A stretch of 64,000 nt of DNA from Xanthomonas sacchari (GTDB lineage: Bacteria > Pseudomonadota > Gammaproteobacteria > Xanthomonadales > Xanthomonadaceae), in NCBI RefSeq assembly GCF_024266585.1, contig NZ_CP100647.1, positions 1,407,001 through 1,471,000 on the forward strand. Direction: 5' to 3'. This document shows positions 1-64,000 of the stretch, piece by piece. The notes under the pieces were generated by a model. That model was given only the letters and a program-made list of their open reading frames with translations. It was not told the DNA's origin and made no database searches. The position numbers and the translations under genes are program-made. The first letter of the stretch is position 1. Each line of letters begins with the position of its first letter.

Positions 1-693
1 TTCGCGCTCGCTGTAGCCGGTGATGCGGGTGAAGGCCGGGTTGACCGAGATGAAGCGGCGCTCCTCGTCGAGCACGGCGACCGCCTCGCCCATGCTGCGC
101 AGCACTTCGGCGGCGATGCGCCGCTCCAGGTCGGCCTGGCGGTGCGAGGTGATGTCGCGCGCGGTGCCGGCGAGCCGGCGCGGTGCGCCGCTGGCGTCGT
201 AGTCGACCACGCGCCCGCGCACCCGCGCCCAGTGCCAGATCCCGTCGCCGGCCAGGTCCACCCGGTACTCGGCGGTGTAGAGCGCGGTGAGGCCCTGCAG
301 GTGTTGGTGCAGCACTTCCCGCGCCTGCTGCATGTCGTCGGGATGGATGCGCAGCGGCTCGTTCTCGCGGATCACCAGGCCGATGTCCTGCGCGTGCGGC
401 GTGGCCTCGTCGGCGCGCATCAGCCGCAGCGTGCGCTGTTGCAGGTCGTAGTCCCAGAAGTGCTCGCCCGAGGCCCACAGCGCCAGCTTCAGGTGCTGGT
501 CGCGCTGCTGCAGCTGCAACTGCCGCTGCAACTGCCCACGCAGGTGCCGGCGACAGCGCAGCGCGAACAGCGCCACCAGTCCGCCCGCGGCCAGCGCGGC
601 CACGGCCAACGGCCACGCGGCCAGCAACGTCTCGCCGGACAAGACCAGGCCGCTCCCTTCCGCAGCTCCTGCAGCAATGTGCTCCAATGGCAT
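1..693 (-). CDS. Membrane PAS-domain sensor protein, N-terminal part (runs off window)
   Basis: The reading frame is open from the ATG at 693 to base 1, giving 231 codons without a stop, and an in-frame TGA lies upstream at 712-714, so the start is well constrained. One hydrophobic segment (about residues 18-42) is followed by a short basic/glutamine-rich linker. A PAS domain comes next (about 55-175), ending in GTARDITSHRQ, the typical PAC-to-next-domain hinge. A second PAS domain begins with AVLDEERRFISVNPAFTRIT. In this family such proteins usually end in GGDEF/EAL domains or a histidine kinase, but the output domain is outside the window, so the function stays open. It is divergent from the UPF0149 gene. 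Confidence 0.8.
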   Translation of the reverse strand, partial: MPLEHIAAGAAEGSGLVLSGETLLAAWPLAVAALAAGGLVALFALRCRRHLRGQLQRQLQLQQRDQHLKLALWASGEHFWDYDLQQRTLRLMRADEATPHAQDIGLVIRENEPLRIHPDDMQQAREVLHQHLQGLTALYTAEYRVDLAGDGIWHWARVRGRVVDYDASGAPRRLAGTARDITSHRQADLERRIAAEVLRSMGEAVAVLDEERRFISVNPAFTRITGYSERE

Positions 694-852
694 AGCGGAA
701 AGTGACTTCTGTCAAAGAATGGGTGGTGGAGTGTAGGCGCGTGCCGGAAGCCTCCACAAGCGGCGGCGCGCACGCGATTGCTACACTGCGCAGTCCCGAT
801 TCCGCCGCAGGCCTCGACAGGCCGGCGGCCAGCGCCCGACAGGCTTTGCTCC

Positions 853-1398
853 ATGACCGAACTTCCCACTGCCGACCAGATCGCCGATGCCAGCCGGACG
901 CTTGGCCTGGCTGCGTCGGCGGCCGAACTGCACGGCGCCCTGTGCGGCTGGCTGGCCGGCGGTGGCGCCGATCTGCCGGCATGGCCGGCCGCCGTGCTGG
1001 CCGACGCCGGCATCGCCGCGCCGCGCCCCGGCGACGCGCTGGACCGCCTGCGCGAGGCCACGGTCGCGCAACTGAACGACCGCGACTTCGGCTTCGACCT
1101 GGTGCTGGCCGATGCCGCCGCGGCGCTGCCCGAGCGTGCCGATGCGCTGTTCGACTGGTGCCGCGGCTTCCTTGGCGGTTTCGGCCTGGCCGCCGGCGCC
1201 GCGCCGCCGCTGTCCGAGGAAGGGCAGGAGGCGCTGCAGGACCTGGCGCGGCTGGCCCAGGCCAGCGCCGAGGATTTCGACAGCGGCGACGAGGACGAGG
1301 ACGCGCTGGCCGAGATCGAGGAGTTCGTGCGCGTGGCGGTGCTGCTGCTGCACAGCGACTGCGTGCTCGGCCCGCGCCACCGGCAGCGCCTGAACTGA
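853..1398 (+). CDS. UPF0149 (YgfB/YecA-like) family protein
   Basis: The protein is 181 aa, the usual length for UPF0149. The start at 853 gives MTELPTADQIADASRTLGL. A longer reading from 778 adds a non-conserved leader and is rejected. Family features are ELHGALCGWLAGG near the N-terminus, WCRGFLGGFGLA in the middle, and an acidic stretch before EFVRVAVLLLHSDC. The function is poorly defined. In E. coli, YgfB precedes pepP and has been linked to antibiotic-resistance regulation in Pseudomonas (family knowledge). The stop overlaps the pepP start (TGATG), which implies translational coupling. Confidence 0.9.
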   Translation: MTELPTADQIADASRTLGLAASAAELHGALCGWLAGGGADLPAWPAAVLADAGIAAPRPGDALDRLREATVAQLNDRDFGFDLVLADAAAALPERADALFDWCRGFLGGFGLAAGAAPPLSEEGQEALQDLARLAQASAEDFDSGDEDEDALAEIEEFVRVAVLLLHSDCVLGPRHRQRLN

Positions 1399-2729
1399 TG
1401 AAACGGCTCACCGGGATTTCCGCCGGCGAGTACGCGCGCCGGCGCCGGCAGTTGATGGACATGGCCGGCGAGCAGGCCATCCTGGTGCTGCCCAGCGCGC
1501 CCGAGCGGGTGCGCAGCCACGACACGCATTACCCGTACCGGCAGGATTCGGACTTCTGGTACCTGTGCGGCTTTCCCGAGCCGGACGCGGTGCTGGTGCT
1601 GGTGCCCGGACGCCGCCACGGCGAGGCGCTGCTGTTCTGCCGCGAACGCGATCCCGAGCGCGAAGCCTGGGACGGCCCGCGGGCCGGCCAGGAAGGCGCG
1701 GTCGAGCGCTACGGCATGGACGACGCCTATCCGATCGAGGACCTCGACGAGATCCTGCCCGGGCTGCTGGAAGGCCGCTCGCGGGTGTACTACCACTTCG
1801 GCCGCGACGTCGATTTCGACCTGAAGCTGATCGGCTGGGTCAAGCGCGTGCGCGAGCAGGTGCGGCACGGCGCGCAGCCGCCGCACGAGTTCCTGGAACT
1901 GGGCCACCTGCTGCACGAGCAGCGCCTGTTCAAGTCGCGCGACGAAGTGGCGCTGATGCAGGTGGCCGCCGACCTGAGCGTGGCCGGGCACCGCGCGGCG
2001 ATGCGGCTGGCGCGGCCCGGCGTGCACGAATACCAGGTGCAGGCCGAGATCGAGCGCGAATTCCGCGCCGGCGACGCCTGGCCGGCCTACGGCAGCATCG
2101 TCGGCAGCGGCCACAACGCCTGCGTGCTGCACTACCGCGCCAATGCCGCGCGCCTGCGCGACGGCGACCTGGTGCTGGTCGATGCCGGTGCCGAGTACCG
2201 CGGCTATGCCGCCGACATCACCCGCACGTTCCCGGCCAACGGCCGCTTCAGCGCCGAACAGCGCGCGCTGCACGACCTGGTCGGCGCCGCGCACGCCGCC
2301 GCGCTGGCGCAGGCGCGCCCGGGCGTGGCCTACGAGGCGGGGCACCTGGCCGCGGTGCAGACCCTGACCGAGGGCCTGCTGCGGCTGGGCCTGCTCAAGG
2401 GCAGCCTGGAGCAGAACCTGGCCAGCGGCGACTACCGGCGCTTCTACCGGCACAAGACCGGGCACTGGCTGGGCCTGGACGTGCACGACGTCGGCGACTA
2501 CCGCCTGGCCGGCGAATCGCGCCTGCTCGAGCCGGGCATGGTGTTCACCATCGAACCCGGCCTGTACGTGGCGCCGGACGACAAGGAGGTCGACGCGAAG
2601 TGGCGCGGCATCGGCATCCGCACCGAGGACGACGTGCTGATCACCGACGACGGCCACCGCGTGCTCACCGATGCCCTGGCGCGCAGCGCCGAGGAGATCG
2701 AGGGGGTGATGGCTGGGAATGGGGAATAG
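1398..2729 (+). CDS. pepP: Xaa-Pro aminopeptidase (aminopeptidase P)
   Basis: 443 aa, close to E. coli PepP (441). It removes N-terminal residues that precede proline and is a cytoplasmic dimetal enzyme with the creatinase/pita-bread fold. The N-terminal AMP_N domain spans about residues 1-135. The metal ligands can be read: D262 in LVLVDAGAEYRG, D273 in AADITRTF, H356 in HKTGHWLGLDVHD, E386 in TIEPGLY and E410 in IRTEDDVLIT. The start overlaps the UPF0149 stop. The last codons (VMAGNGE) and the TAG stop lie inside a heptamer-type repeat that is duplicated about 190 bp downstream, so the extreme C-terminus has probably been altered by the repeat. Confidence 0.95.
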   Translation: MKRLTGISAGEYARRRRQLMDMAGEQAILVLPSAPERVRSHDTHYPYRQDSDFWYLCGFPEPDAVLVLVPGRRHGEALLFCRERDPEREAWDGPRAGQEGAVERYGMDDAYPIEDLDEILPGLLEGRSRVYYHFGRDVDFDLKLIGWVKRVREQVRHGAQPPHEFLELGHLLHEQRLFKSRDEVALMQVAADLSVAGHRAAMRLARPGVHEYQVQAEIEREFRAGDAWPAYGSIVGSGHNACVLHYRANAARLRDGDLVLVDAGAEYRGYAADITRTFPANGRFSAEQRALHDLVGAAHAAALAQARPGVAYEAGHLAAVQTLTEGLLRLGLLKGSLEQNLASGDYRRFYRHKTGHWLGLDVHDVGDYRLAGESRLLEPGMVFTIEPGLYVAPDDKEVDAKWRGIGIRTEDDVLITDDGHRVLTDALARSAEEIEGVMAGNGE

Positions 2730-3027
2730 GGAATGGGGAATGGGGAATGGGGAATGGGGAATGGGGAATGGGAAAAGCTAGTGCCCGCGCGCGGAAAGGT
2801 CAGCTAGCAGGCCTGGCGCTTTTGCTTTTGCGATTCCCGATTCTCCATTCCCGATTCCCGGCAGTGGCAGCGGCTCGGGTGGCCGCGAATGCACTGGCGC
2901 TGATGGCTGGGAATGGGGAATAGGGACTGGGGAATGGGAAAAGCAGTGCCCGCGCGCGGAAAGGTCAGCTAGCAGGCCTGGCGCTTTTGCTTTTGCGATT
3001 CCCGATTCCCGATTCCCGATTCCCGGC
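2707..3027. repeat. Duplicated unit with GGGGAATG / CCCGATT tracts
   Basis: Two direct copies lie at 2707-2843 and 2901-3007. Each starts TGATGGCTGGGAATGGGG, runs through GGGAATG repeats, then shares a block of about 60 bp (2781-2843 and 2946-3008, beginning GTGCCCGCGCGCGG) and ends in tandem CGATTCC. Copy 1 has about five extra GGGGAAT units. The first copy contains the pepP stop codon. The 306-bp gap between pepP and pepQ holds nothing else. Such GAATCCC/GGGATTC tracts are a common intergenic feature of Xanthomonas genomes. Confidence 0.85.
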
Positions 3028-3035
3028 GGCAGCCA

Positions 3036-4358
<1,323 letters not shown>

Positions 4359-4594
4359 GGCGGCGGCTCGTTCGGCGGTGCGGAAACAGGGGCGCCAAGT
4401 GTGCCGGAAACGATGCGCACGCGCGTGTGCGGCGGGCGCATGGCGGGCGGCGACGCGGCGTTCGTGGCGAACCCTCCGGATGCGCTTTCCATCGTGGCGC
4501 GCAACCGATGGGGATGGCTGCCGCGGGAGCGGCCGCAGGGCATCTCCAATCCGCTGCCTTCGCTTGCATCAAGCCGGAAGAGGTTGCCTGGCCT

Positions 4595-4660
4595 GTGGGA
4601 GCGGCTTCAGCCGCGACGCGTGTTCCCCGTCACGCGCGTCGCGGCTGAAGCCGCTCCCAC
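4595..4660. repeat. REP-like palindrome (AGCGGCTTCAGCCGC type)
   Basis: Perfect 26-bp arms, 4595-4620 and 4635-4660, are separated by a 14-base loop. Each arm has the internal dyad GGCTTCAGCC. A third half-copy follows at 4691-4712. The 369-bp gap between pepQ and the PilZ gene (4359-4727) contains only these elements and no recognisable gene. The same core recurs at 31495, 34346, 54813 and 57095, so it is a dispersed intergenic family. Confidence 0.85.
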
Positions 4661-4727
4661 GGCATACTTGAGACGTTCCAGGAACAGCGCTCGCGGCTGA
4701 AGCCGCTCCTGCGCGGTTGCGCTGACG

Positions 4728-5069
4728 TCAGCCGCCCTGGGCGGCGTTGATCCATCGCCGCAGCAGGTCGCGGTGCGCAGGGGAAATGGTCAGGAAGCGG
4801 AAGCCGGCCCAGGCCTGGCCCGGCGCGTGCGAGGGGTCGCTCCACAACAGGTGCACGCCGACGTCGATCTGCACGTCGCGGCCGGCCTGCGGCATCGCGA
4901 AGCGCAACTGGTACAGCGCGTCCTCGTGCAGCGGCACCGAGGTCAGCAGCAGCATGCCGTGTTCGGACACGTTGCCGAGGCGGCCGACCACGGCGTCTTC
5001 CATCAGGTCCAGCACCGGCACCATGTCCGGGACCTGGCGGCGCGGCGAACGGCGGGCATCGGCGCTCAT
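4728..5069 (-). CDS. PilZ domain protein
   Basis: 113 aa with a single PilZ domain. The N-terminal RRSPRRQVPDMVPV supplies the RxxxR c-di-GMP-binding arm (approximate consensus). GRLGNVSEHGMLLLT corresponds to the D/NxSxxG motif with N/S/G present. The C-terminus reads GQAWAGFRFLTI. It is probably a small c-di-GMP effector (inference), and binding is not certain because the first motif is looser than the classical one. Its ATG overlaps the stop of the DUF1631 gene (ATGA), so the two are co-translated. Confidence 0.85.
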   Translation of the reverse strand: MSADARRSPRRQVPDMVPVLDLMEDAVVGRLGNVSEHGMLLLTSVPLHEDALYQLRFAMPQAGRDVQIDVGVHLLWSDPSHAPGQAWAGFRFLTISPAHRDLLRRWINAAQGG

Positions 5070-7450
5070 GCGCCTTCCATGCTGTCGTCGGCGGCGGGAA
5101 CGCCGGCCAGCGTGCGCAGCGCGCGCAGCGCGGCCTGCCAGGCGCGGTCGACCAGGCCTGCGCGGTCCTCGCTGACGATGCGGGCCTGGCCCTGTGCCAG
5201 CAACCGCGCCAATCCGTCGAGCGTGTGTTCGGCGGTCTTCTGCCCGCGTTGGTTGACGAACAGCGCGCGCTCGGTGATCGGGCTGTACCAGGACAGGCGT
5301 TGCCGCTTCAGCTCGCCTTGCTGGTTGACGACGAAGTCGAACCAGGTGCCGAACGGCAGCGTGCGCAGCCGCGCATACGCGGCCTGTTCGGCCTCGGTGC
5401 GTGGCGGCAGCGACGGCCGCGGGCCGTCCTCGCCCTGCTCGCCGAGGCGGGTACGCGTCTTCAGCCGCACGCTGAGTTCGGTCTGCGAGATGGTGGCGTC
5501 GGCGCCGCCGGGCGTGGACAGGCGGCGGGCGAGGGCCTCGGCTTCCTGCTGGTGGTAGCCCACCTGCAGCAGCGCCTGGCACACGCGCTCGGCCAGGGCC
5601 GCATCGGCGGCGCCCTCGCTGCGGCAGGTGACCTCGGCGATGCGCTCGGCCAGGCCGACGCGTTCGCGCCAGGCCTCCGAGTCCTCGCCCTGGCGCAGCA
5701 GGGTCAGCACCAGCACGTCGGACCAGGCCTGCTGCAGCAGGGTCTGCACGACAGCGGGCGGTTGCCGGGCATTGCACAGCGCCTCCAGGGTGGCGGTCGC
5801 GGTCTGCTTGGCCAGTTCCAGCCGTTCCTTGCCGCGCGCGGCCTCGACGTGCCGGCGCTCGGCGATCTCGGCCTTGTGCGCCAGGCTGCGCTGCTGCGCC
5901 TGGATGTCCTGGTGGGCCCGTGCGAAGACCACGTCGTCGCCTTCGTACTCCTCGACCACGCGGTCCACGGCCTGGTTGAGCTTGAGCAGCAGCTGCGGAT
6001 CGCTGTCCTCTTCGCCCAGCCAGGTCGCGCCCGACTCGGCGACGGCGTTGAGCAGTTCCCGCGCCGGGTGCTGGCTGCGCGCGAAGAACGCCGGATCCTG
6101 CAGCGCTGCGCGCACCAGCGGCACCTGCAGGCGTTCCAGCAGCGCCGCGGCCGGCGCGTTGGCGCGTACCTCGCGTTCGATCTCGCCGTACAGCAGGCCG
6201 AGCAGGTCGAAGGTGTCGGCCTGCTGCGCTGCCAGCGTCGCCTGCGCACCGTGGCTGGCGCGCAGCGCCTGCAGCAGGGCGGTCTGCACGTCGCGCAGGT
6301 GACGGCGTCCGCGCAGCCCGCCCAGGGTGCTGTAGGCCGGCGGCTGCGCCTGCAGTTCGCCCAGTGCCTTCAGCAGGCTGGCGGTCGGGACCGGGGGCGC
6401 GCCGCTGGCGCTCGCCGGCCGTGCCGGGAGTGTGGCGGCACCGGCGGGCGCGGGCGTGGCCGCCGCCGCGGCGGGCGCGGCCTTGGCGCGCGCAGCGGTC
6501 AGCAGTTGGCGCAGGGTGGCCAGGTCGGGGCTGCTGGCGGTCGGTTCCGCGGCACCGGCCGCTGTGCCCACTGGCGGCCGCGGTGCCATCGCGGCCGGCC
6601 CCGGCGGCATGCCTATGGCGGGTGCGGCCTGGCCGGGTGCGGCGCCGTGCCCCTGGGGGGCGCTGCCGGCAGGCGCCGGAGCGGTGTCCGCGGCCATGCG
6701 CGCCGGGCGGCGCGCGCCCGGCTGCACGTGGGTGCTGCGCGCCACGTAAGGCAGGTAGATCAGGCCCGGGAGCACCCCGGCGTGAGTCAGCAGGCCATTG
6801 GCTTTTTCAACGACGTCGCCGTAGCGCGCCAGCGCCTGGCGTTCGAAGGCGCGGTACAGCGCCAATTGCGTGTCCAGCGCCAGGCCCAGCGCTTCGCCGG
6901 CATCGCGCAGCAGTCGGCACAGCGCGTGCGGCCCCAGCGGCAACTGTTCGATCTCGAAGGCGGGCCGGGCCGCCAGCACGCCGAAGCGCTGGCCGAGCAA
7001 CTGCAGCGGAACATTGCAGCGGATCGCCTCGCGGCGGGCGATCTCGTGCAGCACGATGTCGCGGTCGATATCCACGTTGGCGACCAGGGTCAGCATCTGC
7101 GCGGCGGCCCCCGGCCTGGCCGGGGGCGGCGCGGCGGCCGTTGCGGCGGGGCTGCGGATGCCGGCCAGCCCGGCTTCCAGCTGCGCCCGGTAGAACGGCG
7201 CCAGCTGCCCGCGCTGTGCGCGCAGGCGTTGCGTTTCCTGGTGCAGGTCCTGCTGCACCTGGCCGTTGCGGGCGTGCCCGGCCTGCTCGAACAGGGCCTG
7301 CTCCAGTTCGTCCAGGGTCGCCTGCAGCGACGTGTCCAGCGCCTGCCACAGCAGGGTATTCAGGGACTGCAGGATGTCGCGCACGCGCGCCGGCAGGGCG
7401 GCGCTGGCAAGCGTCGCCGGTGGGGCCGGGAGGGTCGCAGACACGGGCAT
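5066..7450 (-). CDS. DUF1631 family protein
   Basis: 794 aa. The start ATG at 7450 (MPVSATLPAPPAT) has a CACAGG upstream. A longer frame to 7510 adds a leader unlike the family. The N-terminal half contains SLNTLLWQALDTSLQATLDELEQALFEQA, a Pro/Ala-rich low-complexity region (about residues 240-360), and then the conserved C-terminal part with GTWFDFVVNQQGELKRQRLSWYSP, reminiscent of a degenerate PilZ-like barrel. DUF1631 proteins are often labelled thymidine phosphorylase without support. The coupled PilZ gene suggests a place in c-di-GMP signalling (inference). No catalytic motif is visible. Confidence 0.85.
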   Translation of the reverse strand: MPVSATLPAPPATLASAALPARVRDILQSLNTLLWQALDTSLQATLDELEQALFEQAGHARNGQVQQDLHQETQRLRAQRGQLAPFYRAQLEAGLAGIRSPAATAAAPPPARPGAAAQMLTLVANVDIDRDIVLHEIARREAIRCNVPLQLLGQRFGVLAARPAFEIEQLPLGPHALCRLLRDAGEALGLALDTQLALYRAFERQALARYGDVVEKANGLLTHAGVLPGLIYLPYVARSTHVQPGARRPARMAADTAPAPAGSAPQGHGAAPGQAAPAIGMPPGPAAMAPRPPVGTAAGAAEPTASSPDLATLRQLLTAARAKAAPAAAAATPAPAGAATLPARPASASGAPPVPTASLLKALGELQAQPPAYSTLGGLRGRRHLRDVQTALLQALRASHGAQATLAAQQADTFDLLGLLYGEIEREVRANAPAAALLERLQVPLVRAALQDPAFFARSQHPARELLNAVAESGATWLGEEDSDPQLLLKLNQAVDRVVEEYEGDDVVFARAHQDIQAQQRSLAHKAEIAERRHVEAARGKERLELAKQTATATLEALCNARQPPAVVQTLLQQAWSDVLVLTLLRQGEDSEAWRERVGLAERIAEVTCRSEGAADAALAERVCQALLQVGYHQQEAEALARRLSTPGGADATISQTELSVRLKTRTRLGEQGEDGPRPSLPPRTEAEQAAYARLRTLPFGTWFDFVVNQQGELKRQRLSWYSPITERALFVNQRGQKTAEHTLDGLARLLAQGQARIVSEDRAGLVDRAWQAALRALRTLAGVPAADDSMEGA

Positions 7451-7537
7451 CCTGTGATCGCCGTTGTACTTTTCTGCGCGGTATGTAGCACGATCCGCCG
7501 CCGCAACCAAGGCGGGCGGTGTCGCCGGTGGGGCGCC

Positions 7538-8767
7538 CTACGGTAGGAACAGGGCGATGACGTCGTTGGTGAAGCGCCGTCCCAACTCGGTCGGTACGGC
7601 GTGGCCGGCGTCCACCCGCAGCCAGTCACGGGCCTGCGCGGTGGCCAGGGCCGGGGCGATCGCCTGCAGCGGCAGGCCGGTGCGGGCGCTGAAGTCGCGC
7701 AGCGCGAAGCCGTCGTTGAGGCGCAGCGCGTTGAGCATGTACTCGAACGGGCGCCGCTCCGGCGCGATCCATTCGTCGCCGCCGATCGCCGCCGGCGTCC
7801 CCGCCGCGTCCAGGAACGCCTGCGGATGCTTGAGCTTCCAGCGCCGCAGGATGGTCTGTTCGGCACCGGAGCTGATCTTGCCGTGGGCGCCGGCACCGAT
7901 GCCGAGATAATCGCCGAAGGTCCAGTAGTTGAGATTGTGCGCGCAGCGGTAGCCGGCGCGGGCATAGGCGCTGACCTCGTACTGCGCGTAGCCGGCCTCG
8001 GCCAGCAGCGCCTGGCAGCGCTCCTGCATGTCCCAGGCGTCGTCGTCCTCGGGAATGCCCTGCGGCGGCCGCGCGGCGAATACGGTGTTCGGCTCCAGGG
8101 TGAGCTGGTAGTGGCTGAGGTGGGTCGGCTGCAGCGCCAGCGCCTGCGCGATGTCGCGCTCGGCCTCGGCCAGGGTCTGCTGCGGCAGCGCGTACATCAG
8201 GTCCAGGTTGAGATTGGCGTAGCCGGCGTCCTGCGCCAGCTTCACCGCACGCTCGGCCTCGGCGCCGTCGTGGATGCGGCCGAGCCGTTGCAGGGCCGCA
8301 TCGTCGAAGCTCTGGATGCCGAAGCTGAGGCGATTCACCCCCGCCGCCAGATAGCGGTCGAAGCGGCCATGCTCGGCGGTGCCGGGATTGGTCTCCAGGG
8401 TGATCTCCAGGCCCGGCGCGAAGCGCAGCCGGGCGCTGGCCGCCTGCAGGAAACGGTCGATCGCCTCGGGCGGGAACAGGCTGGGCGTGCCGCCGCCGAA
8501 GAACACGCTGTTGACCACCCGGCCCCAGACCAGCGGCAGGTCCTGGTCCAGGTCGCGGATCAGCGCATCCACGTAGGCGTCGAACGGCAGCGCCCCCTTG
8601 GCCGCGTGCGAGTTGAAGTCGCAGTACGGGCATTTGCGCACGCACCACGGCAGGTGCACGTAGAGCGACAGCGGTGGCGGCACCAGCGACGGGCCGTCGG
8701 CGTGCCCGGACGGATCCGGGCAGGCCGCGCCGGGCGGATGCTGGCAATGGTCGTGGGGGTGCGGCAT
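7538..8767 (-). CDS. hemW: Radical SAM haem chaperone HemW
   Basis: 409 aa. The radical SAM cluster motif CVRKCPYC has Cys at residues 42, 46 and 49, with SAM-binding FFGGGTPS following. LSFGIQSFDD, DLMYALPQQT and the C-terminal HemN_C domain (DYLGIGAGAHGKIS, RFTNDVIALFL) complete the family pattern. HemW inserts or carries haem and is not the oxygen-independent coproporphyrinogen oxidase its older annotation implies. The N-terminus has about 30 extra His/Pro-rich residues before the conserved start at LSLYVHLPW, so an internal start is possible. It is separated from rdgB by 131 bp. Confidence 0.92.
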   Translation of the reverse strand: MPHPHDHCQHPPGAACPDPSGHADGPSLVPPPLSLYVHLPWCVRKCPYCDFNSHAAKGALPFDAYVDALIRDLDQDLPLVWGRVVNSVFFGGGTPSLFPPEAIDRFLQAASARLRFAPGLEITLETNPGTAEHGRFDRYLAAGVNRLSFGIQSFDDAALQRLGRIHDGAEAERAVKLAQDAGYANLNLDLMYALPQQTLAEAERDIAQALALQPTHLSHYQLTLEPNTVFAARPPQGIPEDDDAWDMQERCQALLAEAGYAQYEVSAYARAGYRCAHNLNYWTFGDYLGIGAGAHGKISSGAEQTILRRWKLKHPQAFLDAAGTPAAIGGDEWIAPERRPFEYMLNALRLNDGFALRDFSARTGLPLQAIAPALATAQARDWLRVDAGHAVPTELGRRFTNDVIALFLP

Positions 8768-8898
8768 GGCGGGCGGAAGGCGGGCGGCGGGGAATCGGGG
8801 AGGCGAGGGGCTGGCTGGGTCGGGAGTGGGCGGAGCGGCGCAACGCGGTCTGCGCGCGCCGCGGCGGCGTTATCGCCTGGCACCAGCGCGCGGCGCGC

Positions 8899-9510
8899 TC
8901 ACCCGGCGGGCTGCGCCGCCAGCAGGTCGGCCAGGTGCCGCTTGAGCTGCTGCAGCGCAATGGCGCGATGGCTGATGCGGTTCTTCAGCGCCAGCGGCAT
9001 CTCGGCCGCGGTCTGGCCGTGTTCCGGGTCCACGAACACCGGATCGTAGCCGTGCCCGCCGCTGCCGGCACGGGCGTGCGCGATGCGGCCACGCCATTGC
9101 CCTTCCACCAGCAGCGGTTGCGGATCCTCGGCATGCCGCAGCAGCACCAGCACGCAGTAGAAGTGCGCGCCGCGCTGCGCGTCGGGGACATCGCGCAGCG
9201 CGTCCAGCAGCTTGTCGATATTGGCCTGCGCATTGCCGTGTTCGCCGGCGTAGCGCGCCGAATACAGGCCCGGCGCGCCGTGCAGCGCGTCCACGCAGAT
9301 GCCGGAATCGTCGGCCAGCGCCGGCAGGCCGGTGACGTGGGCGGCGTGGCGCGCCTTGAGCAGCGCGTTCTCGACGAAGGTCAGGCCGGTTTCGTCGGCA
9401 TCGCCGACGCCGAGCGTGGATTGCGCGATGAGCTCGACCCCGACGTCGTCGAGCAGGGCATGCAGTTCTTCGAGCTTGCCGGCGTTGCTGCTGGCCAGGA
9501 CCAATTTCAT
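8899..9510 (-). CDS. rdgB: dITP/XTP pyrophosphatase (HAM1 family)
   Basis: 203 aa. It hydrolyses non-canonical purine nucleoside triphosphates (dITP, XTP) to keep them out of nucleic acids. Motifs are [12 protein letters not shown] at the N-terminus, [12 protein letters not shown] with the catalytic/metal Asp pair, [22 protein letters not shown] and the C-terminal ISHRAIAL. The start overlaps the stop of the VOC gene (ATGA), giving a tight rph-VOC-rdgB operon on the minus strand. Confidence 0.95.
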
Positions 9511-9892
9511 GCGATGGGCTCCAGCAGGTCCCAGGTGTTGCCGTAGAGGTCGCGGAACACCGCGACCGTGGCGTAGGGTTCGTGGCGGGGCGCTTCCAGG
9601 AATTCCACGCCGGCGGCCAGCATCGCCGCGTGGTCGCGCTGGAAGTCGTCGGTGTGCAGGAAGAAGCCGACCCGGCCGCCGGTCTGGTCGCCGATGCGGC
9701 GGCGTTGGGCGTCGTCGCTGGCGCGCGCCAGCAGCAGCGCCGCGCCGCGCGCATCGCCAGGCCCGACCACGACCCAGCGCTTGTGGCCCTGGTCCACGTC
9801 CTCCAGCACCTGGAATCCCAGCTTGCCGGTGTACCAGGCGATGGCCTCGTCGTAGTCGGCCACCACCAGGGTGACCAGGGCCAGGCGCCGGG

Positions 9893-9896
<4 letters not shown>
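9507..9896 (-). CDS. VOC (glyoxalase/bleomycin-resistance) family protein
   Basis: 129 aa, with two beta-alpha-beta-beta-beta repeats of the vicinal oxygen chelate fold. The first begins [27 protein letters not shown] and the second [23 protein letters not shown]. The C-terminus [20 protein letters not shown] carries the metal-binding Glu position. The substrate cannot be predicted. It overlaps both neighbours by four bases (ATGA), so it is coupled to rph and rdgB. Confidence 0.9.
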
Positions 9897-10618
<722 letters not shown>

Positions 10619-10725
10619 GCAGGGGTTCCGGGAAGGGCGGGGCCGTGCGCGGCATGTGACCGCGTCGGTGAGGCAGGAAAGGGCGCTAGGTTAACATTCG
10701 CCCCCTGTCCGCACCGGAACACCGC

Positions 10726-11586
10726 ATGATCCGCAGCATGACCGCCTATGCCGGCGCCGAGCGCATCACTCCCTGGGGCACGCTGGGGTGCGAGTTGCGC
10801 TCGGTGAACCACCGTTTCCTGGAAGTGGGCGTGCGCCTGCCGGAGGAACTGCGCGCGCTGGAGCCGCAACTGCGCGAACGCGTGGCCGCGCGGATCAGCC
10901 GCGGCAAGCTCGACCTGATGCTGCGCCTGCGCGCGCCGGATGCCGCGCAGACCCTGGCGGTGAACGAGGCCCTGGTCGAACAACTGGGCGTGCTCGCGCA
11001 GCGGCTGGGCGCGCGTTTTGCGCAGATGCAGGTGCAGTTCGTCGACCTGCTGCAGTTGCCTGGCGTGCTGCAGGGGCAGAGCGTCGACCCGGCGGCGCTG
11101 CAGGCGCAGGCGCTGGAACTGCTGGACGAGGTGCTGGCCGAGTTCGTCGCCGCGCGCGAGCGCGAGGGTGGCAAGCTGGCCGCGGCCATCGTCGAGCGGG
11201 TCGATGCGGTGGAGCGCATCGCCGGCGAGGTGCGCACGCTGATCCCGGCCATCCGCGAGGGCCAGCGCGCCAAGCTGGCGGCGCGCCTGGCCGACCTGCC
11301 GCATCCGGTCGATCCCGGCCGCGCCGAGCAGGAACTGGTGCTGTGGTTGCAGAAGCTTGATGTGGACGAGGAACTGGACCGGCTCGGCAGCCACGTCAAG
11401 GAACTGCGCCGGGTACTGCGCCAGCCGGAACCGGCGGGCCGGCGCCTGGACTTCCTGCTGCAGGAGTTCAACCGCGAGGCCAACACCCTGGGCTCGAAGT
11501 CGGTGGACAGCCGCACCTCCAACGCCGCGGTGGAATTGAAGGTGCTGATCGACCAGATTCGCGAGCAGGTGCAGAACCTGGAGTAG
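10726..11586 (+). CDS. yicC: YicC family endoribonuclease
   Basis: 286 aa, full length. MIRSMTAYAGAE and ELRSVNHRFLEVGVRLPEEL are the conserved N-terminal signature. LEPQLRERVAARISRGKLDLML and the C-terminal DUF1732 segment GRRLDFLLQEFNREANTLGSK with NAAVELKVLIDQIREQVQN complete the family. Members cleave RNA and affect stationary-phase sRNA turnover in E. coli (family knowledge). In most gammaproteobacteria it is followed or closely linked to gmk. Here 16.5 kb of accessory DNA follows instead. Confidence 0.95.
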   Translation: MIRSMTAYAGAERITPWGTLGCELRSVNHRFLEVGVRLPEELRALEPQLRERVAARISRGKLDLMLRLRAPDAAQTLAVNEALVEQLGVLAQRLGARFAQMQVQFVDLLQLPGVLQGQSVDPAALQAQALELLDEVLAEFVAAREREGGKLAAAIVERVDAVERIAGEVRTLIPAIREGQRAKLAARLADLPHPVDPGRAEQELVLWLQKLDVDEELDRLGSHVKELRRVLRQPEPAGRRLDFLLQEFNREANTLGSKSVDSRTSNAAVELKVLIDQIREQVQNLE

Positions 11587-12031
11587 GGGCTAGGGTGGTG
11601 CCATGCCATCCCCAAGCCTGCTTTAAAAATCAGGTGGTCAGTTCGGTTTTTGTCTGATCCGGCGTGGCCGTTGCAAGGTCTGCAGGCAGACGGGGGCAAA
11701 GTCGAGAGGCGCTGGCCCTAGGCGTTTTCCCCTTGGCCGCGGTCAGGGATGGGCTCGGGGACTGCAGAGATGATCGGATTGGCAGTAGGCGTCAGGTCCG
11801 TCTGGACGTGGTGCTCGCCCGAAAAGATTGGTGTAACGAGCAGGTATGGATCAGTCCTTGGTCGCAGCGATCCATCAAAGCTGCGTTCAAACCTGCCGCG
11901 CCAAGCGCCAGCGTGTTCGCCAGCGCTGCATCCATCGCGGCGGGGTGCTGGCCGGGCCGATCCGGCGCAGCTGGTTCGGCCGCAGTGAGGGGCACAAAGC
12001 ATCACGCGGCAGTGTTGCTCCGAAGGGCCTG
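11587..12031. other. 445-bp gap after yicC, no recognised gene
   Basis: The stretch starts the accessory region. It contains a relatively AT-rich patch (about 11625-11660, CTTTAAAAATCAGG followed by GGTTTTTGTCTGATC) but no clean terminator hairpin. Several open frames of 60-95 codons exist on both strands. None has a recognisable domain or good coding character, and all look fortuitous in high-GC DNA. Confidence 0.5.
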
Positions 12032-12820
12032 CTACGTCGGAACGCGGCCTTTCACCGCATTGGCTCGGGCGCCATAGGTGATTCGTGCATCCGCCTGCTC
12101 CGGCAAGCGATCACGGACTCGCGTCTTCAACTGGGCAATACGGCTGGCGTCCAGCGCTCTCAGCGTTGCTCCGACACTCGGTGCAGCGCAGGCCGTGGTC
12201 CAGAAGTCATCGAAATCGGCGAAGGTGCGCTGCACGTCGATCACGCATGTCGCCGTTGCATCCAGTCCCGCGCGGGTCCACAAGTCGTGCATCACCGCCG
12301 CCCGCGATGCGTCGGGGCTCGGCGGCGCCGGCACCGCCAAGCCCATCTCTCGCATCTGCGCGAGCAGCAGTTCGTAGGGAAAGCCACCGCCCGGCATGTC
12401 CCAGGCATAGGCGGCGACGGTTCCGCCCGCCCGCACGACGCGGGCCATCTCGGCCACCCCTATGGCGGGCTCTGGAACGAAGAAGATGACCAGGGGCATG
12501 ATGGCGATATCGAACATGCCGTCGGGGTAAGGCAGCCGCATGGCATCCCCGTGGCGGAATTTCGCATCGTGCAGCGCGGGCCTTGCGCGTGCGAAGGCGA
12601 GTTGCTCCTCGGACGGATCCACGCCGTGGACCGAAGCAGGGGCGCGATGTCCGACGACCATTTCGGTAAAGGCCCCGTTGCCGCAGCCGACATCCAGCCA
12701 GTGCTGCCACGGCGCTGGAGCCAGCCAGTCCAGGAATTTGCTGCCCGCCAGTTGGCTCCAGGCTCCCATGTAGCGTTCATACGTGGCGCCATCGTTGAAG
12801 CGAATCTGTTCGACCGTCAT
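12032..12820 (-). CDS. Class I SAM-dependent methyltransferase
   Basis: 262 aa. Motif I is WLDVGCGNGAFTE with downstream VHGVDPSEEQL and a post-II MPLVIFFVPEP segment, as in the UbiE/ubiquinone-type Methyltransf_11/25 group. The chosen ATG at 12820 follows GGAGGTTGAC, where the Shine-Dalgarno overlaps the stop of the DUF2938 gene one base upstream, so the two are coupled. The substrate is unknown. With the upstream MerR regulator it forms a small inducible unit (inference). Confidence 0.88.
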   Translation of the reverse strand: MTVEQIRFNDGATYERYMGAWSQLAGSKFLDWLAPAPWQHWLDVGCGNGAFTEMVVGHRAPASVHGVDPSEEQLAFARARPALHDAKFRHGDAMRLPYPDGMFDIAIMPLVIFFVPEPAIGVAEMARVVRAGGTVAAYAWDMPGGGFPYELLLAQMREMGLAVPAPPSPDASRAAVMHDLWTRAGLDATATCVIDVQRTFADFDDFWTTACAAPSVGATLRALDASRIAQLKTRVRDRLPEQADARITYGARANAVKGRVPT

Positions 12821-12821
12821 G

Positions 12822-13319
12822 TCAACCTCCAAGCGTCGCGACCAACGTGGCCGCCAGATAGATGCCCGCGCCGAACACCGCATGCGTCACAAGGCTGCGC
12901 AGGCAGTTGCCGAGGGGCGTGGCCGTCTTCGACGCCGCAAATCCCGCCCCCATGGCGGGTTGCATGATGAACAGCGGTGCCACAACGGTCGCGATGCCGG
13001 CCGCGAGCGCTGGCGCGGCGGTTGGTGCATGCAGCCACTTCGCCCCCAGCACAGCAACGATCAGGAGGGCGAACGCGATGCCTGTCGCATAGTGGGCCAG
13101 CCACCCCAGCCGCCGCTCGCCCGGTATGGCCGCGGCTTGCGCAATGCCAGGGTGGGCGAAGCGGCCTCTCCACAGATGCCCCACCCAGCGTCCGAGCATT
13201 GCGTAGTCGAGCGTGGGCACGCCCAGGCGCCGGAGCAGCAGCGACCACGCGTCCATCACCAGGGTGGCACCGAGGCCCACGAGCGCGGCCCATGCCATGA
13301 CCGTCCATTCCATCTCCAT
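12822..13319 (-). CDS. DUF2938 family membrane protein
   Basis: 165 aa with four predicted membrane segments (about residues 6-28, 70-95, 100-125, 138-163). MDAWSLLLRRLGVPTLDYAMLGRWVGHLWRG and ERRLGWLAHYATGIAFAL match the DUF2938 pattern as I recall it. Function is unknown. It is divergent from the MerR regulator gene, with an 18-bp palindrome between them, and directly upstream of the methyltransferase gene (one base between stop and start). Confidence 0.8.
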   Translation of the reverse strand: MEMEWTVMAWAALVGLGATLVMDAWSLLLRRLGVPTLDYAMLGRWVGHLWRGRFAHPGIAQAAAIPGERRLGWLAHYATGIAFALLIVAVLGAKWLHAPTAAPALAAGIATVVAPLFIMQPAMGAGFAASKTATPLGNCLRSLVTHAVFGAGIYLAATLVATLGG

Positions 13320-13358
13320 CCTCCGCGACGGGCTCCATCGAACCCTTGGGGCATGGTA

Positions 13359-13376
13359 GAAGTTGAAGTCAACTTC
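13359..13376. promoter_or_regulatory. MerR-type operator palindrome
   Basis: GAAGTTGA-AG-TCAACTTC is a perfect dyad with 8-bp arms and a 2-bp centre, lying between the divergent MerR and DUF2938 genes. Read on the minus strand, the TTGACTTCAACTT arrangement resembles the long-spacer promoters controlled by SoxR/CueR-type MerR proteins. It lies 17 bp before the MerR start and 40 bp before the DUF2938 start, consistent with control of both. Confidence 0.65.
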
Positions 13377-13392
13377 AAGTCAAGAGGTGATC

Positions 13393-13812
13393 ATGGACAT
13401 TGCGGAAGTCGCCAAGCGCACCCACCTGGCGGCATCGACCTTGCGCTTCTACGAGAAGAAGGGGCTGATTCAGGCCACGCGATCGGCTGGTGGTCGGCGG
13501 GATTTCCCACCCCGCGTGTTTGAGCAACTGGCGTTGATCGCACTCGGGCAGGCGGGAGGTCTGTCGCTGGACGAGATCGGCGCCATGCTTTCGCCGGAGG
13601 GCGCTGTGCATGTGGACCGAACCTTGCTGCTGGCCAAAGCCGACGACATCGACGCGACCATCAAGCGTTTGCGCGCGATGAGTCAGGGCCTGCGGCACGC
13701 CGCCGCGTGTCCGGCGCCGAGCCATGCCGAATGTCCAAGCTTTCGGCGGCTGTTGAAAGTGGCCGCATCGGGACGATTGAAACAGGCCGCCACGATGCCG
13801 AGGACGCCATGA
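13393..13812 (+). CDS. MerR family transcriptional regulator
   Basis: 139 aa. The N-terminal winged helix reads DIAEVAKRTHLAASTLRFYEKKGLI, followed by a wing and a coiled-coil dimerisation helix (about residues 75-110). Cysteines at CPAPSHAEC near the C-terminus could bind metal or sense redox state, as in MerR metal/oxidant sensors, but the pattern is not diagnostic. The start ATG follows GAGGTGATC. A longer frame from 13363 would overlap the operator and is rejected. Its likely targets are itself and the divergent DUF2938/methyltransferase pair. Confidence 0.88.
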   Translation: MDIAEVAKRTHLAASTLRFYEKKGLIQATRSAGGRRDFPPRVFEQLALIALGQAGGLSLDEIGAMLSPEGAVHVDRTLLLAKADDIDATIKRLRAMSQGLRHAAACPAPSHAECPSFRRLLKVAASGRLKQAATMPRTP

Positions 13813-14008
13813 TGCACAAGACAGCCGGCGATCCTGAGGCCGAATTGGGCGCTGCCACAGTGATCTTTGTGCCTGCACAGGCCACCTTCATAGCGAGGCG
13901 TCAGCGCGGAACCTGGCGCCCTCGTTGAGCTGCAGCGCGTGGGTAAGGCGACTTCGATCAAAGCGCCGACGCCTTCCTGCGTGCCGCGGATAGCCGTCCT
14001 GGCCATCG

Positions 14009-15157
14009 TCATCCTGCAGCGTGCACGACCCGCTCCAGCGCCGCCTGCGCGAGGCGATTCTCCGCGGGCGTCCCGATGCTGATCCGGACCCAGGTGTCGT
14101 AAGGCGGGAAGGCGCGCGCGACCAGGATTTTGCGCGCCTTCAGCGCGGCGACGACCTCGGCCTGCGGTCGTCCGACGTCGAAGAAAACGAAGTTCCCCGC
14201 GGGCTCGGCATAGCGCAAGCCCAGCCGGCGCAGTTGATCGAGCCAGCGCGTGCGCTCGACGGCGACCTGTTCGCGTACCCACGCGACGTGACCGGGATCG
14301 GCCAGGGAGGCGGCGGCCGCCGCGATCGAGAGCTGGTTCAGCCCGTGCGGGCTGCCCACGCCGCGCTTGCGCAGGGCGGCGGCCAGATCCGGGGGCACCA
14401 GCGCGTAGCCGATCTGCAGGCCCGCCAGCGCGTGGATCTTGCCCAGCGTGCGGAACACCGCGACGTTGCGCCCGGCGCGCAGGTGCCGCACCGCGGTGCG
14501 GTCGGCCGCGTCCGGCAGGTAGTCCAGATACGCCTCGTCGACGATCACCAGCGCCTTGGCCGAGGCGGCCAGCACGAAGGCATCGAACTCCTGCGCCGGA
14601 CTCGCCGTACCGGAGGGGTTGTGCGGATTGACCACGAACAGGGCCCGGGTATCGGCCTGGATCGCAGCCAGCAGCCGCGGCAGGTCGTTGCGCAGCGACG
14701 CATCCAGCGGCACCTCGATGGCGCGTCCCCCGAACGGCGCGGCCGCATCGACCAGGGCGCCGTACCCGGGCACCGAGTACACGAACGTGCCGCCGTTGCC
14801 GGCCACGGCCAGATGCTGGCCCAGCGGCTCGAGCACTTCGCCCACGATGACCTGCTCGGGCGCTACGCCCTCGAGAGCGGCGATCTGCTTGACCAGCGCC
14901 TGCCCCTGCTCGGCGGTGACATAGCGCGGCGCCAGCGGCAGGGCGCGCTGGATCGCCACCGGCACGCGCGGCGAAGGGCCGTAGCTGCTTTCGTTGAGAT
15001 CCAGGCGCACCAGCCCGTCGGCAGCGCCGGGCGCGTCGCGGCGTGCCCCGGCCGCCACACCGGGAACCAGAGACGCCAGCGGCGCGGCGACGGCCAGCGC
15101 GGCGTTGCGCGCCAGCCAGGCGCGCCGGGACGGATCGACGGCATCGTGGGAGGACAT
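14009..15157 (-). CDS. Tat-exported HisC-like PLP aminotransferase
   Basis: 382 aa. The N-terminus is a twin-arginine signal (SRRAWLARNAALAVAAPLASL), unusual for an aminotransferase because PLP enzymes are normally cytoplasmic. The mature part is a class I/II aminotransferase of the histidinol-phosphate type: LDLNESSYGPSP, FVVNPHNPSGTA, VIVDEAYLDYLP with the PLP-pyridine Asp, and RTLGKIHALAGLQIGYAL with the Schiff-base Lys. Its start overlaps the stop of a truncated TonB-receptor gene (TGATG), so it was once the second gene of a receptor-aminotransferase operon. With the receptor's 5' part and promoter missing it may now be unexpressed (inference). Confidence 0.85.
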   Translation of the reverse strand: MSSHDAVDPSRRAWLARNAALAVAAPLASLVPGVAAGARRDAPGAADGLVRLDLNESSYGPSPRVPVAIQRALPLAPRYVTAEQGQALVKQIAALEGVAPEQVIVGEVLEPLGQHLAVAGNGGTFVYSVPGYGALVDAAAPFGGRAIEVPLDASLRNDLPRLLAAIQADTRALFVVNPHNPSGTASPAQEFDAFVLAASAKALVIVDEAYLDYLPDAADRTAVRHLRAGRNVAVFRTLGKIHALAGLQIGYALVPPDLAAALRKRGVGSPHGLNQLSIAAAAASLADPGHVAWVREQVAVERTRWLDQLRRLGLRYAEPAGNFVFFDVGRPQAEVVAALKARKILVARAFPPYDTWVRISIGTPAENRLAQAALERVVHAAG

Positions 15158-15426
15158 CAGAACGTCACCTGCAGTCTTCCGTAGTAGTAGGCCCCGCTCC
15201 AACCGAACGGCGAGAGCTCGCTGTAGGGGAACACGCCATAGGTGCCGGCGCCAGAGACGGCGGGGGTGGTAGCGATATTGCGCGTGGGATAGGTGTTGAA
15301 CACATTGTCCGCCCCCAGCGTCAGCACCAGGCGCTTGGAAATGCGCAGCGAGACGTCCGCGTCGGTGATCCACTTGGCGTCCAGCCACTGGATCAGATCG
15401 TAGCTGCTGGTGACGATCTTCCCGCC
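15157..15426 (-). pseudogene. TonB-dependent receptor, 3' remnant
   Basis: About 90 codons of a receptor C-terminus are preserved: GGKIVTSSYDLIQWLDAKW, the typical DNVFNTYPT motif and the terminal-strand GAYYYGRLQVTF ending in Phe. Upstream of about 15426 the receptor homology stops abruptly and an unrelated sequence takes over, so 5' roughly nine-tenths of the gene is lost. It overlaps the Tat-aminotransferase start. It is a clear deletion or recombination scar. Confidence 0.8.
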
Positions 15427-15429
15427 GCG

Positions 15430-15616
15430 GGTGCAGTGCGCGATCGACGCCGGCCGTCGCCGGGCCGACCTGGTGCCTACCGACGTGCTGCTGCTCAAGC
15501 TGTTCAGCGCCTGCGCGATGGCGATGCTGCAGCCGCTGGCGCCGTTCGAGCGCATCCGGGGCTTTGCGATGGCGATCGCGCAGCCCGTCGCGGGCGAGGC
15601 CGACGCGGCCGGTTAG
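15430..15616 (+). pseudogene. Unidentified gene fragment on the opposite strand
   Basis: An open frame ending at 15616 reads RADLVPTDVLLLKLFSACAMAMLQPLAP and has coding-like composition, but no start region and no recognisable domain. It abuts the receptor stump head-on, which suggests it is the 3' end of another gene brought here by the same rearrangement. A helical regulator C-terminus is possible but not demonstrable from the sequence alone. Confidence 0.35.
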
Positions 15617-15659
15617 GGCCGCGTGCGCCTGCTGCGCCCCGCGAAAGGCGCTGGTTTGC

Positions 15660-16274
15660 TCAGTACACGACGCTGAAGCGCTGGCCGTTGTGCTTGGGCG
15701 ATTCGATTTCGTCGAGCAGGGCCACCGCGTAGTCCTCGTAGGAGATGCGGCTCTCGCCCTTGGCGTCGGTGAGGAAGGCATCGCCGCCCAGGCGGAACTG
15801 GCCGGTGCGCTCGCCGGGACCGAAGAACGCCGCCGGCGACAGGAAAGTCCAGGTGATGTCCTTCACCCCGTGCAACTGATCCAGGAAGGCCGCGCCGGGC
15901 AGCGCCTCGGACTTGTACGCGGCCGGGAACTCCGGCGTATCGACCAGGCGCATGCCTGGGGCGACTTCCAGCGAACCGGCGCCGCCGACCACGGCCAGGC
16001 GCGGGATCTTCGCCGCGCGCACCGCGGTCAGCACGTGCTCGGGCGTGACCTCGGCGAACCTGGCGGCGCTGATGAAGACATCGTGGCCGGTCAGCTTGGC
16101 GCCCAGCGCGGCCGGGTCGGCGGTGATGTCGCCCTGGACGAAGGCCACGCCCTCGGGCAGATCGTCGACCGGCTTGCGCGCGATGACGGTAACGGAGTGG
16201 CCGCGGCGCAGGGCCTCGGCCACAAGACGACGGCCGACGTTGCCGGTGCCGCCAAGCAGGGCGATGGATGCCAT
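15660..16274 (-). CDS. NAD(P)H-binding (NmrA/SDR-like) oxidoreductase
   Basis: 204 aa. The N-terminal Rossmann motif is IALLGGTGNVGRRLVAEALRR (GGTGxxG). VTVIARK, VQGDITADP and the C-terminal SYEDYAVALLDEIE match the NAD(P)-binding Rossmann proteins of the YwnB/YtfG type, which lack the classical YxxxK. The ATG at 16274 has GGGAGAAG upstream, and a 23-residue longer frame is rejected. It is divergent from an HxlR regulator, a pairing often seen for quinone/electrophile-responsive reductases (inference). Confidence 0.88.
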   Translation of the reverse strand: MASIALLGGTGNVGRRLVAEALRRGHSVTVIARKPVDDLPEGVAFVQGDITADPAALGAKLTGHDVFISAARFAEVTPEHVLTAVRAAKIPRLAVVGGAGSLEVAPGMRLVDTPEFPAAYKSEALPGAAFLDQLHGVKDITWTFLSPAAFFGPGERTGQFRLGGDAFLTDAKGESRISYEDYAVALLDEIESPKHNGQRFSVVY

Positions 16275-16290
16275 TGGTGCTTCTCCCTTG

Positions 16291-16382
16291 ATGGTTACGA
16301 AAAGGAACCATGCCATCATGCGCGTCACGCCCCTGTCTGCCAAGAAGGGAACCCGACGTGTCCAGGTAACCGCCAGGTAACC
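16291..16382. promoter_or_regulatory. Candidate operators between the oxidoreductase and hxlR-type genes
   Basis: ATGGTT-ACGAAAAGG-AACCAT (16291-16311) is a 6-bp inverted repeat whose inner part also reads GGTTAC...GGAACC. An AGGTAACC octamer is repeated directly at 16364-16371 and 16375-16382, spaced 11 bp, one helical turn. Both sit between divergent starts, where an HxlR dimer would be expected to bind. The assignment is inference. Confidence 0.45.
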
Positions 16383-16434
16383 CCGTCACCCAGGTCCCGC
16401 GCATCCGCAATCCCCAATCCCCAATGCCGATCCA

Positions 16435-16815
16435 ATGACCCTGCACCGCTCCACCGCCCCCTACGCCGCCCACTGCCCCGTGCGCGATGTGCTCGATCGA
16501 CTGGGCGATCGCTGGAGCACGCTGGTGCTGCAGGCACTCAAGCCGGCGCCGCTGCGCTTCGCCGCGTTGCAGCGGGCCATCGACGATGTGTCCAAGCGGA
16601 TGCTGGCCAAGACCCTGCGCGGGCTCGAGGAAGACGGGCTGGTCACGCGCACGGTGTTTCCCAGCAAGCCGCCGGCGGTGGAGTACGCGCTGACGCCGCT
16701 GGGCCGCAGCTTCGTGCCGCATATCGAGGCGCTGGTGGCCTGGGCGCAGACCCACCACGACGCGATCCGCGACGCGCGCCGCCTGTATCGCGAGCAGGTC
16801 GACGCGGCGACCTGA
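16435..16815 (+). CDS. HxlR family transcriptional regulator
   Basis: 126 aa with one HxlR winged helix: [22 protein letters not shown], then [30 protein letters not shown] (recognition helix) and the wing VEYALTPLG. The N-terminal Cys in AAHCPVRDV is at the position used as a redox/electrophile sensor in YodB/HypR-like members. It is transcribed away from the NAD(P)H-binding oxidoreductase, which it probably controls. Confidence 0.92.
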
Positions 16816-16869
16816 GCCGCCGTTCGGCGCGCCCGTCCATCCGGAACGGGCGCGATCACGTCTTCTGCA

Positions 16870-17085
16870 TCAGGGCCTGTCGATGTCCATCGCGCAGGCC
16901 AGTGCCTGCCGGGTTTCCAGCTCGGCCAGGCCTGCGCTGAGGCCGGCATGCACATGGGCATAGGCTGCACTGCCAAGCACCAGGCGACGCGGCATCGCCG
17001 CTGCGTCGGCGACTTCGAGGATGGCGCGCACCATCTTGTGCACATCGCCCTCGATGGCGAACGCGCCGGCGCGGGCGCCGAACAT
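16870..17085 (-). pseudogene. Short-chain dehydrogenase, C-terminal remnant
   Basis: About 70 codons match the C-terminal tail of the SDR subgroup ending in LVLGSAAYAHVHAGLSAGLAELE and a terminal Asp-rich stretch, after GDVHKMVRAILEVAD. There is no Rossmann or YxxxK region. Upstream (above about 17085) the sequence becomes part of an N-acetyltransferase fragment on the other strand, so only the 3' end of the gene survives. Confidence 0.7.
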
Positions 17086-17092
17086 CGCCGAG

Positions 17093-17524
17093 GTGGGGGG
17101 CCGGCGCTGGCTGTGCGACCTGGGCTTTGGCAGCGACGGGATCCGCGCGCCGATGGACCTGGATGGCCTCGACACCGACGTCGTGCAGGACTTCGACACC
17201 TTCCGCCTGAGCCGCGATGCGCGCGGCGAGTCCCTGCTGCGGGCCAAGGTGGGAGGTGACTGGGCGAAGCGATACGGCTTGGATCTGTCGCCGCAGGAGT
17301 GGGTCGATTTCGTCCCCGCCAACTACCTCAATGCCACCCACCCCGACGCCATCTTCGTGCAGACGCTGCTGGTCGTGCTGCATCGGCCCGATGGGCGGCT
17401 GATCCTGCTGGGCGACACGCTCAAGACGGTGACGCGGGGGCGTGTCGAGACGCGGCAACTGGCCGGACCGGCAGTGGTCCAGGTGCTGGAAGGGTGCTTC
17501 GGGCTCCCGGCCATCTCTGCGTAG
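17093..17524 (+). pseudogene. Arylamine N-acetyltransferase, 5'-truncated remnant
   Basis: The frame preserves domains II and III of NAT: RRWLCDLGFGSDGIRAPM (containing the catalytic Asp position), then DLSPQEWVDFVPANYLNATH and HPDAIFVQTLLV, ending FGLPAIS. The catalytic Cys and His, which lie upstream in the family, are absent. In their place lies the antisense tail of an SDR gene. The protein cannot be active, so this is a relic. It is convergent with the XRE regulator gene. Confidence 0.8.
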
Positions 17525-17537
17525 AGACGTGCTCCCA

Positions 17538-18410
17538 TCACAAGGGGTCGGCAGCGCACGCCGTCGCGCTGCGCAACTCCCGCAACTTCTGCGCTGTGCC
17601 ATCCTCATCCAGCGGCGTGTACACCACCAGCTTCATGCCTGGCCGGTCGGCGACCTCCAGGGTGGTGTACTCGAAGGTCATGCGACCCGCCTCCGGATGC
17701 TGGATGCGCTTATGGCCATCGAATGGCCGCAGCACGTCGTGCTTGGGCCACCACTGGCGGAACTCGGGACTGGCCTGCGCCAGCGTGTCGATCAGACGGG
17801 CGAAACCGGGGTCGCCGATGTGGCGGGCACTGTCGGCGCGGAACATCGCCAATGCGCTCGGGGCGAGCTGCTCCCAATCGAGCAGCAGGCGCCGGTGGGC
17901 CGGGTCGGCGAAGACCAGGTGCATGATGTTGCGCTGGTCGCCCTGCAGCCGGTCGTAGTCACCGAACAGCGCCTGCGCGGCCCGGTTCCAGGCCAGGACG
18001 TCCCAGCGGCGCCCCAGCACGTAGGCAGGCTGGGTTTCCATGCTGTCCAGCATGCGCCGCAGCGGAGCGTCCACCTGCTCCGCTCCCGCCGCTGTCGGCG
18101 CCGGCACGGGGCGGTCGCTCAGCAGGAACAGGTGTTGCCGCTCAGCGGCGTCGAGCTTCAGCGCGTCCGCCAATGCGGACAGTGCCTCAATCGAGGGCGA
18201 GACGTCGCGTCCCTGTTCGAGCCACGTGTACCAGGTGGTGCCGATGCCGGCGAGCTGTGCGACTTCCTCACGTCGCAGGCCGGGCGTGCGGCGGCGGATG
18301 CTGGCGGGCAGGCCGGCCTGAGCCGGGCTCAGCCGTTCGCGGCGCGAGCGCAAGAAGGCGCCAAGCTCGCGCCGCCGGATTGCAGACTCGGGCAAGGAGG
18401 ATGGGGGCAT
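17538..18410 (-). CDS. XRE family regulator with MmyB-like ligand domain
   Basis: 290 aa. An N-terminal helix-turn-helix (RRTPGLRREEVAQLAGIGTTWYTWLEQGR) is the hallmark of this actinobacterial/proteobacterial group. The PAS-like MmyB ligand-binding domain follows (about residues 105-280: YVLGRRWDVLAWNRAAQALFGDY, HLVFADPAHRRLLLDWE). Members usually control an adjacent SDR or oxidoreductase gene. Here an SDR gene starts divergently 105 bp away. An 11-bp palindrome GTACC-G-GGTAC at 18426-18436 lies just upstream of its start. Confidence 0.92.
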   Translation of the reverse strand: MPPSSLPESAIRRRELGAFLRSRRERLSPAQAGLPASIRRRTPGLRREEVAQLAGIGTTWYTWLEQGRDVSPSIEALSALADALKLDAAERQHLFLLSDRPVPAPTAAGAEQVDAPLRRMLDSMETQPAYVLGRRWDVLAWNRAAQALFGDYDRLQGDQRNIMHLVFADPAHRRLLLDWEQLAPSALAMFRADSARHIGDPGFARLIDTLAQASPEFRQWWPKHDVLRPFDGHKRIQHPEAGRMTFEYTTLEVADRPGMKLVVYTPLDEDGTAQKLRELRSATACAADPL

Positions 18411-18515
18411 GCGGGAAGCCTAGCAGTACCGGGTACCAGGATGCCGCCGAAACTGGTTGCGCATGAAGCGCCTCCCAACAATGCGGCGACTCCCCAACCA
18501 TGAAGGACCGACACC

Positions 18516-19232
18516 ATGCCGCAACCCCACACCCTGATCGTCGGAGGCTCCTCGGGCATCGGCCTGGCCAGCGCCCGGGAACTGCTCGCCCTCGGCCACC
18601 GCGTCACCATCGCCGGACGCGATGCGAAGCGTCTGGAGGCCGCCAGGCAGGCAGTGTCCGGCGACCTCGCTACCGCCGTCATGGATGCGGCGGAGACCGA
18701 CCACCTGCCGCAGGCCTTCGCACGGCTCGGCGCGCTGGACCACCTCGTGCTGGCGCTGGGCAGCGGCAAGGGCGCGGGGCCTTTTGCCACGGTGGCGCTC
18801 GACGACGTACGCCAGGGATTCGAGGAGAAGTTCTTCCCGCACTTCGCTGTGGCACAGGCGGCGCTGCCGTCGTTGCGCAAGGACGGCAGCCTGACGTTTG
18901 TCTCGGCGGTGACGGCCCACGCCGCCATGCCCGGTACTGCAGGGATCGGCGCCGCGAATGCAGCGGTCGCCGCGCTCGTGCCCATCCTTGCGGCCGAGTT
19001 GCGTCCACTGCGGGTCAACGGGGTTTCGCCTGGCGTGATCGATACGCCCTGGTGGGGCTTCCTGGACGATGCGCAGAAGGCGGCGGTGTTTGCCGACTAC
19101 GCCGCCAAGACCCCGGTCGGCCGCGTCGGCCAACCGGACGACGTGGCGCAGGCCATCGCCCTGCTGGTCAGCAATGGCTTCGTCAGCGGGCAGATGCTGA
19201 TCTGCGATGGCGGGTTGCGCCTGGGCAGTTAA
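18516..19232 (+). CDS. SDR family oxidoreductase with atypical active site
   Basis: 238 aa. The cofactor motif IVGGSSGIGLASARELL (GxxxGIG) and the C-terminal NGFVSGQMLICDGGLRLG are standard. The catalytic Ser is at about residue 130 (SLTFVSAVTAH), but where YxxxK should follow the sequence is PGTAGIGAANAAV, with neither Tyr nor Lys. It may therefore have lost dehydrogenase activity or use other residues. It is divergent from the MmyB-type regulator, which presumably represses it. Confidence 0.9.
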   Translation: MPQPHTLIVGGSSGIGLASARELLALGHRVTIAGRDAKRLEAARQAVSGDLATAVMDAAETDHLPQAFARLGALDHLVLALGSGKGAGPFATVALDDVRQGFEEKFFPHFAVAQAALPSLRKDGSLTFVSAVTAHAAMPGTAGIGAANAAVAALVPILAAELRPLRVNGVSPGVIDTPWWGFLDDAQKAAVFADYAAKTPVGRVGQPDDVAQAIALLVSNGFVSGQMLICDGGLRLGS

Positions 19233-19371
19233 CGGCCTTCTCCGGGACGGGTGACGTGTCGCTGATCGCCGATCAGGCGTCATCCCCGCTGGAGCAAGCC
19301 GGCGCAGCGCGGTGACCGGCAACGGCGGGGCCGGCGAACGTGCGCGGATGCCGGCGTCACCGCATGTGGCG

Positions 19372-19824
19372 TCAGTGCGGCGGTGCCGGCGGATCGCGTG
19401 GTGCCGGCCGGCTCAGCACGAACGCGGCGCTGGCGGCGATGGCCAGGCCCACGCCCAACGCCAAGGGGGCGCCGGGGTGCGCGCCACAGCAGAACAGCAG
19501 GTAGCCGATCGCCATGCCGCTGGCGGCGAAGGCCTTGCCGCGGCGGCTGATCGCGCCCTGCTCGCGCCACAGCCGCAGCGGCGCGCCGTAGCGCGGATGC
19601 GTCAGCAGCCAGGCCTCCAGCCGCGGCGAGGAGCGCGAGAAGCAGTACGCCGCCAGGATCAGGAAGATGGTGGTCGGCATCACCGGCAGCAGCGCGCCGA
19701 TCAGGCCCAGCGCCAGCATCAGCAGGCCCAGGCCGCACCACAGCGCGCGGCTCACCCGCACCGCGGCCGCTCCGGCAGGGATGTCGGTGTCATCGGGGGA
19801 CGGCTGGCAGATGCAGGTCGACAT
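19372..19824 (-). CDS. YbaN/DUF454 family membrane protein
   Basis: 150 aa with three or four membrane helices. ALWCGLGLLMLALGLIGALLPVMPTTIFLILAAYCFSRSSPRL is the DUF454 signature (GxxLPxxPTTxFxLxAxxCFxRSSPR). The chosen ATG at 19824 overlaps the haem-oxygenase 3' end by 35 bp, placing it as the last gene of the haem operon. Its role is not known. The position suggests a link to haem or iron handling at the inner membrane (inference). Confidence 0.85.
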   Translation of the reverse strand: MSTCICQPSPDDTDIPAGAAAVRVSRALWCGLGLLMLALGLIGALLPVMPTTIFLILAAYCFSRSSPRLEAWLLTHPRYGAPLRLWREQGAISRRGKAFAASGMAIGYLLFCCGAHPGAPLALGVGLAIAASAAFVLSRPAPRDPPAPPH

Positions 19825-20392
19825 AGGCCTCGACCTGCGCGAAGGCCGCACGCGCCGCCGCGATCACCGCCTGTTCCTGCTCGGTGGCCAGTGCGATGCG
19901 GTCCAGCGCCGCGGTGAACTGGCGCCAGTGCCGCGCGCGCCCGTCCTCGGGGCCGGCCAGGTGGCGCGCACCGAACTGCGCGTGCAGGCCCAGCCGCGCG
20001 GCCAGCTTGGCCAGGATCGCCGCGCCCAGGTTGGAGCCCTCGGCCACATACAGCCAGCCCAATGCCTCGACCTGCCGGGGATAGTCGGTGCGGTGGAGCG
20101 CGGTGCCGCCGGTGGCCGGCGGCGCGACGCCCAGGTCGTGCAGATCGGCGACGAGCGCCGGCAGCCGCCGGCGTTGCGCCAGGTCCGGCACCACGCTGGC
20201 CAGCACCGGGTTGCCGTAGATGCTCTCCATGTCGCAGTGGAAGCGGTACTGCACCTGCAGGAAGCGCTTGTAGTGCTCGCGCGAGGCGAAAGGCTGCGCG
20301 GCCATGATGCGCTGGTCCAGTCGTGCATGCGCCTGGTGGGTGGCGGCCTTCAGCCGCTCGGCGCGGCTGGCGTGGGCGAGGAGGTCGGTCAT
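19790..20392 (-). CDS. hemO: Biliverdin-producing haem oxygenase
   Basis: 200 aa, bacterial HemO/PigA length. It opens haem to biliverdin, CO and iron in the cytoplasm. The proximal His is H22 in LKAATHQAHARLD. The distal helix carries GWLYVAEGSNLGAAIL, the G-x-x-YVxEGSxxG pattern of bacterial haem oxygenases. A GTG at 20476 would extend it by 28 Pro/Ala-rich residues overlapping the Slam gene. The ATG at 20392 fits the family better. No bacteriophytochrome is adjacent. Its neighbours are a haem-uptake set, so the job is iron release from imported haem. Confidence 0.92.
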   Translation of the reverse strand: MTDLLAHASRAERLKAATHQAHARLDQRIMAAQPFASREHYKRFLQVQYRFHCDMESIYGNPVLASVVPDLAQRRRLPALVADLHDLGVAPPATGGTALHRTDYPRQVEALGWLYVAEGSNLGAAILAKLAARLGLHAQFGARHLAGPEDGRARHWRQFTAALDRIALATEQEQAVIAAARAAFAQVEAYVDLHLPAVPR

Positions 20393-20465
20393 GGCAGCGG
20401 GCGCTCGTTGGTCGGGGGGAGGGAGCAGTGCGGCATCTGTGGCCTCGGGAGCGTTGATGGGGGCG

Positions 20466-21968
20466 TCACAGCGCACGCTCCAGCTTCAGGCTCAGCGTGT
20501 TGCGGTCGTAGGTGTACAGCCAGTCGACGTTGCTGCGTACGCGGTTGCGGCGCAGCGTCAGCAGCGGCACGAAGCCGGCGACGGCCAGCCGCGGCGCGCG
20601 CAGCACGAAGGTGTAGCCCTGCTCGTCGTCGTGGCGGCGGGCGCGCAACACCGTGCTGTAGGCGCCGTAGTCGCGCTGCCGGTAGGAGGCGAACAGGGTG
20701 GCGCTGACGCCCGCCCATTGCCGCGAACCGCCGAGGCGCACACCGCGCTGCAGATAGGCCTCGGTGTCGCGCACCGCGGCGCTGTCGCTGACGTCCAGCC
20801 CGGCGAACACCGTCCAGCGTTCGTCGAGGCTGCGGAAGTAGGTGGCGTAGGCGCTGCGCACGATCGCGTCGTAGCTGGCGGCGTAGTCCTGGCGCCGGTA
20901 GCGTTGCGCCCTCCAGTCGCCTTCCAGCTTGAGCAGGGAGCGCGCCGACAGCGTCCAGCTCCACTCCGCATGCGCGCCCCAGGCGCCGTACAGCGCCTGG
21001 TTGCCCAGGGCGTAGTAGTCGAACGCTGGCGCCAGCGCGGCGCTGTGGCGTCCGCTGCGGTAGCTATAGCCGGCCTGCGCGCTCGTGGTCAGCTCGTTGT
21101 AGGCGCTGTGGTCGCGGTAGCCCTGGCCGAACAGCACGGCGCGCAGGTACAGCCCATGGTGTCCGCGCAGCGGCAGGCGCCGGTCGAGGCTGGCGTCGTA
21201 GTCGTCGCCGAAGGCGGTGATCGCCGCCGGCGTGCTGCGGCTGAAGTAGCAGCGTCCATCGAAGCTCAACAGGCAGGTGGAACTGGCCGAAGTGCGGTTG
21301 ACGTTGTCGCTCCAGGCCGGGCCGAGCGCGAGGCTGCCGTTCCAGCCACGCCGCTTGGCCAGCGCTTCCCGAAAGCCGGCGATGCTGTTGCGCACGCCCT
21401 CGGTCTTGGGATCGCCGGCGTCGATCGACGCGGCGATCGCCGCGAACGCCTGTTCGGCCTCGCGGTCCTGCTGATCCTCGAACAGCACCCGCGCCAGTTC
21501 CAGGCGCCCGGGCAGGAAGTCCGGCTGCAGCGCCAGCAGCGCGCGGTACTCGCGCTCTGCGTCGCGGTAGCGGCCAGCGTTGCGCGCGACCGCGCCCTGC
21601 GCGTAGTGCACCAGCAGCGGATCGCGGTCGGGCAAGGTCAGGTATTCCTGCAGGAAGCGCTGCACCGCCGGCCATTGCCGGTGCTGCAGCGACAGGTACA
21701 GCGCGCGGCCGACGTCGTTGGCGCTGTGGGCGACGACGTAGGGCGTGCCGTCGATGACGATGCTCGGCCGTTCGCCTTCGCCGTGTTCCTGCAGCAGAGC
21801 GCGCTCGCGCTCGGCGGCCTGGCGCTGGTCGCGCTGCTCGAGCATGCGCCGGGTGTCGTCCTGCTGCTGCGCCGGGGCGCAGAAGGCGATCGCGGCCAGC
21901 AGCAGACACGCTGCCAAACGGGGAAGCGGGCGCGGCAGGCGGCGCCGTGGAAAAGGCATGGGGTGCAT
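20466..21968 (-). CDS. Slam-family outer-membrane translocator (DUF560)
   Basis: About 500 aa. There is an N-terminal signal (LPRLAACLLLAAIAFCAPAQ), then a TPR-bearing periplasmic domain (QHRQWPAVQRFLQEYL, AQGAVARNAGRYRDAEREYRALLALQPDFLPGR), then a C-terminal barrel with many alternating aromatic strands (RRGWNGSLALGPAWSDNVNRTS, GHHGLYLRAVLFGQGYRDHS) ending LSLKLERAL. This is the Slam architecture: TPR plus a 14-strand DUF560 barrel that moves TbpB-barrel-type proteins across the outer membrane. Starts at 21968 or 21959 fit the signal peptide, and TTG 22037 is possible. It lies directly downstream of its presumed substrate. Confidence 0.85.
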   Translation of the reverse strand: MHPMPFPRRRLPRPLPRLAACLLLAAIAFCAPAQQQDDTRRMLEQRDQRQAAERERALLQEHGEGERPSIVIDGTPYVVAHSANDVGRALYLSLQHRQWPAVQRFLQEYLTLPDRDPLLVHYAQGAVARNAGRYRDAEREYRALLALQPDFLPGRLELARVLFEDQQDREAEQAFAAIAASIDAGDPKTEGVRNSIAGFREALAKRRGWNGSLALGPAWSDNVNRTSASSTCLLSFDGRCYFSRSTPAAITAFGDDYDASLDRRLPLRGHHGLYLRAVLFGQGYRDHSAYNELTTSAQAGYSYRSGRHSAALAPAFDYYALGNQALYGAWGAHAEWSWTLSARSLLKLEGDWRAQRYRRQDYAASYDAIVRSAYATYFRSLDERWTVFAGLDVSDSAAVRDTEAYLQRGVRLGGSRQWAGVSATLFASYRQRDYGAYSTVLRARRHDDEQGYTFVLRAPRLAVAGFVPLLTLRRNRVRSNVDWLYTYDRNTLSLKLERAL

Positions 21969-22055
21969 CGAACGGTCGCTGGAGGCGGCAAGCAGGACTG
22001 GCATGACGGCGGCTGGTCCTGCTTGGTATGGGTGCAACGTGGAGAATCGGTCGGC

Positions 22056-22817
22056 TTACTGCTTGGTGCCGCCGAACGCGGTGTCGTACTGGACCCCTGC
22101 GAAATCGGCGATGCCGGCCAGCGCGCTCTGGTTGGCGTAGAACTGGCCGGAGACCGCACCGTTGCTTGCGACCACGCTGCCGGACTGACGCGCGATGGCG
22201 TTGCTGCCGGAGATGCTGGCGTTGCTGTTGATGCTGGCCGTGCCGATGTTGACCGCGAAGCCGGCGTTGTTCTGGATCGAGCCGGTCAGGCGGCCGGTGC
22301 CGAAGTTGGCGGTGAAGGTGCCGGTCAGCTGGTTGCTGCCGTTGTAGTTGTTGAGGCCGACCACGCTGTAGCTGGCGGTGCCGGAGCTGGGCACGCTGCT
22401 GTCGGGCTTGTCGCCGATGAAGTACACGGTGTGCGTGTTCATACCCTCGGCATTGTCCTTGCGCGAATACCACTCGCCGAACCACACGTCCTGGCTGCCG
22501 ACCTGGGCGAAGGCGAACACGCCGAGGTTGTCGTGGCTGCTCGGTGCGCCGCTGTACGGGAAGTTCAGCACCTTGACCGAGCCGGGACCGCCGTACGTGG
22601 ACAGGCCCTGGAAGTCCACCGGCTTGTTCAGGCCGGTCGAGTTCACCGCGATGCCGGCCAGGCCGGCGTGGTGCGGGCCGCCGTTGACGGTGGATTCGCC
22701 GACCTTGACGTAGCTTTCGTTGCTCGACTTGCCGAGGAACGGCGCGGCGTGGGCGCTGCCCAGCACGCTGGCGACGGCCAGGCCGAGCAGGGCGGCGTGA
22801 GTGCGTTTCATGTTCAT
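22056..22817 (-). CDS. Hemophilin-like secreted haem-binding protein (Slam substrate)
   Basis: 253 aa. The start ATG at 22817 has AGAAGGACG upstream. A type I signal peptide (MNMKRTHAALLGLAVASVLG, cleavage after AHA about residue 24) without a lipobox Cys predicts a free secreted protein. The C-terminal half is a TbpB-type beta-barrel: SGTASYSVVGLNNYNGSN, GTFTANFGTGRLTGSI, GAVSGQFYANQSALAGI and the terminal AFGGTK. The N-terminal handle has GGPHHAGLAG (His49/50) and APSSHDNLG (His95), candidate haem ligands. Position between a TonB receptor and Slam, with hemO in the operon, matches the Acinetobacter HphA/HphR/Slam cluster known from the literature. Confidence 0.8.
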   Translation of the reverse strand: MNMKRTHAALLGLAVASVLGSAHAAPFLGKSSNESYVKVGESTVNGGPHHAGLAGIAVNSTGLNKPVDFQGLSTYGGPGSVKVLNFPYSGAPSSHDNLGVFAFAQVGSQDVWFGEWYSRKDNAEGMNTHTVYFIGDKPDSSVPSSGTASYSVVGLNNYNGSNQLTGTFTANFGTGRLTGSIQNNAGFAVNIGTASINSNASISGSNAIARQSGSVVASNGAVSGQFYANQSALAGIADFAGVQYDTAFGGTKQ

Positions 22818-22901
22818 GCGATACGTCCTTCTGGTTGGATTGGAACGAGGGGGACATCCCTGTCCGGGGTAGGTGACACTCCTTGATCGGTGCGCGCGCG
22901 C

Positions 22902-25900
22902 TCAGAATCTCCCGGTCAGGCTGAGTTTCAGCGTGCGTCCTGGCGCGGCCATGGCCGAGCGCGTGGCCGGATCCACGTAGTAGCGGTCGGTCAGATTGGT
23001 GCCGGTCAGTTCGATGCTCAGGTTGTCGCGCAACGTGTAGCGCGCGTAGGCGTCCAGCAGCACGGTCGTGCCCCAGGAGAACGGCACGTTGAAGGTATAG
23101 ACGAATCGACCGGTGCCGGGCTCTTTCTGTACCGAGTTGTCGCGGAACCATTCCAGGTCCGGGTTGCGGTACTGCCGGTAATAGGTGACGCGCCCGCCCA
23201 GTTCCAGGCGGCGCTGCAGCATGCGCGCGCCCAGCGACCAGCTGGCCGACAGCTTCGGCGTGCTCTGGGTCAGCAGATAGCCGCCGACGAAGCCGTAGTC
23301 CACGCAGGTCGGCACGATCTTGCCGCGGCCGATGACGAAGCCGTTGGTGGTGCTCAGCAGCGCCGCGGTGGTCTCGTCGCAGACCTGGTTCTTCAGGGTG
23401 TAGTTGGCGCCGAGGTCGGTGAACACGCGGCCGTTGTCGTAGCGGCCCTGGAACTCGAGGCCGCGGATGGTCTGCTTGTCGATGTTGTCGAACTTGAAAC
23501 TGGGATCGCGCTCGATCACGTCGCGGGTCTTGTTGACGTAGTAGGCCAGCTTGAGGTCGGCGATGGTGTCGGCGCCGAGCAGCGGACCCAGGTCGTGGAC
23601 ATAGGCGACTTCCCAGTTGTAGGCATGCTCGGGCTTGAGATTCCACGGATTGAGCGAGGCGGAGAAGGCCACCGTGCTCTCGAACATGCTGGGATAGCGC
23701 AGGGTCTCGCCGTAGCGGAAGTAGACGCGGCTGTCGTCGCTGAGATTGGCGGTGGCCGAGAAGAACGGTACCCAGCCATGGTCCTTGCGCTTGCGCGCGG
23801 TGCCTTCGATGGTGTGCCGCACCGAATTGATGAAGCAGGTGTTTCCGGCCGCACCGGGCAATCCCTCCAGCGAGCCGTTGAGGCATGGGTTGCCGGCCTT
23901 GCTGTACTTGCCGTCGCCATCCGGCATCCACGGCACCTGGTGCTCGACCTGGTAGGTGGTGGGGAGGCTGTTCCACACGGAGGCGGTTAACTCGTTGAAC
24001 TCCTCTTGCGTGAGTATTCCCAGGTCCAACAACTCGCTGTAGCCGGCGATGCTGTCGGCGGCCAGTGCCTCGCGCTGCTGCTGGGTATAGGTTTCGGTGG
24101 TCTTGTACTCGACGTCGTAGCCGGTGGTCACCGATTCCCTGATCTGTCCCGGGTGCGCAGCGAGGAAGTCGTCGAAGGCCCAGTAGCTGGCGTAGCGCGC
24201 GCCGCCACTCAGGGTCAGGAACTCCAGCGGTCGCCATTCGACATTGAAGTCGGCCTGCCACTCCTGGCGCCGGCCCGCGCGCGGGTACATGCGCCAGCCG
24301 TCGCTGGCACCGAAGTACGGGTCGCGCGAGCGCAGCGTTTCGTGCTGGAGGTTGCCGCCCACGGTCAGGTCCAGCGTGTCGGCCAAGGCGATCTTGTTGC
24401 TCAGGGTGAGGCCGTTGCGGGCGTTGCTGGCGTTGGCCAGCGCGGTGTTGCGGATGATCGGGCTGTAGCCCTCGCCGGTCTGCCAATCGGGATTGGCGAA
24501 GTTGGGAAAGCCGCCGGCGGTGTAGGTATCGCTTTCGGTGCTGGTGCGCCACAGGTTGGCGTACAGGTCGATCCAGCGGCTGTCCGCCGGGCGCCAGGTG
24601 TACTCCAGGTTCCATGCCTGGGCATCGACCCGGCTCAACGGCCATTGGATGGCGGCACGGTCCTTGGATTCGATGATGCGCGAGGGCATCACTTCGCCGT
24701 AGTGCGAGAGACTGTCGCGGTACCCCAGCTGCAGCGCCTGGCTGTCGCTGGAGCGCCAGGTGACCTTGAACAGCCAGGACTCCATCTGGCTGGAGGTGTT
24801 GGGTACTTCGTTGCCGGGCAACCAGTAGTTGGCCATCGACAGGATGTAGTCGTCGGCGGAGGAGCTTCTCGGCTTGCTGTAGTAGCCGGCGCCGCGCTTG
24901 CCCGAGAAGTAGTTGCCGCGCTCGCGATAGGCGTAGGCAGCGAGCAGGTCGAGGTTCTCGGTCGGCCGCCAGCCCAGCGCCAGCCGATAGGCGTCGTCCT
25001 TGCCGCTGAACACGTTGTAGCCGCCGCCACCGCGCCTTGGCGTGATCATCAGCGTGGGGTCGGTGTAGGGGATGTTGGGAGCGTTCTGCGGGAAATCCGC
25101 GACCGTGCGGTAGTCCTCGCCGGTGTGCAGGGTCGGCAGCCGCGGCCGGGTCGCGTTGCTGCTGCCCTCGGCGCGGAATTCGCCGCCGAAGCGCTGGCCG
25201 GGATCGAGGATGTCGTCCACGTCCAGGGTATTGATCACCATCGCGCCGCCGATCCCGGTGACGACATTGCGGGTCAGCGACGGACCCTTGAGGATCTGGA
25301 TGCCGCCGATCAGGAACGGATCGATGTAGTTGCGATTGCTGGCGCCGTTGTAGCCGCGCCACACGGTCAACGCCTGTTCGGTGCCGTCGATGCTCACCGG
25401 CACCCGGCCAGGTCCCTGGATGCCGCGGATGTTGAGGTCCAGCGCGCCGCTGTTGCGGGCGTCGCCGCTGAACACGCCGGGTACGCCGTTGACCAGGTCC
25501 GAGGGCGTGGCGCCCTTGTAGCGCTCCACCTCGGTACGGCCGATGTAGGCGCTGGACAGGTCCAGGTCGTAGACCGCGTCGCGGCCGCGGCGGTCGCGCG
25601 CTTCGCCGCCACGGTTGTCGTCGGCGTTGCCGGCCACCCGCAGCGTGTCGATGGCGATCGCGCCGTCCTGCGCTGCGGCCGGTTCCAAGGTGACCGCGTT
25701 CGGGCCGGTGTGGCGCGCGCGCAGGCCGCTGCCCTGCAGCAACTGCTGCAAGGCCTGTTCGGCGCTGTAGTCGCCCCGCACCGCCGGCGCCGTGAGGCCG
25801 TCGGTGGTCCGGCCGGTGTACAGCACCTGCAGGCCGGTTTGTGCCGACAATTGCAATAGCGCTTGCGCGAGCGGCTGCGCCGTCAGGTCGACGGGATAGC

Positions 25901-26036
25901 GGGGGGCTTGCTCGGTGACGGGGGAGGGCGTTTGCGCGATCGCGGCAGGACTGAGCAGGGCCAGCGCCAGGGCATGGCTGAGCAGGGCGAACGCGGGCGC
26001 ACGGCGAACGCGGGCGGCAGGGGGATGGGTTGGCAT
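22902..26036 (-). CDS. TonB-dependent receptor with STN signalling domain (putative hemophilin/haem receptor)
   Basis: 1044 aa. Signal peptide about 1-34. STN domain about 48-117 (YPVDLTAQPLAQALLQLSAQTGLQV), which relays occupancy to FecR. Plug about 150-300 (GATPSDLVNGVPGVFSGDARN, LNIRGIQGPGRVPVSIDGT, VTGIGGAMVINTL). A 22-strand-type barrel ends LKLSLTGRF. Around residue 760 ETLRYPSMFE...NPWNLKPEHA resembles the FRAP/NPNL-box region of haem receptors. It follows fecI-fecR and precedes the hemophilin-like gene by 84 bp, all on the minus strand. Ligand identity is inferred from neighbours. Confidence 0.9.
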   Translation of the reverse strand: MPTHPPAARVRRAPAFALLSHALALALLSPAAIAQTPSPVTEQAPRYPVDLTAQPLAQALLQLSAQTGLQVLYTGRTTDGLTAPAVRGDYSAEQALQQLLQGSGLRARHTGPNAVTLEPAAAQDGAIAIDTLRVAGNADDNRGGEARDRRGRDAVYDLDLSSAYIGRTEVERYKGATPSDLVNGVPGVFSGDARNSGALDLNIRGIQGPGRVPVSIDGTEQALTVWRGYNGASNRNYIDPFLIGGIQILKGPSLTRNVVTGIGGAMVINTLDVDDILDPGQRFGGEFRAEGSSNATRPRLPTLHTGEDYRTVADFPQNAPNIPYTDPTLMITPRRGGGGYNVFSGKDDAYRLALGWRPTENLDLLAAYAYRERGNYFSGKRGAGYYSKPRSSSADDYILSMANYWLPGNEVPNTSSQMESWLFKVTWRSSDSQALQLGYRDSLSHYGEVMPSRIIESKDRAAIQWPLSRVDAQAWNLEYTWRPADSRWIDLYANLWRTSTESDTYTAGGFPNFANPDWQTGEGYSPIIRNTALANASNARNGLTLSNKIALADTLDLTVGGNLQHETLRSRDPYFGASDGWRMYPRAGRRQEWQADFNVEWRPLEFLTLSGGARYASYWAFDDFLAAHPGQIRESVTTGYDVEYKTTETYTQQQREALAADSIAGYSELLDLGILTQEEFNELTASVWNSLPTTYQVEHQVPWMPDGDGKYSKAGNPCLNGSLEGLPGAAGNTCFINSVRHTIEGTARKRKDHGWVPFFSATANLSDDSRVYFRYGETLRYPSMFESTVAFSASLNPWNLKPEHAYNWEVAYVHDLGPLLGADTIADLKLAYYVNKTRDVIERDPSFKFDNIDKQTIRGLEFQGRYDNGRVFTDLGANYTLKNQVCDETTAALLSTTNGFVIGRGKIVPTCVDYGFVGGYLLTQSTPKLSASWSLGARMLQRRLELGGRVTYYRQYRNPDLEWFRDNSVQKEPGTGRFVYTFNVPFSWGTTVLLDAYARYTLRDNLSIELTGTNLTDRYYVDPATRSAMAAPGRTLKLSLTGRF

Positions 26037-26063
26037 GCTGGGGGTATCGAAGACGGATTTGTG

Positions 26064-26080
26064 GGAATGAAAATCATTCC
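26064..26080. promoter_or_regulatory. Fur-like palindrome before the receptor gene
   Basis: GGAATGA-AAA-TCATTCC has perfect 7-bp arms, 28 bp upstream of the receptor start. It shares the ATGAnnATCAT core of Fur boxes. It supports iron repression of the receptor-hemophilin-Slam-hemO operon. Assignment rests on pattern and context only. Confidence 0.65.
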
Positions 26081-26170
26081 GTTCTTCCCGTTTAGACGGG
26101 CCGACGCCCGCGCGCTCCCCAGTGGCGCGTTCGACGAAACGGACGCACCCGGGTTTTATTTAGTTTGCGT

Positions 26171-27202
26171 TCACTTTTTGGGCGCGGGTGCGCCAGCCGC
26201 ATCCGCTGGCGACCGGTACACGATGGTCAGCCAGGGCAGGTCCAGCGAGCGCAGCCGCAGGCTGTCCAGCAGCGTGCGCATGGCGAGGTCCGGATCGGCG
26301 ATGTCCAGCGACCCGGACACCGGCAGCGCACGCAGGGCGTCGCCGCGGACGACGACGTGGCCGTGCCGATAGCGCGCGAGTGCGTCCAGCGCCTGTGCCA
26401 GCGACATGTCGGAGAACACCAGTTGCCGACGCTGCCAGGCGCCGATCGTCAGGGGATCGCGATCGGCAAGACGGCGCACGACCGTGTCCTGCAGCCGCGC
26501 GGATTGGCCCGCGCCCAGCACCGCGCCGGCGCCGCCGTCCGGCGCACGCACGGCGACGCGGCCAGCGATGACCCCGACCTCGGCGGTATCGCCCTGTACG
26601 CGCACGGCGAAGCGCGTGCCGAGGACGCGCGCGCTGCCGCCGCGGCTGTCCACCACGAACGGGCGCCGCGGGTCGTGGGTCACCTGGAACGCCGCTTCGC
26701 CGCGCAACAGCCGCACCGTGCGCAGGCCCGGGCGCAGTTCGACGGCGATGGCGCTGTCGGTATCGAGCGTGACCACGCTGCCGTCGGCCAGGCGCAGGGT
26801 GCGGATCTCGCCGACCCGGGTGTAGGCATCGCTGCGCAGCCGTTCCACGCCGCCGCTGCCCAGCCACAGGCCGCCACCGATCGCCAGCGCCAGCCCGGCG
26901 GCGGCATGGCGCGGCCAGCGCCGGTGCCGCCGCGTATGTGTCGGCGAACTGGTCGGCAGCGGTGCCGCTACTGCGGCGGCCACCGGATCCAGTTCGTCGG
27001 CCAGGGCCGCGGCCGGCGCCTGCAGCAGGCCGAGCATGGCGCCGGCCTCGGCCATGGCCTGCGCGTGCGCCTGCGGCGCCAGCGCCAGCCACGCGGCATG
27101 CGCGCGTCGCGTGTCGGGGTCGTCCGGCGCCGCATCCAGTTGCAGGAGCCAGTGCAGCGCTTGTTCGAACAGGGCGTCATCGACGTGAGGGGGCGCGGGC
27201 AT
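26171..27202 (-). CDS. fecR: FecR-type anti-sigma/signal-transduction protein
   Basis: 343 aa. The N-terminal DUF4880 region (residues 5-55: ALFEQALHWLLQLDAAPDDPDTRRAHAAWL) binds the sigma factor. One membrane helix lies at about 100-120 (AAAGLALAIGGGLWLGS). The periplasmic FecR domain reads VGEIRTLRLADGSVVTLDTDSAIAV and GEAAFQVTHDPRRPFVV. The C-terminal secretin/TonB-short-like domain (SLAQALDALARYRHGHVVV) contacts the receptor STN domain. It is preceded by fecI (106-bp gap) and followed by the STN receptor, a complete cell-surface signalling triad. Confidence 0.93.
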   Translation of the reverse strand: MPAPPHVDDALFEQALHWLLQLDAAPDDPDTRRAHAAWLALAPQAHAQAMAEAGAMLGLLQAPAAALADELDPVAAAVAAPLPTSSPTHTRRHRRWPRHAAAGLALAIGGGLWLGSGGVERLRSDAYTRVGEIRTLRLADGSVVTLDTDSAIAVELRPGLRTVRLLRGEAAFQVTHDPRRPFVVDSRGGSARVLGTRFAVRVQGDTAEVGVIAGRVAVRAPDGGAGAVLGAGQSARLQDTVVRRLADRDPLTIGAWQRRQLVFSDMSLAQALDALARYRHGHVVVRGDALRALPVSGSLDIADPDLAMRTLLDSLRLRSLDLPWLTIVYRSPADAAGAPAPKK

Positions 27203-27308
27203 GCAGTGCCTATCCGTCAGGAATGGGTCGGGGCGCGCGGCGGGCGCAGGCCAGGGGATTATTCGGGACGACGGGTCGAGTGTGCGCGTCCCCGTAGCCG
27301 GCGGCTGC

Positions 27309-27863
27309 TCAGACGTCGCGACCGGCCTCGCGCAGGCGGCGCCGGCAGTGCGTCACCGCCACGGCGATGTGCTTTTCGACCGTGCGCGGCGAGATGCCCA
27401 GTCGCGCGGCGATCTGCGCGATGCTCAGGTTGCGCCCGCGGAACAGCACGAACACCCGCCGCGCCTGCGCCGGCAGGTCGCGGATCGCCTGCAGCAGCAG
27501 CGCGTACTCCTGCTGGCTCAACGCGCTCTGGTACGGCGAGGGCGCCGGCGACGGCACCGTGTCGATGCCGTCGTTGGCGGCGGCAAAGCGGCTGCGCGAG
27601 GCCGCCACGCGGCCCTGGTCGATGGCGACGTTGTCGACCACGCGCCGCAGGTAACTGGCCGGATCGCGCAGGCTGCGCGCGTCGGGCGCATCGGCGGCCG
27701 GGGCGCGCGTGGCCAGGCGCAGCCAGGCATCGTGCACCAGGTCGTTGGCCGCGCCGGCGTACTTGCGCGCCGCGTAGCGCTGCAGCTCGGTGTAGTGGCT
27801 TTCCAGCGCATCCGCCAGCGCGGCTGGCGGGTCCTGGGGAGGAGGAAGGGGCATGGCATCCAT
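27309..27863 (-). CDS. fecI: ECF sigma factor, FecI type
   Basis: 184 aa. Region 2 is LESHYTELQRYAARKYAG...NDLVHDAWLRL and DPASYLRRVVDNVAIDQ. Region 4 is AIRDLPAQARRVFVLFRGRNLSIAQIAARLGISPRTVEKHIAVAV. It would direct transcription of the receptor operon when the receptor signals ligand binding. Start ATG at 27863. ATG 27854 is equally possible because neither has a strong Shine-Dalgarno. A Fur-like site lies 40 bp upstream. Confidence 0.93.
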   Translation of the reverse strand: MDAMPLPPPQDPPAALADALESHYTELQRYAARKYAGAANDLVHDAWLRLATRAPAADAPDARSLRDPASYLRRVVDNVAIDQGRVAASRSRFAAANDGIDTVPSPAPSPYQSALSQQEYALLLQAIRDLPAQARRVFVLFRGRNLSIAQIAARLGISPRTVEKHIAVAVTHCRRRLREAGRDV

Positions 27864-27902
27864 CCGCAGACCACAAGGAAAGGGATGGAATTCTAATTTG
27901 GA

Positions 27903-27917
27903 TGAGATTCATTCTCA
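27903..27917. promoter_or_regulatory. Fur-like palindrome before fecI
   Basis: TGAGA-TTCAT-TCTCA, embedded in GATGAGATTCATTCTCAAT, matches the Fur consensus core (AATGAnAnTCATTCTC-like). It is 40 bp upstream of fecI and in an AT-rich island unusual for this window. It would make the whole haem regulon iron-repressed (inference). Confidence 0.65.
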
Positions 27918-28134
27918 ATTGAAGTGACGCCACGCCGGTTTCCGCCGTGCGTTTGCGTCGGCACTGCGGTCCACGCTGGAGAAACTGCAAAACCGCTGCC
28001 GGATCAGGCGCTTGGGCTAGGACAGCGAATGCCGGCGGCGCCCGCCCGGCGAGGGTCTGGCCGCGCACGCGCTTGCGGTCGTGGCTGGGACTGGTATCGT
28101 GCGCCGCCCGATCCTCGACGCCGAGACCTGAGCG

Positions 28135-28761
28135 ATGCGTGGCACTCTCTACATCGTGGCGGCCCCGTCCGGCGCCGGCAAGAGCAGCATCGTCAACGCC
28201 ACCCTGGCGCGCGATCCGCAGATCGCGCTGTCGATCTCGTTCACCTCGCGTGCGCCGCGTCCGGGCGAACGCCATGCCGAGCACTACCATTTCGTCTCCG
28301 CCGAAGAGTTCCAGCGCATGATCGATGCCGGCGACTTCTTCGAGTACGCGCGCGTGCACGGCGACTGGAAGGGCACCGCGCGGCAGTCGGTGGAGCCGCA
28401 GCTGGACGCCGGCCACGACGTGTTGCTGGAGATCGACTGGCAGGGCGCGCGCCAGGTGCGGGCCAAGGTGCCGGACGCGGTCAGCGTGTTCATCCTGCCG
28501 CCCTCGCGCGAGGCGCTGGAGCAGCGCATGCGCAAGCGCGGCCAGGACAGCGAGGCGGTGATCGCGCAACGGCTGGCCGCCGCGCGCGAGGAGATGTCGC
28601 ACTACGCCGATTTCGACTACGTCATCGTCAACGAGCACTTCGACACCGCCGTGGACGAGATGTGCGCGATCTTCGTCGCCAGCCGCCTGCGCCGGCCGCA
28701 GCAGCAGCAGCGCCATGCCGGGCTGATCGCGACCCTCCTGGAAGAGCAGCCAACTGGCTGA
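28135..28761 (+). CDS. gmk: Guanylate kinase
   Basis: 208 aa. It phosphorylates GMP/dGMP to the diphosphate. P-loop APSGAGKSSIV, GMP-binding SFTSRAPRPGERHAEHYHFVS, and lid/active-site DWQGARQVRAKVPDAVSVFILPPS are present. It begins the conserved gmk-rpoZ-spoT series. The 217 bp upstream separate it from fecI on the other strand and mark the right edge of the accessory region. Confidence 0.97.
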   Translation: MRGTLYIVAAPSGAGKSSIVNATLARDPQIALSISFTSRAPRPGERHAEHYHFVSAEEFQRMIDAGDFFEYARVHGDWKGTARQSVEPQLDAGHDVLLEIDWQGARQVRAKVPDAVSVFILPPSREALEQRMRKRGQDSEAVIAQRLAAAREEMSHYADFDYVIVNEHFDTAVDEMCAIFVASRLRRPQQQQRHAGLIATLLEEQPTG

Positions 28762-28873
28762 TTCCAAAGGGAACTGAATGGGGTGGGGTTGAACTCGGGC
28801 GGTGTCCGCCCTACAATCCCCGCCCTTTCCCTCATTCGAACGCGTGGCCGCCGCCGGCCCGCCGGGAGCCCGC

Positions 28874-29173
28874 ATGGCCCGCATCACCGTAGAAGATTGC
28901 CTGGAAGTCGTTAACAACCGTTTCGAACTGGTCATGATGGCGTCCAAGCGCGCCCGCCAGCTCGCCAACGGCGTGCAGGCCACCCTCGACAACACCGAGG
29001 CGGCCGACAAGCCGACCGTGCTGGCGCTGCGCGAGATCGCCGCGCGCAAGATCGACAACGCGCTGATCGACGAGGTCGAGAAGGCCGAACGCGAGCGCGC
29101 CGAGCGCGAAGCCCTGGAATGGGCCGCGGCCGAGGTGGTGGCCGACGAGGACATGTCCAAGAACGACGACTGA
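28874..29173 (+). CDS. rpoZ: RNA polymerase omega subunit
   Basis: 99 aa. [30 protein letters not shown] is the omega signature, with [16 protein letters not shown] following. The tail is Glu/Ala-rich (about residues 70-99). The start is set by the ATG at 28874. An upstream in-frame stretch from 28802 is not conserved. Omega stabilises the beta' subunit and forms one ppGpp-binding site with it, fitting its place before spoT. Confidence 0.97.
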
Positions 29174-29202
29174 CCGCGCCGCCGCGTCGCGACCGTCCTG
29201 CG

Positions 29203-29226
29203 AACAGCCCGCATCCGCGGGCTGTT
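29203..29226 (+). terminator. Rho-independent terminator after rpoZ
   Basis: AACAGCCCGC-ATCC-GCGGGCTGTT forms a perfect 10-bp stem followed by TCGTTTTGC. It lies 30 bp past the rpoZ stop and ends the gmk-rpoZ unit. spoT starts about 50 bp later and so may have its own promoter. Confidence 0.8.
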
Positions 29227-29274
29227 TCGTTTTGCGGGTTTGCCGTCCACGCGCCGCTGGCATAGTCTTTCCGC

Positions 29275-31452
29275 ATGAACCCAGGCCCTTCCGCCCAGGT
29301 CGCCAACGCCGCGCCGCCGCCGCCGCCGGCCGACGAGGGCGTCCCCGACTACGTCCTGCAGCTCGAACGCAGCGCCAGCTATCTGCCTGCCGAGCAGATC
29401 CCGCTGCTGCGCCGCGCCTGGGAGGTCGGGGCGGCCGCGCACGCGGGGCAGACCCGCAAGTCGGGCGAGCCGTACATCACCCATCCGGTGGCGGTGGCCG
29501 GGGTGCTGGCCGAGCTCGGCCTGGACGTGGAGGCGCTGATCGCGGCGATCCTGCACGACACCATCGAGGACACGCCGCTGACCCGCGCCGAGCTGGCCGC
29601 CGAGTTCGGCGAGGCGGTGGCCGAACTGGTCGACGGCGTCACCAAGCTGGACAAGCTCAAGTTCCGCGACCGCCAGGAAGCGGCCGCCGAGAGCTTCCGC
29701 AAGATGCTGCTGGCGATGTCGCGCGACCTGCGCGTGATCATGATCAAGCTCGCCGACCGCCTGCACAACATGCGCACGCTGGGCGCGCAGAGCGCCGAGG
29801 CGCGCAGCCGCATCGCCCGCGAGACCCTGGAGATCTACGCGCCGATCGCCCAGCGCCTGGGCATGAGCCTGATGAAGTCCGAGCTGCAGAACCTCGGCTT
29901 CCGTGCCCTGCACCCGTGGCGCCACGCGATCATCGAAAAGCACATCCGCAGCCAGCCGGTGGTGCGCCGCGAGTCGATGGCGCAGGTGGAAGTGCAGTTG
30001 TCGCAGCGTCTGGCCAAGGAAGGGCTGGAACACCGGCTGGTGAGCCGGATCAAGACGCCGTGGAGCATCTACAACAAGATGCGCGACGAGAACAAATCCT
30101 TCGACCAGGTGATGGACGTGTTCGGCTTCCGCCTGGTGGTGCGCGGCGTGCCGGACTGCTACCACGCCCTCGGTGCGGTGCATGCCACCTTCAAGCCGCT
30201 GGATGCGCGTTTCCGCGATTTCATCGCCATTCCCAAGGCCAACGGCTACCAGTCGCTGCACACGGTGCTGTTCGGCCCCTACGGCTCGCCGATCGAGGTG
30301 CAGATCCGCACCGAGGAAATGGACCTGATCGCCGAGCGCGGCGTCGCCGCGCACTGGACTTACAAGTTCGGCGGCGATTCGCCCAACAGCGCGCAGAGTC
30401 GCGCGCATGCGTGGATCGTCGAACTGATCGAATCGCAGCGCGCCGCCGGCTCGTCGCTGGAGTTCCTGGACAACGTCAAGGTCGACCTGTTCCCGGACGA
30501 GGTCTACCTGTTCACGCCCAAGGGCAAGATCCTGGCGCTGCCGCGCAACTCCACCGCGCTGGACTTCGCCTATGCGGTGCACACCGACGTCGGCAATCGC
30601 GCGGTGGCCTCGCGCGTGGACAAGAAGCTGGTGCCGCTGCGCACCAAGCTGGTCAGCGGACAGACGGTGGAAGTGATCACCGCGCGCTCTGCCACGCCCA
30701 AGCCGCAGTGGCTGGAGTTCGTGGTCAGCAGCAAGGCGCGCACCGCGATCCGCCACCAGCTCAAGCAGCTCGAGCACGAGGACGCGGTGCAGCTCGGCCA
30801 TCGCATGCTCGACCGCGCGCTGGAGGCGATGGACAGCTCGCTGGAGCGGCTGCCCAAGGGCCGCCTGGATTCGTTCCTCAGCGAACACCGCTATCCGCGC
30901 CTGGAGGCGCTGCTGGCCGACGTGGCGCTGGGCAACTGGATGCCCAACCAGGCGGCGCAGGCGCTGATGGCCTATGCCGAACTGCGCGGCGGCGGCCATT
31001 CCAAGCACTCGCAGGAAAAGATCCTGATCAACGGCACCGAGCGCGGCGTGGTCAGCTTCGCCAACTGCTGCCAGCCGATTCCCGGCGACGAGATCATGGG
31101 CTACCACACCGCCGGCAAGGGCATCGTGGTGCATCGCCTGGACTGTCCGAACCTGGCCGAACTGCGCAAGTCGCCCGAGCGCTGGGTGCCGATCGGCTGG
31201 GACAGCAGCGTCATCGGCGACTACGACACCGCGCTGGTGGTGGAGGTGGAGAACCGCACCGGCGTGCTCGCGCAGCTGGCCGCGGCGATCGCGCAGAGCC
31301 AGTCCAACATCGAGCGCGTCGACTACCTGGACCGCGACTTCAATGCCGCGGTGCTGCGCTTCAACATCCAGGTGCGCGACCGCAACCACCTGGCCGAAGT
31401 GATGCGCCGGCTGCGGCGCTTGAATGCGGTGCAGAGCGTGCGTCGCCAGTAA
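29275..31452 (+). CDS. spoT: Bifunctional (p)ppGpp synthetase/hydrolase
   Basis: 725 aa, full-length Rel/SpoT. HD hydrolase domain about 40-190 with RKSGEPYITHPVAVAGVL and ILHDTIEDT intact. Synthetase domain about 240-350 with DVFGFRLVV and FRDFIAIPKANGYQSLHTVL. TGS domain about 395-455 (YLFTPKGKILALPRNSTALDFAYAVH). Zinc-finger/helical region with NCCQPIPGDEIMG, and a C-terminal ACT domain (EVENRTGVLAQLAAAIAQ). Both catalytic domains look active. Confidence 0.97.
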   Translation: MNPGPSAQVANAAPPPPPADEGVPDYVLQLERSASYLPAEQIPLLRRAWEVGAAAHAGQTRKSGEPYITHPVAVAGVLAELGLDVEALIAAILHDTIEDTPLTRAELAAEFGEAVAELVDGVTKLDKLKFRDRQEAAAESFRKMLLAMSRDLRVIMIKLADRLHNMRTLGAQSAEARSRIARETLEIYAPIAQRLGMSLMKSELQNLGFRALHPWRHAIIEKHIRSQPVVRRESMAQVEVQLSQRLAKEGLEHRLVSRIKTPWSIYNKMRDENKSFDQVMDVFGFRLVVRGVPDCYHALGAVHATFKPLDARFRDFIAIPKANGYQSLHTVLFGPYGSPIEVQIRTEEMDLIAERGVAAHWTYKFGGDSPNSAQSRAHAWIVELIESQRAAGSSLEFLDNVKVDLFPDEVYLFTPKGKILALPRNSTALDFAYAVHTDVGNRAVASRVDKKLVPLRTKLVSGQTVEVITARSATPKPQWLEFVVSSKARTAIRHQLKQLEHEDAVQLGHRMLDRALEAMDSSLERLPKGRLDSFLSEHRYPRLEALLADVALGNWMPNQAAQALMAYAELRGGGHSKHSQEKILINGTERGVVSFANCCQPIPGDEIMGYHTAGKGIVVHRLDCPNLAELRKSPERWVPIGWDSSVIGDYDTALVVEVENRTGVLAQLAAAIAQSQSNIERVDYLDRDFNAAVLRFNIQVRDRNHLAEVMRRLRRLNAVQSVRRQ

Positions 31453-31494
31453 GGCGTCGGGATTGGGGATTCGGAGCGCGCCTGGCCTTGGCGT

Positions 31495-31692
31495 CGTAGG
31501 AGCGGCTTTAGCCGCGACGCCTTGCCGATGAAGCGTCGCGGCTAAAGCCGCTCCTACGAAAATCTCTTGGAAGCGGGCACCGCGGCGTGTCCCGCCGGCA
31601 CGCTGCTCCCGAATCCCGAATCCCGAATCCCGAATCCCGAATCCCGAATCCCCAATCCCCAATCCCCAATCCCCAATCCCCAATCCCCAATC
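31495..31692. repeat. REP-like palindrome plus GAATCCC/AATCCCC tract
   Basis: Perfect 26-bp arms (31495-31520 and 31533-31558, CGTAGGAGCGGCTTTAGCCG type) with a 12-base loop are followed by six CCCGAAT heptamers and about six CCCCAAT heptamers at 31610-31692. The spoT-ridA gap (286 bp) holds nothing else except the ridA leader. The palindrome could act as a terminator for spoT. Confidence 0.85.
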
Positions 31693-31738
31693 GCGCGCGC
31701 CAGCTAAACTAGGCGGACATTCTTCCAACGGAGTCGCC

Positions 31739-32122
31739 ATGTCCCGCCAGATCATCCATACCGACCGAGCGCCGGCCGCGATCGGCCCGTATTCGCAGGC
31801 CGTGCGTGCCGGCAACACCGTGTACTTCTCCGGGCAGATCCCGCTGGATCCGGCCACCGGCGAGATCGTCGCCGGCGACATCGCCGCGCAGGCGCGCCGC
31901 GCCTTCGACAACCTGCAAGCGGTGGCCGAGGCGGCCGGCGGCTCGCTGGACCGCATCGTGCGCCTGGGGCTGTACCTCACCGACCTGGCGCAGTTCGCGC
32001 AGGTCAACGCGGTGATGCAGGACTACTTCCAGGCGCCGTTCCCCGCGCGTTCCACCATCGAAGTGTCGGCGCTGCCCAAGGGCGCGGGCTTCGAGGTGGA
32101 CGCGGTGATGGTGCTGGACTGA
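31739..32122 (+). CDS. ridA: RidA family enamine/imine deaminase
   Basis: 127 aa. It hydrolyses reactive 2-aminoacrylate and related enamines formed by PLP enzymes. AIGPYSQAVRAGNTVYFSGQIPLDP, GSLDRIVRLGLYLTDLAQFAQVN, the catalytic Arg in FPARSTIEVSALPKGA and the terminal EVDAVMVL are all canonical. Start ATG at 31739 with AACGGAG upstream. recG follows ten bases after its stop. Confidence 0.96.
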   Translation: MSRQIIHTDRAPAAIGPYSQAVRAGNTVYFSGQIPLDPATGEIVAGDIAAQARRAFDNLQAVAEAAGGSLDRIVRLGLYLTDLAQFAQVNAVMQDYFQAPFPARSTIEVSALPKGAGFEVDAVMVLD

Positions 32123-32131
32123 TCCCCAGCC

Positions 32132-34279
32132 GTGCCGCGCGTGCAGGTTCCGGCGCCGGCGCTGTCGGCGGCAGGCGAGGTGCCGCTGACCACGCTGCCC
32201 GGCGTCGGTCCCAAGCTGGCCGAGAAGTTCGCCGCGCGCGGCCTGTCCATGCTGCAGGACCTGTGGCTGCACCTGCCGCTGCGCTATGAGGACCGCACCC
32301 GACTGACCACGGTGGCGGCACTGCAGCCGGGTGTGCCGGCGCAGATCGAAGGGCGGGTGCAGGTGGTGGACCGCGGCTTCCGCTACCGGCCGATGCTGCG
32401 CGTGGCGGTGGCCGACGACTCGCGCGGCACCCTGGTGCTGCGCTTCTTCCAGTTCCGTGCCGCGCAGGCGGCGCAGTTCGCGGTCGGCGTGCGTTTGCGC
32501 GCGTTCGGCACGCCCAAGCCGGGCCAGCACGGGCTGGAGTTCGTGCATCCCAGCTATCAGCTCCTCGGCGAGGACGACGACGCGGCGCTGGGCGATCGCC
32601 TGGATCCGGTGTACCCGGCGGTGGAGGGCGTCGGCCCGGCGACCGTGCGCCGGCTGATCGGGCAGGCGCTGGACCGGCTGCCGGAGGAGGCGGCGCTGGA
32701 ACTGCTGCCGGCCTCGCTGCTGGCCGAACTCGGCCTGCCGTCGCTGCGCAGCGCGTTGCTGGTCGCGCACCGGCCGCCGCCGCAGGCCGACCTGGCCGCG
32801 CTCGCCGCCGGCCTGCATCCGGCGCAGCAGCGCCTGGCGCTGGAAGAACTGCTCGCGCATCACCTGAGCCTGCGTCGCCAGCGCATCGCCCTGCAGTGCC
32901 AGCCGGCGCCGTCGCTGCGCGGCCGCGGGGCGCTGGCCAAGCGTTTGCAGCAGTCTCTGCCGTTCCGACTCACCGGCGCGCAGCAGCGCGTGTTCGCGCA
33001 GATCCACGCCGACCTGGAACGGCCGGTGCCGATGCTGCGGCTGGTGCAGGGCGACGTCGGCAGCGGCAAGACCGTGGTCGCGGCGCTGGCGGCGATGCTG
33101 GCGGTGGACAAGCGCAAGCAGGCGGCGCTGGCGGCGCCGACCGAACTGCTCGCCGAACAGCATCTGGCCAACCTGCGCGGTTGGCTGGAGCCGCTGGGCG
33201 TGCGCGTGGCCTGGCTGGCCGGCAAGGTCACCGGCAAGGCGCGCAGCGCGACCCTGGCGCAGATCGCCTCGGGCGAAGCGCAGGTGGTGGTCGGCACGCA
33301 TGCGCTGATGCAGGAGGCGGTGCGCTTCCACGACCTGGCGCTGGCCATCGTCGACGAGCAGCATCGCTTCGGCGTGCACCAGCGCCTGGCGCTGCGCGAC
33401 AAGGGCGCCTCGGGCGCGGGCGTGCCGCACCAGTTGGTGATGACCGCCACGCCGATCCCGCGCACGCTGGCGATGGCCGCGTATGCCGACCTGGACGTGT
33501 CCTCGATCGACGAACTGCCGCCGGGGCGCACCCCGGTGCAGACCATCGTGCTCAATGCCGAGCGTCGTCCGGAGCTGGTGCAGCGCATCCGCGTGGCCTG
33601 CGCGGAAGGCCGCCAGGCCTACTGGGTCTGCACGCTGATCGAAGAGGCCGAGGAGAGCGCCAAATCCGCGCAGGGCGGTGCCGGCAACCGCCTCGAGGCC
33701 AGCGCCGCGCAGGCCACCTTCGAGGCGCTGTCGGCGCAGTTGCCGGAGTTGCGCGTGGGCCTGGTGCATGGGCGCATGAAGCCGGCGGAGAAGCAGGCGG
33801 CGATGCGCGCATTCAAGCAGGGCGAGATCGACCTGCTGGTCGCCACCACCGTCATCGAGGTCGGCGTGGACGTGCCCAACGCCTCGCTGATGATCATCGA
33901 GAACGCCGAGCGCCTGGGCCTGGCGCAGTTGCACCAGCTGCGCGGGCGGGTCGGGCGCGGCGCGGCCGCCTCCAGTTGCGTACTCATGTACCAGGCGCCG
34001 CTGTCGGTGATGGCGCGGCAGCGCCTGGAAACCATGCGCCAGACCAACGACGGCTTCGTCATCGCCGAGAAGGATCTGGAGCTGCGTGGGCCGGGCGAAC
34101 TGCTCGGCACCCGCCAGACCGGCCTGGCCGCGTTCCGCGTGGCCGACCTGGCCCGCGACGCCGGCCTGCTGCCGCGCGTGCATGCCCTGGCCGACCGGCT
34201 GCTGGAGGAGGCGCCGGTCCTGGCCGACCGCATCGTCGCGCGCTGGGTCGGCGGCGCGGTGCGGTTTGCCGGGGCGTGA
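32132..34279 (+). CDS. recG: ATP-dependent DNA helicase RecG
   Basis: 715 aa. It drives branch migration and fork regression. N-terminal wedge/OB domain (TLPGVGPKLAEKFAARGL, LPLRYEDRTRL). Walker A QGDVGSGKTVVAALAA, DEQHRFGVHQR in place of DEAH as normal for RecG, TATPIPRTLAM, and the C-terminal helicase motifs VGVDVPNASLMIIENAERLGLAQLHQLRGRVGR. A GTG start at 32132 places it ten bases after ridA. Another GTG at 32141 would be three codons shorter. Confidence 0.96.
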   Translation: MPRVQVPAPALSAAGEVPLTTLPGVGPKLAEKFAARGLSMLQDLWLHLPLRYEDRTRLTTVAALQPGVPAQIEGRVQVVDRGFRYRPMLRVAVADDSRGTLVLRFFQFRAAQAAQFAVGVRLRAFGTPKPGQHGLEFVHPSYQLLGEDDDAALGDRLDPVYPAVEGVGPATVRRLIGQALDRLPEEAALELLPASLLAELGLPSLRSALLVAHRPPPQADLAALAAGLHPAQQRLALEELLAHHLSLRRQRIALQCQPAPSLRGRGALAKRLQQSLPFRLTGAQQRVFAQIHADLERPVPMLRLVQGDVGSGKTVVAALAAMLAVDKRKQAALAAPTELLAEQHLANLRGWLEPLGVRVAWLAGKVTGKARSATLAQIASGEAQVVVGTHALMQEAVRFHDLALAIVDEQHRFGVHQRLALRDKGASGAGVPHQLVMTATPIPRTLAMAAYADLDVSSIDELPPGRTPVQTIVLNAERRPELVQRIRVACAEGRQAYWVCTLIEEAEESAKSAQGGAGNRLEASAAQATFEALSAQLPELRVGLVHGRMKPAEKQAAMRAFKQGEIDLLVATTVIEVGVDVPNASLMIIENAERLGLAQLHQLRGRVGRGAAASSCVLMYQAPLSVMARQRLETMRQTNDGFVIAEKDLELRGPGELLGTRQTGLAAFRVADLARDAGLLPRVHALADRLLEEAPVLADRIVARWVGGAVRFAGA

Positions 34280-34284
34280 GGGGT

Positions 34285-34430
34285 GGGGATTCGGCATTGG
34301 GGAGTGGGGATTCGCAAAAGCGGCATCGCCACGTCTTCGTTCGTAGGTCGCGGCTGAAGCCGCTCCTGCGACGGAGAGTCGTGCGGCCGCTTCTCGCGAA
34401 TCCCCACTCCCGACTCCCCAATCCCGGCTC
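34285..34430. repeat. Heptamer remnants and half REP-like element after recG
   Basis: Short GGGGATTCGGCATTGGGGAG tracts at 34285-34316 and GAATCCCCACTCCC tracts at about 34396-34430 flank a half palindrome at 34346-34371 (TCGCGGCTGAAGCCGCTCC). This fills the recG-nucleoside hydrolase gap. Confidence 0.7.
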
Positions 34431-34490
34431 CTTCCCATGCCCGCGCCGCAGTGCCAGACTCGGTGGCCGAACGGACGAGCGAAACGACGC

Positions 34491-35429
34491 ATGAGCGACA
34501 AGATTCCCCTGTTGATCGATACCGACCCCGGCGTGGACGATGCGCTGGCGCTGCTGATGGCGTTCGCCGATCCGCGCCACGAGGTGGTCGGGCTGACCAT
34601 CGCCGCCGGCAACGTCGGGCTGCGCCACACCGTGCGCAATGCGCTGAAGCTGTGCGAAGTGGCCGGGCGCGAGGATGTGCCGGTGTTCGCCGGCTGCGCC
34701 GATCCGCTGCTGCATCCCTCGGTGGACGCCGGGCACGTGCATGGCCAGGACGGCTTCGGCGACGTCGACCTGCCGCCGGCCGCGCGCGGGGCCGAGGCCG
34801 AGCATGCCGCGCTGGCGATCCTGCGCCTGTCCCACCAGTACGCCGGGCGCCTGCTGCTGGTCGCGCTGGGGCCGCTGACCAACATCGCGCTGGCGCTGAA
34901 GCTGGACCCGACCCTGCCGCAGCGCGTGGGCCGCTTCCTGGTGATGGGCGGGGCGATCACCTGCCACGGCAACATCACCCCGGCCGCCGAGTTCAACATC
35001 GCCTTCGATCCGGAGGCCGCGCACATCGTGTTCAAGGCATTCCTGCACATCGAGGTCGCCGACTGGGAGGCGACGGTGGCGCACGGCCTGCCGCACCGCG
35101 AGGTCGAGCAGTGGCTGGCGGTGGATGCGCCCAAGGCGCGCTTCTACGAGCTGATCTCGCGCAAGACCCGGCTGTGGTCGGAAGACGCGCGCGGCGAGCA
35201 CTGGTATGCGGCCGACGCGCTGGCGATGGCCTGGGCGCTGCAGCCCGAGGGCGCCGAGGAAGTGCAGGCGCGGCCGCTGCAGATCGAGCTGTCCGGGGTG
35301 CACACCCGCGGCGCCACCCTGGTCGACTGGAACCGCCAGCTGGGCCTGCCGGACAACGCGACCATGCTCATCCGCTACGACCACGCCCGCTTCCTGGGCC
35401 TGGCCCGCGCGGCGGTCGGCGCCGGCTGA
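34491..35429 (+). CDS. Inosine-uridine preferring nucleoside hydrolase family protein
   Basis: 312 aa. The calcium-binding N-terminus is LLIDTDPGVDDALALLMAF, the family hallmark. LLVALGPLTNIALAL, VMGGAITCHGNITPAAEFNI and the C-terminal Asp region YAADALAMAW (with the active-site Asp) are present. It cleaves ribonucleosides to base plus ribose for purine/pyrimidine salvage. Exact specificity is not readable. The start is ATG 34491 (MSDKIPLLI). An 18-residue longer frame lies in repeat-derived DNA. Confidence 0.93.
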   Translation: MSDKIPLLIDTDPGVDDALALLMAFADPRHEVVGLTIAAGNVGLRHTVRNALKLCEVAGREDVPVFAGCADPLLHPSVDAGHVHGQDGFGDVDLPPAARGAEAEHAALAILRLSHQYAGRLLLVALGPLTNIALALKLDPTLPQRVGRFLVMGGAITCHGNITPAAEFNIAFDPEAAHIVFKAFLHIEVADWEATVAHGLPHREVEQWLAVDAPKARFYELISRKTRLWSEDARGEHWYAADALAMAWALQPEGAEEVQARPLQIELSGVHTRGATLVDWNRQLGLPDNATMLIRYDHARFLGLARAAVGAG

Positions 35430-35503
35430 GCCTGTCGGACCGGGCGGCACCTCCGGGGCAGGGCGCCCCGGGCGACGCCAGCGCACCTGCCCGAACGTAA
35501 ACG

Positions 35504-35533
35504 TTGCGTGGAGGGCAGGAGCGCTGTTATAGT
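35504..35533 (+). promoter_or_regulatory. Candidate sigma-70 promoter of rpmE2
   Basis: TTGCGT (35504-35509), an 18-bp spacer and TATAGT (35528-35533) precede rpmE2 by about 38 bp. The placement and fit to consensus are good for a ribosomal protein gene. Confidence 0.55.
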
Positions 35534-35570
35534 TTCCCTCTTGTCCAGCAGCCACCTACGGTGCGAGCCC

Positions 35571-35813
35571 ATGAAGGCCGACATCCATCCCCAGTACCGC
35601 GACGTCGTGTTCCACGATGTCACCTCCGATTTCAAGATCCTGACCCGTTCGACCATGTCCTCGAAAGAGACGGTCAAGTGGGAAGACGGCGAAGAGTACC
35701 CGCTGATCAAGGTCGAAATTTCCTCGGCTTCGCACCCGTTCTACACGGGCAAGCACAAGGTCATCGACACCAGCGGCCGTATCGACAAGTTCCAGAAGCG
35801 CTACGCGCGCTGA
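35571..35813 (+). CDS. rpmE2: 50S ribosomal protein L31 type B
   Basis: 80 aa. [16 protein letters not shown] and [13 protein letters not shown] are diagnostic of the type B, cysteine-free paralogue. No zinc-binding CxxC pair is present. Type B copies usually replace the zinc form under zinc limitation and are then Zur-controlled, but no clear Zur site was seen here. It has its own promoter and terminator, so it is monocistronic. Confidence 0.97.
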
Positions 35814-35840
35814 TCGGAACCGTCGGACGGAAGTAAAGCG

Positions 35841-35864
35841 ACGGCCGCTTGCGCGGCCGTTTTG
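35841..35864 (+). terminator. Rho-independent terminator after rpmE2
   Basis: ACGGCCGC-TTGC-GCGGCCGT, an 8-bp perfect stem, is followed by TTTGC. It lies 28 bp past the rpmE2 stop. The remaining 230 bp to gltA contain the gltA promoter region only. Confidence 0.8.
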
Positions 35865-35999
35865 CTATCCGCTGTCTCCTCCCGGCGCGAATGCGCCGGT
35901 GGCCTCCTCCCGCGATAGTGCGGCGAGGATGCAACGCTGTGTCGCTTTCCCGCCGCCATCTTGCCGCGTGGGCGATGAGCGACGACGCAAATGCTGCTG

Positions 36000-36008
36000 T
36001 GCGATAAT
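36000..36008 (+). promoter_or_regulatory. Candidate extended -10 of gltA
   Basis: TGCGATAAT is an extended -10 (TGnGATAAT) about 90 bp upstream of the gltA GTG. No convincing -35 hexamer is present, as often with extended -10 promoters. Confidence 0.45.
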
Positions 36009-36098
36009 GGCGCGATCCGTGGCGATTGCCGTGGACTTCCTTCACGCGTCTGTTCGCAACGTAATCGGACAGGCGCCTTCCATCGAGGAGCGCACACT

Positions 36099-37388
36099 GT
36101 GTCCGATCTTGATCAGGTCACGTTGAACGCCGGCGACAAGTCGGTCGTTCTTCCGGTACTCAAGCCCACCCTGGGCAACGATTGCGTCGACATTTCCAAG
36201 TTGACCAAGGAGACCGGTCTCTTCACCTACGACTCGGGCTTCACCGCGACCGCCAGCTGCAAGTCGGCGATCACCTACATCGACGGCGACAACGGCGTGC
36301 TGCTGTACCGCGGCTACCCGATCGAGCAGCTGGCCGAGAAGTCCAACTTCCTCGAAGTGGCCTACCTGCTGATGAACGGCGAGTTGCCCACCGCCGACGA
36401 ATTCAAGAAGTTCGACCACGAAGTGACGCATCACACGATGATGCACGAGTCGCTGAAGAACTTCCTCGGCGGCTTCCGCCACGACGCGCACCCGATGGCG
36501 ATGATGGCCGGTACCGTGGCCTCGCTGTCGGCGTTCTACCACGACACCCTTGACCTCAACGATCCGGAGCAGCGCCGCCTGGCCGCGATCCGCCTGATCG
36601 CCAAGGTGCCGACGATCGCCGCCGCCGCCTACCGTTATTCGATCGGCTGGCCGATCCGCTACCCGCGCAACAACCTCGGCTACGTCGAGCGCTTCCTGCA
36701 CATGATGTTCGAGGTGCCGAGCGAGCAGCTGCAGATGAACCCGGTCGTGGCCAAGGCCCTGGACCTGCTGTTCATCCTGCACGCCGACCACGAGCAGAAT
36801 GCCTCGACCTCGACCGTGCGCCTGGTCGGTTCCACCGGCGCCAACCCGTACGCCTCGGTCGCCGCGGGCATCACCGCGCTGTGGGGCCCGGCGCATGGCG
36901 GCGCCAACGAAGCCGTGCTGAAGATGCTGGAAGAGATCGGCACCGCCGACAACGTCGAGAGCGCCGTGGCCAAGGCCAAGGACAAGAACTCGAGCTTCCG
37001 CCTGATGGGCTTCGGCCACCGCGTGTACAAGAACTTCGACCCGCGCGCGAAGATCATCCGCGAGATGACCCACAAGGTGCTGGGCGAGCTGGGCGTCAAC
37101 GACCCGCTGCTGGAAGTGGCGCTGAAGCTGGAAGAGGCCGCGCTGAAGGACGACTACTTCGTGCAGCGCAAGCTGTACCCGAACGTCGACTTCTACTCGG
37201 GCATCATCTACAAGGCGCTGAACATTCCGGTGGAGATGTTCACCGTGATGTTCGCCATCGCCCGCACCGCCGGCTGGGTCTCGCACTGGCTGGAGCAGCA
37301 GGTCGATCCGGAAATGAAGATCGGCCGTCCGCGCCAGATCTACACCGGCTACGACAAGCGCGACTACACCAGCGCCGACAAGCGCTGA
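36099..37388 (+). CDS. gltA: Citrate synthase
   Basis: 429 aa, the hexameric, NADH-sensitive gram-negative type. It condenses acetyl-CoA with oxaloacetate. The GTG start at 36099 ([15 protein letters not shown]) has GAGGAG 9 bases upstream. Longer frames have no family match. [35 protein letters not shown] with the catalytic His, [14 protein letters not shown] and the C-terminal [14 protein letters not shown] are intact. Confidence 0.97.
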
Positions 37389-37411
37389 TCGATCCCCTCA
37401 CGGTGGTCCGC

Positions 37412-37436
37412 AACGCCCCGCCTCGCGCGGGGCGTT
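37412..37436 (+). terminator. Rho-independent terminator after gltA
   Basis: AACGCCCCGC-CTCGC-GCGGGGCGTT, a perfect 10-bp stem, is followed by TTCGTTTGCG, 24 bp past the gltA stop. It may also serve the convergent gene in reverse. Confidence 0.8.
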
Positions 37437-37551
37437 TTCGTTTGCGCGGGGGGCAGCGGGGAGGGGCCTGGCCGCCGTCGGGTCGCGCCCGCGGCGCGCC
37501 CGCACGATGGCGCGCCGCCCGCCTCAGCCATCGCGCGGTGCGTGGCCGCGT

Positions 37552-38196
37552 TCAGCCGTCCTGGTAGTCGGCGATGTCCTGCTCGGTCAGCAGTTGCCGC
37601 AATTGCGGCATCGAGGCGCGTCGCATCGGTTTTTCGTCGACCTGCGACAGCGGCGCCTGGCGCAGCGCGTCGTAGGGCAGCACGGTCAGGTCGAAGGTCA
37701 GCTCCTCGGCGGTGAACAGCCACACCGGGAAGTCCTCGCTGCGCTCGCGGTCCAGGCGCAGGCGACGGCTGCGCAGCTCGGCCGGGACGCGGTGCTCTTC
37801 GAGGAAGCGCGCCACCGCCTCGGCATCGTCGCTGTGCAGGTGCAGTTGCACCGGGCTGTTGGCGTCGGCGGTGCCATCGTGCACCGGCCCGGCCAGGCGC
37901 GGCGCGAATGCGTGCAGGAAGTCCATCGCGCGCAGCGCCGCCTCGCGGCGCCGGCGCAGTTCGCCGGCATGGTCGGGGCCGGCGAACAGCCGCTGGTATT
38001 CGCGCAGGGCGTCCTCGATCTCGCTGTTGCGCGGCAGCGAGGCGTCGTCGTGGATGCCGAGCCGGTCGGCCGCTTTCAGCTTGGCCTGGTGGAAATCGCG
38101 GATGCCGCCTTCGGCCATCAGGCGGGCGGCTTCGTGCGCCAGCCGGCGGCGGCGTTCGTGCGTGCGGGTCCGGGCATGTTGCCGAGCGTGGTGCAT
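37552..38196 (-). CDS. Conserved hypothetical protein
   Basis: 214 aa. The start ATG at 38196 is preceded by GGGGAGGCG. The basic N-terminus (HHARQHARTRTHERRRRLA) is followed by helical LMAEGGIRDFHQAKLKAADRLGI and DASLPRNSEIEDALREYQRLF, a pattern I associate with a conserved Xanthomonas/Lysobacter protein of unknown function. The C-terminal half has beta strands with LRSRRLRLDRERSEDFPVWLF. No catalytic motif is certain. A remote nucleotidyltransferase relation is possible but unproven. Confidence 0.75.
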   Translation of the reverse strand: MHHARQHARTRTHERRRRLAHEAARLMAEGGIRDFHQAKLKAADRLGIHDDASLPRNSEIEDALREYQRLFAGPDHAGELRRRREAALRAMDFLHAFAPRLAGPVHDGTADANSPVQLHLHSDDAEAVARFLEEHRVPAELRSRRLRLDRERSEDFPVWLFTAEELTFDLTVLPYDALRQAPLSQVDEKPMRRASMPQLRQLLTEQDIADYQDG

Positions 38197-38345
38197 GGAG
38201 CGCCTCCCCTCAAAGCCTGGCCCGACTGTACCGCAGCCTTGCGAAATTCGGGTGTAGCCGGCGGCGCTGCGTGCGACAGTCGCCGGCGGGGCGCGCGCCC
38301 GGCGCACTGCCCCTGGCGGGCGCCGGGGCGTGGAGTGCGGCGCGA

Positions 38346-40781
38346 TCAGAAGATGTCGAACGCCGCGTCGTCGGTCTTCTGGTCCTGCAGGCTTTCGTCG
38401 AACTGCTGGATGCGGTCCATGTCCTCGGTCTTGACCCACTCGGTGGCGCCGTTGAGGGTGACCTGGACCATGCCGCCCGGCGGATCGTTGCGGGCGATCG
38501 GCTGGTCCTTCAGCGCGACCCGCATGTAGTCGATCCAGATCGGCAGCGCCGCCTTGCCGCCGTACTCGCGGTAGCCGAGCGAGCGGTAGTCGTCGCGGCC
38601 GACCCAGACGGTGGTCACGTACGGCCCGCCGAAGCCGGAGAACCAGGCGTCGCGGTGGTCGTTGGTGGAGCCGGTCTTGCCGCCGACGTCCTCGCGGCCC
38701 AGCACCTTGGCCGGGGTGCCGGTGCCGCGCTGGACCACGTCGCGCATCATCGACACCAGCTGATAGGCGGTGCGTTCGTCGATGGCGCGCGGCGCCACCT
38801 TGGCCTCGGGGTCGGTAGGCTTCTCGGCTGCGGCCGCCGTGGCCGCGGTGGCGGCGGGCGCGGCCGGCTTGTCCGCCGGCGGCGGCGTCGCCGCGCCGAA
38901 GTTGAAGCCGTCGACCACCTGGCTGACCGGCGCGGCGTTGCCGCCGACGCTGCCGCAGCTGCGGCAGGCGGTCAGCGGATGCTCCTGGAACAGCACCTTG
39001 CCGTCGCGGTCGGTGACCTTGTCGATGATCCAGGTGTTGACCAGCGAGCCGCCATTGACGAACACCGTGTAGCCGCGGGCCACCGACAGCGGCGTCAGCG
39101 AGGCGGTGCCCAGCGACATCGACAGGTTCGGCGGCAGCTCGGCCTCCTGGAAGCCGAACTGGCTGATGTACTTGCGCGCGAAGTCCACGCCGATGGCGTC
39201 CAGCAGGCGCACCGAGACCAGGTTGCGCGACTGCACCAGCGCTTCGCGCAGGCGCATCGGGCCGCGGAAGCCGCCGCCGTCGTTCTGCGGCGACCAGGTC
39301 TTGCCGCGGCGGTCGCGGAACACCACCGGCGCGTCGAGCACGATCGAGGCCGGGTTGAAGCCCTTCTCGAACGAGGCCGCGTACAGGAAGGGCTTGAAGC
39401 TGGAGCCGGGCTGGCGCCGCGCCTGGGTGGCGCGATTGAACTTGTTGCCGGCATAGCTGAAGCCGCCGACCATGGCGCGCAGCGCGCCGTTGTTGGCGTC
39501 CAGCGAGACCAGCGCGGCCTGGGCGCGCGGGATCTGGGTGATCTCCCATTCGCCCGGCTTGTCGCCGGCCTGGATGCGCACCAGGTCGCCGCGCTTGAGC
39601 AGGGCGGCCGGGCTGCGTCCGGTCCAGCGGCTGGCGGCCACCGGCAGCACCAGCTCGGTCTTGTTGGCGAGCACCACGGTCGCGCTGCCGTCGCTGCCGG
39701 TGCTGGCGACGATGCTCGGCAGCATCCCGTCCTGCCCGTAGACGCCGCTCAGGTGGCTGGCCAGCGCCGCCGCATCGGCATTGGCGGGGACGTCGAAGTG
39801 CTTCTCCACGCCATGCCAGCCATGTCGACGGTCGTAGACGATCAGGCCCTCGCGCACCGCATGGTTGGCCGCGGTCTGCAGGGTCGAGTCGATGCTGGTG
39901 TAGACGTGGTAGCCCTTGTCCAGCACGTCGCCGCCGAAGCGCGCGATCATCTCCTGGCGCACCAGTTCGGCCACGTAGGGCGCCTCGACCTCGACCGGGC
40001 GTTCGTGCGGCGTGGCGTGCATCGGCACCGCCTTGGCCGCCTCGGCCTCGGCCGGGGTGATGAAGCCCAGGGCGGCCATGCGGCTGAGCACGTAGTTGTC
40101 GCGGCGCTGCTTGGCGCGCTCGGGGTTGCTGATCGGGTTGCCGCTGGAGGGGAACTTGGGGATGCCGGCCAGCGAGGCCATCTCGTCCAGGCTCAGCTCG
40201 TTGAGCTTCTTGCCGTAGTAGTACTCGGCGGCGGCGGCGATGCCGTAGGCGCGGTTGCCGAAGAAGCTCTTGTTGAGATACAGCTCGAAGATCTCGTCCT
40301 TGCTCAGCTCGGCCTCGATCTTGCGTGCCAGCAGGATCTCCGCCAGCTTGCGGGTGTAGCTGTACTCCGAACTCAGGAAGAACTGACGGGCGACCTGCTG
40401 GGTGATGGTGGAGCCGCCCGGCACGCGCTTGTCGTTGGTGGTGGCCAGCAGCCACACCGCGCGGGCGATGCCCTTGTAGTCGACGCCGCCGTGCTCGTAG
40501 AAACGGGCGTCCTCGGTGGCCAGGAAGGCCTGCTTCAGCCGCTCCGGCACGTCCTTCATGGTGATGGGGTAGCGCCGGGTCTCGCCGAACAGCGCCATCA
40601 GCTTGCCGTCGCTGGAGTAGACGTACATGGGCTCCTGCAGTTCGACCTTGCGCAGGGTCTGCACATCCGGGAGCTTGGAGGAGACGACGTAGTACAGCCC
40701 GCCTGCCACGGCGGCGCCGACCAGGCCAAGGAGGACGAACGTGACCAGCGCCCAGCGCAGCCAACGACGAAAACGGGGCAT
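38346..40781 (-). CDS. mrcA: Penicillin-binding protein 1A
   Basis: 811 aa bifunctional peptidoglycan synthase. One N-terminal membrane helix (about 8-30). Glycosyltransferase GT51 with catalytic [21 protein letters not shown] and [15 protein letters not shown]. An OB-like insert. The transpeptidase has SSFKP (active Ser), SRN ([16 protein letters not shown]) and KTGS ([16 protein letters not shown]). Between SRN and KTGS is a Cys pair (TACRSCGS) and an Ala/Pro-rich linker of about 30 residues, likely flexible. It is divergent from pilM, the usual ponA-pil arrangement. Confidence 0.95.
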
Positions 40782-40894
40782 CGCGAGAGATTCCGATTGC
40801 AGATTTCTTGGGCGCAGAGTATAGAGTACGCCGGGGAACGGCTGGGGCCGGTTCCGGGGATGCGACGGGTTTGCTGCCGCAGGTCATGCGGTGA

Positions 40895-42057
<1,163 letters not shown>

Positions 42058-42058
<1 letters not shown>

Positions 42059-42804
42059 TGGCGAAGATCAATCTGCTGCCCTGGCGGGCGGAACGGCGCA
42101 AGCAGCGCGAACGCGAGTTCTATTCGATGCTTGGCCTGGCCGCATTCGCCGGGGTGTTGCTGGCGGCGCTGATCTGGTTTTACTACGACCTGCAGATCAG
42201 CGGCCAGAACGAGCGCAACGCCTACCTGCAGAGCGAGATCGAGAAGGTCCAGGCGCAGAACAAGGAAATCGACACCCTCGACGAGAAGAAGCGCCGGCTG
42301 CTGGCGCGCAAGCAGGTCATCGAGGAGCTGCAGGCCAAGCGCTCGCAGATGGTGCATCTGTTCGACGCGCTGGTGCGGACCATCCCCGACGGCGTGGTGC
42401 TGACCTCGGTGAAGCAGGAAGGCGACACGCTCACCCTGGAAGGCCGCTCGCAATCCAATGCCCGGGTCAGCAACTACATGCGCAATCTCGAAGGCTCGGG
42501 CTGGATGACCAATCCGGAGCTGACGGTGATCGAGGCCAAGGCCCAGGAGAAGGAAGCCAAGGGGCCGATCGTCGACACCAAGGCGTTGCCGTACGTGTTC
42601 ACGCTGCGGGTCAAGCTGCCGGTGCCGGGCGAGGGCGTCGATCCGGCCGCCGATGCGACGCCACCTGCCGGCCCCGCGACGCCCGCAGCCCCCGCCGGCG
42701 CACCGGGCGCCCCTGCACCTGCGGCGGGCAGCCCTGCCGCACCGGCACCGGCCACTGCGCCGGCACCGGCCGCCACGCCAGCGCACCAGGGACCGGCGTC
42801 ATGA
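42058..42804 (+). CDS. pilN: Type IV pilus assembly protein PilN
   Basis: 248 aa. A short N-terminal tail INLLPWRAERRKQRE binds PilM. One membrane helix (about 24-44), a coiled coil (50-100) and a ferredoxin-like periplasmic domain follow. The C-terminal 45 residues are a Pro/Ala-rich tail (TPPAGPATPAAPAGAPG), longer than in Pseudomonas PilN (about 200 aa) and probably disordered. It overlaps pilM by one base and pilO by four. Confidence 0.95.
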
Positions 42805-43475
42805 GCAAGAAATTCAATATCAAAGAGCTGGATTTCAACAACATCGGCAGCTGGCCGCAGCAGGCCAAGATCGTGTTCTGCGTGCTGGTGACCCTGTTCA
42901 TCCTGGCCATCTCGTGGTTCCTGCTGATCAGCGGCAAGAGCGATGAGCTGGAAGGGCTGGAACAGAAGGAAACCGAGCTGCGCGCCACCTTCGAGAAGGA
43001 ACAGAGCCGTGCGGTGAACCTGCAGCCGCTCAAGCAGCAGCTGGTGCAGATGGAGCAGGTACTGCAGCAGATGCTGCGGCAGTTGCCGAGCAAGACCGAG
43101 ATGCCCGACCTGATCATCGACATCTCGCAGACCGCGCTGTCCAGCGGCCTGACCAACGAGCTGTTCCAGCCGGGTCCGGAGTCGCCGAAGGAGTTCTACG
43201 CGGAGAAGCCGATCGCCTTGCGCATGGTCGGCAGCTACCACCAGTTCGGCGCCTTCGTCAGCGGCGTGGCGTCGCTGCCGCGGGTGGTGATCCTGACCAT
43301 GCACGACATCAACCTGAAGCCGCGCGACAAGAGCAACGGCATCACCGCGCGCGGCGAACTGGAACTGTCCGGCACGGTCAAGACCTATCGCTATCTGGAC
43401 GACAAGGAAATGGCCGAACAGGAGCAGGCCGCGGCGGCCGCGAAGAAGGCCGGCAAGCAAGGCGGTGGCGCATGA
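42801..43475 (+). CDS. pilO: Type IV pilus assembly protein PilO
   Basis: 224 aa. N-terminal FNIKELDFNNIGSWPQQAKI, one membrane helix (about 23-43), a coiled coil and a ferredoxin-like domain (QTALSSGLTNELFQPGPE, YHQFGAFVSGVASLPRVVILTMHDINL). It pairs with PilN in the inner-membrane alignment complex. ATGA overlaps at both ends. Confidence 0.95.
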   Translation: MSKKFNIKELDFNNIGSWPQQAKIVFCVLVTLFILAISWFLLISGKSDELEGLEQKETELRATFEKEQSRAVNLQPLKQQLVQMEQVLQQMLRQLPSKTEMPDLIIDISQTALSSGLTNELFQPGPESPKEFYAEKPIALRMVGSYHQFGAFVSGVASLPRVVILTMHDINLKPRDKSNGITARGELELSGTVKTYRYLDDKEMAEQEQAAAAAKKAGKQGGGA

Positions 43476-44011
43476 GCCGGCAGCCTCGGATGGTCAAGAT
43501 GCTTGCCGCGGGCGCGCTGGCGCTGGTGCTTGGCGGTTGCGGCCGCAGCATCACCAGCACGCCGGGCGATGCGCCCAATCTGGAGAACTGGGTGAAGGAA
43601 GTGCGCGCCCGACCGGCGCAGCCACTGGAGCCGTTGCCGGTGATGCAGCAGTTCGAGACCTTCGAGTATGCGGCGCAGGGTCTGCGCGATCCGTTCAGCG
43701 ATGCCTGGGCCAGCCCCGACGGCAGCAGCGGCCTGCGCCCGGATCCGAACCGCCGCAAGGAGCCGCTGGAACAGTTCCCGCTGGACAGCCTCAACATGGT
43801 CGGCACGCTCGGCAGCGGCGCGGGCCAGGTGGCGCTGGTGATGGCACCGGACAAGGTGACCTACCGCGTGCGTCCGGGCGTGTACATGGGGCAGAGCGAT
43901 GGCCGCGTGACCGGGGTGCACGAGGATCGCATCGATTTGATTGAACTGGTGCCGGATGGCGCCGGCGGCTGGCTGGAACGTCCCGCCTCCGTCGCGCTGG
44001 ACGATCAATGA
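43472..44011 (+). CDS. pilP: Type IV pilus lipoprotein PilP
   Basis: 179 aa. Lipobox ALVLGGCGRS (Cys about residue 23) gives an inner-membrane lipoprotein. The C-terminal beta-sandwich HQ domain (DSLNMVGTLGSGAGQVALVMAPDKVTYRV, GVYMGQSDGRVTGVHEDRIDLIEL) bridges PilNO to the secretin PilQ. Confidence 0.95.
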   Translation: MSRQPRMVKMLAAGALALVLGGCGRSITSTPGDAPNLENWVKEVRARPAQPLEPLPVMQQFETFEYAAQGLRDPFSDAWASPDGSSGLRPDPNRRKEPLEQFPLDSLNMVGTLGSGAGQVALVMAPDKVTYRVRPGVYMGQSDGRVTGVHEDRIDLIELVPDGAGGWLERPASVALDDQ

Positions 44012-44031
44012 TTGATTATGGGGATAGCACG

Positions 44032-45939
44032 ATGACTTTTTCCAAAGCCCTGAGCTTGCGCCCCATCCGGCGCCACGCGACGATGCGGCTATGCGCGTTG
44101 GGGTTGGCGGCGATGCTCGGGAACGCGGTCGTCGCCAGCGCGACGCCGGCCGCCGCGCCTGCTGCCGCGCCCGCCGCAGCTGCGACGGCGCCGGCCAAGC
44201 TCACGGTGTCGAAGATCGACTTCAAGCGCGGCGACGGCGGCGCGGGACGGCTGATCCTGTCCTTCAGCGGGACCGGCGCCAGCCCGGATCTGCGCACCCA
44301 GGGCAACAGCGTCGTGGTCGACGTCGGCAACGCGACGCTGCCGCCGGAGTTGCAGCGGCCGCTCAACGTCACCGACTTCGCCACCCCGGTGCAGCGCATC
44401 GACGCCAAGCCGTACGCCGGCGGTGCCGAGCTGGTGCTGAACACCAATGGCCCGTTCGAATCGATGGCCTACCAGTCGGGCAGCGACTACGTGGTCGAGA
44501 TCACCCCGCGCGCCGCCGCGCCGGCGGTGGGCGCGGTCACCGCGACCACGGTCAGCCAGGCCGCCGCGCAGGTGGCCGCCCGCGGCTACAGCGGCAAGCC
44601 GGTGACCTTCAACTTCCAGGACGTGCCGGTGCGCACGGTGCTGCAGCTGATCGCCGAGGAATCCAATCTCAACATCGTCGCCTCCGACACCGTGCAGGGC
44701 AGCGTCACCCTGCGCCTGGTCAACGTGCCGTGGGACCAGGCCCTGGACATCGTGCTGCGCGCCAAGGGCCTGGACAAGCGCCGCGACGGCAAGGTGATCT
44801 GGGTCGCGCCGCAGCAGGAACTGGCCAAGTTCGAACAGGACAAGGAAGACGCGCGCATCGCGATCGAGAACCGCGAGGACCTGGTCACCGACTACGTGCA
44901 GATCAATTACCACAGCGCCACGGCGATCTTCAAGGCGCTGACCGAGGCCAAGGGCATCGGCGGTGGCGGTGGCGGTGGCGGCGGCTCGGGTGGCAGCAAC
45001 AGCCAGAACGACAACGGCTTCCTGTCGCCGCGTGGACGCATCGTCGCCGACGAGCGCACCAATACGTTGATGATCAGCGACATCCCCAAGAAGGTCGCGC
45101 AGATGCGCGAGCTGATCAACGTGATCGACCGGCCGGTCGACCAGGTGCTGATCGAGGGCCGCATCGTCATCGCCACCGATACCTTCGCCCGCGATCTGGG
45201 CGCGCGCTTCGGCATCGCCGGTCGCCGGCAGTACGGCGACAACACCGGCGTGGTCAGCGGCAACCTGGCCAACAACACGTCGATCCTCAACAACAGTGTG
45301 CACAACATCCCCAGCGGGCTGAACTTCAACATGCCCGCCGGCACCTTCACCAACGGCACGCCGGGCGCCATCGCCTACACCTTGCTGGGCGCCAACTTCT
45401 CGCTGGACATGGAATTGTCGGCGCTGCAGGAAGAGGGTCGGGGCGAGGTGCTCTCCAATCCGCGTATCGTGACGTCCAACCAGCGCGAGGCGGTGATCCG
45501 GCAAGGCAAGGAAATCGGCTACGTCACGGTCACCGGCGGCACCGGCGGCACCGCCGCCACCCCGAACGTGCAGTTCAAGGAAGTGCTGCTGGAACTGAAG
45601 GTGACGCCGACGATCACCGACGACAATCGCATCTTCTTGAACATGAATGTCAAGAAGGACGAGGTGGAGCGCTACGTCACCCTGCCGCTGTACGGCACGG
45701 TCCCGGAAATCAATCGCCGCGAGATCAACACCGCGGTGCTGGTCGACGACGGGCAGACCGTGGTGATCGGCGGCGTCTACGAGTTCACCGACCGCAGCAG
45801 CGTTGCCAAGGTGCCGTTCCTGGGCGACATCCCGTTCCTGGGCAATCTGTTCAAGCAGCGCGGCCGCAGCAAGAGCAAGGCGGAACTGCTGATCTTCGTG
45901 ACCCCGAAGGTGATGCGCGTGGCCAAGCGCGCCGGCTGA
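44032..45939 (+). CDS. pilQ: Type IV pilus secretin PilQ
   Basis: About 635 aa (643 if the overlapping ATG at 44008 is used; 44032 has GGGGATAG upstream). Signal peptide to about residue 40. One AMIN domain (LTVSKIDFKRGDGGAGRLILSFSG). Secretin/TonB short N-terminal domain (GKPVTFNFQDVPVRTVLQLIAEESNLNIV), N-domain with a poly-Gly loop (GGGGGGGGSGGS) and the secretin barrel (GRGEVLSNPRIVTSNQREAVIRQG, VLVDDGQTVVIGGVYE, FLGDIPFLGNLFKQRG). Forms the outer-membrane gate for the pilus. One AMIN domain rather than two makes it shorter than P. aeruginosa PilQ. Confidence 0.95.
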   Translation: MTFSKALSLRPIRRHATMRLCALGLAAMLGNAVVASATPAAAPAAAPAAAATAPAKLTVSKIDFKRGDGGAGRLILSFSGTGASPDLRTQGNSVVVDVGNATLPPELQRPLNVTDFATPVQRIDAKPYAGGAELVLNTNGPFESMAYQSGSDYVVEITPRAAAPAVGAVTATTVSQAAAQVAARGYSGKPVTFNFQDVPVRTVLQLIAEESNLNIVASDTVQGSVTLRLVNVPWDQALDIVLRAKGLDKRRDGKVIWVAPQQELAKFEQDKEDARIAIENREDLVTDYVQINYHSATAIFKALTEAKGIGGGGGGGGGSGGSNSQNDNGFLSPRGRIVADERTNTLMISDIPKKVAQMRELINVIDRPVDQVLIEGRIVIATDTFARDLGARFGIAGRRQYGDNTGVVSGNLANNTSILNNSVHNIPSGLNFNMPAGTFTNGTPGAIAYTLLGANFSLDMELSALQEEGRGEVLSNPRIVTSNQREAVIRQGKEIGYVTVTGGTGGTAATPNVQFKEVLLELKVTPTITDDNRIFLNMNVKKDEVERYVTLPLYGTVPEINRREINTAVLVDDGQTVVIGGVYEFTDRSSVAKVPFLGDIPFLGNLFKQRGRSKSKAELLIFVTPKVMRVAKRAG

Positions 45940-45963
45940 TCGGCGCGGACAAGGCGGGATCCT

Positions 45964-45995
45964 CCGACGGGAGAGGCGCAGGCCTCTCCCGTCGG
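45964..45995 (+). terminator. Rho-independent terminator after pilQ
   Basis: CCGACGGGAGAGGC-GCAG-GCCTCTCCCGTCGG, a perfect 14-bp stem, is followed by CGTTTGC. It ends the pilMNOPQ operon 25 bp after the stop. Confidence 0.82.
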
Positions 45996-46095
45996 CGTTT
46001 GCGGGCCATGGTGGATGAGGAAATCCTGAATTCGCAGCACGCCAGGTCGGCCGCGCGCGGAACCATTTCCCCCGGCGATCGGTCAGACTGGACAA

Positions 46096-47115
46096 ATGAA
46101 CACGCCATCCCCAACCCTCGCTTCCCCGCCGGCCGCGCCCGAGCAGCAGCGCCTGCACGCCGCGTTTGTCGCCCTGCGCGACGGCCTGTCCCAAACCATC
46201 ATCGGCCAGTCGGCGCTGGTAGAGCGCCTGCTGATCGCGCTGCTCGCCGACGGCCATCTGCTGGTCGAAGGCGCGCCCGGCCTGGCCAAGACCACCGCGA
46301 TCCGGGCCCTGGCGTCGCGCCTGGAAGCGGACTTCGCCCGCGTCCAGTTCACCCCCGATCTGCTGCCGGCCGACCTCACCGGCACCGAGGTGTGGCGTCC
46401 GCAGGAGAGCCGCTTCGAGTTCCTGCCCGGGCCGATCTTCCATCCGATCCTGCTCGCCGACGAGATCAACCGTGCGCCGGCCAAGGTGCAATCGGCGCTG
46501 CTCGAAGCGATGGGCGAGCGCCAGGTCACCGTCGGCCGGCATACCTATGCGCTGCCTAAGCTGTTCCTGGTGATGGCGACGCAGAACCCGATCGAACAGG
46601 AAGGCACCTTCCCGCTGCCGGAAGCGCAACTGGACCGCTTCCTGATGCATGTGCGGATCGGCTATCCGGAAGCGGCGGCTGAAGCGGAGATCCTGCGCCT
46701 GGCGCGCGAGCGCGCACGCGAGACGCTGGAGGCCGGCGAGGCGCCGCCGCCGCGCATGCCGCTGGAGGACGTGTTCGCCGCACGCCGTGCGGTGCTGGCG
46801 CTGCACATGGCGCCGCCGCTGGAGCGCTATCTGATCGAACTGGTGCTGGCCTCGCGCGATGCCAGCGGCTACGACGCGGCGTTGGCGCGGCGCATCGCGT
46901 GGGGCGCGAGCCCGCGCGGTTCGATCGCGCTGGAGCGCTGCGCCCGCGCCCGGGCCTGGCTGGCCGGGCGCGATTTCGTCACGCCCGACGATGTGCGTGC
47001 GGTCGCCGCCGATGTGCTGCGCCACCGCGTGCTGCCCAGCTACGAGGCGACCGCCGAAGGCTGGGATGGCGATCGCCTGGTCGCCGCGTTGCTGGACAAG
47101 GTGCCGCCGCCGTGA
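46096..47115 (+). CDS. MoxR-family AAA+ ATPase
   Basis: 339 aa. Walker A LVEGAPGLAKTTAIRAL, Walker B PILLADEINRAPAKVQSALLEAM, sensor 1 LVMATQNPIEQEGTFPLPEAQLDRFLM, and a C-terminal AAA lid (DVFAARRAVLALHMAPPLERYLIEL). MoxR proteins act as chaperones for metal-binding and von Willebrand-type complexes. It heads a six-gene Bat-type operon with DUF58, DUF4381, two VWA proteins and BatD. Confidence 0.94.
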   Translation: MNTPSPTLASPPAAPEQQRLHAAFVALRDGLSQTIIGQSALVERLLIALLADGHLLVEGAPGLAKTTAIRALASRLEADFARVQFTPDLLPADLTGTEVWRPQESRFEFLPGPIFHPILLADEINRAPAKVQSALLEAMGERQVTVGRHTYALPKLFLVMATQNPIEQEGTFPLPEAQLDRFLMHVRIGYPEAAAEAEILRLARERARETLEAGEAPPPRMPLEDVFAARRAVLALHMAPPLERYLIELVLASRDASGYDAALARRIAWGASPRGSIALERCARARAWLAGRDFVTPDDVRAVAADVLRHRVLPSYEATAEGWDGDRLVAALLDKVPPP

Positions 47116-47170
47116 CCGCACGCCGCCACGTCCGGTTGCCCGCCGCCCGCGTTCACGCGGAGTAACGACG

Positions 47171-48109
47171 ATGGCACCGCAGCCGACCGCGCCTGGCCTG
47201 CCGCACGCCGCTGCGCCGGCCGAGGCGGGGATCCGTCCCAGCTTGGCCGAACTGGTGGCCCTGCGCGCCGTTGTCGCGCGCGTACCGCCGCCGCGTCGGG
47301 GCCGCCATGGCCTCAGCGGCGCTGCACCGTCGCCGATGCGCGGACGCGGCATGGAGTACGCCGAATCGCGCGAGTACGTGGCCGGCGACGACGTGCGGCA
47401 CATCGACTGGCGGCTCACCGCGCGCAGCGGCCGCACCCACACCAAGGTGTTCCAGGCCGAGCGCGAACGGCTCAGCCTGATCGTCGCCGATACCGCCCCG
47501 TCGCTGTATTTCGGCACCCGCGTGCGCTTCAAGTCGGTGCAGGCGGCACGTGCCGGGGCGGTGGCGGCGTGGGCGGCGCAGCGCCAGGGCGACCGCCTGG
47601 CCGCCTTGCGCGGCAGCCGCAGCGAAGCGCCGGTGCCGCCCGCCTCGGGGCCGCGTGGCGTGCTGCGCGTCCTCGATGCGCTGGCGCGCTGGTATGCGCA
47701 GCCACCGCAGGACGATGCCGGCCTGGGCATGGCCCTGGATCACGCGGCCAAGCTGTTGCGGCCGGGGTCGCGTTTGACCGTGCTGGCCGATCCGGCCAGC
47801 GCGCAGGCCGTGCCCGCGGCGCGCTGGGCCGGCCTGGCGCTGCACAGCGACGTGGAGCTGCTGCTGCTCGCCGATCCATTGGAACTGCAGCCGCCGCGTG
47901 CGGCCCTGCCGTTCTGGGCGAGTGGCCGCCGCGTGGAAGTGGACCTGCTGGCGAGCGCCGCGCAACAGCACTGGCGCGCGCAGTTCGTGCAGCCGCTGGA
48001 GACGCTGGCCGCGGAACTGCCGGGCCGCGGCGTACAGGTGCGGGTGCTGTTGAGCGACGCGCCCAGCGAATCGTGGTTGTTGCCGGCGCAGCGGGGGACC
48101 GTGTCATGA
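47171..48109 (+). CDS. DUF58 domain protein
   Basis: 312 aa. The DUF58 core EYVAGDDVRHIDWRLTARSGRTHTKVFQAER is clear, followed by a degenerate VWA-like domain (LSLIVADTAPSLYFGTR). The start ATG at 47171 follows GGAGTAACGACG. It overlaps the DUF4381 start (ATGA). DUF58 proteins partner MoxR ATPases. Confidence 0.92.
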   Translation: MAPQPTAPGLPHAAAPAEAGIRPSLAELVALRAVVARVPPPRRGRHGLSGAAPSPMRGRGMEYAESREYVAGDDVRHIDWRLTARSGRTHTKVFQAERERLSLIVADTAPSLYFGTRVRFKSVQAARAGAVAAWAAQRQGDRLAALRGSRSEAPVPPASGPRGVLRVLDALARWYAQPPQDDAGLGMALDHAAKLLRPGSRLTVLADPASAQAVPAARWAGLALHSDVELLLLADPLELQPPRAALPFWASGRRVEVDLLASAAQQHWRAQFVQPLETLAAELPGRGVQVRVLLSDAPSESWLLPAQRGTVS

Positions 48110-48573
48110 GTCCGCAGCAACTGCCCCTGCGCGATGTGCACCTGCCGCCGGCCCCGGCCTGGTGGCCGCCCGCACCGGGTTGGTGGATGCTGGCAGCGCT
48201 GTTGCTGCTGGTGATCGGTGCGGCGCTGTGGGTGTGGATGCACCGGCGCCGGCGCGCGCAGCGCTGGCAGCGCCAGTTCGACGCGGCGGCCTGCACCGGC
48301 GAGCCGCCGGCGCAGGTGGCCGCGGTCTCGGAATTGCTGCGGCGCGCGGCGCAGCGTCGCGATCCGGCCGCTGCGGCGTTGCAGGGCGAGGCCTGGTTGC
48401 GGTTTCTGGATGGCGACGACAAGCGCCAGCCGTTCTCCGCCGGCCCGGGCCGTGTGCTGCTCGACGGCGGTTATCGGCCCAGCGTGGACCCGGCGCAGGT
48501 GCAGGCGCTGTTGCCGCACGCGCAGCGCCGGTTCCTTGCGCTGATGGCGGCGCGGCACGGAGGACGGCGATGA
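48106..48573 (+). CDS. DUF4381 membrane protein
   Basis: 155 aa. LPLRDVHLPPAPAWWPPAPGWWMLAALLLL is the DUF4381 hallmark with one membrane helix (about 25-48), followed by a cytoplasmic helical part (EPPAQVAAVSELLRRAAQRRDPAAAALQGEAWLRFLD). Function unknown, always in MoxR/VWA operons. Overlaps both neighbours by four bases. Confidence 0.9.
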   Translation: MSPQQLPLRDVHLPPAPAWWPPAPGWWMLAALLLLVIGAALWVWMHRRRRAQRWQRQFDAAACTGEPPAQVAAVSELLRRAAQRRDPAAAALQGEAWLRFLDGDDKRQPFSAGPGRVLLDGGYRPSVDPAQVQALLPHAQRRFLALMAARHGGRR

Positions 48574-49592
48574 GCCTGTTGCCCTCGACCTGGCAGAGCC
48601 TCAGCGACCTGGTGGCCGGTTTCGCCTGGCCGTGGATGTGGCTGGCGATGCCGCTGCCCTTGCTGGCCAAGCTGCTGTTGCCGGCACGGCGCGGCACGGC
48701 GCCGGCCTTGCGCGTGCCCTATGGCGAGCGCCTGCAGGCGGTGGCCGCCGCGCCGACGCGGGGCGGGCGGTGGCGGGCCAGCGTGTGGCTGGCATGGCTG
48801 GCCTGGTTCTGCCTGTGCGCAGCCGCGGCGCGGCCGCTGCAACTGGGCGAACCCATCGCGCCGCCGCAGCAGGCGCGGCAACTGATGCTGGCGGTGGATC
48901 TGTCCGGCAGCATGAGCGAGCCGGACATGAGCCTGGGCGGACGCGTGGTCGATCGCCTCACCGCGGCCAAGGCGGTGCTGGCCGACTTCCTCGACCGCCG
49001 CGACGGCGACCGCATCGGCTTGCTGGTGTTCGGCCAGCAGGCGTATGCGCTGACCCCGCTGACCGCCGACCTGGCCACGGTGCGCGACCAGTTGCGCGAC
49101 AGCGTGGTCGGCCTGGCCGGACGCGAGACCGCGTTGGGTGATGCGATCGCGCTGGCGGTCAAGCGCCTGCGCGAGCAGAAGCAGGGCGAGCGGGTGTTGA
49201 TCGTGCTCACCGACGGCGTCAACACCGCCGGCGTGCTCGACCCGCTGAAGGCCGCCGAACTGGCCAAGGCCGAACACGTGCGCGTGTACACCATCGCCTT
49301 CGGTGGCGATGGCGGCATGTCGCTGTTCGGCCTGCCGATCCCTGGCGGCGGCGGCGACGACCAGGTCGACGAGGACACCTTGCGCAAGATCGCGCAGGAC
49401 ACCGGCGGCCGCTTCTTCCGCGCCCGCGATACCGCCGAGCTGGCCTCGATCTATGCCGAGCTGGACCGGCTCGAGCCGGTGCGTTCGGCCGGTCCGGCGG
49501 TGCGGCCGCGGATCGAACGCTATGCCTGGCCGCTGGCCGCCGCGCTGGCGCTGGCGTTGCTGTCCTTCATCTGGCCCTGGAGGCGGCAATGA
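48570..49592 (+). CDS. VWA domain membrane protein (BatA-like)
   Basis: 340 aa. Membrane helices near 23-40 and 75-95. The VWA domain (about 108-300) has a complete MIDAS: AVDLSGSMSEPDM, then GRETALGDA and VLTDGVNTAG. A C-terminal helix (YAWPLAAALALALLSFIW) anchors it. It binds a divalent metal and probably ligands in the periplasm. Overlaps the next gene by four bases. Confidence 0.93.
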   Translation: MSLLPSTWQSLSDLVAGFAWPWMWLAMPLPLLAKLLLPARRGTAPALRVPYGERLQAVAAAPTRGGRWRASVWLAWLAWFCLCAAAARPLQLGEPIAPPQQARQLMLAVDLSGSMSEPDMSLGGRVVDRLTAAKAVLADFLDRRDGDRIGLLVFGQQAYALTPLTADLATVRDQLRDSVVGLAGRETALGDAIALAVKRLREQKQGERVLIVLTDGVNTAGVLDPLKAAELAKAEHVRVYTIAFGGDGGMSLFGLPIPGGGGDDQVDEDTLRKIAQDTGGRFFRARDTAELASIYAELDRLEPVRSAGPAVRPRIERYAWPLAAALALALLSFIWPWRRQ

Positions 49593-51523
49593 CCCGCGTA
49601 CTGGAATTCCTGCAGGCCCTGCACCTGTTGCGTCCGGAGTGGCTGTGGGCGCTGCTGCTGCTGCCGTTGCTGGCCTGGAGTTGGTGGCGCCGGCGCCGCC
49701 GCCGCGACATCTGGCGGCGTACGGTGGACCCGCACCTGCTGCCGCACCTGCTGGTGCGCGGTAGTGCCAAGGGCGGTGCCGGCCTGCTGCTGGGGGCGCT
49801 GGGCTACACGCTGGCGGTGCTGGCCCTGGCCGGGCCGAGCTGGCGCCAGGAACCGCAGCCGCTGTGGCAGGCGCACACGCCGTTGGTGATCGCGCTGGAC
49901 CTGTCGGCGCAGATCGACGCGCGCGACCTGCCGCCGTCGCGGCTGTTGCAGGCGCGGGCCAAGCTGGCGCGGCTGCTGCACGAGCGCGCGGGCGGCGAAG
50001 TGGCGTTGCTTGCCTATGCCGGCGAGCCGTACACGGTCGCGCCGCTGACCGACGATGCGGCCAACGTGGGCCTGTTCCTGGATGCGCTGTCGCCGCAGGT
50101 GATGCCGGTGCCGGGGCAGCGCACGGACCTGGCGATCGACTGGGCGGCACAGTTGCTGCGCCAGGCCGGTTTCTCCCGTGGCGACATCCTGGTGCTCAGC
50201 GATCGGGCCGACGCGCAGGCGCAGCAGGCGGCGGCGCGCGCCGCCGGGCAGGGCTATCACGTGTCGGTGCTGGGCCTGGGCACCGCACAGGGCGCCGCCT
50301 ACCGCGACGACCAGGGGCGGCTGGCGCATGCGCAACTGGATGCGGCCTCGCTGCGCGCGCTGGCGGCGGCCGGCGCGGGCCGCTATGCCGGCTTGACCCC
50401 CGACGACAGCGACCTGCGCGCGCTGGGCGTGCTGCGGCCGCAGGAAGCGGACGCCGGCACCGCCGACGACAGCCATGGCCGCGTGTGGCTCGACCAGGGC
50501 TATTGGTTGCTGCCGCCGCTGATGCTGCTGGCCTTGCTGGCGTTCCGCCGTCGCGGCGGTGCGGCGGTGCTGCTGCTGGTGTTGGCGCCGTGGGCGCTGC
50601 CGGGACCGGCTCAGGCGCAGACCACGGCGCAGCCGCAGGCCGCCGTTCCCGGTCCCGTCGCGGGCGGATGGTGGGAACGTGCCGACCAGGTGCGCCAGCA
50701 ACACCTGGACGCGGGCGTGCAGGCCTATCGCAAGGGCGATTTCGCCGCCGCGCAACAGCAGTTCGAAGGCATCGACAGCGATGCCGGCTGGTACAACCTC
50801 GGCAATGCGCTGGCGCGCCAGGGCCGTTACGACGAGGCGATCGCCGCCTACGACAAGGCGCTGAAGCTGCATCCGCAGATGGCCGATGCGATCGCCAACC
50901 GCGCCGCGGTGGAGGCGGCGCGCAAGCGCCAGTCGTCGCAGAATGCGCAGTCCGGCCAGCAGGGCAAGGACGGTAAGCAGCAGAAGGACGGTAAGCAGCA
51001 GAAGGATGGGCAGTCGCAGAACGGCCAGCAACAGAACGGCCAGCAAAAGAGCGGTCAGCAGCAGAACGGTCAGCAGCAGAACGGTCAGCAGCAGTCGGGC
51101 CAACAGCAGTCGGGCCAACAGCAGAACGGTGCGCAGAAGGACCAGCAGCAGAACAACCAGCAGCAGAACAACCAGCAACAGGGCGGACAGCAACAAAATG
51201 GCCAGCCGCGGGACGGCCAGCAGGGACGCAGCGGTACCAAGGACGCGCAACAGGCGCCGCCCAAGCCCGGCGACGCGCAGGCGCAACAGCAGGCCGATGC
51301 GGCGCAGCGCCAGCAGATGCAGCAGGCCATTGCGCAGCAGGGCGGTACCGACAAACAGGCCGCCGAGCGCGCCGCTGCCGCCGCGAACGAGACGCCGCAA
51401 CAGCGCGAGCAGCGCCAGGCGGTGGAGGCGTGGTTGCGGCGGGTGCCGGACGATCCGGGCAATCTGTTGCGCGCCAAATTCAGGCTGGAACACGAACGCA
51501 GGCAGCGGGAACAAGAACCATGA
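49589..51523 (+). CDS. VWA-TPR fusion protein (BatB/BatC-like)
   Basis: 644 aa. A BatB half has two N-terminal helices and a VWA domain starting LVIALDLSAQIDARDLP. MIDAS is degenerate, with Gln where the second Ser of DxSxS is expected. A further helix lies at about 308-345. A BatC half has a TPR (AGWYNLGNALARQGRYDEAIAAYDKALKLHPQM), then about 90 residues of Gln/Asn/Gly repeats (QQNGQQQNGQ) encoded by imperfect CAGCAGAACGGT units, and a conserved C-terminus (TPQQREQRQAVEAWLRRVPDDPGNLLRAKF). Fused BatB-BatC is common in gammaproteobacteria. Confidence 0.92.
   Translation: MTRVLEFLQALHLLRPEWLWALLLLPLLAWSWWRRRRRRDIWRRTVDPHLLPHLLVRGSAKGGAGLLLGALGYTLAVLALAGPSWRQEPQPLWQAHTPLVIALDLSAQIDARDLPPSRLLQARAKLARLLHERAGGEVALLAYAGEPYTVAPLTDDAANVGLFLDALSPQVMPVPGQRTDLAIDWAAQLLRQAGFSRGDILVLSDRADAQAQQAAARAAGQGYHVSVLGLGTAQGAAYRDDQGRLAHAQLDAASLRALAAAGAGRYAGLTPDDSDLRALGVLRPQEADAGTADDSHGRVWLDQGYWLLPPLMLLALLAFRRRGGAAVLLLVLAPWALPGPAQAQTTAQPQAAVPGPVAGGWWERADQVRQQHLDAGVQAYRKGDFAAAQQQFEGIDSDAGWYNLGNALARQGRYDEAIAAYDKALKLHPQMADAIANRAAVEAARKRQSSQNAQSGQQGKDGKQQKDGKQQKDGQSQNGQQQNGQQKSGQQQNGQQQNGQQQSGQQQSGQQQNGAQKDQQQNNQQQNNQQQGGQQQNGQPRDGQQGRSGTKDAQQAPPKPGDAQAQQQADAAQRQQMQQAIAQQGGTDKQAAERAAAAANETPQQREQRQAVEAWLRRVPDDPGNLLRAKFRLEHERRQREQEP
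50940..51215 (+). repeat. In-frame CAGCAGAACGGT-type tandem repeat
   Basis: Degenerate 12- to 18-base units (CAGCAGAACGGTCAGCAG and variants such as AAGGACGGTAAGCAGCAG) encode the Gln/Asn/Gly-rich linker of the VWA-TPR protein. The repeat is a likely site of length variation between strains. Confidence 0.8.
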
Positions 51524-53268
51524 TCCACTTCAGGCGACTCGGCCAGGAGGTGCGCGTCTACGCGCTACTGATGGGGTTGGCCGCGCTGCTGCTGGCGCTG
51601 CCGGTAGGCGCCGCCACGCGCGCGTGGCTGGACCGCGACAGCGTCGGCGCCGGCGAGGGCGTGACCCTCAACATCGAGACCGACCAGGCGATGGCGACGC
51701 CGGACTACACGCCGCTGCGCGCGGAGTTCGCGCTGAGCAACGAGATCAAGAGCCGGCAGATGCAGATCGTCAACGGCGCGGTCTCGTCGACGTCCCTGTT
51801 CGGCGTGATGCTGACGCCGCGCAGTACCGGCACATTGCAGATCCCGTCGCTGCAGGTCGGCAACGAGCGTACCGCGCCGTTGCGGCTGCAGGTCGCGGCG
51901 GCCAGCGCCGCGGCGCCTGCCTCCGCCAACGCCGCTGTGCCGGCGCAGGTGGGCAACGCCGACGTGTTCGTGCAGACCGTCGTCGACGACGCGAGGCCCT
52001 ACGTGCAGCAGAGCGTGGGCGTGGTGGTGCGGCTGTATCTCGGCGTGCCGCTGAGTTCGGGCGAACTGGACCTGGACACGCCGGCCGGCGCGTCGCTGCA
52101 GCGTGTCGGCGACGACATCCAGAATCGCCGCCAGATCGACGGGCGCATGTATACGGTGGTCGAGCGGCACTACCTGCTGGTGCCCGAGCGCAGTGGACCG
52201 CTGTTGTTGCCGGGCGCGCGGTTCAGCGGCCGCGGCCCCACCGGCTTCTTCGACGACTACTTCGGCCGCGGCGGCGAACTCAATGCGCGCGGCACCGCGC
52301 AGACCCTGCAGGTGCGCGCGCAGCCGGCCAATGCGCCGCAGCCATGGCTGCCGCTGCACGAACTGCGCCTGCGCTACACCGCCACGCCGCAGCGCGCCAA
52401 GGTCGGCGAGGCGGCCGACATCGTGGTCGAGGCCACCGCACGCGGCGCGACCCAGGCGCAGTTCCCCGAACTGCCCACGCCCAGCGTGGACGGCGCGCAG
52501 GTGTTCGCCGAGCCGCCGCAGGTGCAGGAACGCTTCGTCGACGGCAGTCCGCAGGTGACCGTCAGCCGCCGCTACTCGATCGTGCCGCAGGCGGCGGGTC
52601 CGCTGCTGGTGCGCGGCCTGCGCATGCCCTGGTGGGACGTCAGCGCCGGCGCCGCGCGCGAGGCCAGCCTGCCGGACCTGACCCTGCAGGTGCAGCCCGG
52701 ACAGGGCGTGCCCGCGCCGGTGCCGGCCCCGGCCAGCCCGGCGGCGCCGGCGCTGAGCGTGGTGCCGGCCGACAATGCGGTGGCGCCGACGCACACGCTG
52801 CGGGGATGGCTGGCCGCGTCGTCGCTGTGGATGGCGCTGGCCAGCGGCTTCGCGGTGTTGTGGCTGGCCACTCTGATCTGGGCCTGGCGCCGCGCGCGCC
52901 GTGCGCGTGCCGTCGCGGCGTTGCCGGCCACGGCGCCCGGCGCGACATCGGCGCCTGCGCGCGCACGCGCCGCGCTGCCGGAGTTGCGCAAGGCCCTGGA
53001 CAGCGGCGGCCTGGACGAGGTCGCGGCGATCCTGTGCGCGCAGGCCGGCGTCGCCGAGCTGGATGCGGTGGTGCGGCGCCTGGATGACCCGGCGCAGCGC
53101 GAGGCGGTCCTGCGCATGCAGCACGCGCGTTGGGGCGGTGGGGGCGATGTGGCCGGCGCGCGTGCCGCGTTGCGCGCGGCGTTCGCATCGGGTCCGCGCT
53201 GGCGCGCGGCAACGCGCGATGCGGCGGCAGACGAGCTGCCGCCGCTGTATCCCAAGCGCAACGCCTGA
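51520..53268 (+). CDS. BatD family (DUF7939-type) protein
   Basis: 582 aa. Signal peptide (about 12-30: YALLMGLAALLLALPVGAATRAW). Several Ig-like beta domains (DRDSVGAGEGVTLNIETDQ, LVPERSGPLLLPGARFSGRG, LRYTATPQRAKVGEAADIVVEATARG) are followed by a C-terminal membrane helix (LWMALASGFAVLWLATLIWAW) and a cytoplasmic Ala-rich helical tail. BatD is a large periplasmic partner of the BatA/BatB VWA proteins. Its ATG overlaps the preceding stop, and it ends the operon. Confidence 0.9.
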   Translation: MIHFRRLGQEVRVYALLMGLAALLLALPVGAATRAWLDRDSVGAGEGVTLNIETDQAMATPDYTPLRAEFALSNEIKSRQMQIVNGAVSSTSLFGVMLTPRSTGTLQIPSLQVGNERTAPLRLQVAAASAAAPASANAAVPAQVGNADVFVQTVVDDARPYVQQSVGVVVRLYLGVPLSSGELDLDTPAGASLQRVGDDIQNRRQIDGRMYTVVERHYLLVPERSGPLLLPGARFSGRGPTGFFDDYFGRGGELNARGTAQTLQVRAQPANAPQPWLPLHELRLRYTATPQRAKVGEAADIVVEATARGATQAQFPELPTPSVDGAQVFAEPPQVQERFVDGSPQVTVSRRYSIVPQAAGPLLVRGLRMPWWDVSAGAAREASLPDLTLQVQPGQGVPAPVPAPASPAAPALSVVPADNAVAPTHTLRGWLAASSLWMALASGFAVLWLATLIWAWRRARRARAVAALPATAPGATSAPARARAALPELRKALDSGGLDEVAAILCAQAGVAELDAVVRRLDDPAQREAVLRMQHARWGGGGDVAGARAALRAAFASGPRWRAATRDAAADELPPLYPKRNA

Positions 53269-53458
53269 GCCGGGCGCGCGCAGCCCCGGCCACGCGCGCT
53301 GTCGCAGGCATTGCGGTTCGCCAGCGCCGCAAAGGGGGGCTGCGGAGTAGGCGCGGCGCGCAAGCCGATGCGCTCGCTGCGCAGCGCACCGTCGCGCGTT
53401 GGTCGATGCCTGCTTATGGTTTGTTAAGCTGCAGGTTCCTCCTTGCAAGGCGCACACC

Positions 53459-54748
53459 ATGACCGACACCCCCGTGAAGGCCGAAACCGGCATGCCGTTG
53501 CATTGGAAAATGGCGATCGGCTTCGTCCTCGGGCTGGTGCTGGGGCTGGCGGTGCACCTGAGCGTGGGCGGCGATGCGGCCTGGGTGCAGGCGCTGACCA
53601 AGTACCTCACCACGCCGTTCTCCAAGCTGTTCCTCAACCTGATCTTCATGCTCATCGTGCCGCTGCTGTTCTCGGCGCTGGTGATGGGCATTTCGGAAAT
53701 GGGCGACATCCGCGCGCTCGGCCGCATCGGCTGGAAGACGCTGGGCTATACCGTGGTGCTGTCCGGCGTGGCGGTGCTGCTCGGCCTGGTGTTGGTCAAC
53801 GTACTCAAGCCCGGCATCGGCGTGGATCACGAACTGGCGCAGCAACTGCTGCAGCAGAACGTGGAGCGCGCCGCGCAGATCGTCGACCAGAGCAAGCACC
53901 AGCCGCACGGCATGGACATGCTGCTGTCGATCGTGCCCGACAACGTGGTCCAAGCGGCCTCCAGCAACGGCGCGATCCTGTCGCTGATGTTCTTCGCGGT
54001 GATGTTCGGCGTGGGCATGGTGCTCAGCGAAGACGCCAAGGTGGCGACGCTGCGCCGCGGCATCGAGGGCGTGTTCGAGATCTCGATGACCCTGATCGGG
54101 CTGGTGATCCGCCTGGCGCCCTATGCGGTGGCCTGCTTCATGTTCAACCTGGCGGCGCTGTTCGGCTTCGAGCTGCTGGTACGGCTGGGTGCCTACGTGG
54201 GCGTGGTGGTGCTGGCACTGGGCCTGCACATGGTGGTGAGCTACGGCCTGGCGGTGCGCCTGGCCGGGCGCTCGCCGCTGTGGTTCTTCCGCGCCACCCG
54301 CGAGGCGACGGTGATGGCGTTCTCCACCGCGTCCAGCAACGCCACGCTGCCGACCGCGCTGCGCGTGGCCGACCAGATGGGCTTGCCGCACAAGGTCTCG
54401 CGTTTCGTGCTGACCGTGGGCGCCACCGCCAACCAGAACGGCACCGCGCTGTTCGAGGGCGTGACGGTGATCTTCCTGGCGCAGTTCTTCGGCGTGGAGC
54501 TGAGCATCGCGCAGCAGTGCATGGTGATGCTGGTGTGCATCCTGGGCGGCATCGGTACCGCCGGCGTGCCGTCGGGCTCGCTGCCGGTGGTGGCGCTGAT
54601 CTGCGCGATGGTGGGCGTGGACCCGGTCGGCATCGGCATGATCCTGGGCGTCAACCATTTCCTGGACATGTGCCGCACCGCGCTGAACGTGACCGGCGAC
54701 CTGGCCCTGACCACGCTGGTGGCCAAGGGAGAAGATGGCCGGGATTAG
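53459..54748 (+). CDS. Dicarboxylate/amino acid:cation symporter (DAACS family)
   Basis: 429 aa, eight membrane segments plus two re-entrant loops. The HP1 serine loop reads AFSTASSNATLPTALR. TM7 has TVGATANQNGTALFEG (NMDGT-like). HP2 is GGIGTAGVPSGSLPVV, and TM8 has VNHFLDMCRTALNVTGDLA. Sodium- or proton-coupled uptake of glutamate/C4-dicarboxylates is the family function. Start ATG at 53459 (MTDTPVKAETGMPLHWK) follows a weak site, and a 20-residue longer frame is not conserved. Confidence 0.93.
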   Translation: MTDTPVKAETGMPLHWKMAIGFVLGLVLGLAVHLSVGGDAAWVQALTKYLTTPFSKLFLNLIFMLIVPLLFSALVMGISEMGDIRALGRIGWKTLGYTVVLSGVAVLLGLVLVNVLKPGIGVDHELAQQLLQQNVERAAQIVDQSKHQPHGMDMLLSIVPDNVVQAASSNGAILSLMFFAVMFGVGMVLSEDAKVATLRRGIEGVFEISMTLIGLVIRLAPYAVACFMFNLAALFGFELLVRLGAYVGVVVLALGLHMVVSYGLAVRLAGRSPLWFFRATREATVMAFSTASSNATLPTALRVADQMGLPHKVSRFVLTVGATANQNGTALFEGVTVIFLAQFFGVELSIAQQCMVMLVCILGGIGTAGVPSGSLPVVALICAMVGVDPVGIGMILGVNHFLDMCRTALNVTGDLALTTLVAKGEDGRD

Positions 54749-54941
54749 GGAGTCGGGATTCGGGATTGGTAAAGGCCGCAGCGTCGCGGCCGGACGGGCC
54801 ACGCGTTGGACCGGCTTCAGCCGCGATGGGTGTCTGCTGGCAATGGCCCGCCGCGGCTGAAGCCGCTCCTACGCCATACTCGGGCGTCCAGCCGGTGACG
54901 CTACGAATCCCCAATCCCCAATCCCCAATCCCCAATCCCTG
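54749..54941. repeat. GGGATTC/CCCCAAT tracts around a REP-like palindrome
   Basis: GGGATTCGGGATTGG at 54757-54771, an imperfect palindrome with arms GGCTTCAGCCGCG (54813-54825) and CGCGGCTGAAGCC (54852-54864), and five AATCCCC heptamers at 54905-54941 fill the symporter-tkt gap. Confidence 0.8.
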
Positions 54942-54995
54942 CCTGTGGGACAATAGCGGACCCGACGCCACGCGCCCGCTGCCGACAGATCCCTC

Positions 54996-56996
54996 ATGAC
55001 GACGCCTACCCGCCGCCAACTCGCCAACGCGATCCGTTTCCTTGCCGCCGATGCGGTCGAGGCCGCCAATTCCGGCCATCCCGGCATGCCGATGGGCATG
55101 GCCGACATCGCCGAAGTGCTGTGGAACGACTTCCTCAGCCACAACCCGAACAATCCGCACTGGTTCAACCGCGACCGCTTCGTGCTGTCCAACGGCCACG
55201 GCTCGATGCTGCAGTACGCGCTGCTGCACCTGTCCGGCTACGACCTGCCGATCGAAGAACTCAAGCGCTTCCGCCAGCTGCACAGCAAGACCGCCGGCCA
55301 CCCCGAGCGCAGCGAGACCCCGGGGGTGGAGACCACCACCGGTCCGCTCGGCCAGGGCTTCGCCAACGCGGTCGGTTTCGCGCTGGCCGAGAAGCTGCTG
55401 GCGCAGCGCTACAACCGTCCCGAGCATCAGATCGTCGACCACCGCACCTGGGTGTTCATGGGTGACGGCTGCATGATGGAAGGCGTCTCCCACGAGGCCG
55501 CCTCGCTCGCCGGCACCTGGGGCCTGGGCAAGCTGGTGGCGTTCTGGGACAACAACCATATCTCCATCGACGGCAACACCGCCGGCTGGTTCAGCGACAA
55601 CACCCCGGCCCGCTTCGAGGCCTACAACTGGCACGTGATCCGCGACGTCGATGGCCAGGACGCCGACGCGGTCAAGGCGGCGATCGAGGCGGCCATCGCC
55701 GAGAGCGAGAAGCCGACCCTGATCTGCTGCCGCACCACCATCGGCTTCGGTGCGCCGACCAAGGCCGGCAAGGAGTCCGCGCACGGCGCCGCGCTGGGCA
55801 AGGAAGAACTGGAAGGCACGCGCAAGGCGCTGGACTGGCCGTACGCACCGTTCGAGATTCCGCAGGAGATCTACGACGGCTGGCGCGCCGGCGGTGCCGG
55901 CACGCTGCGCCAGGCCCAGTGGGAACAGGCCTTCGACAAGTACGCCAAGCAGTACCCGGCCGAAGCCGCGGAACTGACCCGCCGCTCGCACGGCGAGCTG
56001 CCGGAGGACTTCCTCGCCCAGGCCGACGCCTACATCGCCAAGCAGGCCGCCGAAGGCCAGAGCATCGCCTCGCGCAAGGCCTCGCAGATGGCGATCGAGG
56101 CGTTCGCGCCGCTGCTGCCGGAGCTGGTCGGCGGTTCGGCCGACCTGGCGCATTCCAACCTGACCCTGTGGAAGGCCAGCAAGTCGGTCGCCAGCGACGA
56201 CCCGAATGCCAACTACGTGTACTACGGCGTGCGCGAGTTCGGGATGACCGCCATCGCCAACGGCCTGGCGCTGCACGGTGGCTTCATTCCGTTCGATGCC
56301 ACCTTCCTGGTGTTCAGCGACTACGCGCGCAACGGCGTGCGCATGAGCGCGCTGATTCCGGCGCATGCGATCCACGTCTACACCCACGACTCGATCGGCC
56401 TGGGCGAGGACGGCCCGACCCACCAGCCGGTGGAACACCTGGCGTCGCTGCGCTATATCCCCAACAACGACGTGTGGCGCCCCTGCGACACGGTGGAGTC
56501 GGCGGTGAGCTGGAAGGCCGCGATCACCCGCAAGGACGGTCCGAGCTGCCTGGTGTTCAGCCGCCAGAACCTGCCGCACCAGCCGCGCAGCGCCGAGCAG
56601 ATCAAGCTGATCGAACGTGGCGGCTACGTACTGGCCGATGCCGAGGGCGGCGCGCCCGACGTGATCCTGATCGGCACTGGCTCGGAAGTCGGCCTGGCGG
56701 TGGAAGCCAAGCAGGCGCTGGATGCCGCGGGCCTGAAGACCCGCGTGGTGTCGATGCCCTGCACCGACGTGTTCGATCGCCAGGATGCCGCCTACCGCGA
56801 GTCGGTGCTGCCGTCGGCGGTGCGCAAGCGCGTGGCGGTGGAGGCCGGCGTCACCGCGTTCTGGCGCGCCTATGTGGGCCTGGACGGCGCCGTGGTCGGC
56901 ATCGACAGCTTCGGTGCCTCGGCGCCGGCGAACGTGCTGTACAAGCACTTCCAGATCACCGCCGAGCACGTGGTGGCGGCGGCGAAGGCGTTGTAA
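54996..56996 (+). CDS. tkt: Transketolase
   Basis: 666 aa, thiamine-diphosphate enzyme of the non-oxidative pentose phosphate pathway. [36 protein letters not shown], the ThDP/Mg motif [20 protein letters not shown], the pyrimidine domain with [37 protein letters not shown], and the C-terminal domain [16 protein letters not shown]. All are intact. Confidence 0.97.
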
Positions 56997-57018
56997 GCCG
57001 GTTCCACGACGGGTGACG

Positions 57019-57046
57019 AAAAAGGCCGGCGCATGCCGGCCTTTTT
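57019..57046 (+). terminator. Rho-independent terminator after tkt
   Basis: AAAAAGGCCGGC-GCAT-GCCGGCCTTTTT, a 12-bp perfect stem with A/T ends, so it can work in both directions. It lies 23 bp past the tkt stop and faces the convergent DUF2894 operon end. Confidence 0.88.
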
Positions 57047-57094
57047 CTTGCCCGTGCGGATGCGGCGCATGAGGGAAAAGCGGATCCCGTGGGC

Positions 57095-57148
57095 GCGGCT
57101 TCAGCCGCGACCGCCATTCCCGGGAACGCCTGTCGCGGCTGAAGCCGC
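57095..57148. repeat. REP-like palindrome between tkt and the Zorya-like operon
   Basis: Arms GCGGCTTCAGCCGCGAC (57095-57111) and GTCGCGGCTGAAGCCGC (57132-57148) with a 20-base loop. Same family as the elements at 4595, 31495 and 54813. Confidence 0.85.
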
Positions 57149-57191
57149 TGCTACGGCCACGCCATCGGCGCGATGTGCACCGGCGATGCGG

Positions 57192-57956
57192 TCAACCGCG
57201 CTTGCGCGGTTTGCTGCGCGGCGTCGCAGGTTTTCCAGCGGCGCTGCCGGGCTTCTGCGCCGCCGCCAGTGCGCCAGCCTCCTGCAGTTGCTGCAGCCAG
57301 GACAATGCATCGACGTAGGACAGGAAGTGCTGCAGGTAGCCGGGCGAGAGCGTGCGCATCAGCGCCAGCGAGCGGTGCACCAGCACGCCGGAATTCAGCG
57401 GGCCGGCATCGGCGGGTGCCTGCTGCAGCGATTGCCGCAGCTGGCTGCGGCTGCGCAGTTCGGTCCACAGCCGGCGTGCCTCTTCGACGGCCGGCAGTTG
57501 TGGTGCGGCGAGGCGTGCGGCGGCGCTTGCTGCCGCGGGCGAGGGCGATGGCGCAGCGGCGTCTGCACCGATTGCGCCGGCCGCCGTGGAGGTGTCGGCG
57601 GCGGCATCCATGGCGGCGCCGACGCCGGCGTCGTGGCCGTTGCTGGCGGTGGCGGCAGCCGTCGTTGGCCGGTACTGCGCCAGCAAGGCGCCGAGCGGAC
57701 CGGGTTGGGGTGCTCGCACCGCCGCATCGGCAGTGGCATCGCCGGCGTCCTGCGCGGCCGCGGCCAGCGCCGCCGCGTAGGCGTCGAGCGAAGCGGACAG
57801 CTTCTGCTCCAGCAGTTCCCGCGCCTTGCCGTGCTGCGCCTGGGTGCGGCGCGCCAGCGCTTCGAGGAAGCGGAAGCGCAGCGGGTCCAGCCGCTCGGCA
57901 TACTGTACGCGCCAGGCGGCGAGGCGGTCGGCGGCGGCGATCCGATCAGGGGGCAT
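57192..57956 (-). CDS. DUF2894 protein (candidate ZorG)
   Basis: 254 aa. Start ATG at 57956 (MPPDRIAAADRLAAWRVQY). The N-terminal helical region DPLRFRFLEALARRTQAQHGKARELLEQKL is the DUF2894 core. The middle is Ala-rich and variable, the C-terminus has YLQHFLSYVDALSWLQQL, and it ends in a Lys/Arg/Pro-rich tail (PRSKPRKRG) that could bind nucleic acid. It overlaps the OmpA-like gene by 11 bp and is the last gene of the four-gene set. My recollection is that DUF2894 corresponds to ZorG of type III Zorya, and I treat this as probable, not proven. Confidence 0.75.
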   Translation of the reverse strand: MPPDRIAAADRLAAWRVQYAERLDPLRFRFLEALARRTQAQHGKARELLEQKLSASLDAYAAALAAAAQDAGDATADAAVRAPQPGPLGALLAQYRPTTAAATASNGHDAGVGAAMDAAADTSTAAGAIGADAAAPSPSPAAASAAARLAAPQLPAVEEARRLWTELRSRSQLRQSLQQAPADAGPLNSGVLVHRSLALMRTLSPGYLQHFLSYVDALSWLQQLQEAGALAAAQKPGSAAGKPATPRSKPRKRG

Positions 57957-58596
57957 GCGGCGTCGCGGCGCTCTTGCGCAGGCGCGGCAGCGGCGCCATT
58001 TCCACGCGGCGGTTGCTGGCGCGTCCGGCCTCGTCGACGTTCGGCGCCACCGGCTGCTGCGCGCCGAAGGCCGCGGCGAAGATCGCATCGGCCGGCACGC
58101 CTGCCTCGATCAGCGCGCGGGTCACGGTCAGTGCGCGCTCGGCCGACAGCTCCCAGTTGTCGGCGAACTGGCGGTTGCTCTCGCGCACCTGGCGGTCGTC
58201 GGTGAAGCCGCTGACCATCAGGATCTCGTCGCGCGCCTTGAGGTAGCCGGCCAGCGGCGCGGCCAGGCTCTTCAGCAGCTCCCGGCCTTCCGGCTGCAAC
58301 TGGTCGGAGTTCAGGGCGAACAGCACGTTGCCGCGGATGCCGATGCGGCCGTCCACCAGGGTCACCCGGCCGGCCGCCAGCGGCACGGCCAGCGCCTGTT
58401 CCAGGGTCTTGCGCTGCTGCGCTTCGATCTGGCGCTGGCGCATCTCCGCGTCCAATTTGTTCGACAGCTGCAACTGCACGCCGATCACCCCGATCAGGAT
58501 CAGCACGAAGGCGCCGAGCAGCACCGACATCAGGTCGCCGAACACCGCCCACACCGGGGCGCCGCTGTCGGCGTCGCGTTCCAGTTCCTCGCTCAT
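57946..58596 (-). CDS. OmpA/MotB-like motor protein (candidate ZorB)
   Basis: 216 aa. One N-terminal membrane helix with the MotB-type acidic residue (VFGDLMSVLLGAFVLILIGV), then a short linker and an OmpA peptidoglycan-binding domain: FALNSDQLQPEGRELLKSL, VSGFTDDRQVRESNRQFADNWELSAERA and RASNRRVEMAPL. The Asp in GDLM is where protons are relayed in MotB and ZorB. It overlaps the DUF802 gene stop (ATGA), so channel and stator are co-translated. Confidence 0.85.
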   Translation of the reverse strand: MSEELERDADSGAPVWAVFGDLMSVLLGAFVLILIGVIGVQLQLSNKLDAEMRQRQIEAQQRKTLEQALAVPLAAGRVTLVDGRIGIRGNVLFALNSDQLQPEGRELLKSLAAPLAGYLKARDEILMVSGFTDDRQVRESNRQFADNWELSAERALTVTRALIEAGVPADAIFAAAFGAQQPVAPNVDEAGRASNRRVEMAPLPRLRKSAATPHAP

Positions 58597-61049
58597 GCCG
58601 CGTCGGCCTGGTCGGGTGCCTGACGCGCGGCCAGCTGGCGCAGCTCTTCGGTGATCTGCTGCTGCGAGAGCATGCTCAGGTCGATCACTTCGCGTGCCTG
58701 CGCCACGTAGTACGCCAGCTGTTCATCGCTGCGCGCCAGCGACTTGTCCAGTGCCTGTTCGATGCCCTGCAGGCGCTCCAGCAGGGCGGTGTTGGCGTCG
58801 CCGAAGGCCTGTACCGCGCCGGCGAACGCATCGCCCAGGCTGGCCACTTCGGTGGCGCCGGCCGCGACCTGCGCGGCGGCGGCATCGAGCTTGCCGGTCT
58901 CGGCCTCGATGCGGTCGGTGAAACGGCTGCCGACGCGTTCCAGCAGGTCGGCCGAGGTCGCCACCAGCGCGTCCACCGCCTCGCGCTGCTCGGTGGAGGC
59001 GTGGTTGACCGCTTCCAGCAGGGTCTGCAGCGTGGCCAGCAGCCGATTGCGCTCGTCCAGCATGGCGGTGTCGCGGACCATGCTCTCGGAGAGCGTCTGG
59101 CGCAGCTCCGCGACCACGTCGGCCGCGGCCTTCGGCGCCTCCGAGGCGACCTGCACCAGCCGTTCGATCTCGGCGATGGTCTCGCGCGCGTGCGCCTGGC
59201 TCTGCGCGGACATCGCCGCGGCGGTCTCCTGCAGGGTGCCGCAGATCTCCTGCTGGCGCTGCGCGATGCGCTCGCCGTGCTGTTCCCACTGACCGCCGAG
59301 GGTCGCGGCCATGCTGGCGAAGCTGTCGGTCCAGGCGCGCAGGCGCGCCTGGTCGCGGGCTTCCAGCGCCTCCTGCAGGTCGGTGTGCGCCTGCTGCAGC
59401 GTGTCGGCGAGCGCGGCGGCGCGCTGTTCCAGGCTTGCCGCCGCGGCGTCCAGCGCCTGCGCATTGCGCGTGGCGAGGGTGTCGTTGGCCTCGCGCTGCT
59501 GCGCCAGCGCCGCGTTCCAGGCATGTTGCGCGGTCGCGGCGGTGGCGTCGAGGCGGGTCGTTACGGTGTCCAGCGCCTGCGCGTTGCGCGCGACCAGCGC
59601 TTCGTTGGCCTCGCGCTGCTGCGCCAGCGCCGCGCTCCAGGCCTGTTGCGCGGCCGCGGCGGTGGCATCCAGGCGCGTCGCCACGGTGTCCAGCGCCTGC
59701 GCGTTGCGCGTCGCCAGCGCATCGTTGACCTCGCGCTGCTGGGTCAGCGCGGCGCCCCAGGCCTGTTGTGCGGCCGCGGCGGTGGTGTCCAGGCGGGCGG
59801 CCACGGCGTCCAGCGCCTGCGCGTTGCGCGCGGCCAGGCCGTCGTTGGCCTCGCGTTGCTGCGTCAGTGCCTCGGCCCAGGCCTGCCTGGCGTCGTCGCT
59901 GGCGGCCTGCAGGCGTGCCGCGGTCGTCTCCACCAGGCGGGTGGCACGCTGTTCCAGGCCGTCGCCGGCGCGTTGCAGCGTGCTGCCGAGTTCCTGCAGC
60001 AGCGCGCCATTGACGCGTTGCTGCTCGGCCAGCGCGCTGTCCCAGCGCTGCGTGGCTTGCTCGGTGGCGAGCGCGAAGCCGTTGGACAGGCCGTCCAGTT
60101 GCCGCTGCACCGCCTGGCCGACGGTGTCCTGCAGCGCGGCGGTCTCGCGCGCCACGCCGTCGAGCGTGCGTTGCACCACCGGTTCCAGCGCATCGCCGAA
60201 CGCCCGCGCGTGCGCGGCCACGCCGGCCTGCAGCGCCTGTTCCACCGCCCCGGCCAGGCGCGTGTAGGCGGCCTCGGTGCGGCTGTGGAAGGCGTCCTGG
60301 CTGCTGGCCAGGCGTTCGCCGCTGGCCGCGCTGTGCTGCTCCAGCGCCGCCATCATCGTCTGCATGCGGTCGATCAGTCCCGGCAGCAGCGTGGCCTGGG
60401 TCTGCAGCAGCTTGAACGCCTCCGTGCGTTGATAGGCCAGCGAATGCGTGCGCAGCGCGGTCGCCGCATGCAGGTCCAGTTGCTGCACCGCCTGCAGGCG
60501 CTCGCGCCGGCACAGCGCGGCGAGCAGGCCGAGCATCGCCGAGGCGGCCACGCCGGCGATGGAGGTGCCGAAGGCGAAGCCCAGGCCCTTCAGCGGCGCC
60601 GCCAGCGAGGCGCGGATGGCCTGCAGGTCGGTGGCGCTGTCCAGCGCCAGGCCGGTGCCGCGCAGCGTGGCCATCATGCCCAGGAAGGTGCCGAGCATGC
60701 CCAGCAGCACCAGCAGGCCGACCAGGTACGGGGTCAGCGCCGGCACCGGCAGCGCCGCGCGTTCGCCTTCGATGCGCAGGCGCACGGCGTTGCGCAGGCT
60801 CGGGTGCAGCCGTTGCAGCCAGCCGCCCAGATCGCTGCGCGCGGCCTCGGCATCGGCCAGCGCCGCGTGCAGGGTCGCGGTGGCCTGGCGGTAGCGGTAC
60901 AGCTCGGCGACGCCGGCCAGGTAGCAGAGGCCGATCAGCGCGGCGAAGCCGGCGCCCAGCGGGTTGGAGCCGAGATAGCCGGCGCCGATCCAGCAGACCA
61001 CGGCGAGGCCGGCGAGGAACAGGGTGGAATGGAGCAGGGTCTTGGGCAT
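58593..61049 (-). CDS. DUF802 MotA/ExbB-like channel with long coiled-coil tail (candidate ZorA)
   Basis: 818 aa. Four membrane segments fall in the first 180 residues (about 6-24, 28-48, 106-128, 155-178), including [24 protein letters not shown] and [31 protein letters not shown], which resemble MotA/ExbB TM3-TM4. The remaining 630 residues are an uninterrupted Ala/Gln-rich coiled coil. Inside it, a 40-residue unit ([20 protein letters not shown]) repeats about four times with an exact 120-bp period. A proton channel with an extremely long cytoplasmic tail is the ZorA architecture. Confidence 0.85.
59448..59927 (-). repeat. 120-bp tandem repeat inside the DUF802 gene
   Basis: The word GTCCAGCGCCTGCGC begins at 59448, 59568, 59688 and 59808, a strict 120-bp period encoding 40-residue coiled-coil units (AQALDxVAxRLDxTAAxAQ). 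The units differ by a few substitutions, which shows recent duplication with selection for length in whole turns of coiled coil. Confidence 0.9.
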
Positions 61050-61059
61050 GAGGGTCGGA

Positions 61060-61794
61060 TCAACGGCTGCGAAGCGCGGCGAGCAGCGCTTCGATGGGAT
61101 GGAAGCGGACGTCCAGTTCGGCGCGCAGGACGCTGTGCAGGTCCTGGCGGAACAGGGCCAGCCAGGCTGCGTCGGACGCTGCCGGCGGAACGTCGGTGAG
61201 GGAGGGATCGGGGGTGGGCGCCGCCGTGGCGGCGCGCAGGCGCTGGAAATGCGCTTCCAGCAGGTTGGGCACCGTGGCCAGCAAGCTCTGCTCGCGCGGG
61301 CTGAGGGTCAGTTCCATGACCGCGTCGACCTCGGCCAGGCGCGCCATGTCCGGCGAGAGCGGGATCAGCGCATCGCGCAGCAGGCCGCGCAGGCGCCCGG
61401 TGGCGGTGAGCATGGCGCGTTGCAGCGCCAGGTAGCGCTGGCGGAACGGCGCGTAGTCGATCGGTGCATCCGGGTCGTGCTGGCGCTTGCCCACGGGCTT
61501 GCCGGTCTCCTTGGCGATGTCCAGTGCGATGCTCTCTTCCAGCGCGGCGCGCACGCGCACGCACTCGGCCTCCAGCGCCGCCGGTTCCGGCGCCGCGGGC
61601 GCGTCGTCAGCGGGCTCGGGCAGTTTGCCGTCCAGCGCCCGCGACACCGCCACCGCGCGGTTCCAGTCGATCCATTGGCCGAGCCGGTCGGCCAGCGCGG
61701 GGCTGGACGCGGGCATCGGCGCATCGCTCAGGCGCGCCAGAAGGCGAATGAAGGCCGGGCCCGGGACGGGCGCCCGTGGGAGGGCTTTCGCCAT
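61060..61794 (-). CDS. DUF3348 protein (candidate ZorF)
   Basis: 244 aa. Start ATG 61794 (MAKALPRAPVPGPAFIRLLARL) is preferred over a TTG four codons upstream. FIRLLARLSDAPMPASSPALADRLGQWIDWNRAVAVSRALDG and APFRQRYLALQRAMLTATGRLRGLLRDALIPLSPDMARLAEVDAVME match DUF3348. It is mostly helical and cytoplasmic. It is the first gene of the set, 10 bases before the DUF802 start. I recall it as ZorF in type III Zorya. Confidence 0.8.
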   Translation of the reverse strand: MAKALPRAPVPGPAFIRLLARLSDAPMPASSPALADRLGQWIDWNRAVAVSRALDGKLPEPADDAPAAPEPAALEAECVRVRAALEESIALDIAKETGKPVGKRQHDPDAPIDYAPFRQRYLALQRAMLTATGRLRGLLRDALIPLSPDMARLAEVDAVMELTLSPREQSLLATVPNLLEAHFQRLRAATAAPTPDPSLTDVPPAASDAAWLALFRQDLHSVLRAELDVRFHPIEALLAALRSR

Positions 61795-62058
61795 GCGTAG
61801 GGTCAAAAACCCGCAATTTTACACGCGAATGACATCCCCCGCCGGCAACCGCCCGCTGCGGGGCGCAAACCGTTGCGTGGCGGGCTCCGCGCGGGCCCGG
61901 GGTGGTCCAGGCGGGGCTGGCGGCGCAGATGCCGGGGGGCGTGCCGGGACGACGCGCCGGCTGATCGCTGTCCAGGCCCGCCCACCGGCCTGTGCCCGTC
62001 CCGGCCCGCATGGGCGCCACAAGGCCTCCGGCGCGGCACGCCGGAGGCAGGGACGGCG
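61795..62058. other. 264-bp gap before the final receptor gene, with a hairpin
   Basis: A perfect 10-bp stem GCCTCCGGCG/CGCCGGAGGC (62024-62033 and 62039-62048) lies just past the receptor stop and could terminate its transcript, though no T-run follows. Nearer the DUF3348 start is a lower-GC patch (AATTTTACACGCGAATGA, 61815-61832) that may hold its promoter. No gene was seen. Confidence 0.5.
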
Positions 62059-64000
62059 TCAGTAGGTGTAGCTCAGCGTGAGCATGTACACGCGCCCGGT
62101 TTCCACGTAGGCGCCATCGGCACCGGGGTCGTAGGCCATGTAGCGCGTGGACTTGCCCTGGGTCTCGTAGAACGTGGCCGAGTTCAGCAGGTTCTTGGCG
62201 GCGATGCCGACGTCGATACCGTGCGGCAGGTGGTAGGTGGCGGTGAAGTCCAGCGACTTGACCGGCTGCAGGTAGTAGTTGAGCCGGTCGCTGGTCAGGC
62301 CGAGCAGTTGCAGGCCGGTGTAGTTGTAGCTGAGGTCGGCGCGCAGGCGGCTGTCGTCGTAGAACAGGTCCAGGTTGTAGATGCGCTCGGGCGCACGCGG
62401 CAGCCAGGTCTTGCCGGGCTGGTCGGCGCGCTTGCTGTCGGCGGCGCTGTGCTGCAGGGTGAGGTTGGCGGCGATGCCGAGATTGCCCCAGAACCCCGGC
62501 AGGTCCTGCAGGCGCTTGCTGCCGGCCAGCTCCACGCCGTACAGCTTGGCGGTGCCGCCGTTCTGCGGCATGGTCACCGGCACGCCGTCCTCGAAGGTGG
62601 TGCCGGTCGGGACCAGGCCGCCGAGCGTGTTGTCGTTGCTGGTCGCCGACTGCGAGGTGTAGATGAAGCCGGTGATGCGCTTGTAGTAGGTCGAGGCGCT
62701 GAGCACGCCGCCGTTGCGGTCGTAGAACTCGGCGGACAGGTCGGCGTTGTCGGCCTTGCTCGGCTGCAGGTCGGGGTTGGGCTTGGAGATGCCGATGATC
62801 TTCTGGGTCGGATCGACCGTGTACACGGTCTCGCCGGAGATCAGGCCGAAGGCCGGACGGCTGAAGCTGCGCCGCAGCGAGGCGCGGTAGACGGTCAGCT
62901 CGTCGGGACGGTAGTTGAGGCTGATGCCCGGCAGCACCTCGCCGTAGCTGCGGCCGCTGCCGACGAAGCGGCCATTGATGCCGTCGCCGTTGGATTGCCA
63001 GGCGTCGGCCGAATAGCGGGTCAGCTCGTAGCGCACGCCGGGCAGCACGGTCACCGCGCCGACATGCAGGGTCGCCATCGCATAGCCGGCGTAGATCGCC
63101 TCGGTGCTGGAGGTGGTGTTGGCGTTGTAGTCGTTGGCGGTGTAGACGCCGACGCCGGCGGGATCGTTGACGTACTTGTAGGGCACCGCCTGCGCGCGCA
63201 CCCAGTCGCGGTCCAGGATCTTGAACGGGCCGGCGTAGTGGCCATCGAAGGCGGCGTAGGTGAGGCGGCCGGGCAGTGCGCTCAGCGGCGGGCCGCCGGC
63301 GTTGGGGAACACGTAGTTGCTGCCGCCGAAGTAGGGGCCGTTGTAGATGAAGTTGCCGTCCTTGTGGAAGAACGGGTGGTCGTAGGAACCGCGGTCGGCG
63401 TGGTCCAGCGACAGGCCGGTCTTGACCTCGTCGAGCAGGTCGCCGTCCACGCGGTAGCTGATGTCGGCATGCGCGCTGGCGCGGTTGTCGTGGCTGCCGG
63501 CGTCGTGGCCCTGGGTCTTCCAGAACAGCGCCGAATCCAGGCTGTAGAAGAAGTTCTTCAGCGCGGGCGAGCTCGGGCCGATGCTGGGATAGGTGGGGTC
63601 GCTCAGGTCGAACGCGAAACTGCCCGGGGTGAAGCCGTACAGGCTGGCCGCGACGTAGTCCGGGCGGCTGCGCGTGCCGCGGCCGAACGAGCCGCCGTAG
63701 TCGAAGCGCAGGCGGTCCAGCGTGGTCTGCCCGCCCAGTTGCAGCGTGGCCAGGGTTTCCTTGATGTCGTGGGTGTTGAAGTAGCCGCCACGCACCGCGG
63801 TCGGCTGGTTGTTGACGGTTTCCAGGCGCGCGCTGGACTGGTCCTGCTGGCCGGTGACGGCGTAGCTGCCGTAGATGGCGCGGGCGAAGAAGGCGCTGTG
63901 CTCGCCCTGCCAGTCGAAGGCGAGGTTGCCGCCGTAGCGCTCGATCTGGCTGGTGTAGACGCTGTACTTGTAGCGGGCGCTGAGCAGCGGGCCGACGTCG
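62059..64000 (-). CDS. TonB-dependent receptor, C-terminal part (runs off window)
   Basis: The frame is open from the stop at 62059 to the end of the window, about 647 codons. The barrel region carries typical receptor segments: FSRPAFGLISGETVY, YNLDLFYDDSRLRADLSYNYTG, DVGIAAKNLLNSATFYE and the C-terminal GRVYMLTLSYTY ending in an aromatic residue. The plug and signal peptide are beyond base 64000, so neither start nor ligand can be given. It resembles the large Xanthomonas receptors often tied to plant carbohydrate use, but nothing here proves that. Confidence 0.9.
   Translation of the reverse strand, partial: DVGPLLSARYKYSVYTSQIERYGGNLAFDWQGEHSAFFARAIYGSYAVTGQQDQSSARLETVNNQPTAVRGGYFNTHDIKETLATLQLGGQTTLDRLRFDYGGSFGRGTRSRPDYVAASLYGFTPGSFAFDLSDPTYPSIGPSSPALKNFFYSLDSALFWKTQGHDAGSHDNRASAHADISYRVDGDLLDEVKTGLSLDHADRGSYDHPFFHKDGNFIYNGPYFGGSNYVFPNAGGPPLSALPGRLTYAAFDGHYAGPFKILDRDWVRAQAVPYKYVNDPAGVGVYTANDYNANTTSSTEAIYAGYAMATLHVGAVTVLPGVRYELTRYSADAWQSNGDGINGRFVGSGRSYGEVLPGISLNYRPDELTVYRASLRRSFSRPAFGLISGETVYTVDPTQKIIGISKPNPDLQPSKADNADLSAEFYDRNGGVLSASTYYKRITGFIYTSQSATSNDNTLGGLVPTGTTFEDGVPVTMPQNGGTAKLYGVELAGSKRLQDLPGFWGNLGIAANLTLQHSAADSKRADQPGKTWLPRAPERIYNLDLFYDDSRLRADLSYNYTGLQLLGLTSDRLNYYLQPVKSLDFTATYHLPHGIDVGIAAKNLLNSATFYETQGKSTRYMAYDPGADGAYVETGRVYMLTLSYTY

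What the first reader, a model, noticed from the sequence alone, without database searches (positions are those of the whole stretch)
19372..27863. Complete hemophilin/Slam/haem-oxygenase island with its own FecIR signalling
Seven co-directional genes form a plausible full circuit: ECF sigma factor, FecR, STN-bearing TonB receptor, a signal-peptided TbpB-barrel protein without a lipobox, a TPR-DUF560 Slam translocator, haem oxygenase and YbaN. The order and composition resemble the Acinetobacter hemO/hphA/hphR/slam locus. I do not know of a described Slam-dependent hemophore in a Xanthomonas-type plant-associated genus, so this is the strongest novelty in the window. Seen: domains, order, signals. 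Inferred: that the 253-aa protein binds haem and is secreted by this Slam.
Basis: partly seen in the sequence, partly recalled or inferred. Interest (0 to 1): 0.88.

Follow-up and report, generated by a model that had tools for sequence, protein, structure and literature searches.

The report
Secreted heme-scavenger island in a xanthomonad
A plant-type bacterium carries a swappable gene island that very probably makes, exports, senses and uses a secreted heme-grabbing protein, a kind of system already known from animal-associated bacteria, but here without the energising genes its relatives carry.

Summary
In detail: seven co-directional genes lie at 19372-27863, minus strand. The 253-aa protein is a hemophilin by family (Pfam HphA_N 3.7e-35, HphA_C 9.7e-42; closest solved relative hemophilin 8gmm, E 1e-53). 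It has no cysteine, keeps both heme-ligand histidines of A. baumannii HphA (His49, His95), and its predicted structure (pLDDT 89.5) has eight C-terminal strands. Its neighbours are a Slam, a HasR-like STN receptor and a pa-HO-type heme oxygenase.

The kind is known: the published A. baumannii hemO cluster has the same order, sigma/anti-sigma pair included, plus a TonB-related gene. The island is not complete: the 11 other Xanthomonadaceae loci examined that have the oxygenase and DUF454 genes all carry tonB downstream (9 with exbB-exbD); this one has none. And hemophilins of this family are not unknown: 8gmm is 206 of 217 identical to one of them.

What I did not find described: the island lies between yicC and gmk, adjacent in 9 of 12 genus members without it. 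Among eight islands compared, receptor barrel, hemophilin and Slam have a history different from the sigma pair and the receptor's signalling domain, as after exchange of one block.

The parts
27309..27863 (-). ECF (FecI-type) sigma factor, 184 aa
   Evidence: Pfam Sigma70_r4_2 8.8e-13; NCBIfam sigma70-ECF 3.7e-21 above cut-off
27903..27917 (-). Candidate Fur box upstream of the sigma gene (TGAGAATGAATCTCA)
   Evidence: Only match to TGATAATNATTATCA with up to 3 mismatches in the 64-kb window, 0.03 expected; 3 of 100 shuffles had a match; a near-identical element lies at about -54 to -60 in 8 of 8 loci printed, the window included. The longer 19-base Fur score is weak here (11 of 19; 270 of 2000 shuffles reach it)
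26171..27202 (-). FecR-type anti-sigma factor, 343 aa
   Evidence: Pfam FecR 5.8e-23
26063..26084 (-). Palindromic element upstream of the receptor gene (GAACGnAATGnnTTTCGTTC-like), possible ECF promoter or Fur operator
   Evidence: Seen by eye in 8 of 12 upstream stretches printed (window, L028, L053, L049, L054, L050, L052, L032), not in L051, L029, L030, L031; Fur score 12 of 19, reached by 50 of 2000 shuffles; identity not settled
22902..26036 (-). HasR/HphR-like TonB-dependent receptor with STN signalling domain (aa 69-120), plug (aa 159-264) and barrel, 1044 aa
   Evidence: Pfam STN, Plug, TonB_dep_Rec; best solved relative HasR 4.5e-39
22056..22817 (-). Hemophilin (HphA family), 253 aa, signal peptide, no cysteine
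   Evidence: Pfam HphA_N 3.7e-35 and HphA_C 9.7e-42 above cut-off; NCBIfam slam_lipo 3.7e-38 above cut-off; PDB 8gmm 1e-53; AF2 model pLDDT 89.5
22671..22673 (-). His49, aligned with heme ligand His43 of A. baumannii HphA
   Evidence: Alignments; His in 28 of 31 rows; ligand role from a passage of PMC8560813
22533..22535 (-). His95, aligned with heme ligand His106 of A. baumannii HphA
   Evidence: Alignments; His in 29 of 31 rows; ligand role from a passage of PMC8560813
20466..21968 (-). Slam / T11SS outer-membrane translocator, about 500 aa, N-terminal TPR + DUF560 barrel
   Evidence: Pfam TPR_Slam 1.2e-26, SlipAM 1.6e-44; only match in its genome at E <= 0.001
19790..20392 (-). Heme oxygenase, 200 aa
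   Evidence: Pfam Heme_oxygenase 1.2e-23; PDB pa-HO 1sk7 8.6e-42, HemO 1j77 1.3e-36
19372..19824 (-). DUF454 (YbaN-type) protein, 150 aa, frame overlapping the heme oxygenase
   Evidence: Pfam DUF454 5.8e-33
11587..28134 (.). Whole insertion between yicC (10726-11586) and gmk (28135-28761): the heme island plus 7.8 kb of unrelated genes where relatives have exbB-exbD-tonB
   Evidence: yicC-gmk gap is 113-156 bp in 9 of 12 same-genus genomes without the island; the names yicC and gmk are recalled, not from a family search

Best explanation
The island is a hemophore-based heme-iron uptake system of the HphA/HphR/HsmA kind. Low iron lifts Fur repression of the sigma gene. The hemophilin crosses the inner membrane by Sec, is released without lipidation, and is moved across the outer membrane by the neighbouring Slam. 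Outside, it captures heme between two histidines and hands it to the HasR-like receptor. Receptor occupancy is signalled through the STN domain to FecR and the ECF sigma factor, which raises expression of receptor, hemophilin and Slam. Heme is pulled in by TonB and opened by the heme oxygenase to release iron. In this genome the energy must come from a general TonB-ExbBD set, because the one that relatives keep in the island is missing. Shown by computation: gene identities, order, predicted fold, ligand residues, a Fur-like site, purifying selection, absence of exbB-exbD-tonB from the island. Inferred: heme binding, secretion by this Slam, signalling, use of a general TonB.
For: Curated family matches for every part. 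Of the six best solved relatives, four are named hemophilin, one haemophore, and one a transferrin-binding-protein-like protein whose aligned stretch reads like 7re4. A high-confidence model has eight strands at residues 147-252. Both HphA heme ligands are present. The receptor is most like HasR, the hemophore receptor that signals through HasI/HasS. The A. baumannii hemO cluster has the same gene order but for a TonB-related gene, and is shown to work in heme uptake (passages). A Slam match lies directly downstream of the hemophilin in 32 of 33 loci. Receptor barrel, hemophilin and Slam share a history apart from their flanks, as expected if they must fit one another. dN/dS of the seven genes is 0.27-0.49 against two relatives. 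A Fur-like site lies upstream of the sigma gene.
Against: No experiment on this locus. exbB-exbD-tonB is missing, and HasR-type hemophore release needs extra Ton energy (PMC9249621, passage), so uptake could be weak. HasR His189 (a heme ligand, recalled) aligns with a tyrosine here (Tyr229, invariant in 18 of 18 receptors), so the receptor does not handle heme exactly as HasR does. No inner-membrane heme transporter lies in the island, and I did not search the genome for one. The comparison of the model with solved folds could not be run.
Confidence: 0.87

Rival explanations
1. The locus is a fading system. After loss of exbB-exbD-tonB the hemophilin is still made and secreted but heme uptake no longer works well, and the genes are on the way out.
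For: The window is the only one of 12 compared Xanthomonadaceae loci with heme oxygenase and DUF454 that lacks tonB. The ExbD of relatives has only a 44% match elsewhere in the genome. Hemophore release in the Has system has a raised Ton demand (passage). dN/dS of sigma and FecR is somewhat higher in pairs with the window (0.39, 0.47-0.49) than between G250 and Pseudoxanthomonas (0.30, 0.37).
Against: All seven frames are intact, and for receptor, hemophilin, Slam, oxygenase and DUF454 dN/dS in pairs with the window (0.27-0.44) is about that between G250 and Pseudoxanthomonas (0.25-0.41). The genome has 9 TonB_C and 5 ExbD matches elsewhere. Four of four g29 stretches fetched also show no tonB match.
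Confidence: 0.12
2. The hemophilin serves mainly to starve competitors of heme rather than to feed the cell, as reported for Haemophilus haemolyticus.
For: H. haemolyticus hemophilin inhibits non-typeable H. influenzae (start of the abstract of PMC10964412, passages of PMC12119688).
Against: The gene is embedded between its receptor and a heme oxygenase behind one sigma/anti-sigma pair, which points to uptake. Most likely competitors on plants make their own heme (general knowledge).
Confidence: 0.1
3. The protein is a TbpB-like surface co-receptor for some ligand other than heme.
For: Weak TbpB_B_D and HpuA matches, below cut-off. NCBIfam names the family Slam-dependent surface lipoprotein.
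Against: No cysteine for lipidation. HphA_N, the heme-binding domain model, matches at 3.7e-35. Both heme ligands are present. A heme oxygenase lies in the gene row.
Confidence: 0.03

Closest known systems
Acinetobacter baumannii hemO cluster (HphA/HphR/HsmA)
   Same: Order ECF sigma, anti-sigma, hphR, hphA, hsmA (Slam), TonB-related, heme oxygenase, small hypothetical protein (table in PMC10483418, passage); bis-His heme ligands. Against the A. baumannii locus L034 the window is 45% identical in the receptor, 46% in the hemophilin and 35% in the Slam
   Different: The published cluster keeps a TonB-related gene, part of the set that let E. coli use hemoglobin (PMC8560813, passage). L034 itself is not in the published order: its oxygenase and DUF454 matches lie upstream of the sigma gene and it has two hemophilins. 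Sigma and FecR of L034 are 24-25% identical to the window's. HphA was described with a lipobox; this protein has no cysteine, nor have the two L034 copies
Hemophilin PDB 8gmm and its relatives in genus g29 of the same family
   Same: Same HphA_N/HphA_C family; closest solved relative; linked to ECF-FecR-receptor-Slam in 4 of 4 g29 stretches fetched
   Different: 51-54% identity for three of the four g29 loci, 41% and 51% for the two copies of the fourth; no heme oxygenase, DUF454, exbB, exbD or tonB match in those four stretches
Serratia marcescens Has system (HasI/HasS/HasR/HasA/HasB)
   Same: Sigma, anti-sigma, STN receptor and secreted hemophore in one operon, Fur sites, signalling by receptor plus hemophore (PMC9249621, passages); receptor sequence match 4.5e-39
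   Different: HasA leaves by other exporters (HasDE) and belongs to another protein family (recalled); Has keeps a dedicated TonB paralogue, HasB; HasR His189 is Tyr229 here
Xenorhabdus HrpA/HrpB/HrpC type 11 secretion locus
   Same: Hemophilin homologue tested with its own DUF560 protein in E. coli (PMC8406197, passages)
   Different: TonB, receptor, HrpB and HrpC are named in the passage; no sigma/anti-sigma pair or heme oxygenase is mentioned there

Membership tests
Hemophilin (HphA family) | HphA_N heme-binding domain plus HphA_C domain above curated cut-off | tested here: met
   121.1 bits vs 22 and 142.4 vs 31
Hemophilin (HphA family) | C-terminal eight-stranded barrel behind an N-terminal clamp | tested here: inconclusive
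   AF2 model pLDDT 89.5, pTM 0.85, eight strands at 147-252 fit the barrel; barrel closure and the clamp were not checked, because the fold search did not run
Hemophilin (HphA family) | Two His heme ligands as in A. baumannii HphA | tested here: met
   His49 and His95
Hemophilin (HphA family) | Binds heme with high affinity | not testable with these tools
   needs spectroscopy of the purified protein
Slam / type 11 secretion protein | N-terminal TPR domain plus DUF560 barrel | tested here: met
   TPR_Slam 1.2e-26, SlipAM 1.6e-44
Slam / type 11 secretion protein | Moves its cargo over the outer membrane | not testable with these tools
   needs a secretion assay; linkage in 32 of 33 loci and shared history are indirect
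FecIR/HasIS-type cell-surface signalling | ECF sigma + FecR anti-sigma + receptor with STN domain | tested here: met
FecIR/HasIS-type cell-surface signalling | Sigma-dependent promoter before the receptor gene | tested here: inconclusive
   palindromic element upstream of the receptor in 8 of 12 loci printed, identity not settled
A. baumannii hemO-type cluster | Gene set sigma, anti-sigma, hphR, hphA, hsmA, TonB-related, heme oxygenase, small protein | tested here: not met
   no TonB-related gene: it works like this cluster but lacks one part; whether the published small protein is a DUF454 was not checked

The most novel reading that the evidence does not exclude
Hemophilin islands of xanthomonads are built of exchangeable modules. 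A specificity block (receptor barrel, hemophilin, Slam; about 4.7 kb) swaps by recombination inside the conserved plug and at the heme-oxygenase start. The signalling block (sigma, anti-sigma, STN) and the energising block (exbB-exbD-tonB, lost here) are exchanged or dropped independently. A Slam-secreted hemophore would then act as a private, diversifying co-ligand of a signalling receptor in plant-associated bacteria, as HasA does for HasR.
Probability: 0.5. Interest if true: 0.6.

Novelty: new member of a known kind. Interest (0 to 1): 0.42.

Why it matters
The type 11 secretion proteins verified so far are said to come from an animal-associated cluster (start of the abstract of PMC12282271). 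A horizontally exchanged, apparently Fur-linked hemophilin island at a fixed site in a plant-type genus raises the question of which heme such a bacterium scavenges. The natural mosaics of barrel, hemophilin and Slam are ready-made chimeras for asking which cargo fits which translocator and receptor, and the island lacking its own TonB set tests whether hemophore uptake needs a dedicated energiser.

Tried and rejected
Rejected: that the 253-aa protein is only a vague TbpB-barrel protein (both HphA domains pass the curated cut-offs); that it is a lipoprotein (no cysteine); that the missing exbB-exbD-tonB simply moved elsewhere (best ExbD match in the genome 44%; TonB and ExbB of relatives were not searched genome-wide by sequence, only TonB_C and ExbD domains were counted).

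Led nowhere or speak against: fold search against the PDB; a second structure job, for the Slam; a Fur score upstream of the hemophilin gene (9 of 19, reached by 1309 of 2000 shuffles); the 19-base Fur score before the sigma gene (11 of 19, 270 of 2000 shuffles), only the 15-base form standing out. The search with TGAGAATNAATCTCA is circular, the pattern having been read off the site. Trees: the groups were named after looking at identities. The lineage group G111+G252+G134+G186+X. bonasiae is itself recovered in the hemophilin (96/96) and Slam (100/98) trees and not rejected in the barrel (p 0.12), so the conflict rests on finer groups. The oxygenase-DUF454 segment does not settle the matter: its best tree pairs G111 with G252 (66/92, not starred), and neither G111+G134 (p 0.26) nor G134+G186 (p 0.32) nor the class A group (p 0.32, the same split) is rejected. 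The plug segment (aa 179-262) is neutral, 6:6. In the window's own island the block is not indivisible: over most of the receptor barrel it is nearer to Pseudoxanthomonas, over the hemophilin nearer to G250.

Papers: PMC8560813, PMC8406197, PMC12282271, PMC10483418, PMC7857515, PMC12119688, PMC6240677, PMC9249621, PMC9513982, PMC3826837 and PMC13391677 were seen as search passages only; PMC5449769 gave no passage for the terms asked; PMC10964412 only as the start of its abstract in a listing. Shin et al. 2024 and Grossman et al. 2024 (J Bacteriol) were seen only as titles in reference lists. Recalled, not from a call: that 8gmm comes from Stenotrophomonas maltophilia; that HasR His189 is a heme ligand; that 7re4 is A. 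baumannii HphA; the gene names yicC and gmk.
Full report
What is there. On the minus strand, from 27863 down to 19372, lie seven intact frames: ECF sigma, FecR, a 1044-aa receptor, a 253-aa secreted protein, a Slam, a heme oxygenase and a DUF454 protein. Each has a Pfam match above the curated cut-off. The receptor has an N-terminal STN domain and is most similar among solved structures to HasR (4.5e-39). The oxygenase is most similar to pa-HO. The block is bounded by a convergent SDR gene on one side and the divergent gmk on the other.

The 253-aa protein is a hemophilin. HphA_N matches at 3.7e-35 and HphA_C at 9.7e-42. Of the six best solved relatives, four are named hemophilin, one haemophore and one transferrin-binding-protein-like. 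It has a signal peptide (by eye) and no cysteine; none of the 31 rows of the alignment has one, though some rows are cut at the N-terminus. His49 is conserved in 28 of 31 rows and His95 in 29 of 31; they align with His43 and His106, the two heme ligands of A. baumannii HphA (PMC8560813, passage). The AF2 model (pLDDT 89.5, pTM 0.85) has eight strands at 147-252, as expected for the barrel. I could not compare it with solved folds.

Where it lives. The genome shares its genus code with G247, whose contig C66 has the length of the X. bonasiae contig of L032 (204141). I call the family Xanthomonadaceae; NCBI now says Lysobacteraceae. Hemophilin is patchy: HphA_N in 16 of 247 genomes sampled in the family, HphA_C in 8 of 20 in the genus. 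In 7 of the 8 genus members the island lies beside gmk; in G170 it lies elsewhere. In the 12 genus members without it, yicC and gmk are 113-156 bp apart in 9, 6.2 and 10.0 kb apart in 2, and yicC was not found in the stretch fetched in 1. Between the window and its near relative G250 the flanks are 94-96% identical, but the islands only 61-94% in 250-column steps. The Pseudoxanthomonas winnipegensis island, from another genus, is about as close as that of G250. Exchange between lineages is the simplest reading.

What is missing. Downstream of DUF454, relatives carry exbB, exbD and tonB (Pfam MotA_ExbB, ExbD and TonB_C among the genes scanned from three loci). Of the 11 other Xanthomonadaceae loci examined that have heme oxygenase and DUF454, 9 have all three genes and 2 (L030, L031) a TonB match alone; the window has none. 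All 7 Vibrio loci also have the trio, after the Slam. Family members G030, G098 and G209 were not fetched with flanks. In the window the place is taken by 7.8 kb of other genes (11587-19371). The nearest ExbD elsewhere in the genome is only 44% identical to the island type, although the genome has 9 TonB_C and 5 ExbD matches in all. The seven genes nevertheless look to be under purifying selection (dN/dS 0.27-0.49).

Modules. G111 and G134, two genus members with the island at the same site, have nearly the same sigma (95%), FecR (86%), oxygenase (90%) and DUF454 (92%), while their hemophilins are only 64% identical, Slams 69%, receptors 79%. Site patterns switch sharply. Sites where G111 agrees with G134 against G252, versus with G252 against G134, number 286:72 over sigma, FecR and receptor aa 1-178; 6:6 over aa 179-262; 106:863 over receptor aa 263-1044, hemophilin and Slam; and 81:25 over oxygenase and DUF454, whose 35-base overlap is counted twice. 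The switches fall in the conserved plug (equivalent to about 25560-25080) and near the start of the oxygenase gene (about 20380). Trees of the eight islands agree in part. G111+G134+X. bonasiae is a supported clade in the sigma-FecR-STN segment (97/100) and is rejected in the barrel, hemophilin and Slam segments (AU p 2.7e-9, 2.6e-62, 4.0e-8); conversely G134+G186+X. bonasiae (p 0.002) and G111+G252 (p 4e-5) are rejected in the sigma-FecR-STN segment. The oxygenase-DUF454 segment is not resolved by trees, the wider lineage group is recovered in some block trees too, and all groups were chosen after seeing the identities (see Tried and rejected). The sigma pair differs between lineages as well: in L029, L030, L031 and L051 receptor and Slam are 57-73% identical to the window's, but sigma and FecR only 27-36%.

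Regulation. The only near-consensus Fur site in the 64 kb (TGATAATNATTATCA, up to 3 mismatches; 0.03 expected) lies at 27903-27917, just upstream of the sigma gene, and a near-identical element stands in 8 of 8 loci printed. A palindrome precedes the receptor gene in 8 of 12 loci printed and may be the sigma-dependent promoter or a Fur site; this is open. A review lists, in the Fur regulon of S. maltophilia K279a, fecI4-fecR4-fecA4 followed by an 'iron regulated lipoprotein' and an 'energy transducer TonB' (PMC6240677, passage); this may be the same kind of locus, which I did not test.

How it works. By analogy with HphA/HphR/HsmA and HasI/HasS/HasR/HasA: iron shortage, sigma expression, Slam export of an unlipidated hemophore, heme capture by two histidines, delivery to the receptor, STN-FecR-sigma feedback, TonB-driven uptake, cleavage by the oxygenase. 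Heme binding, secretion and signalling are inferred for this protein, not shown.

Known or new. The A. baumannii hemO cluster has the same set in the same order, plus a TonB-related gene, and a hypothetical protein at the end whose family I did not check (table in PMC10483418, passage). A survey of type 11 secretion loci reports frequent co-occurrence with heme oxygenase (137 of 1,111) and DUF454 (118 of 1,111) (PMC12282271, passage). The PDB hemophilin 8gmm is 206 of 217 identical to that of G124, a member of another genus of the same family (mismatches counted by eye from the printed alignment). In the library searched, 'hemophilin' and 'Xanthomonas' occur together in 3 papers, none of which describes a Xanthomonas hemophilin in the passages seen; two 2024 papers on hemophilins were not held. 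This is a new member of a known kind, with one part missing and an exchange history that I did not find described in what I could read.

Noticed in passing
window 11587-19371: The 7.8 kb that takes the place of exbB-exbD-tonB holds a methyltransferase, DUF2938, a MerR regulator, an aminotransferase, an NAD(P)H-binding protein, an N-acetyltransferase frame matching only profile positions 94-233 of 240, an MmyB-like regulator and an SDR; it looks like an accessory-gene patch.
   Followed up: partly
window 15157-15555 (-): By eye, a frame ending like a TonB-dependent receptor C-terminus with no full receptor in front: probable receptor remnant; Pfam gives no hit at 0.001.
   Followed up: no
L105 (G249) and L110 (G153), yicC-gmk interval: The same yicC-gmk site holds other inserts of 10.0 and 6.2 kb in two relatives, so the site may be a general insertion hot spot.
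   Followed up: no
L041 Vibrio salilacus 1555-12241: A Vibrio hemophilin locus also lies right beside gmk-rpoZ-spoT, the same neighbour as in the xanthomonads; coincidence or shared insertion preference is open.
   Followed up: no
L034 Acinetobacter baumannii 10001-11652; L058 (G071) 8644-10109: Tandem hemophilin copies; in each pair one copy lacks one of the two heme-ligand histidines (Gln or Thr instead), hinting at altered function.
   Followed up: no
receptor Tyr229, window 25350-25352: A tyrosine, invariant in 18 of 18 receptors compared, sits where HasR has His189: a possible different heme ligand in HphR-type receptors.
   Followed up: partly
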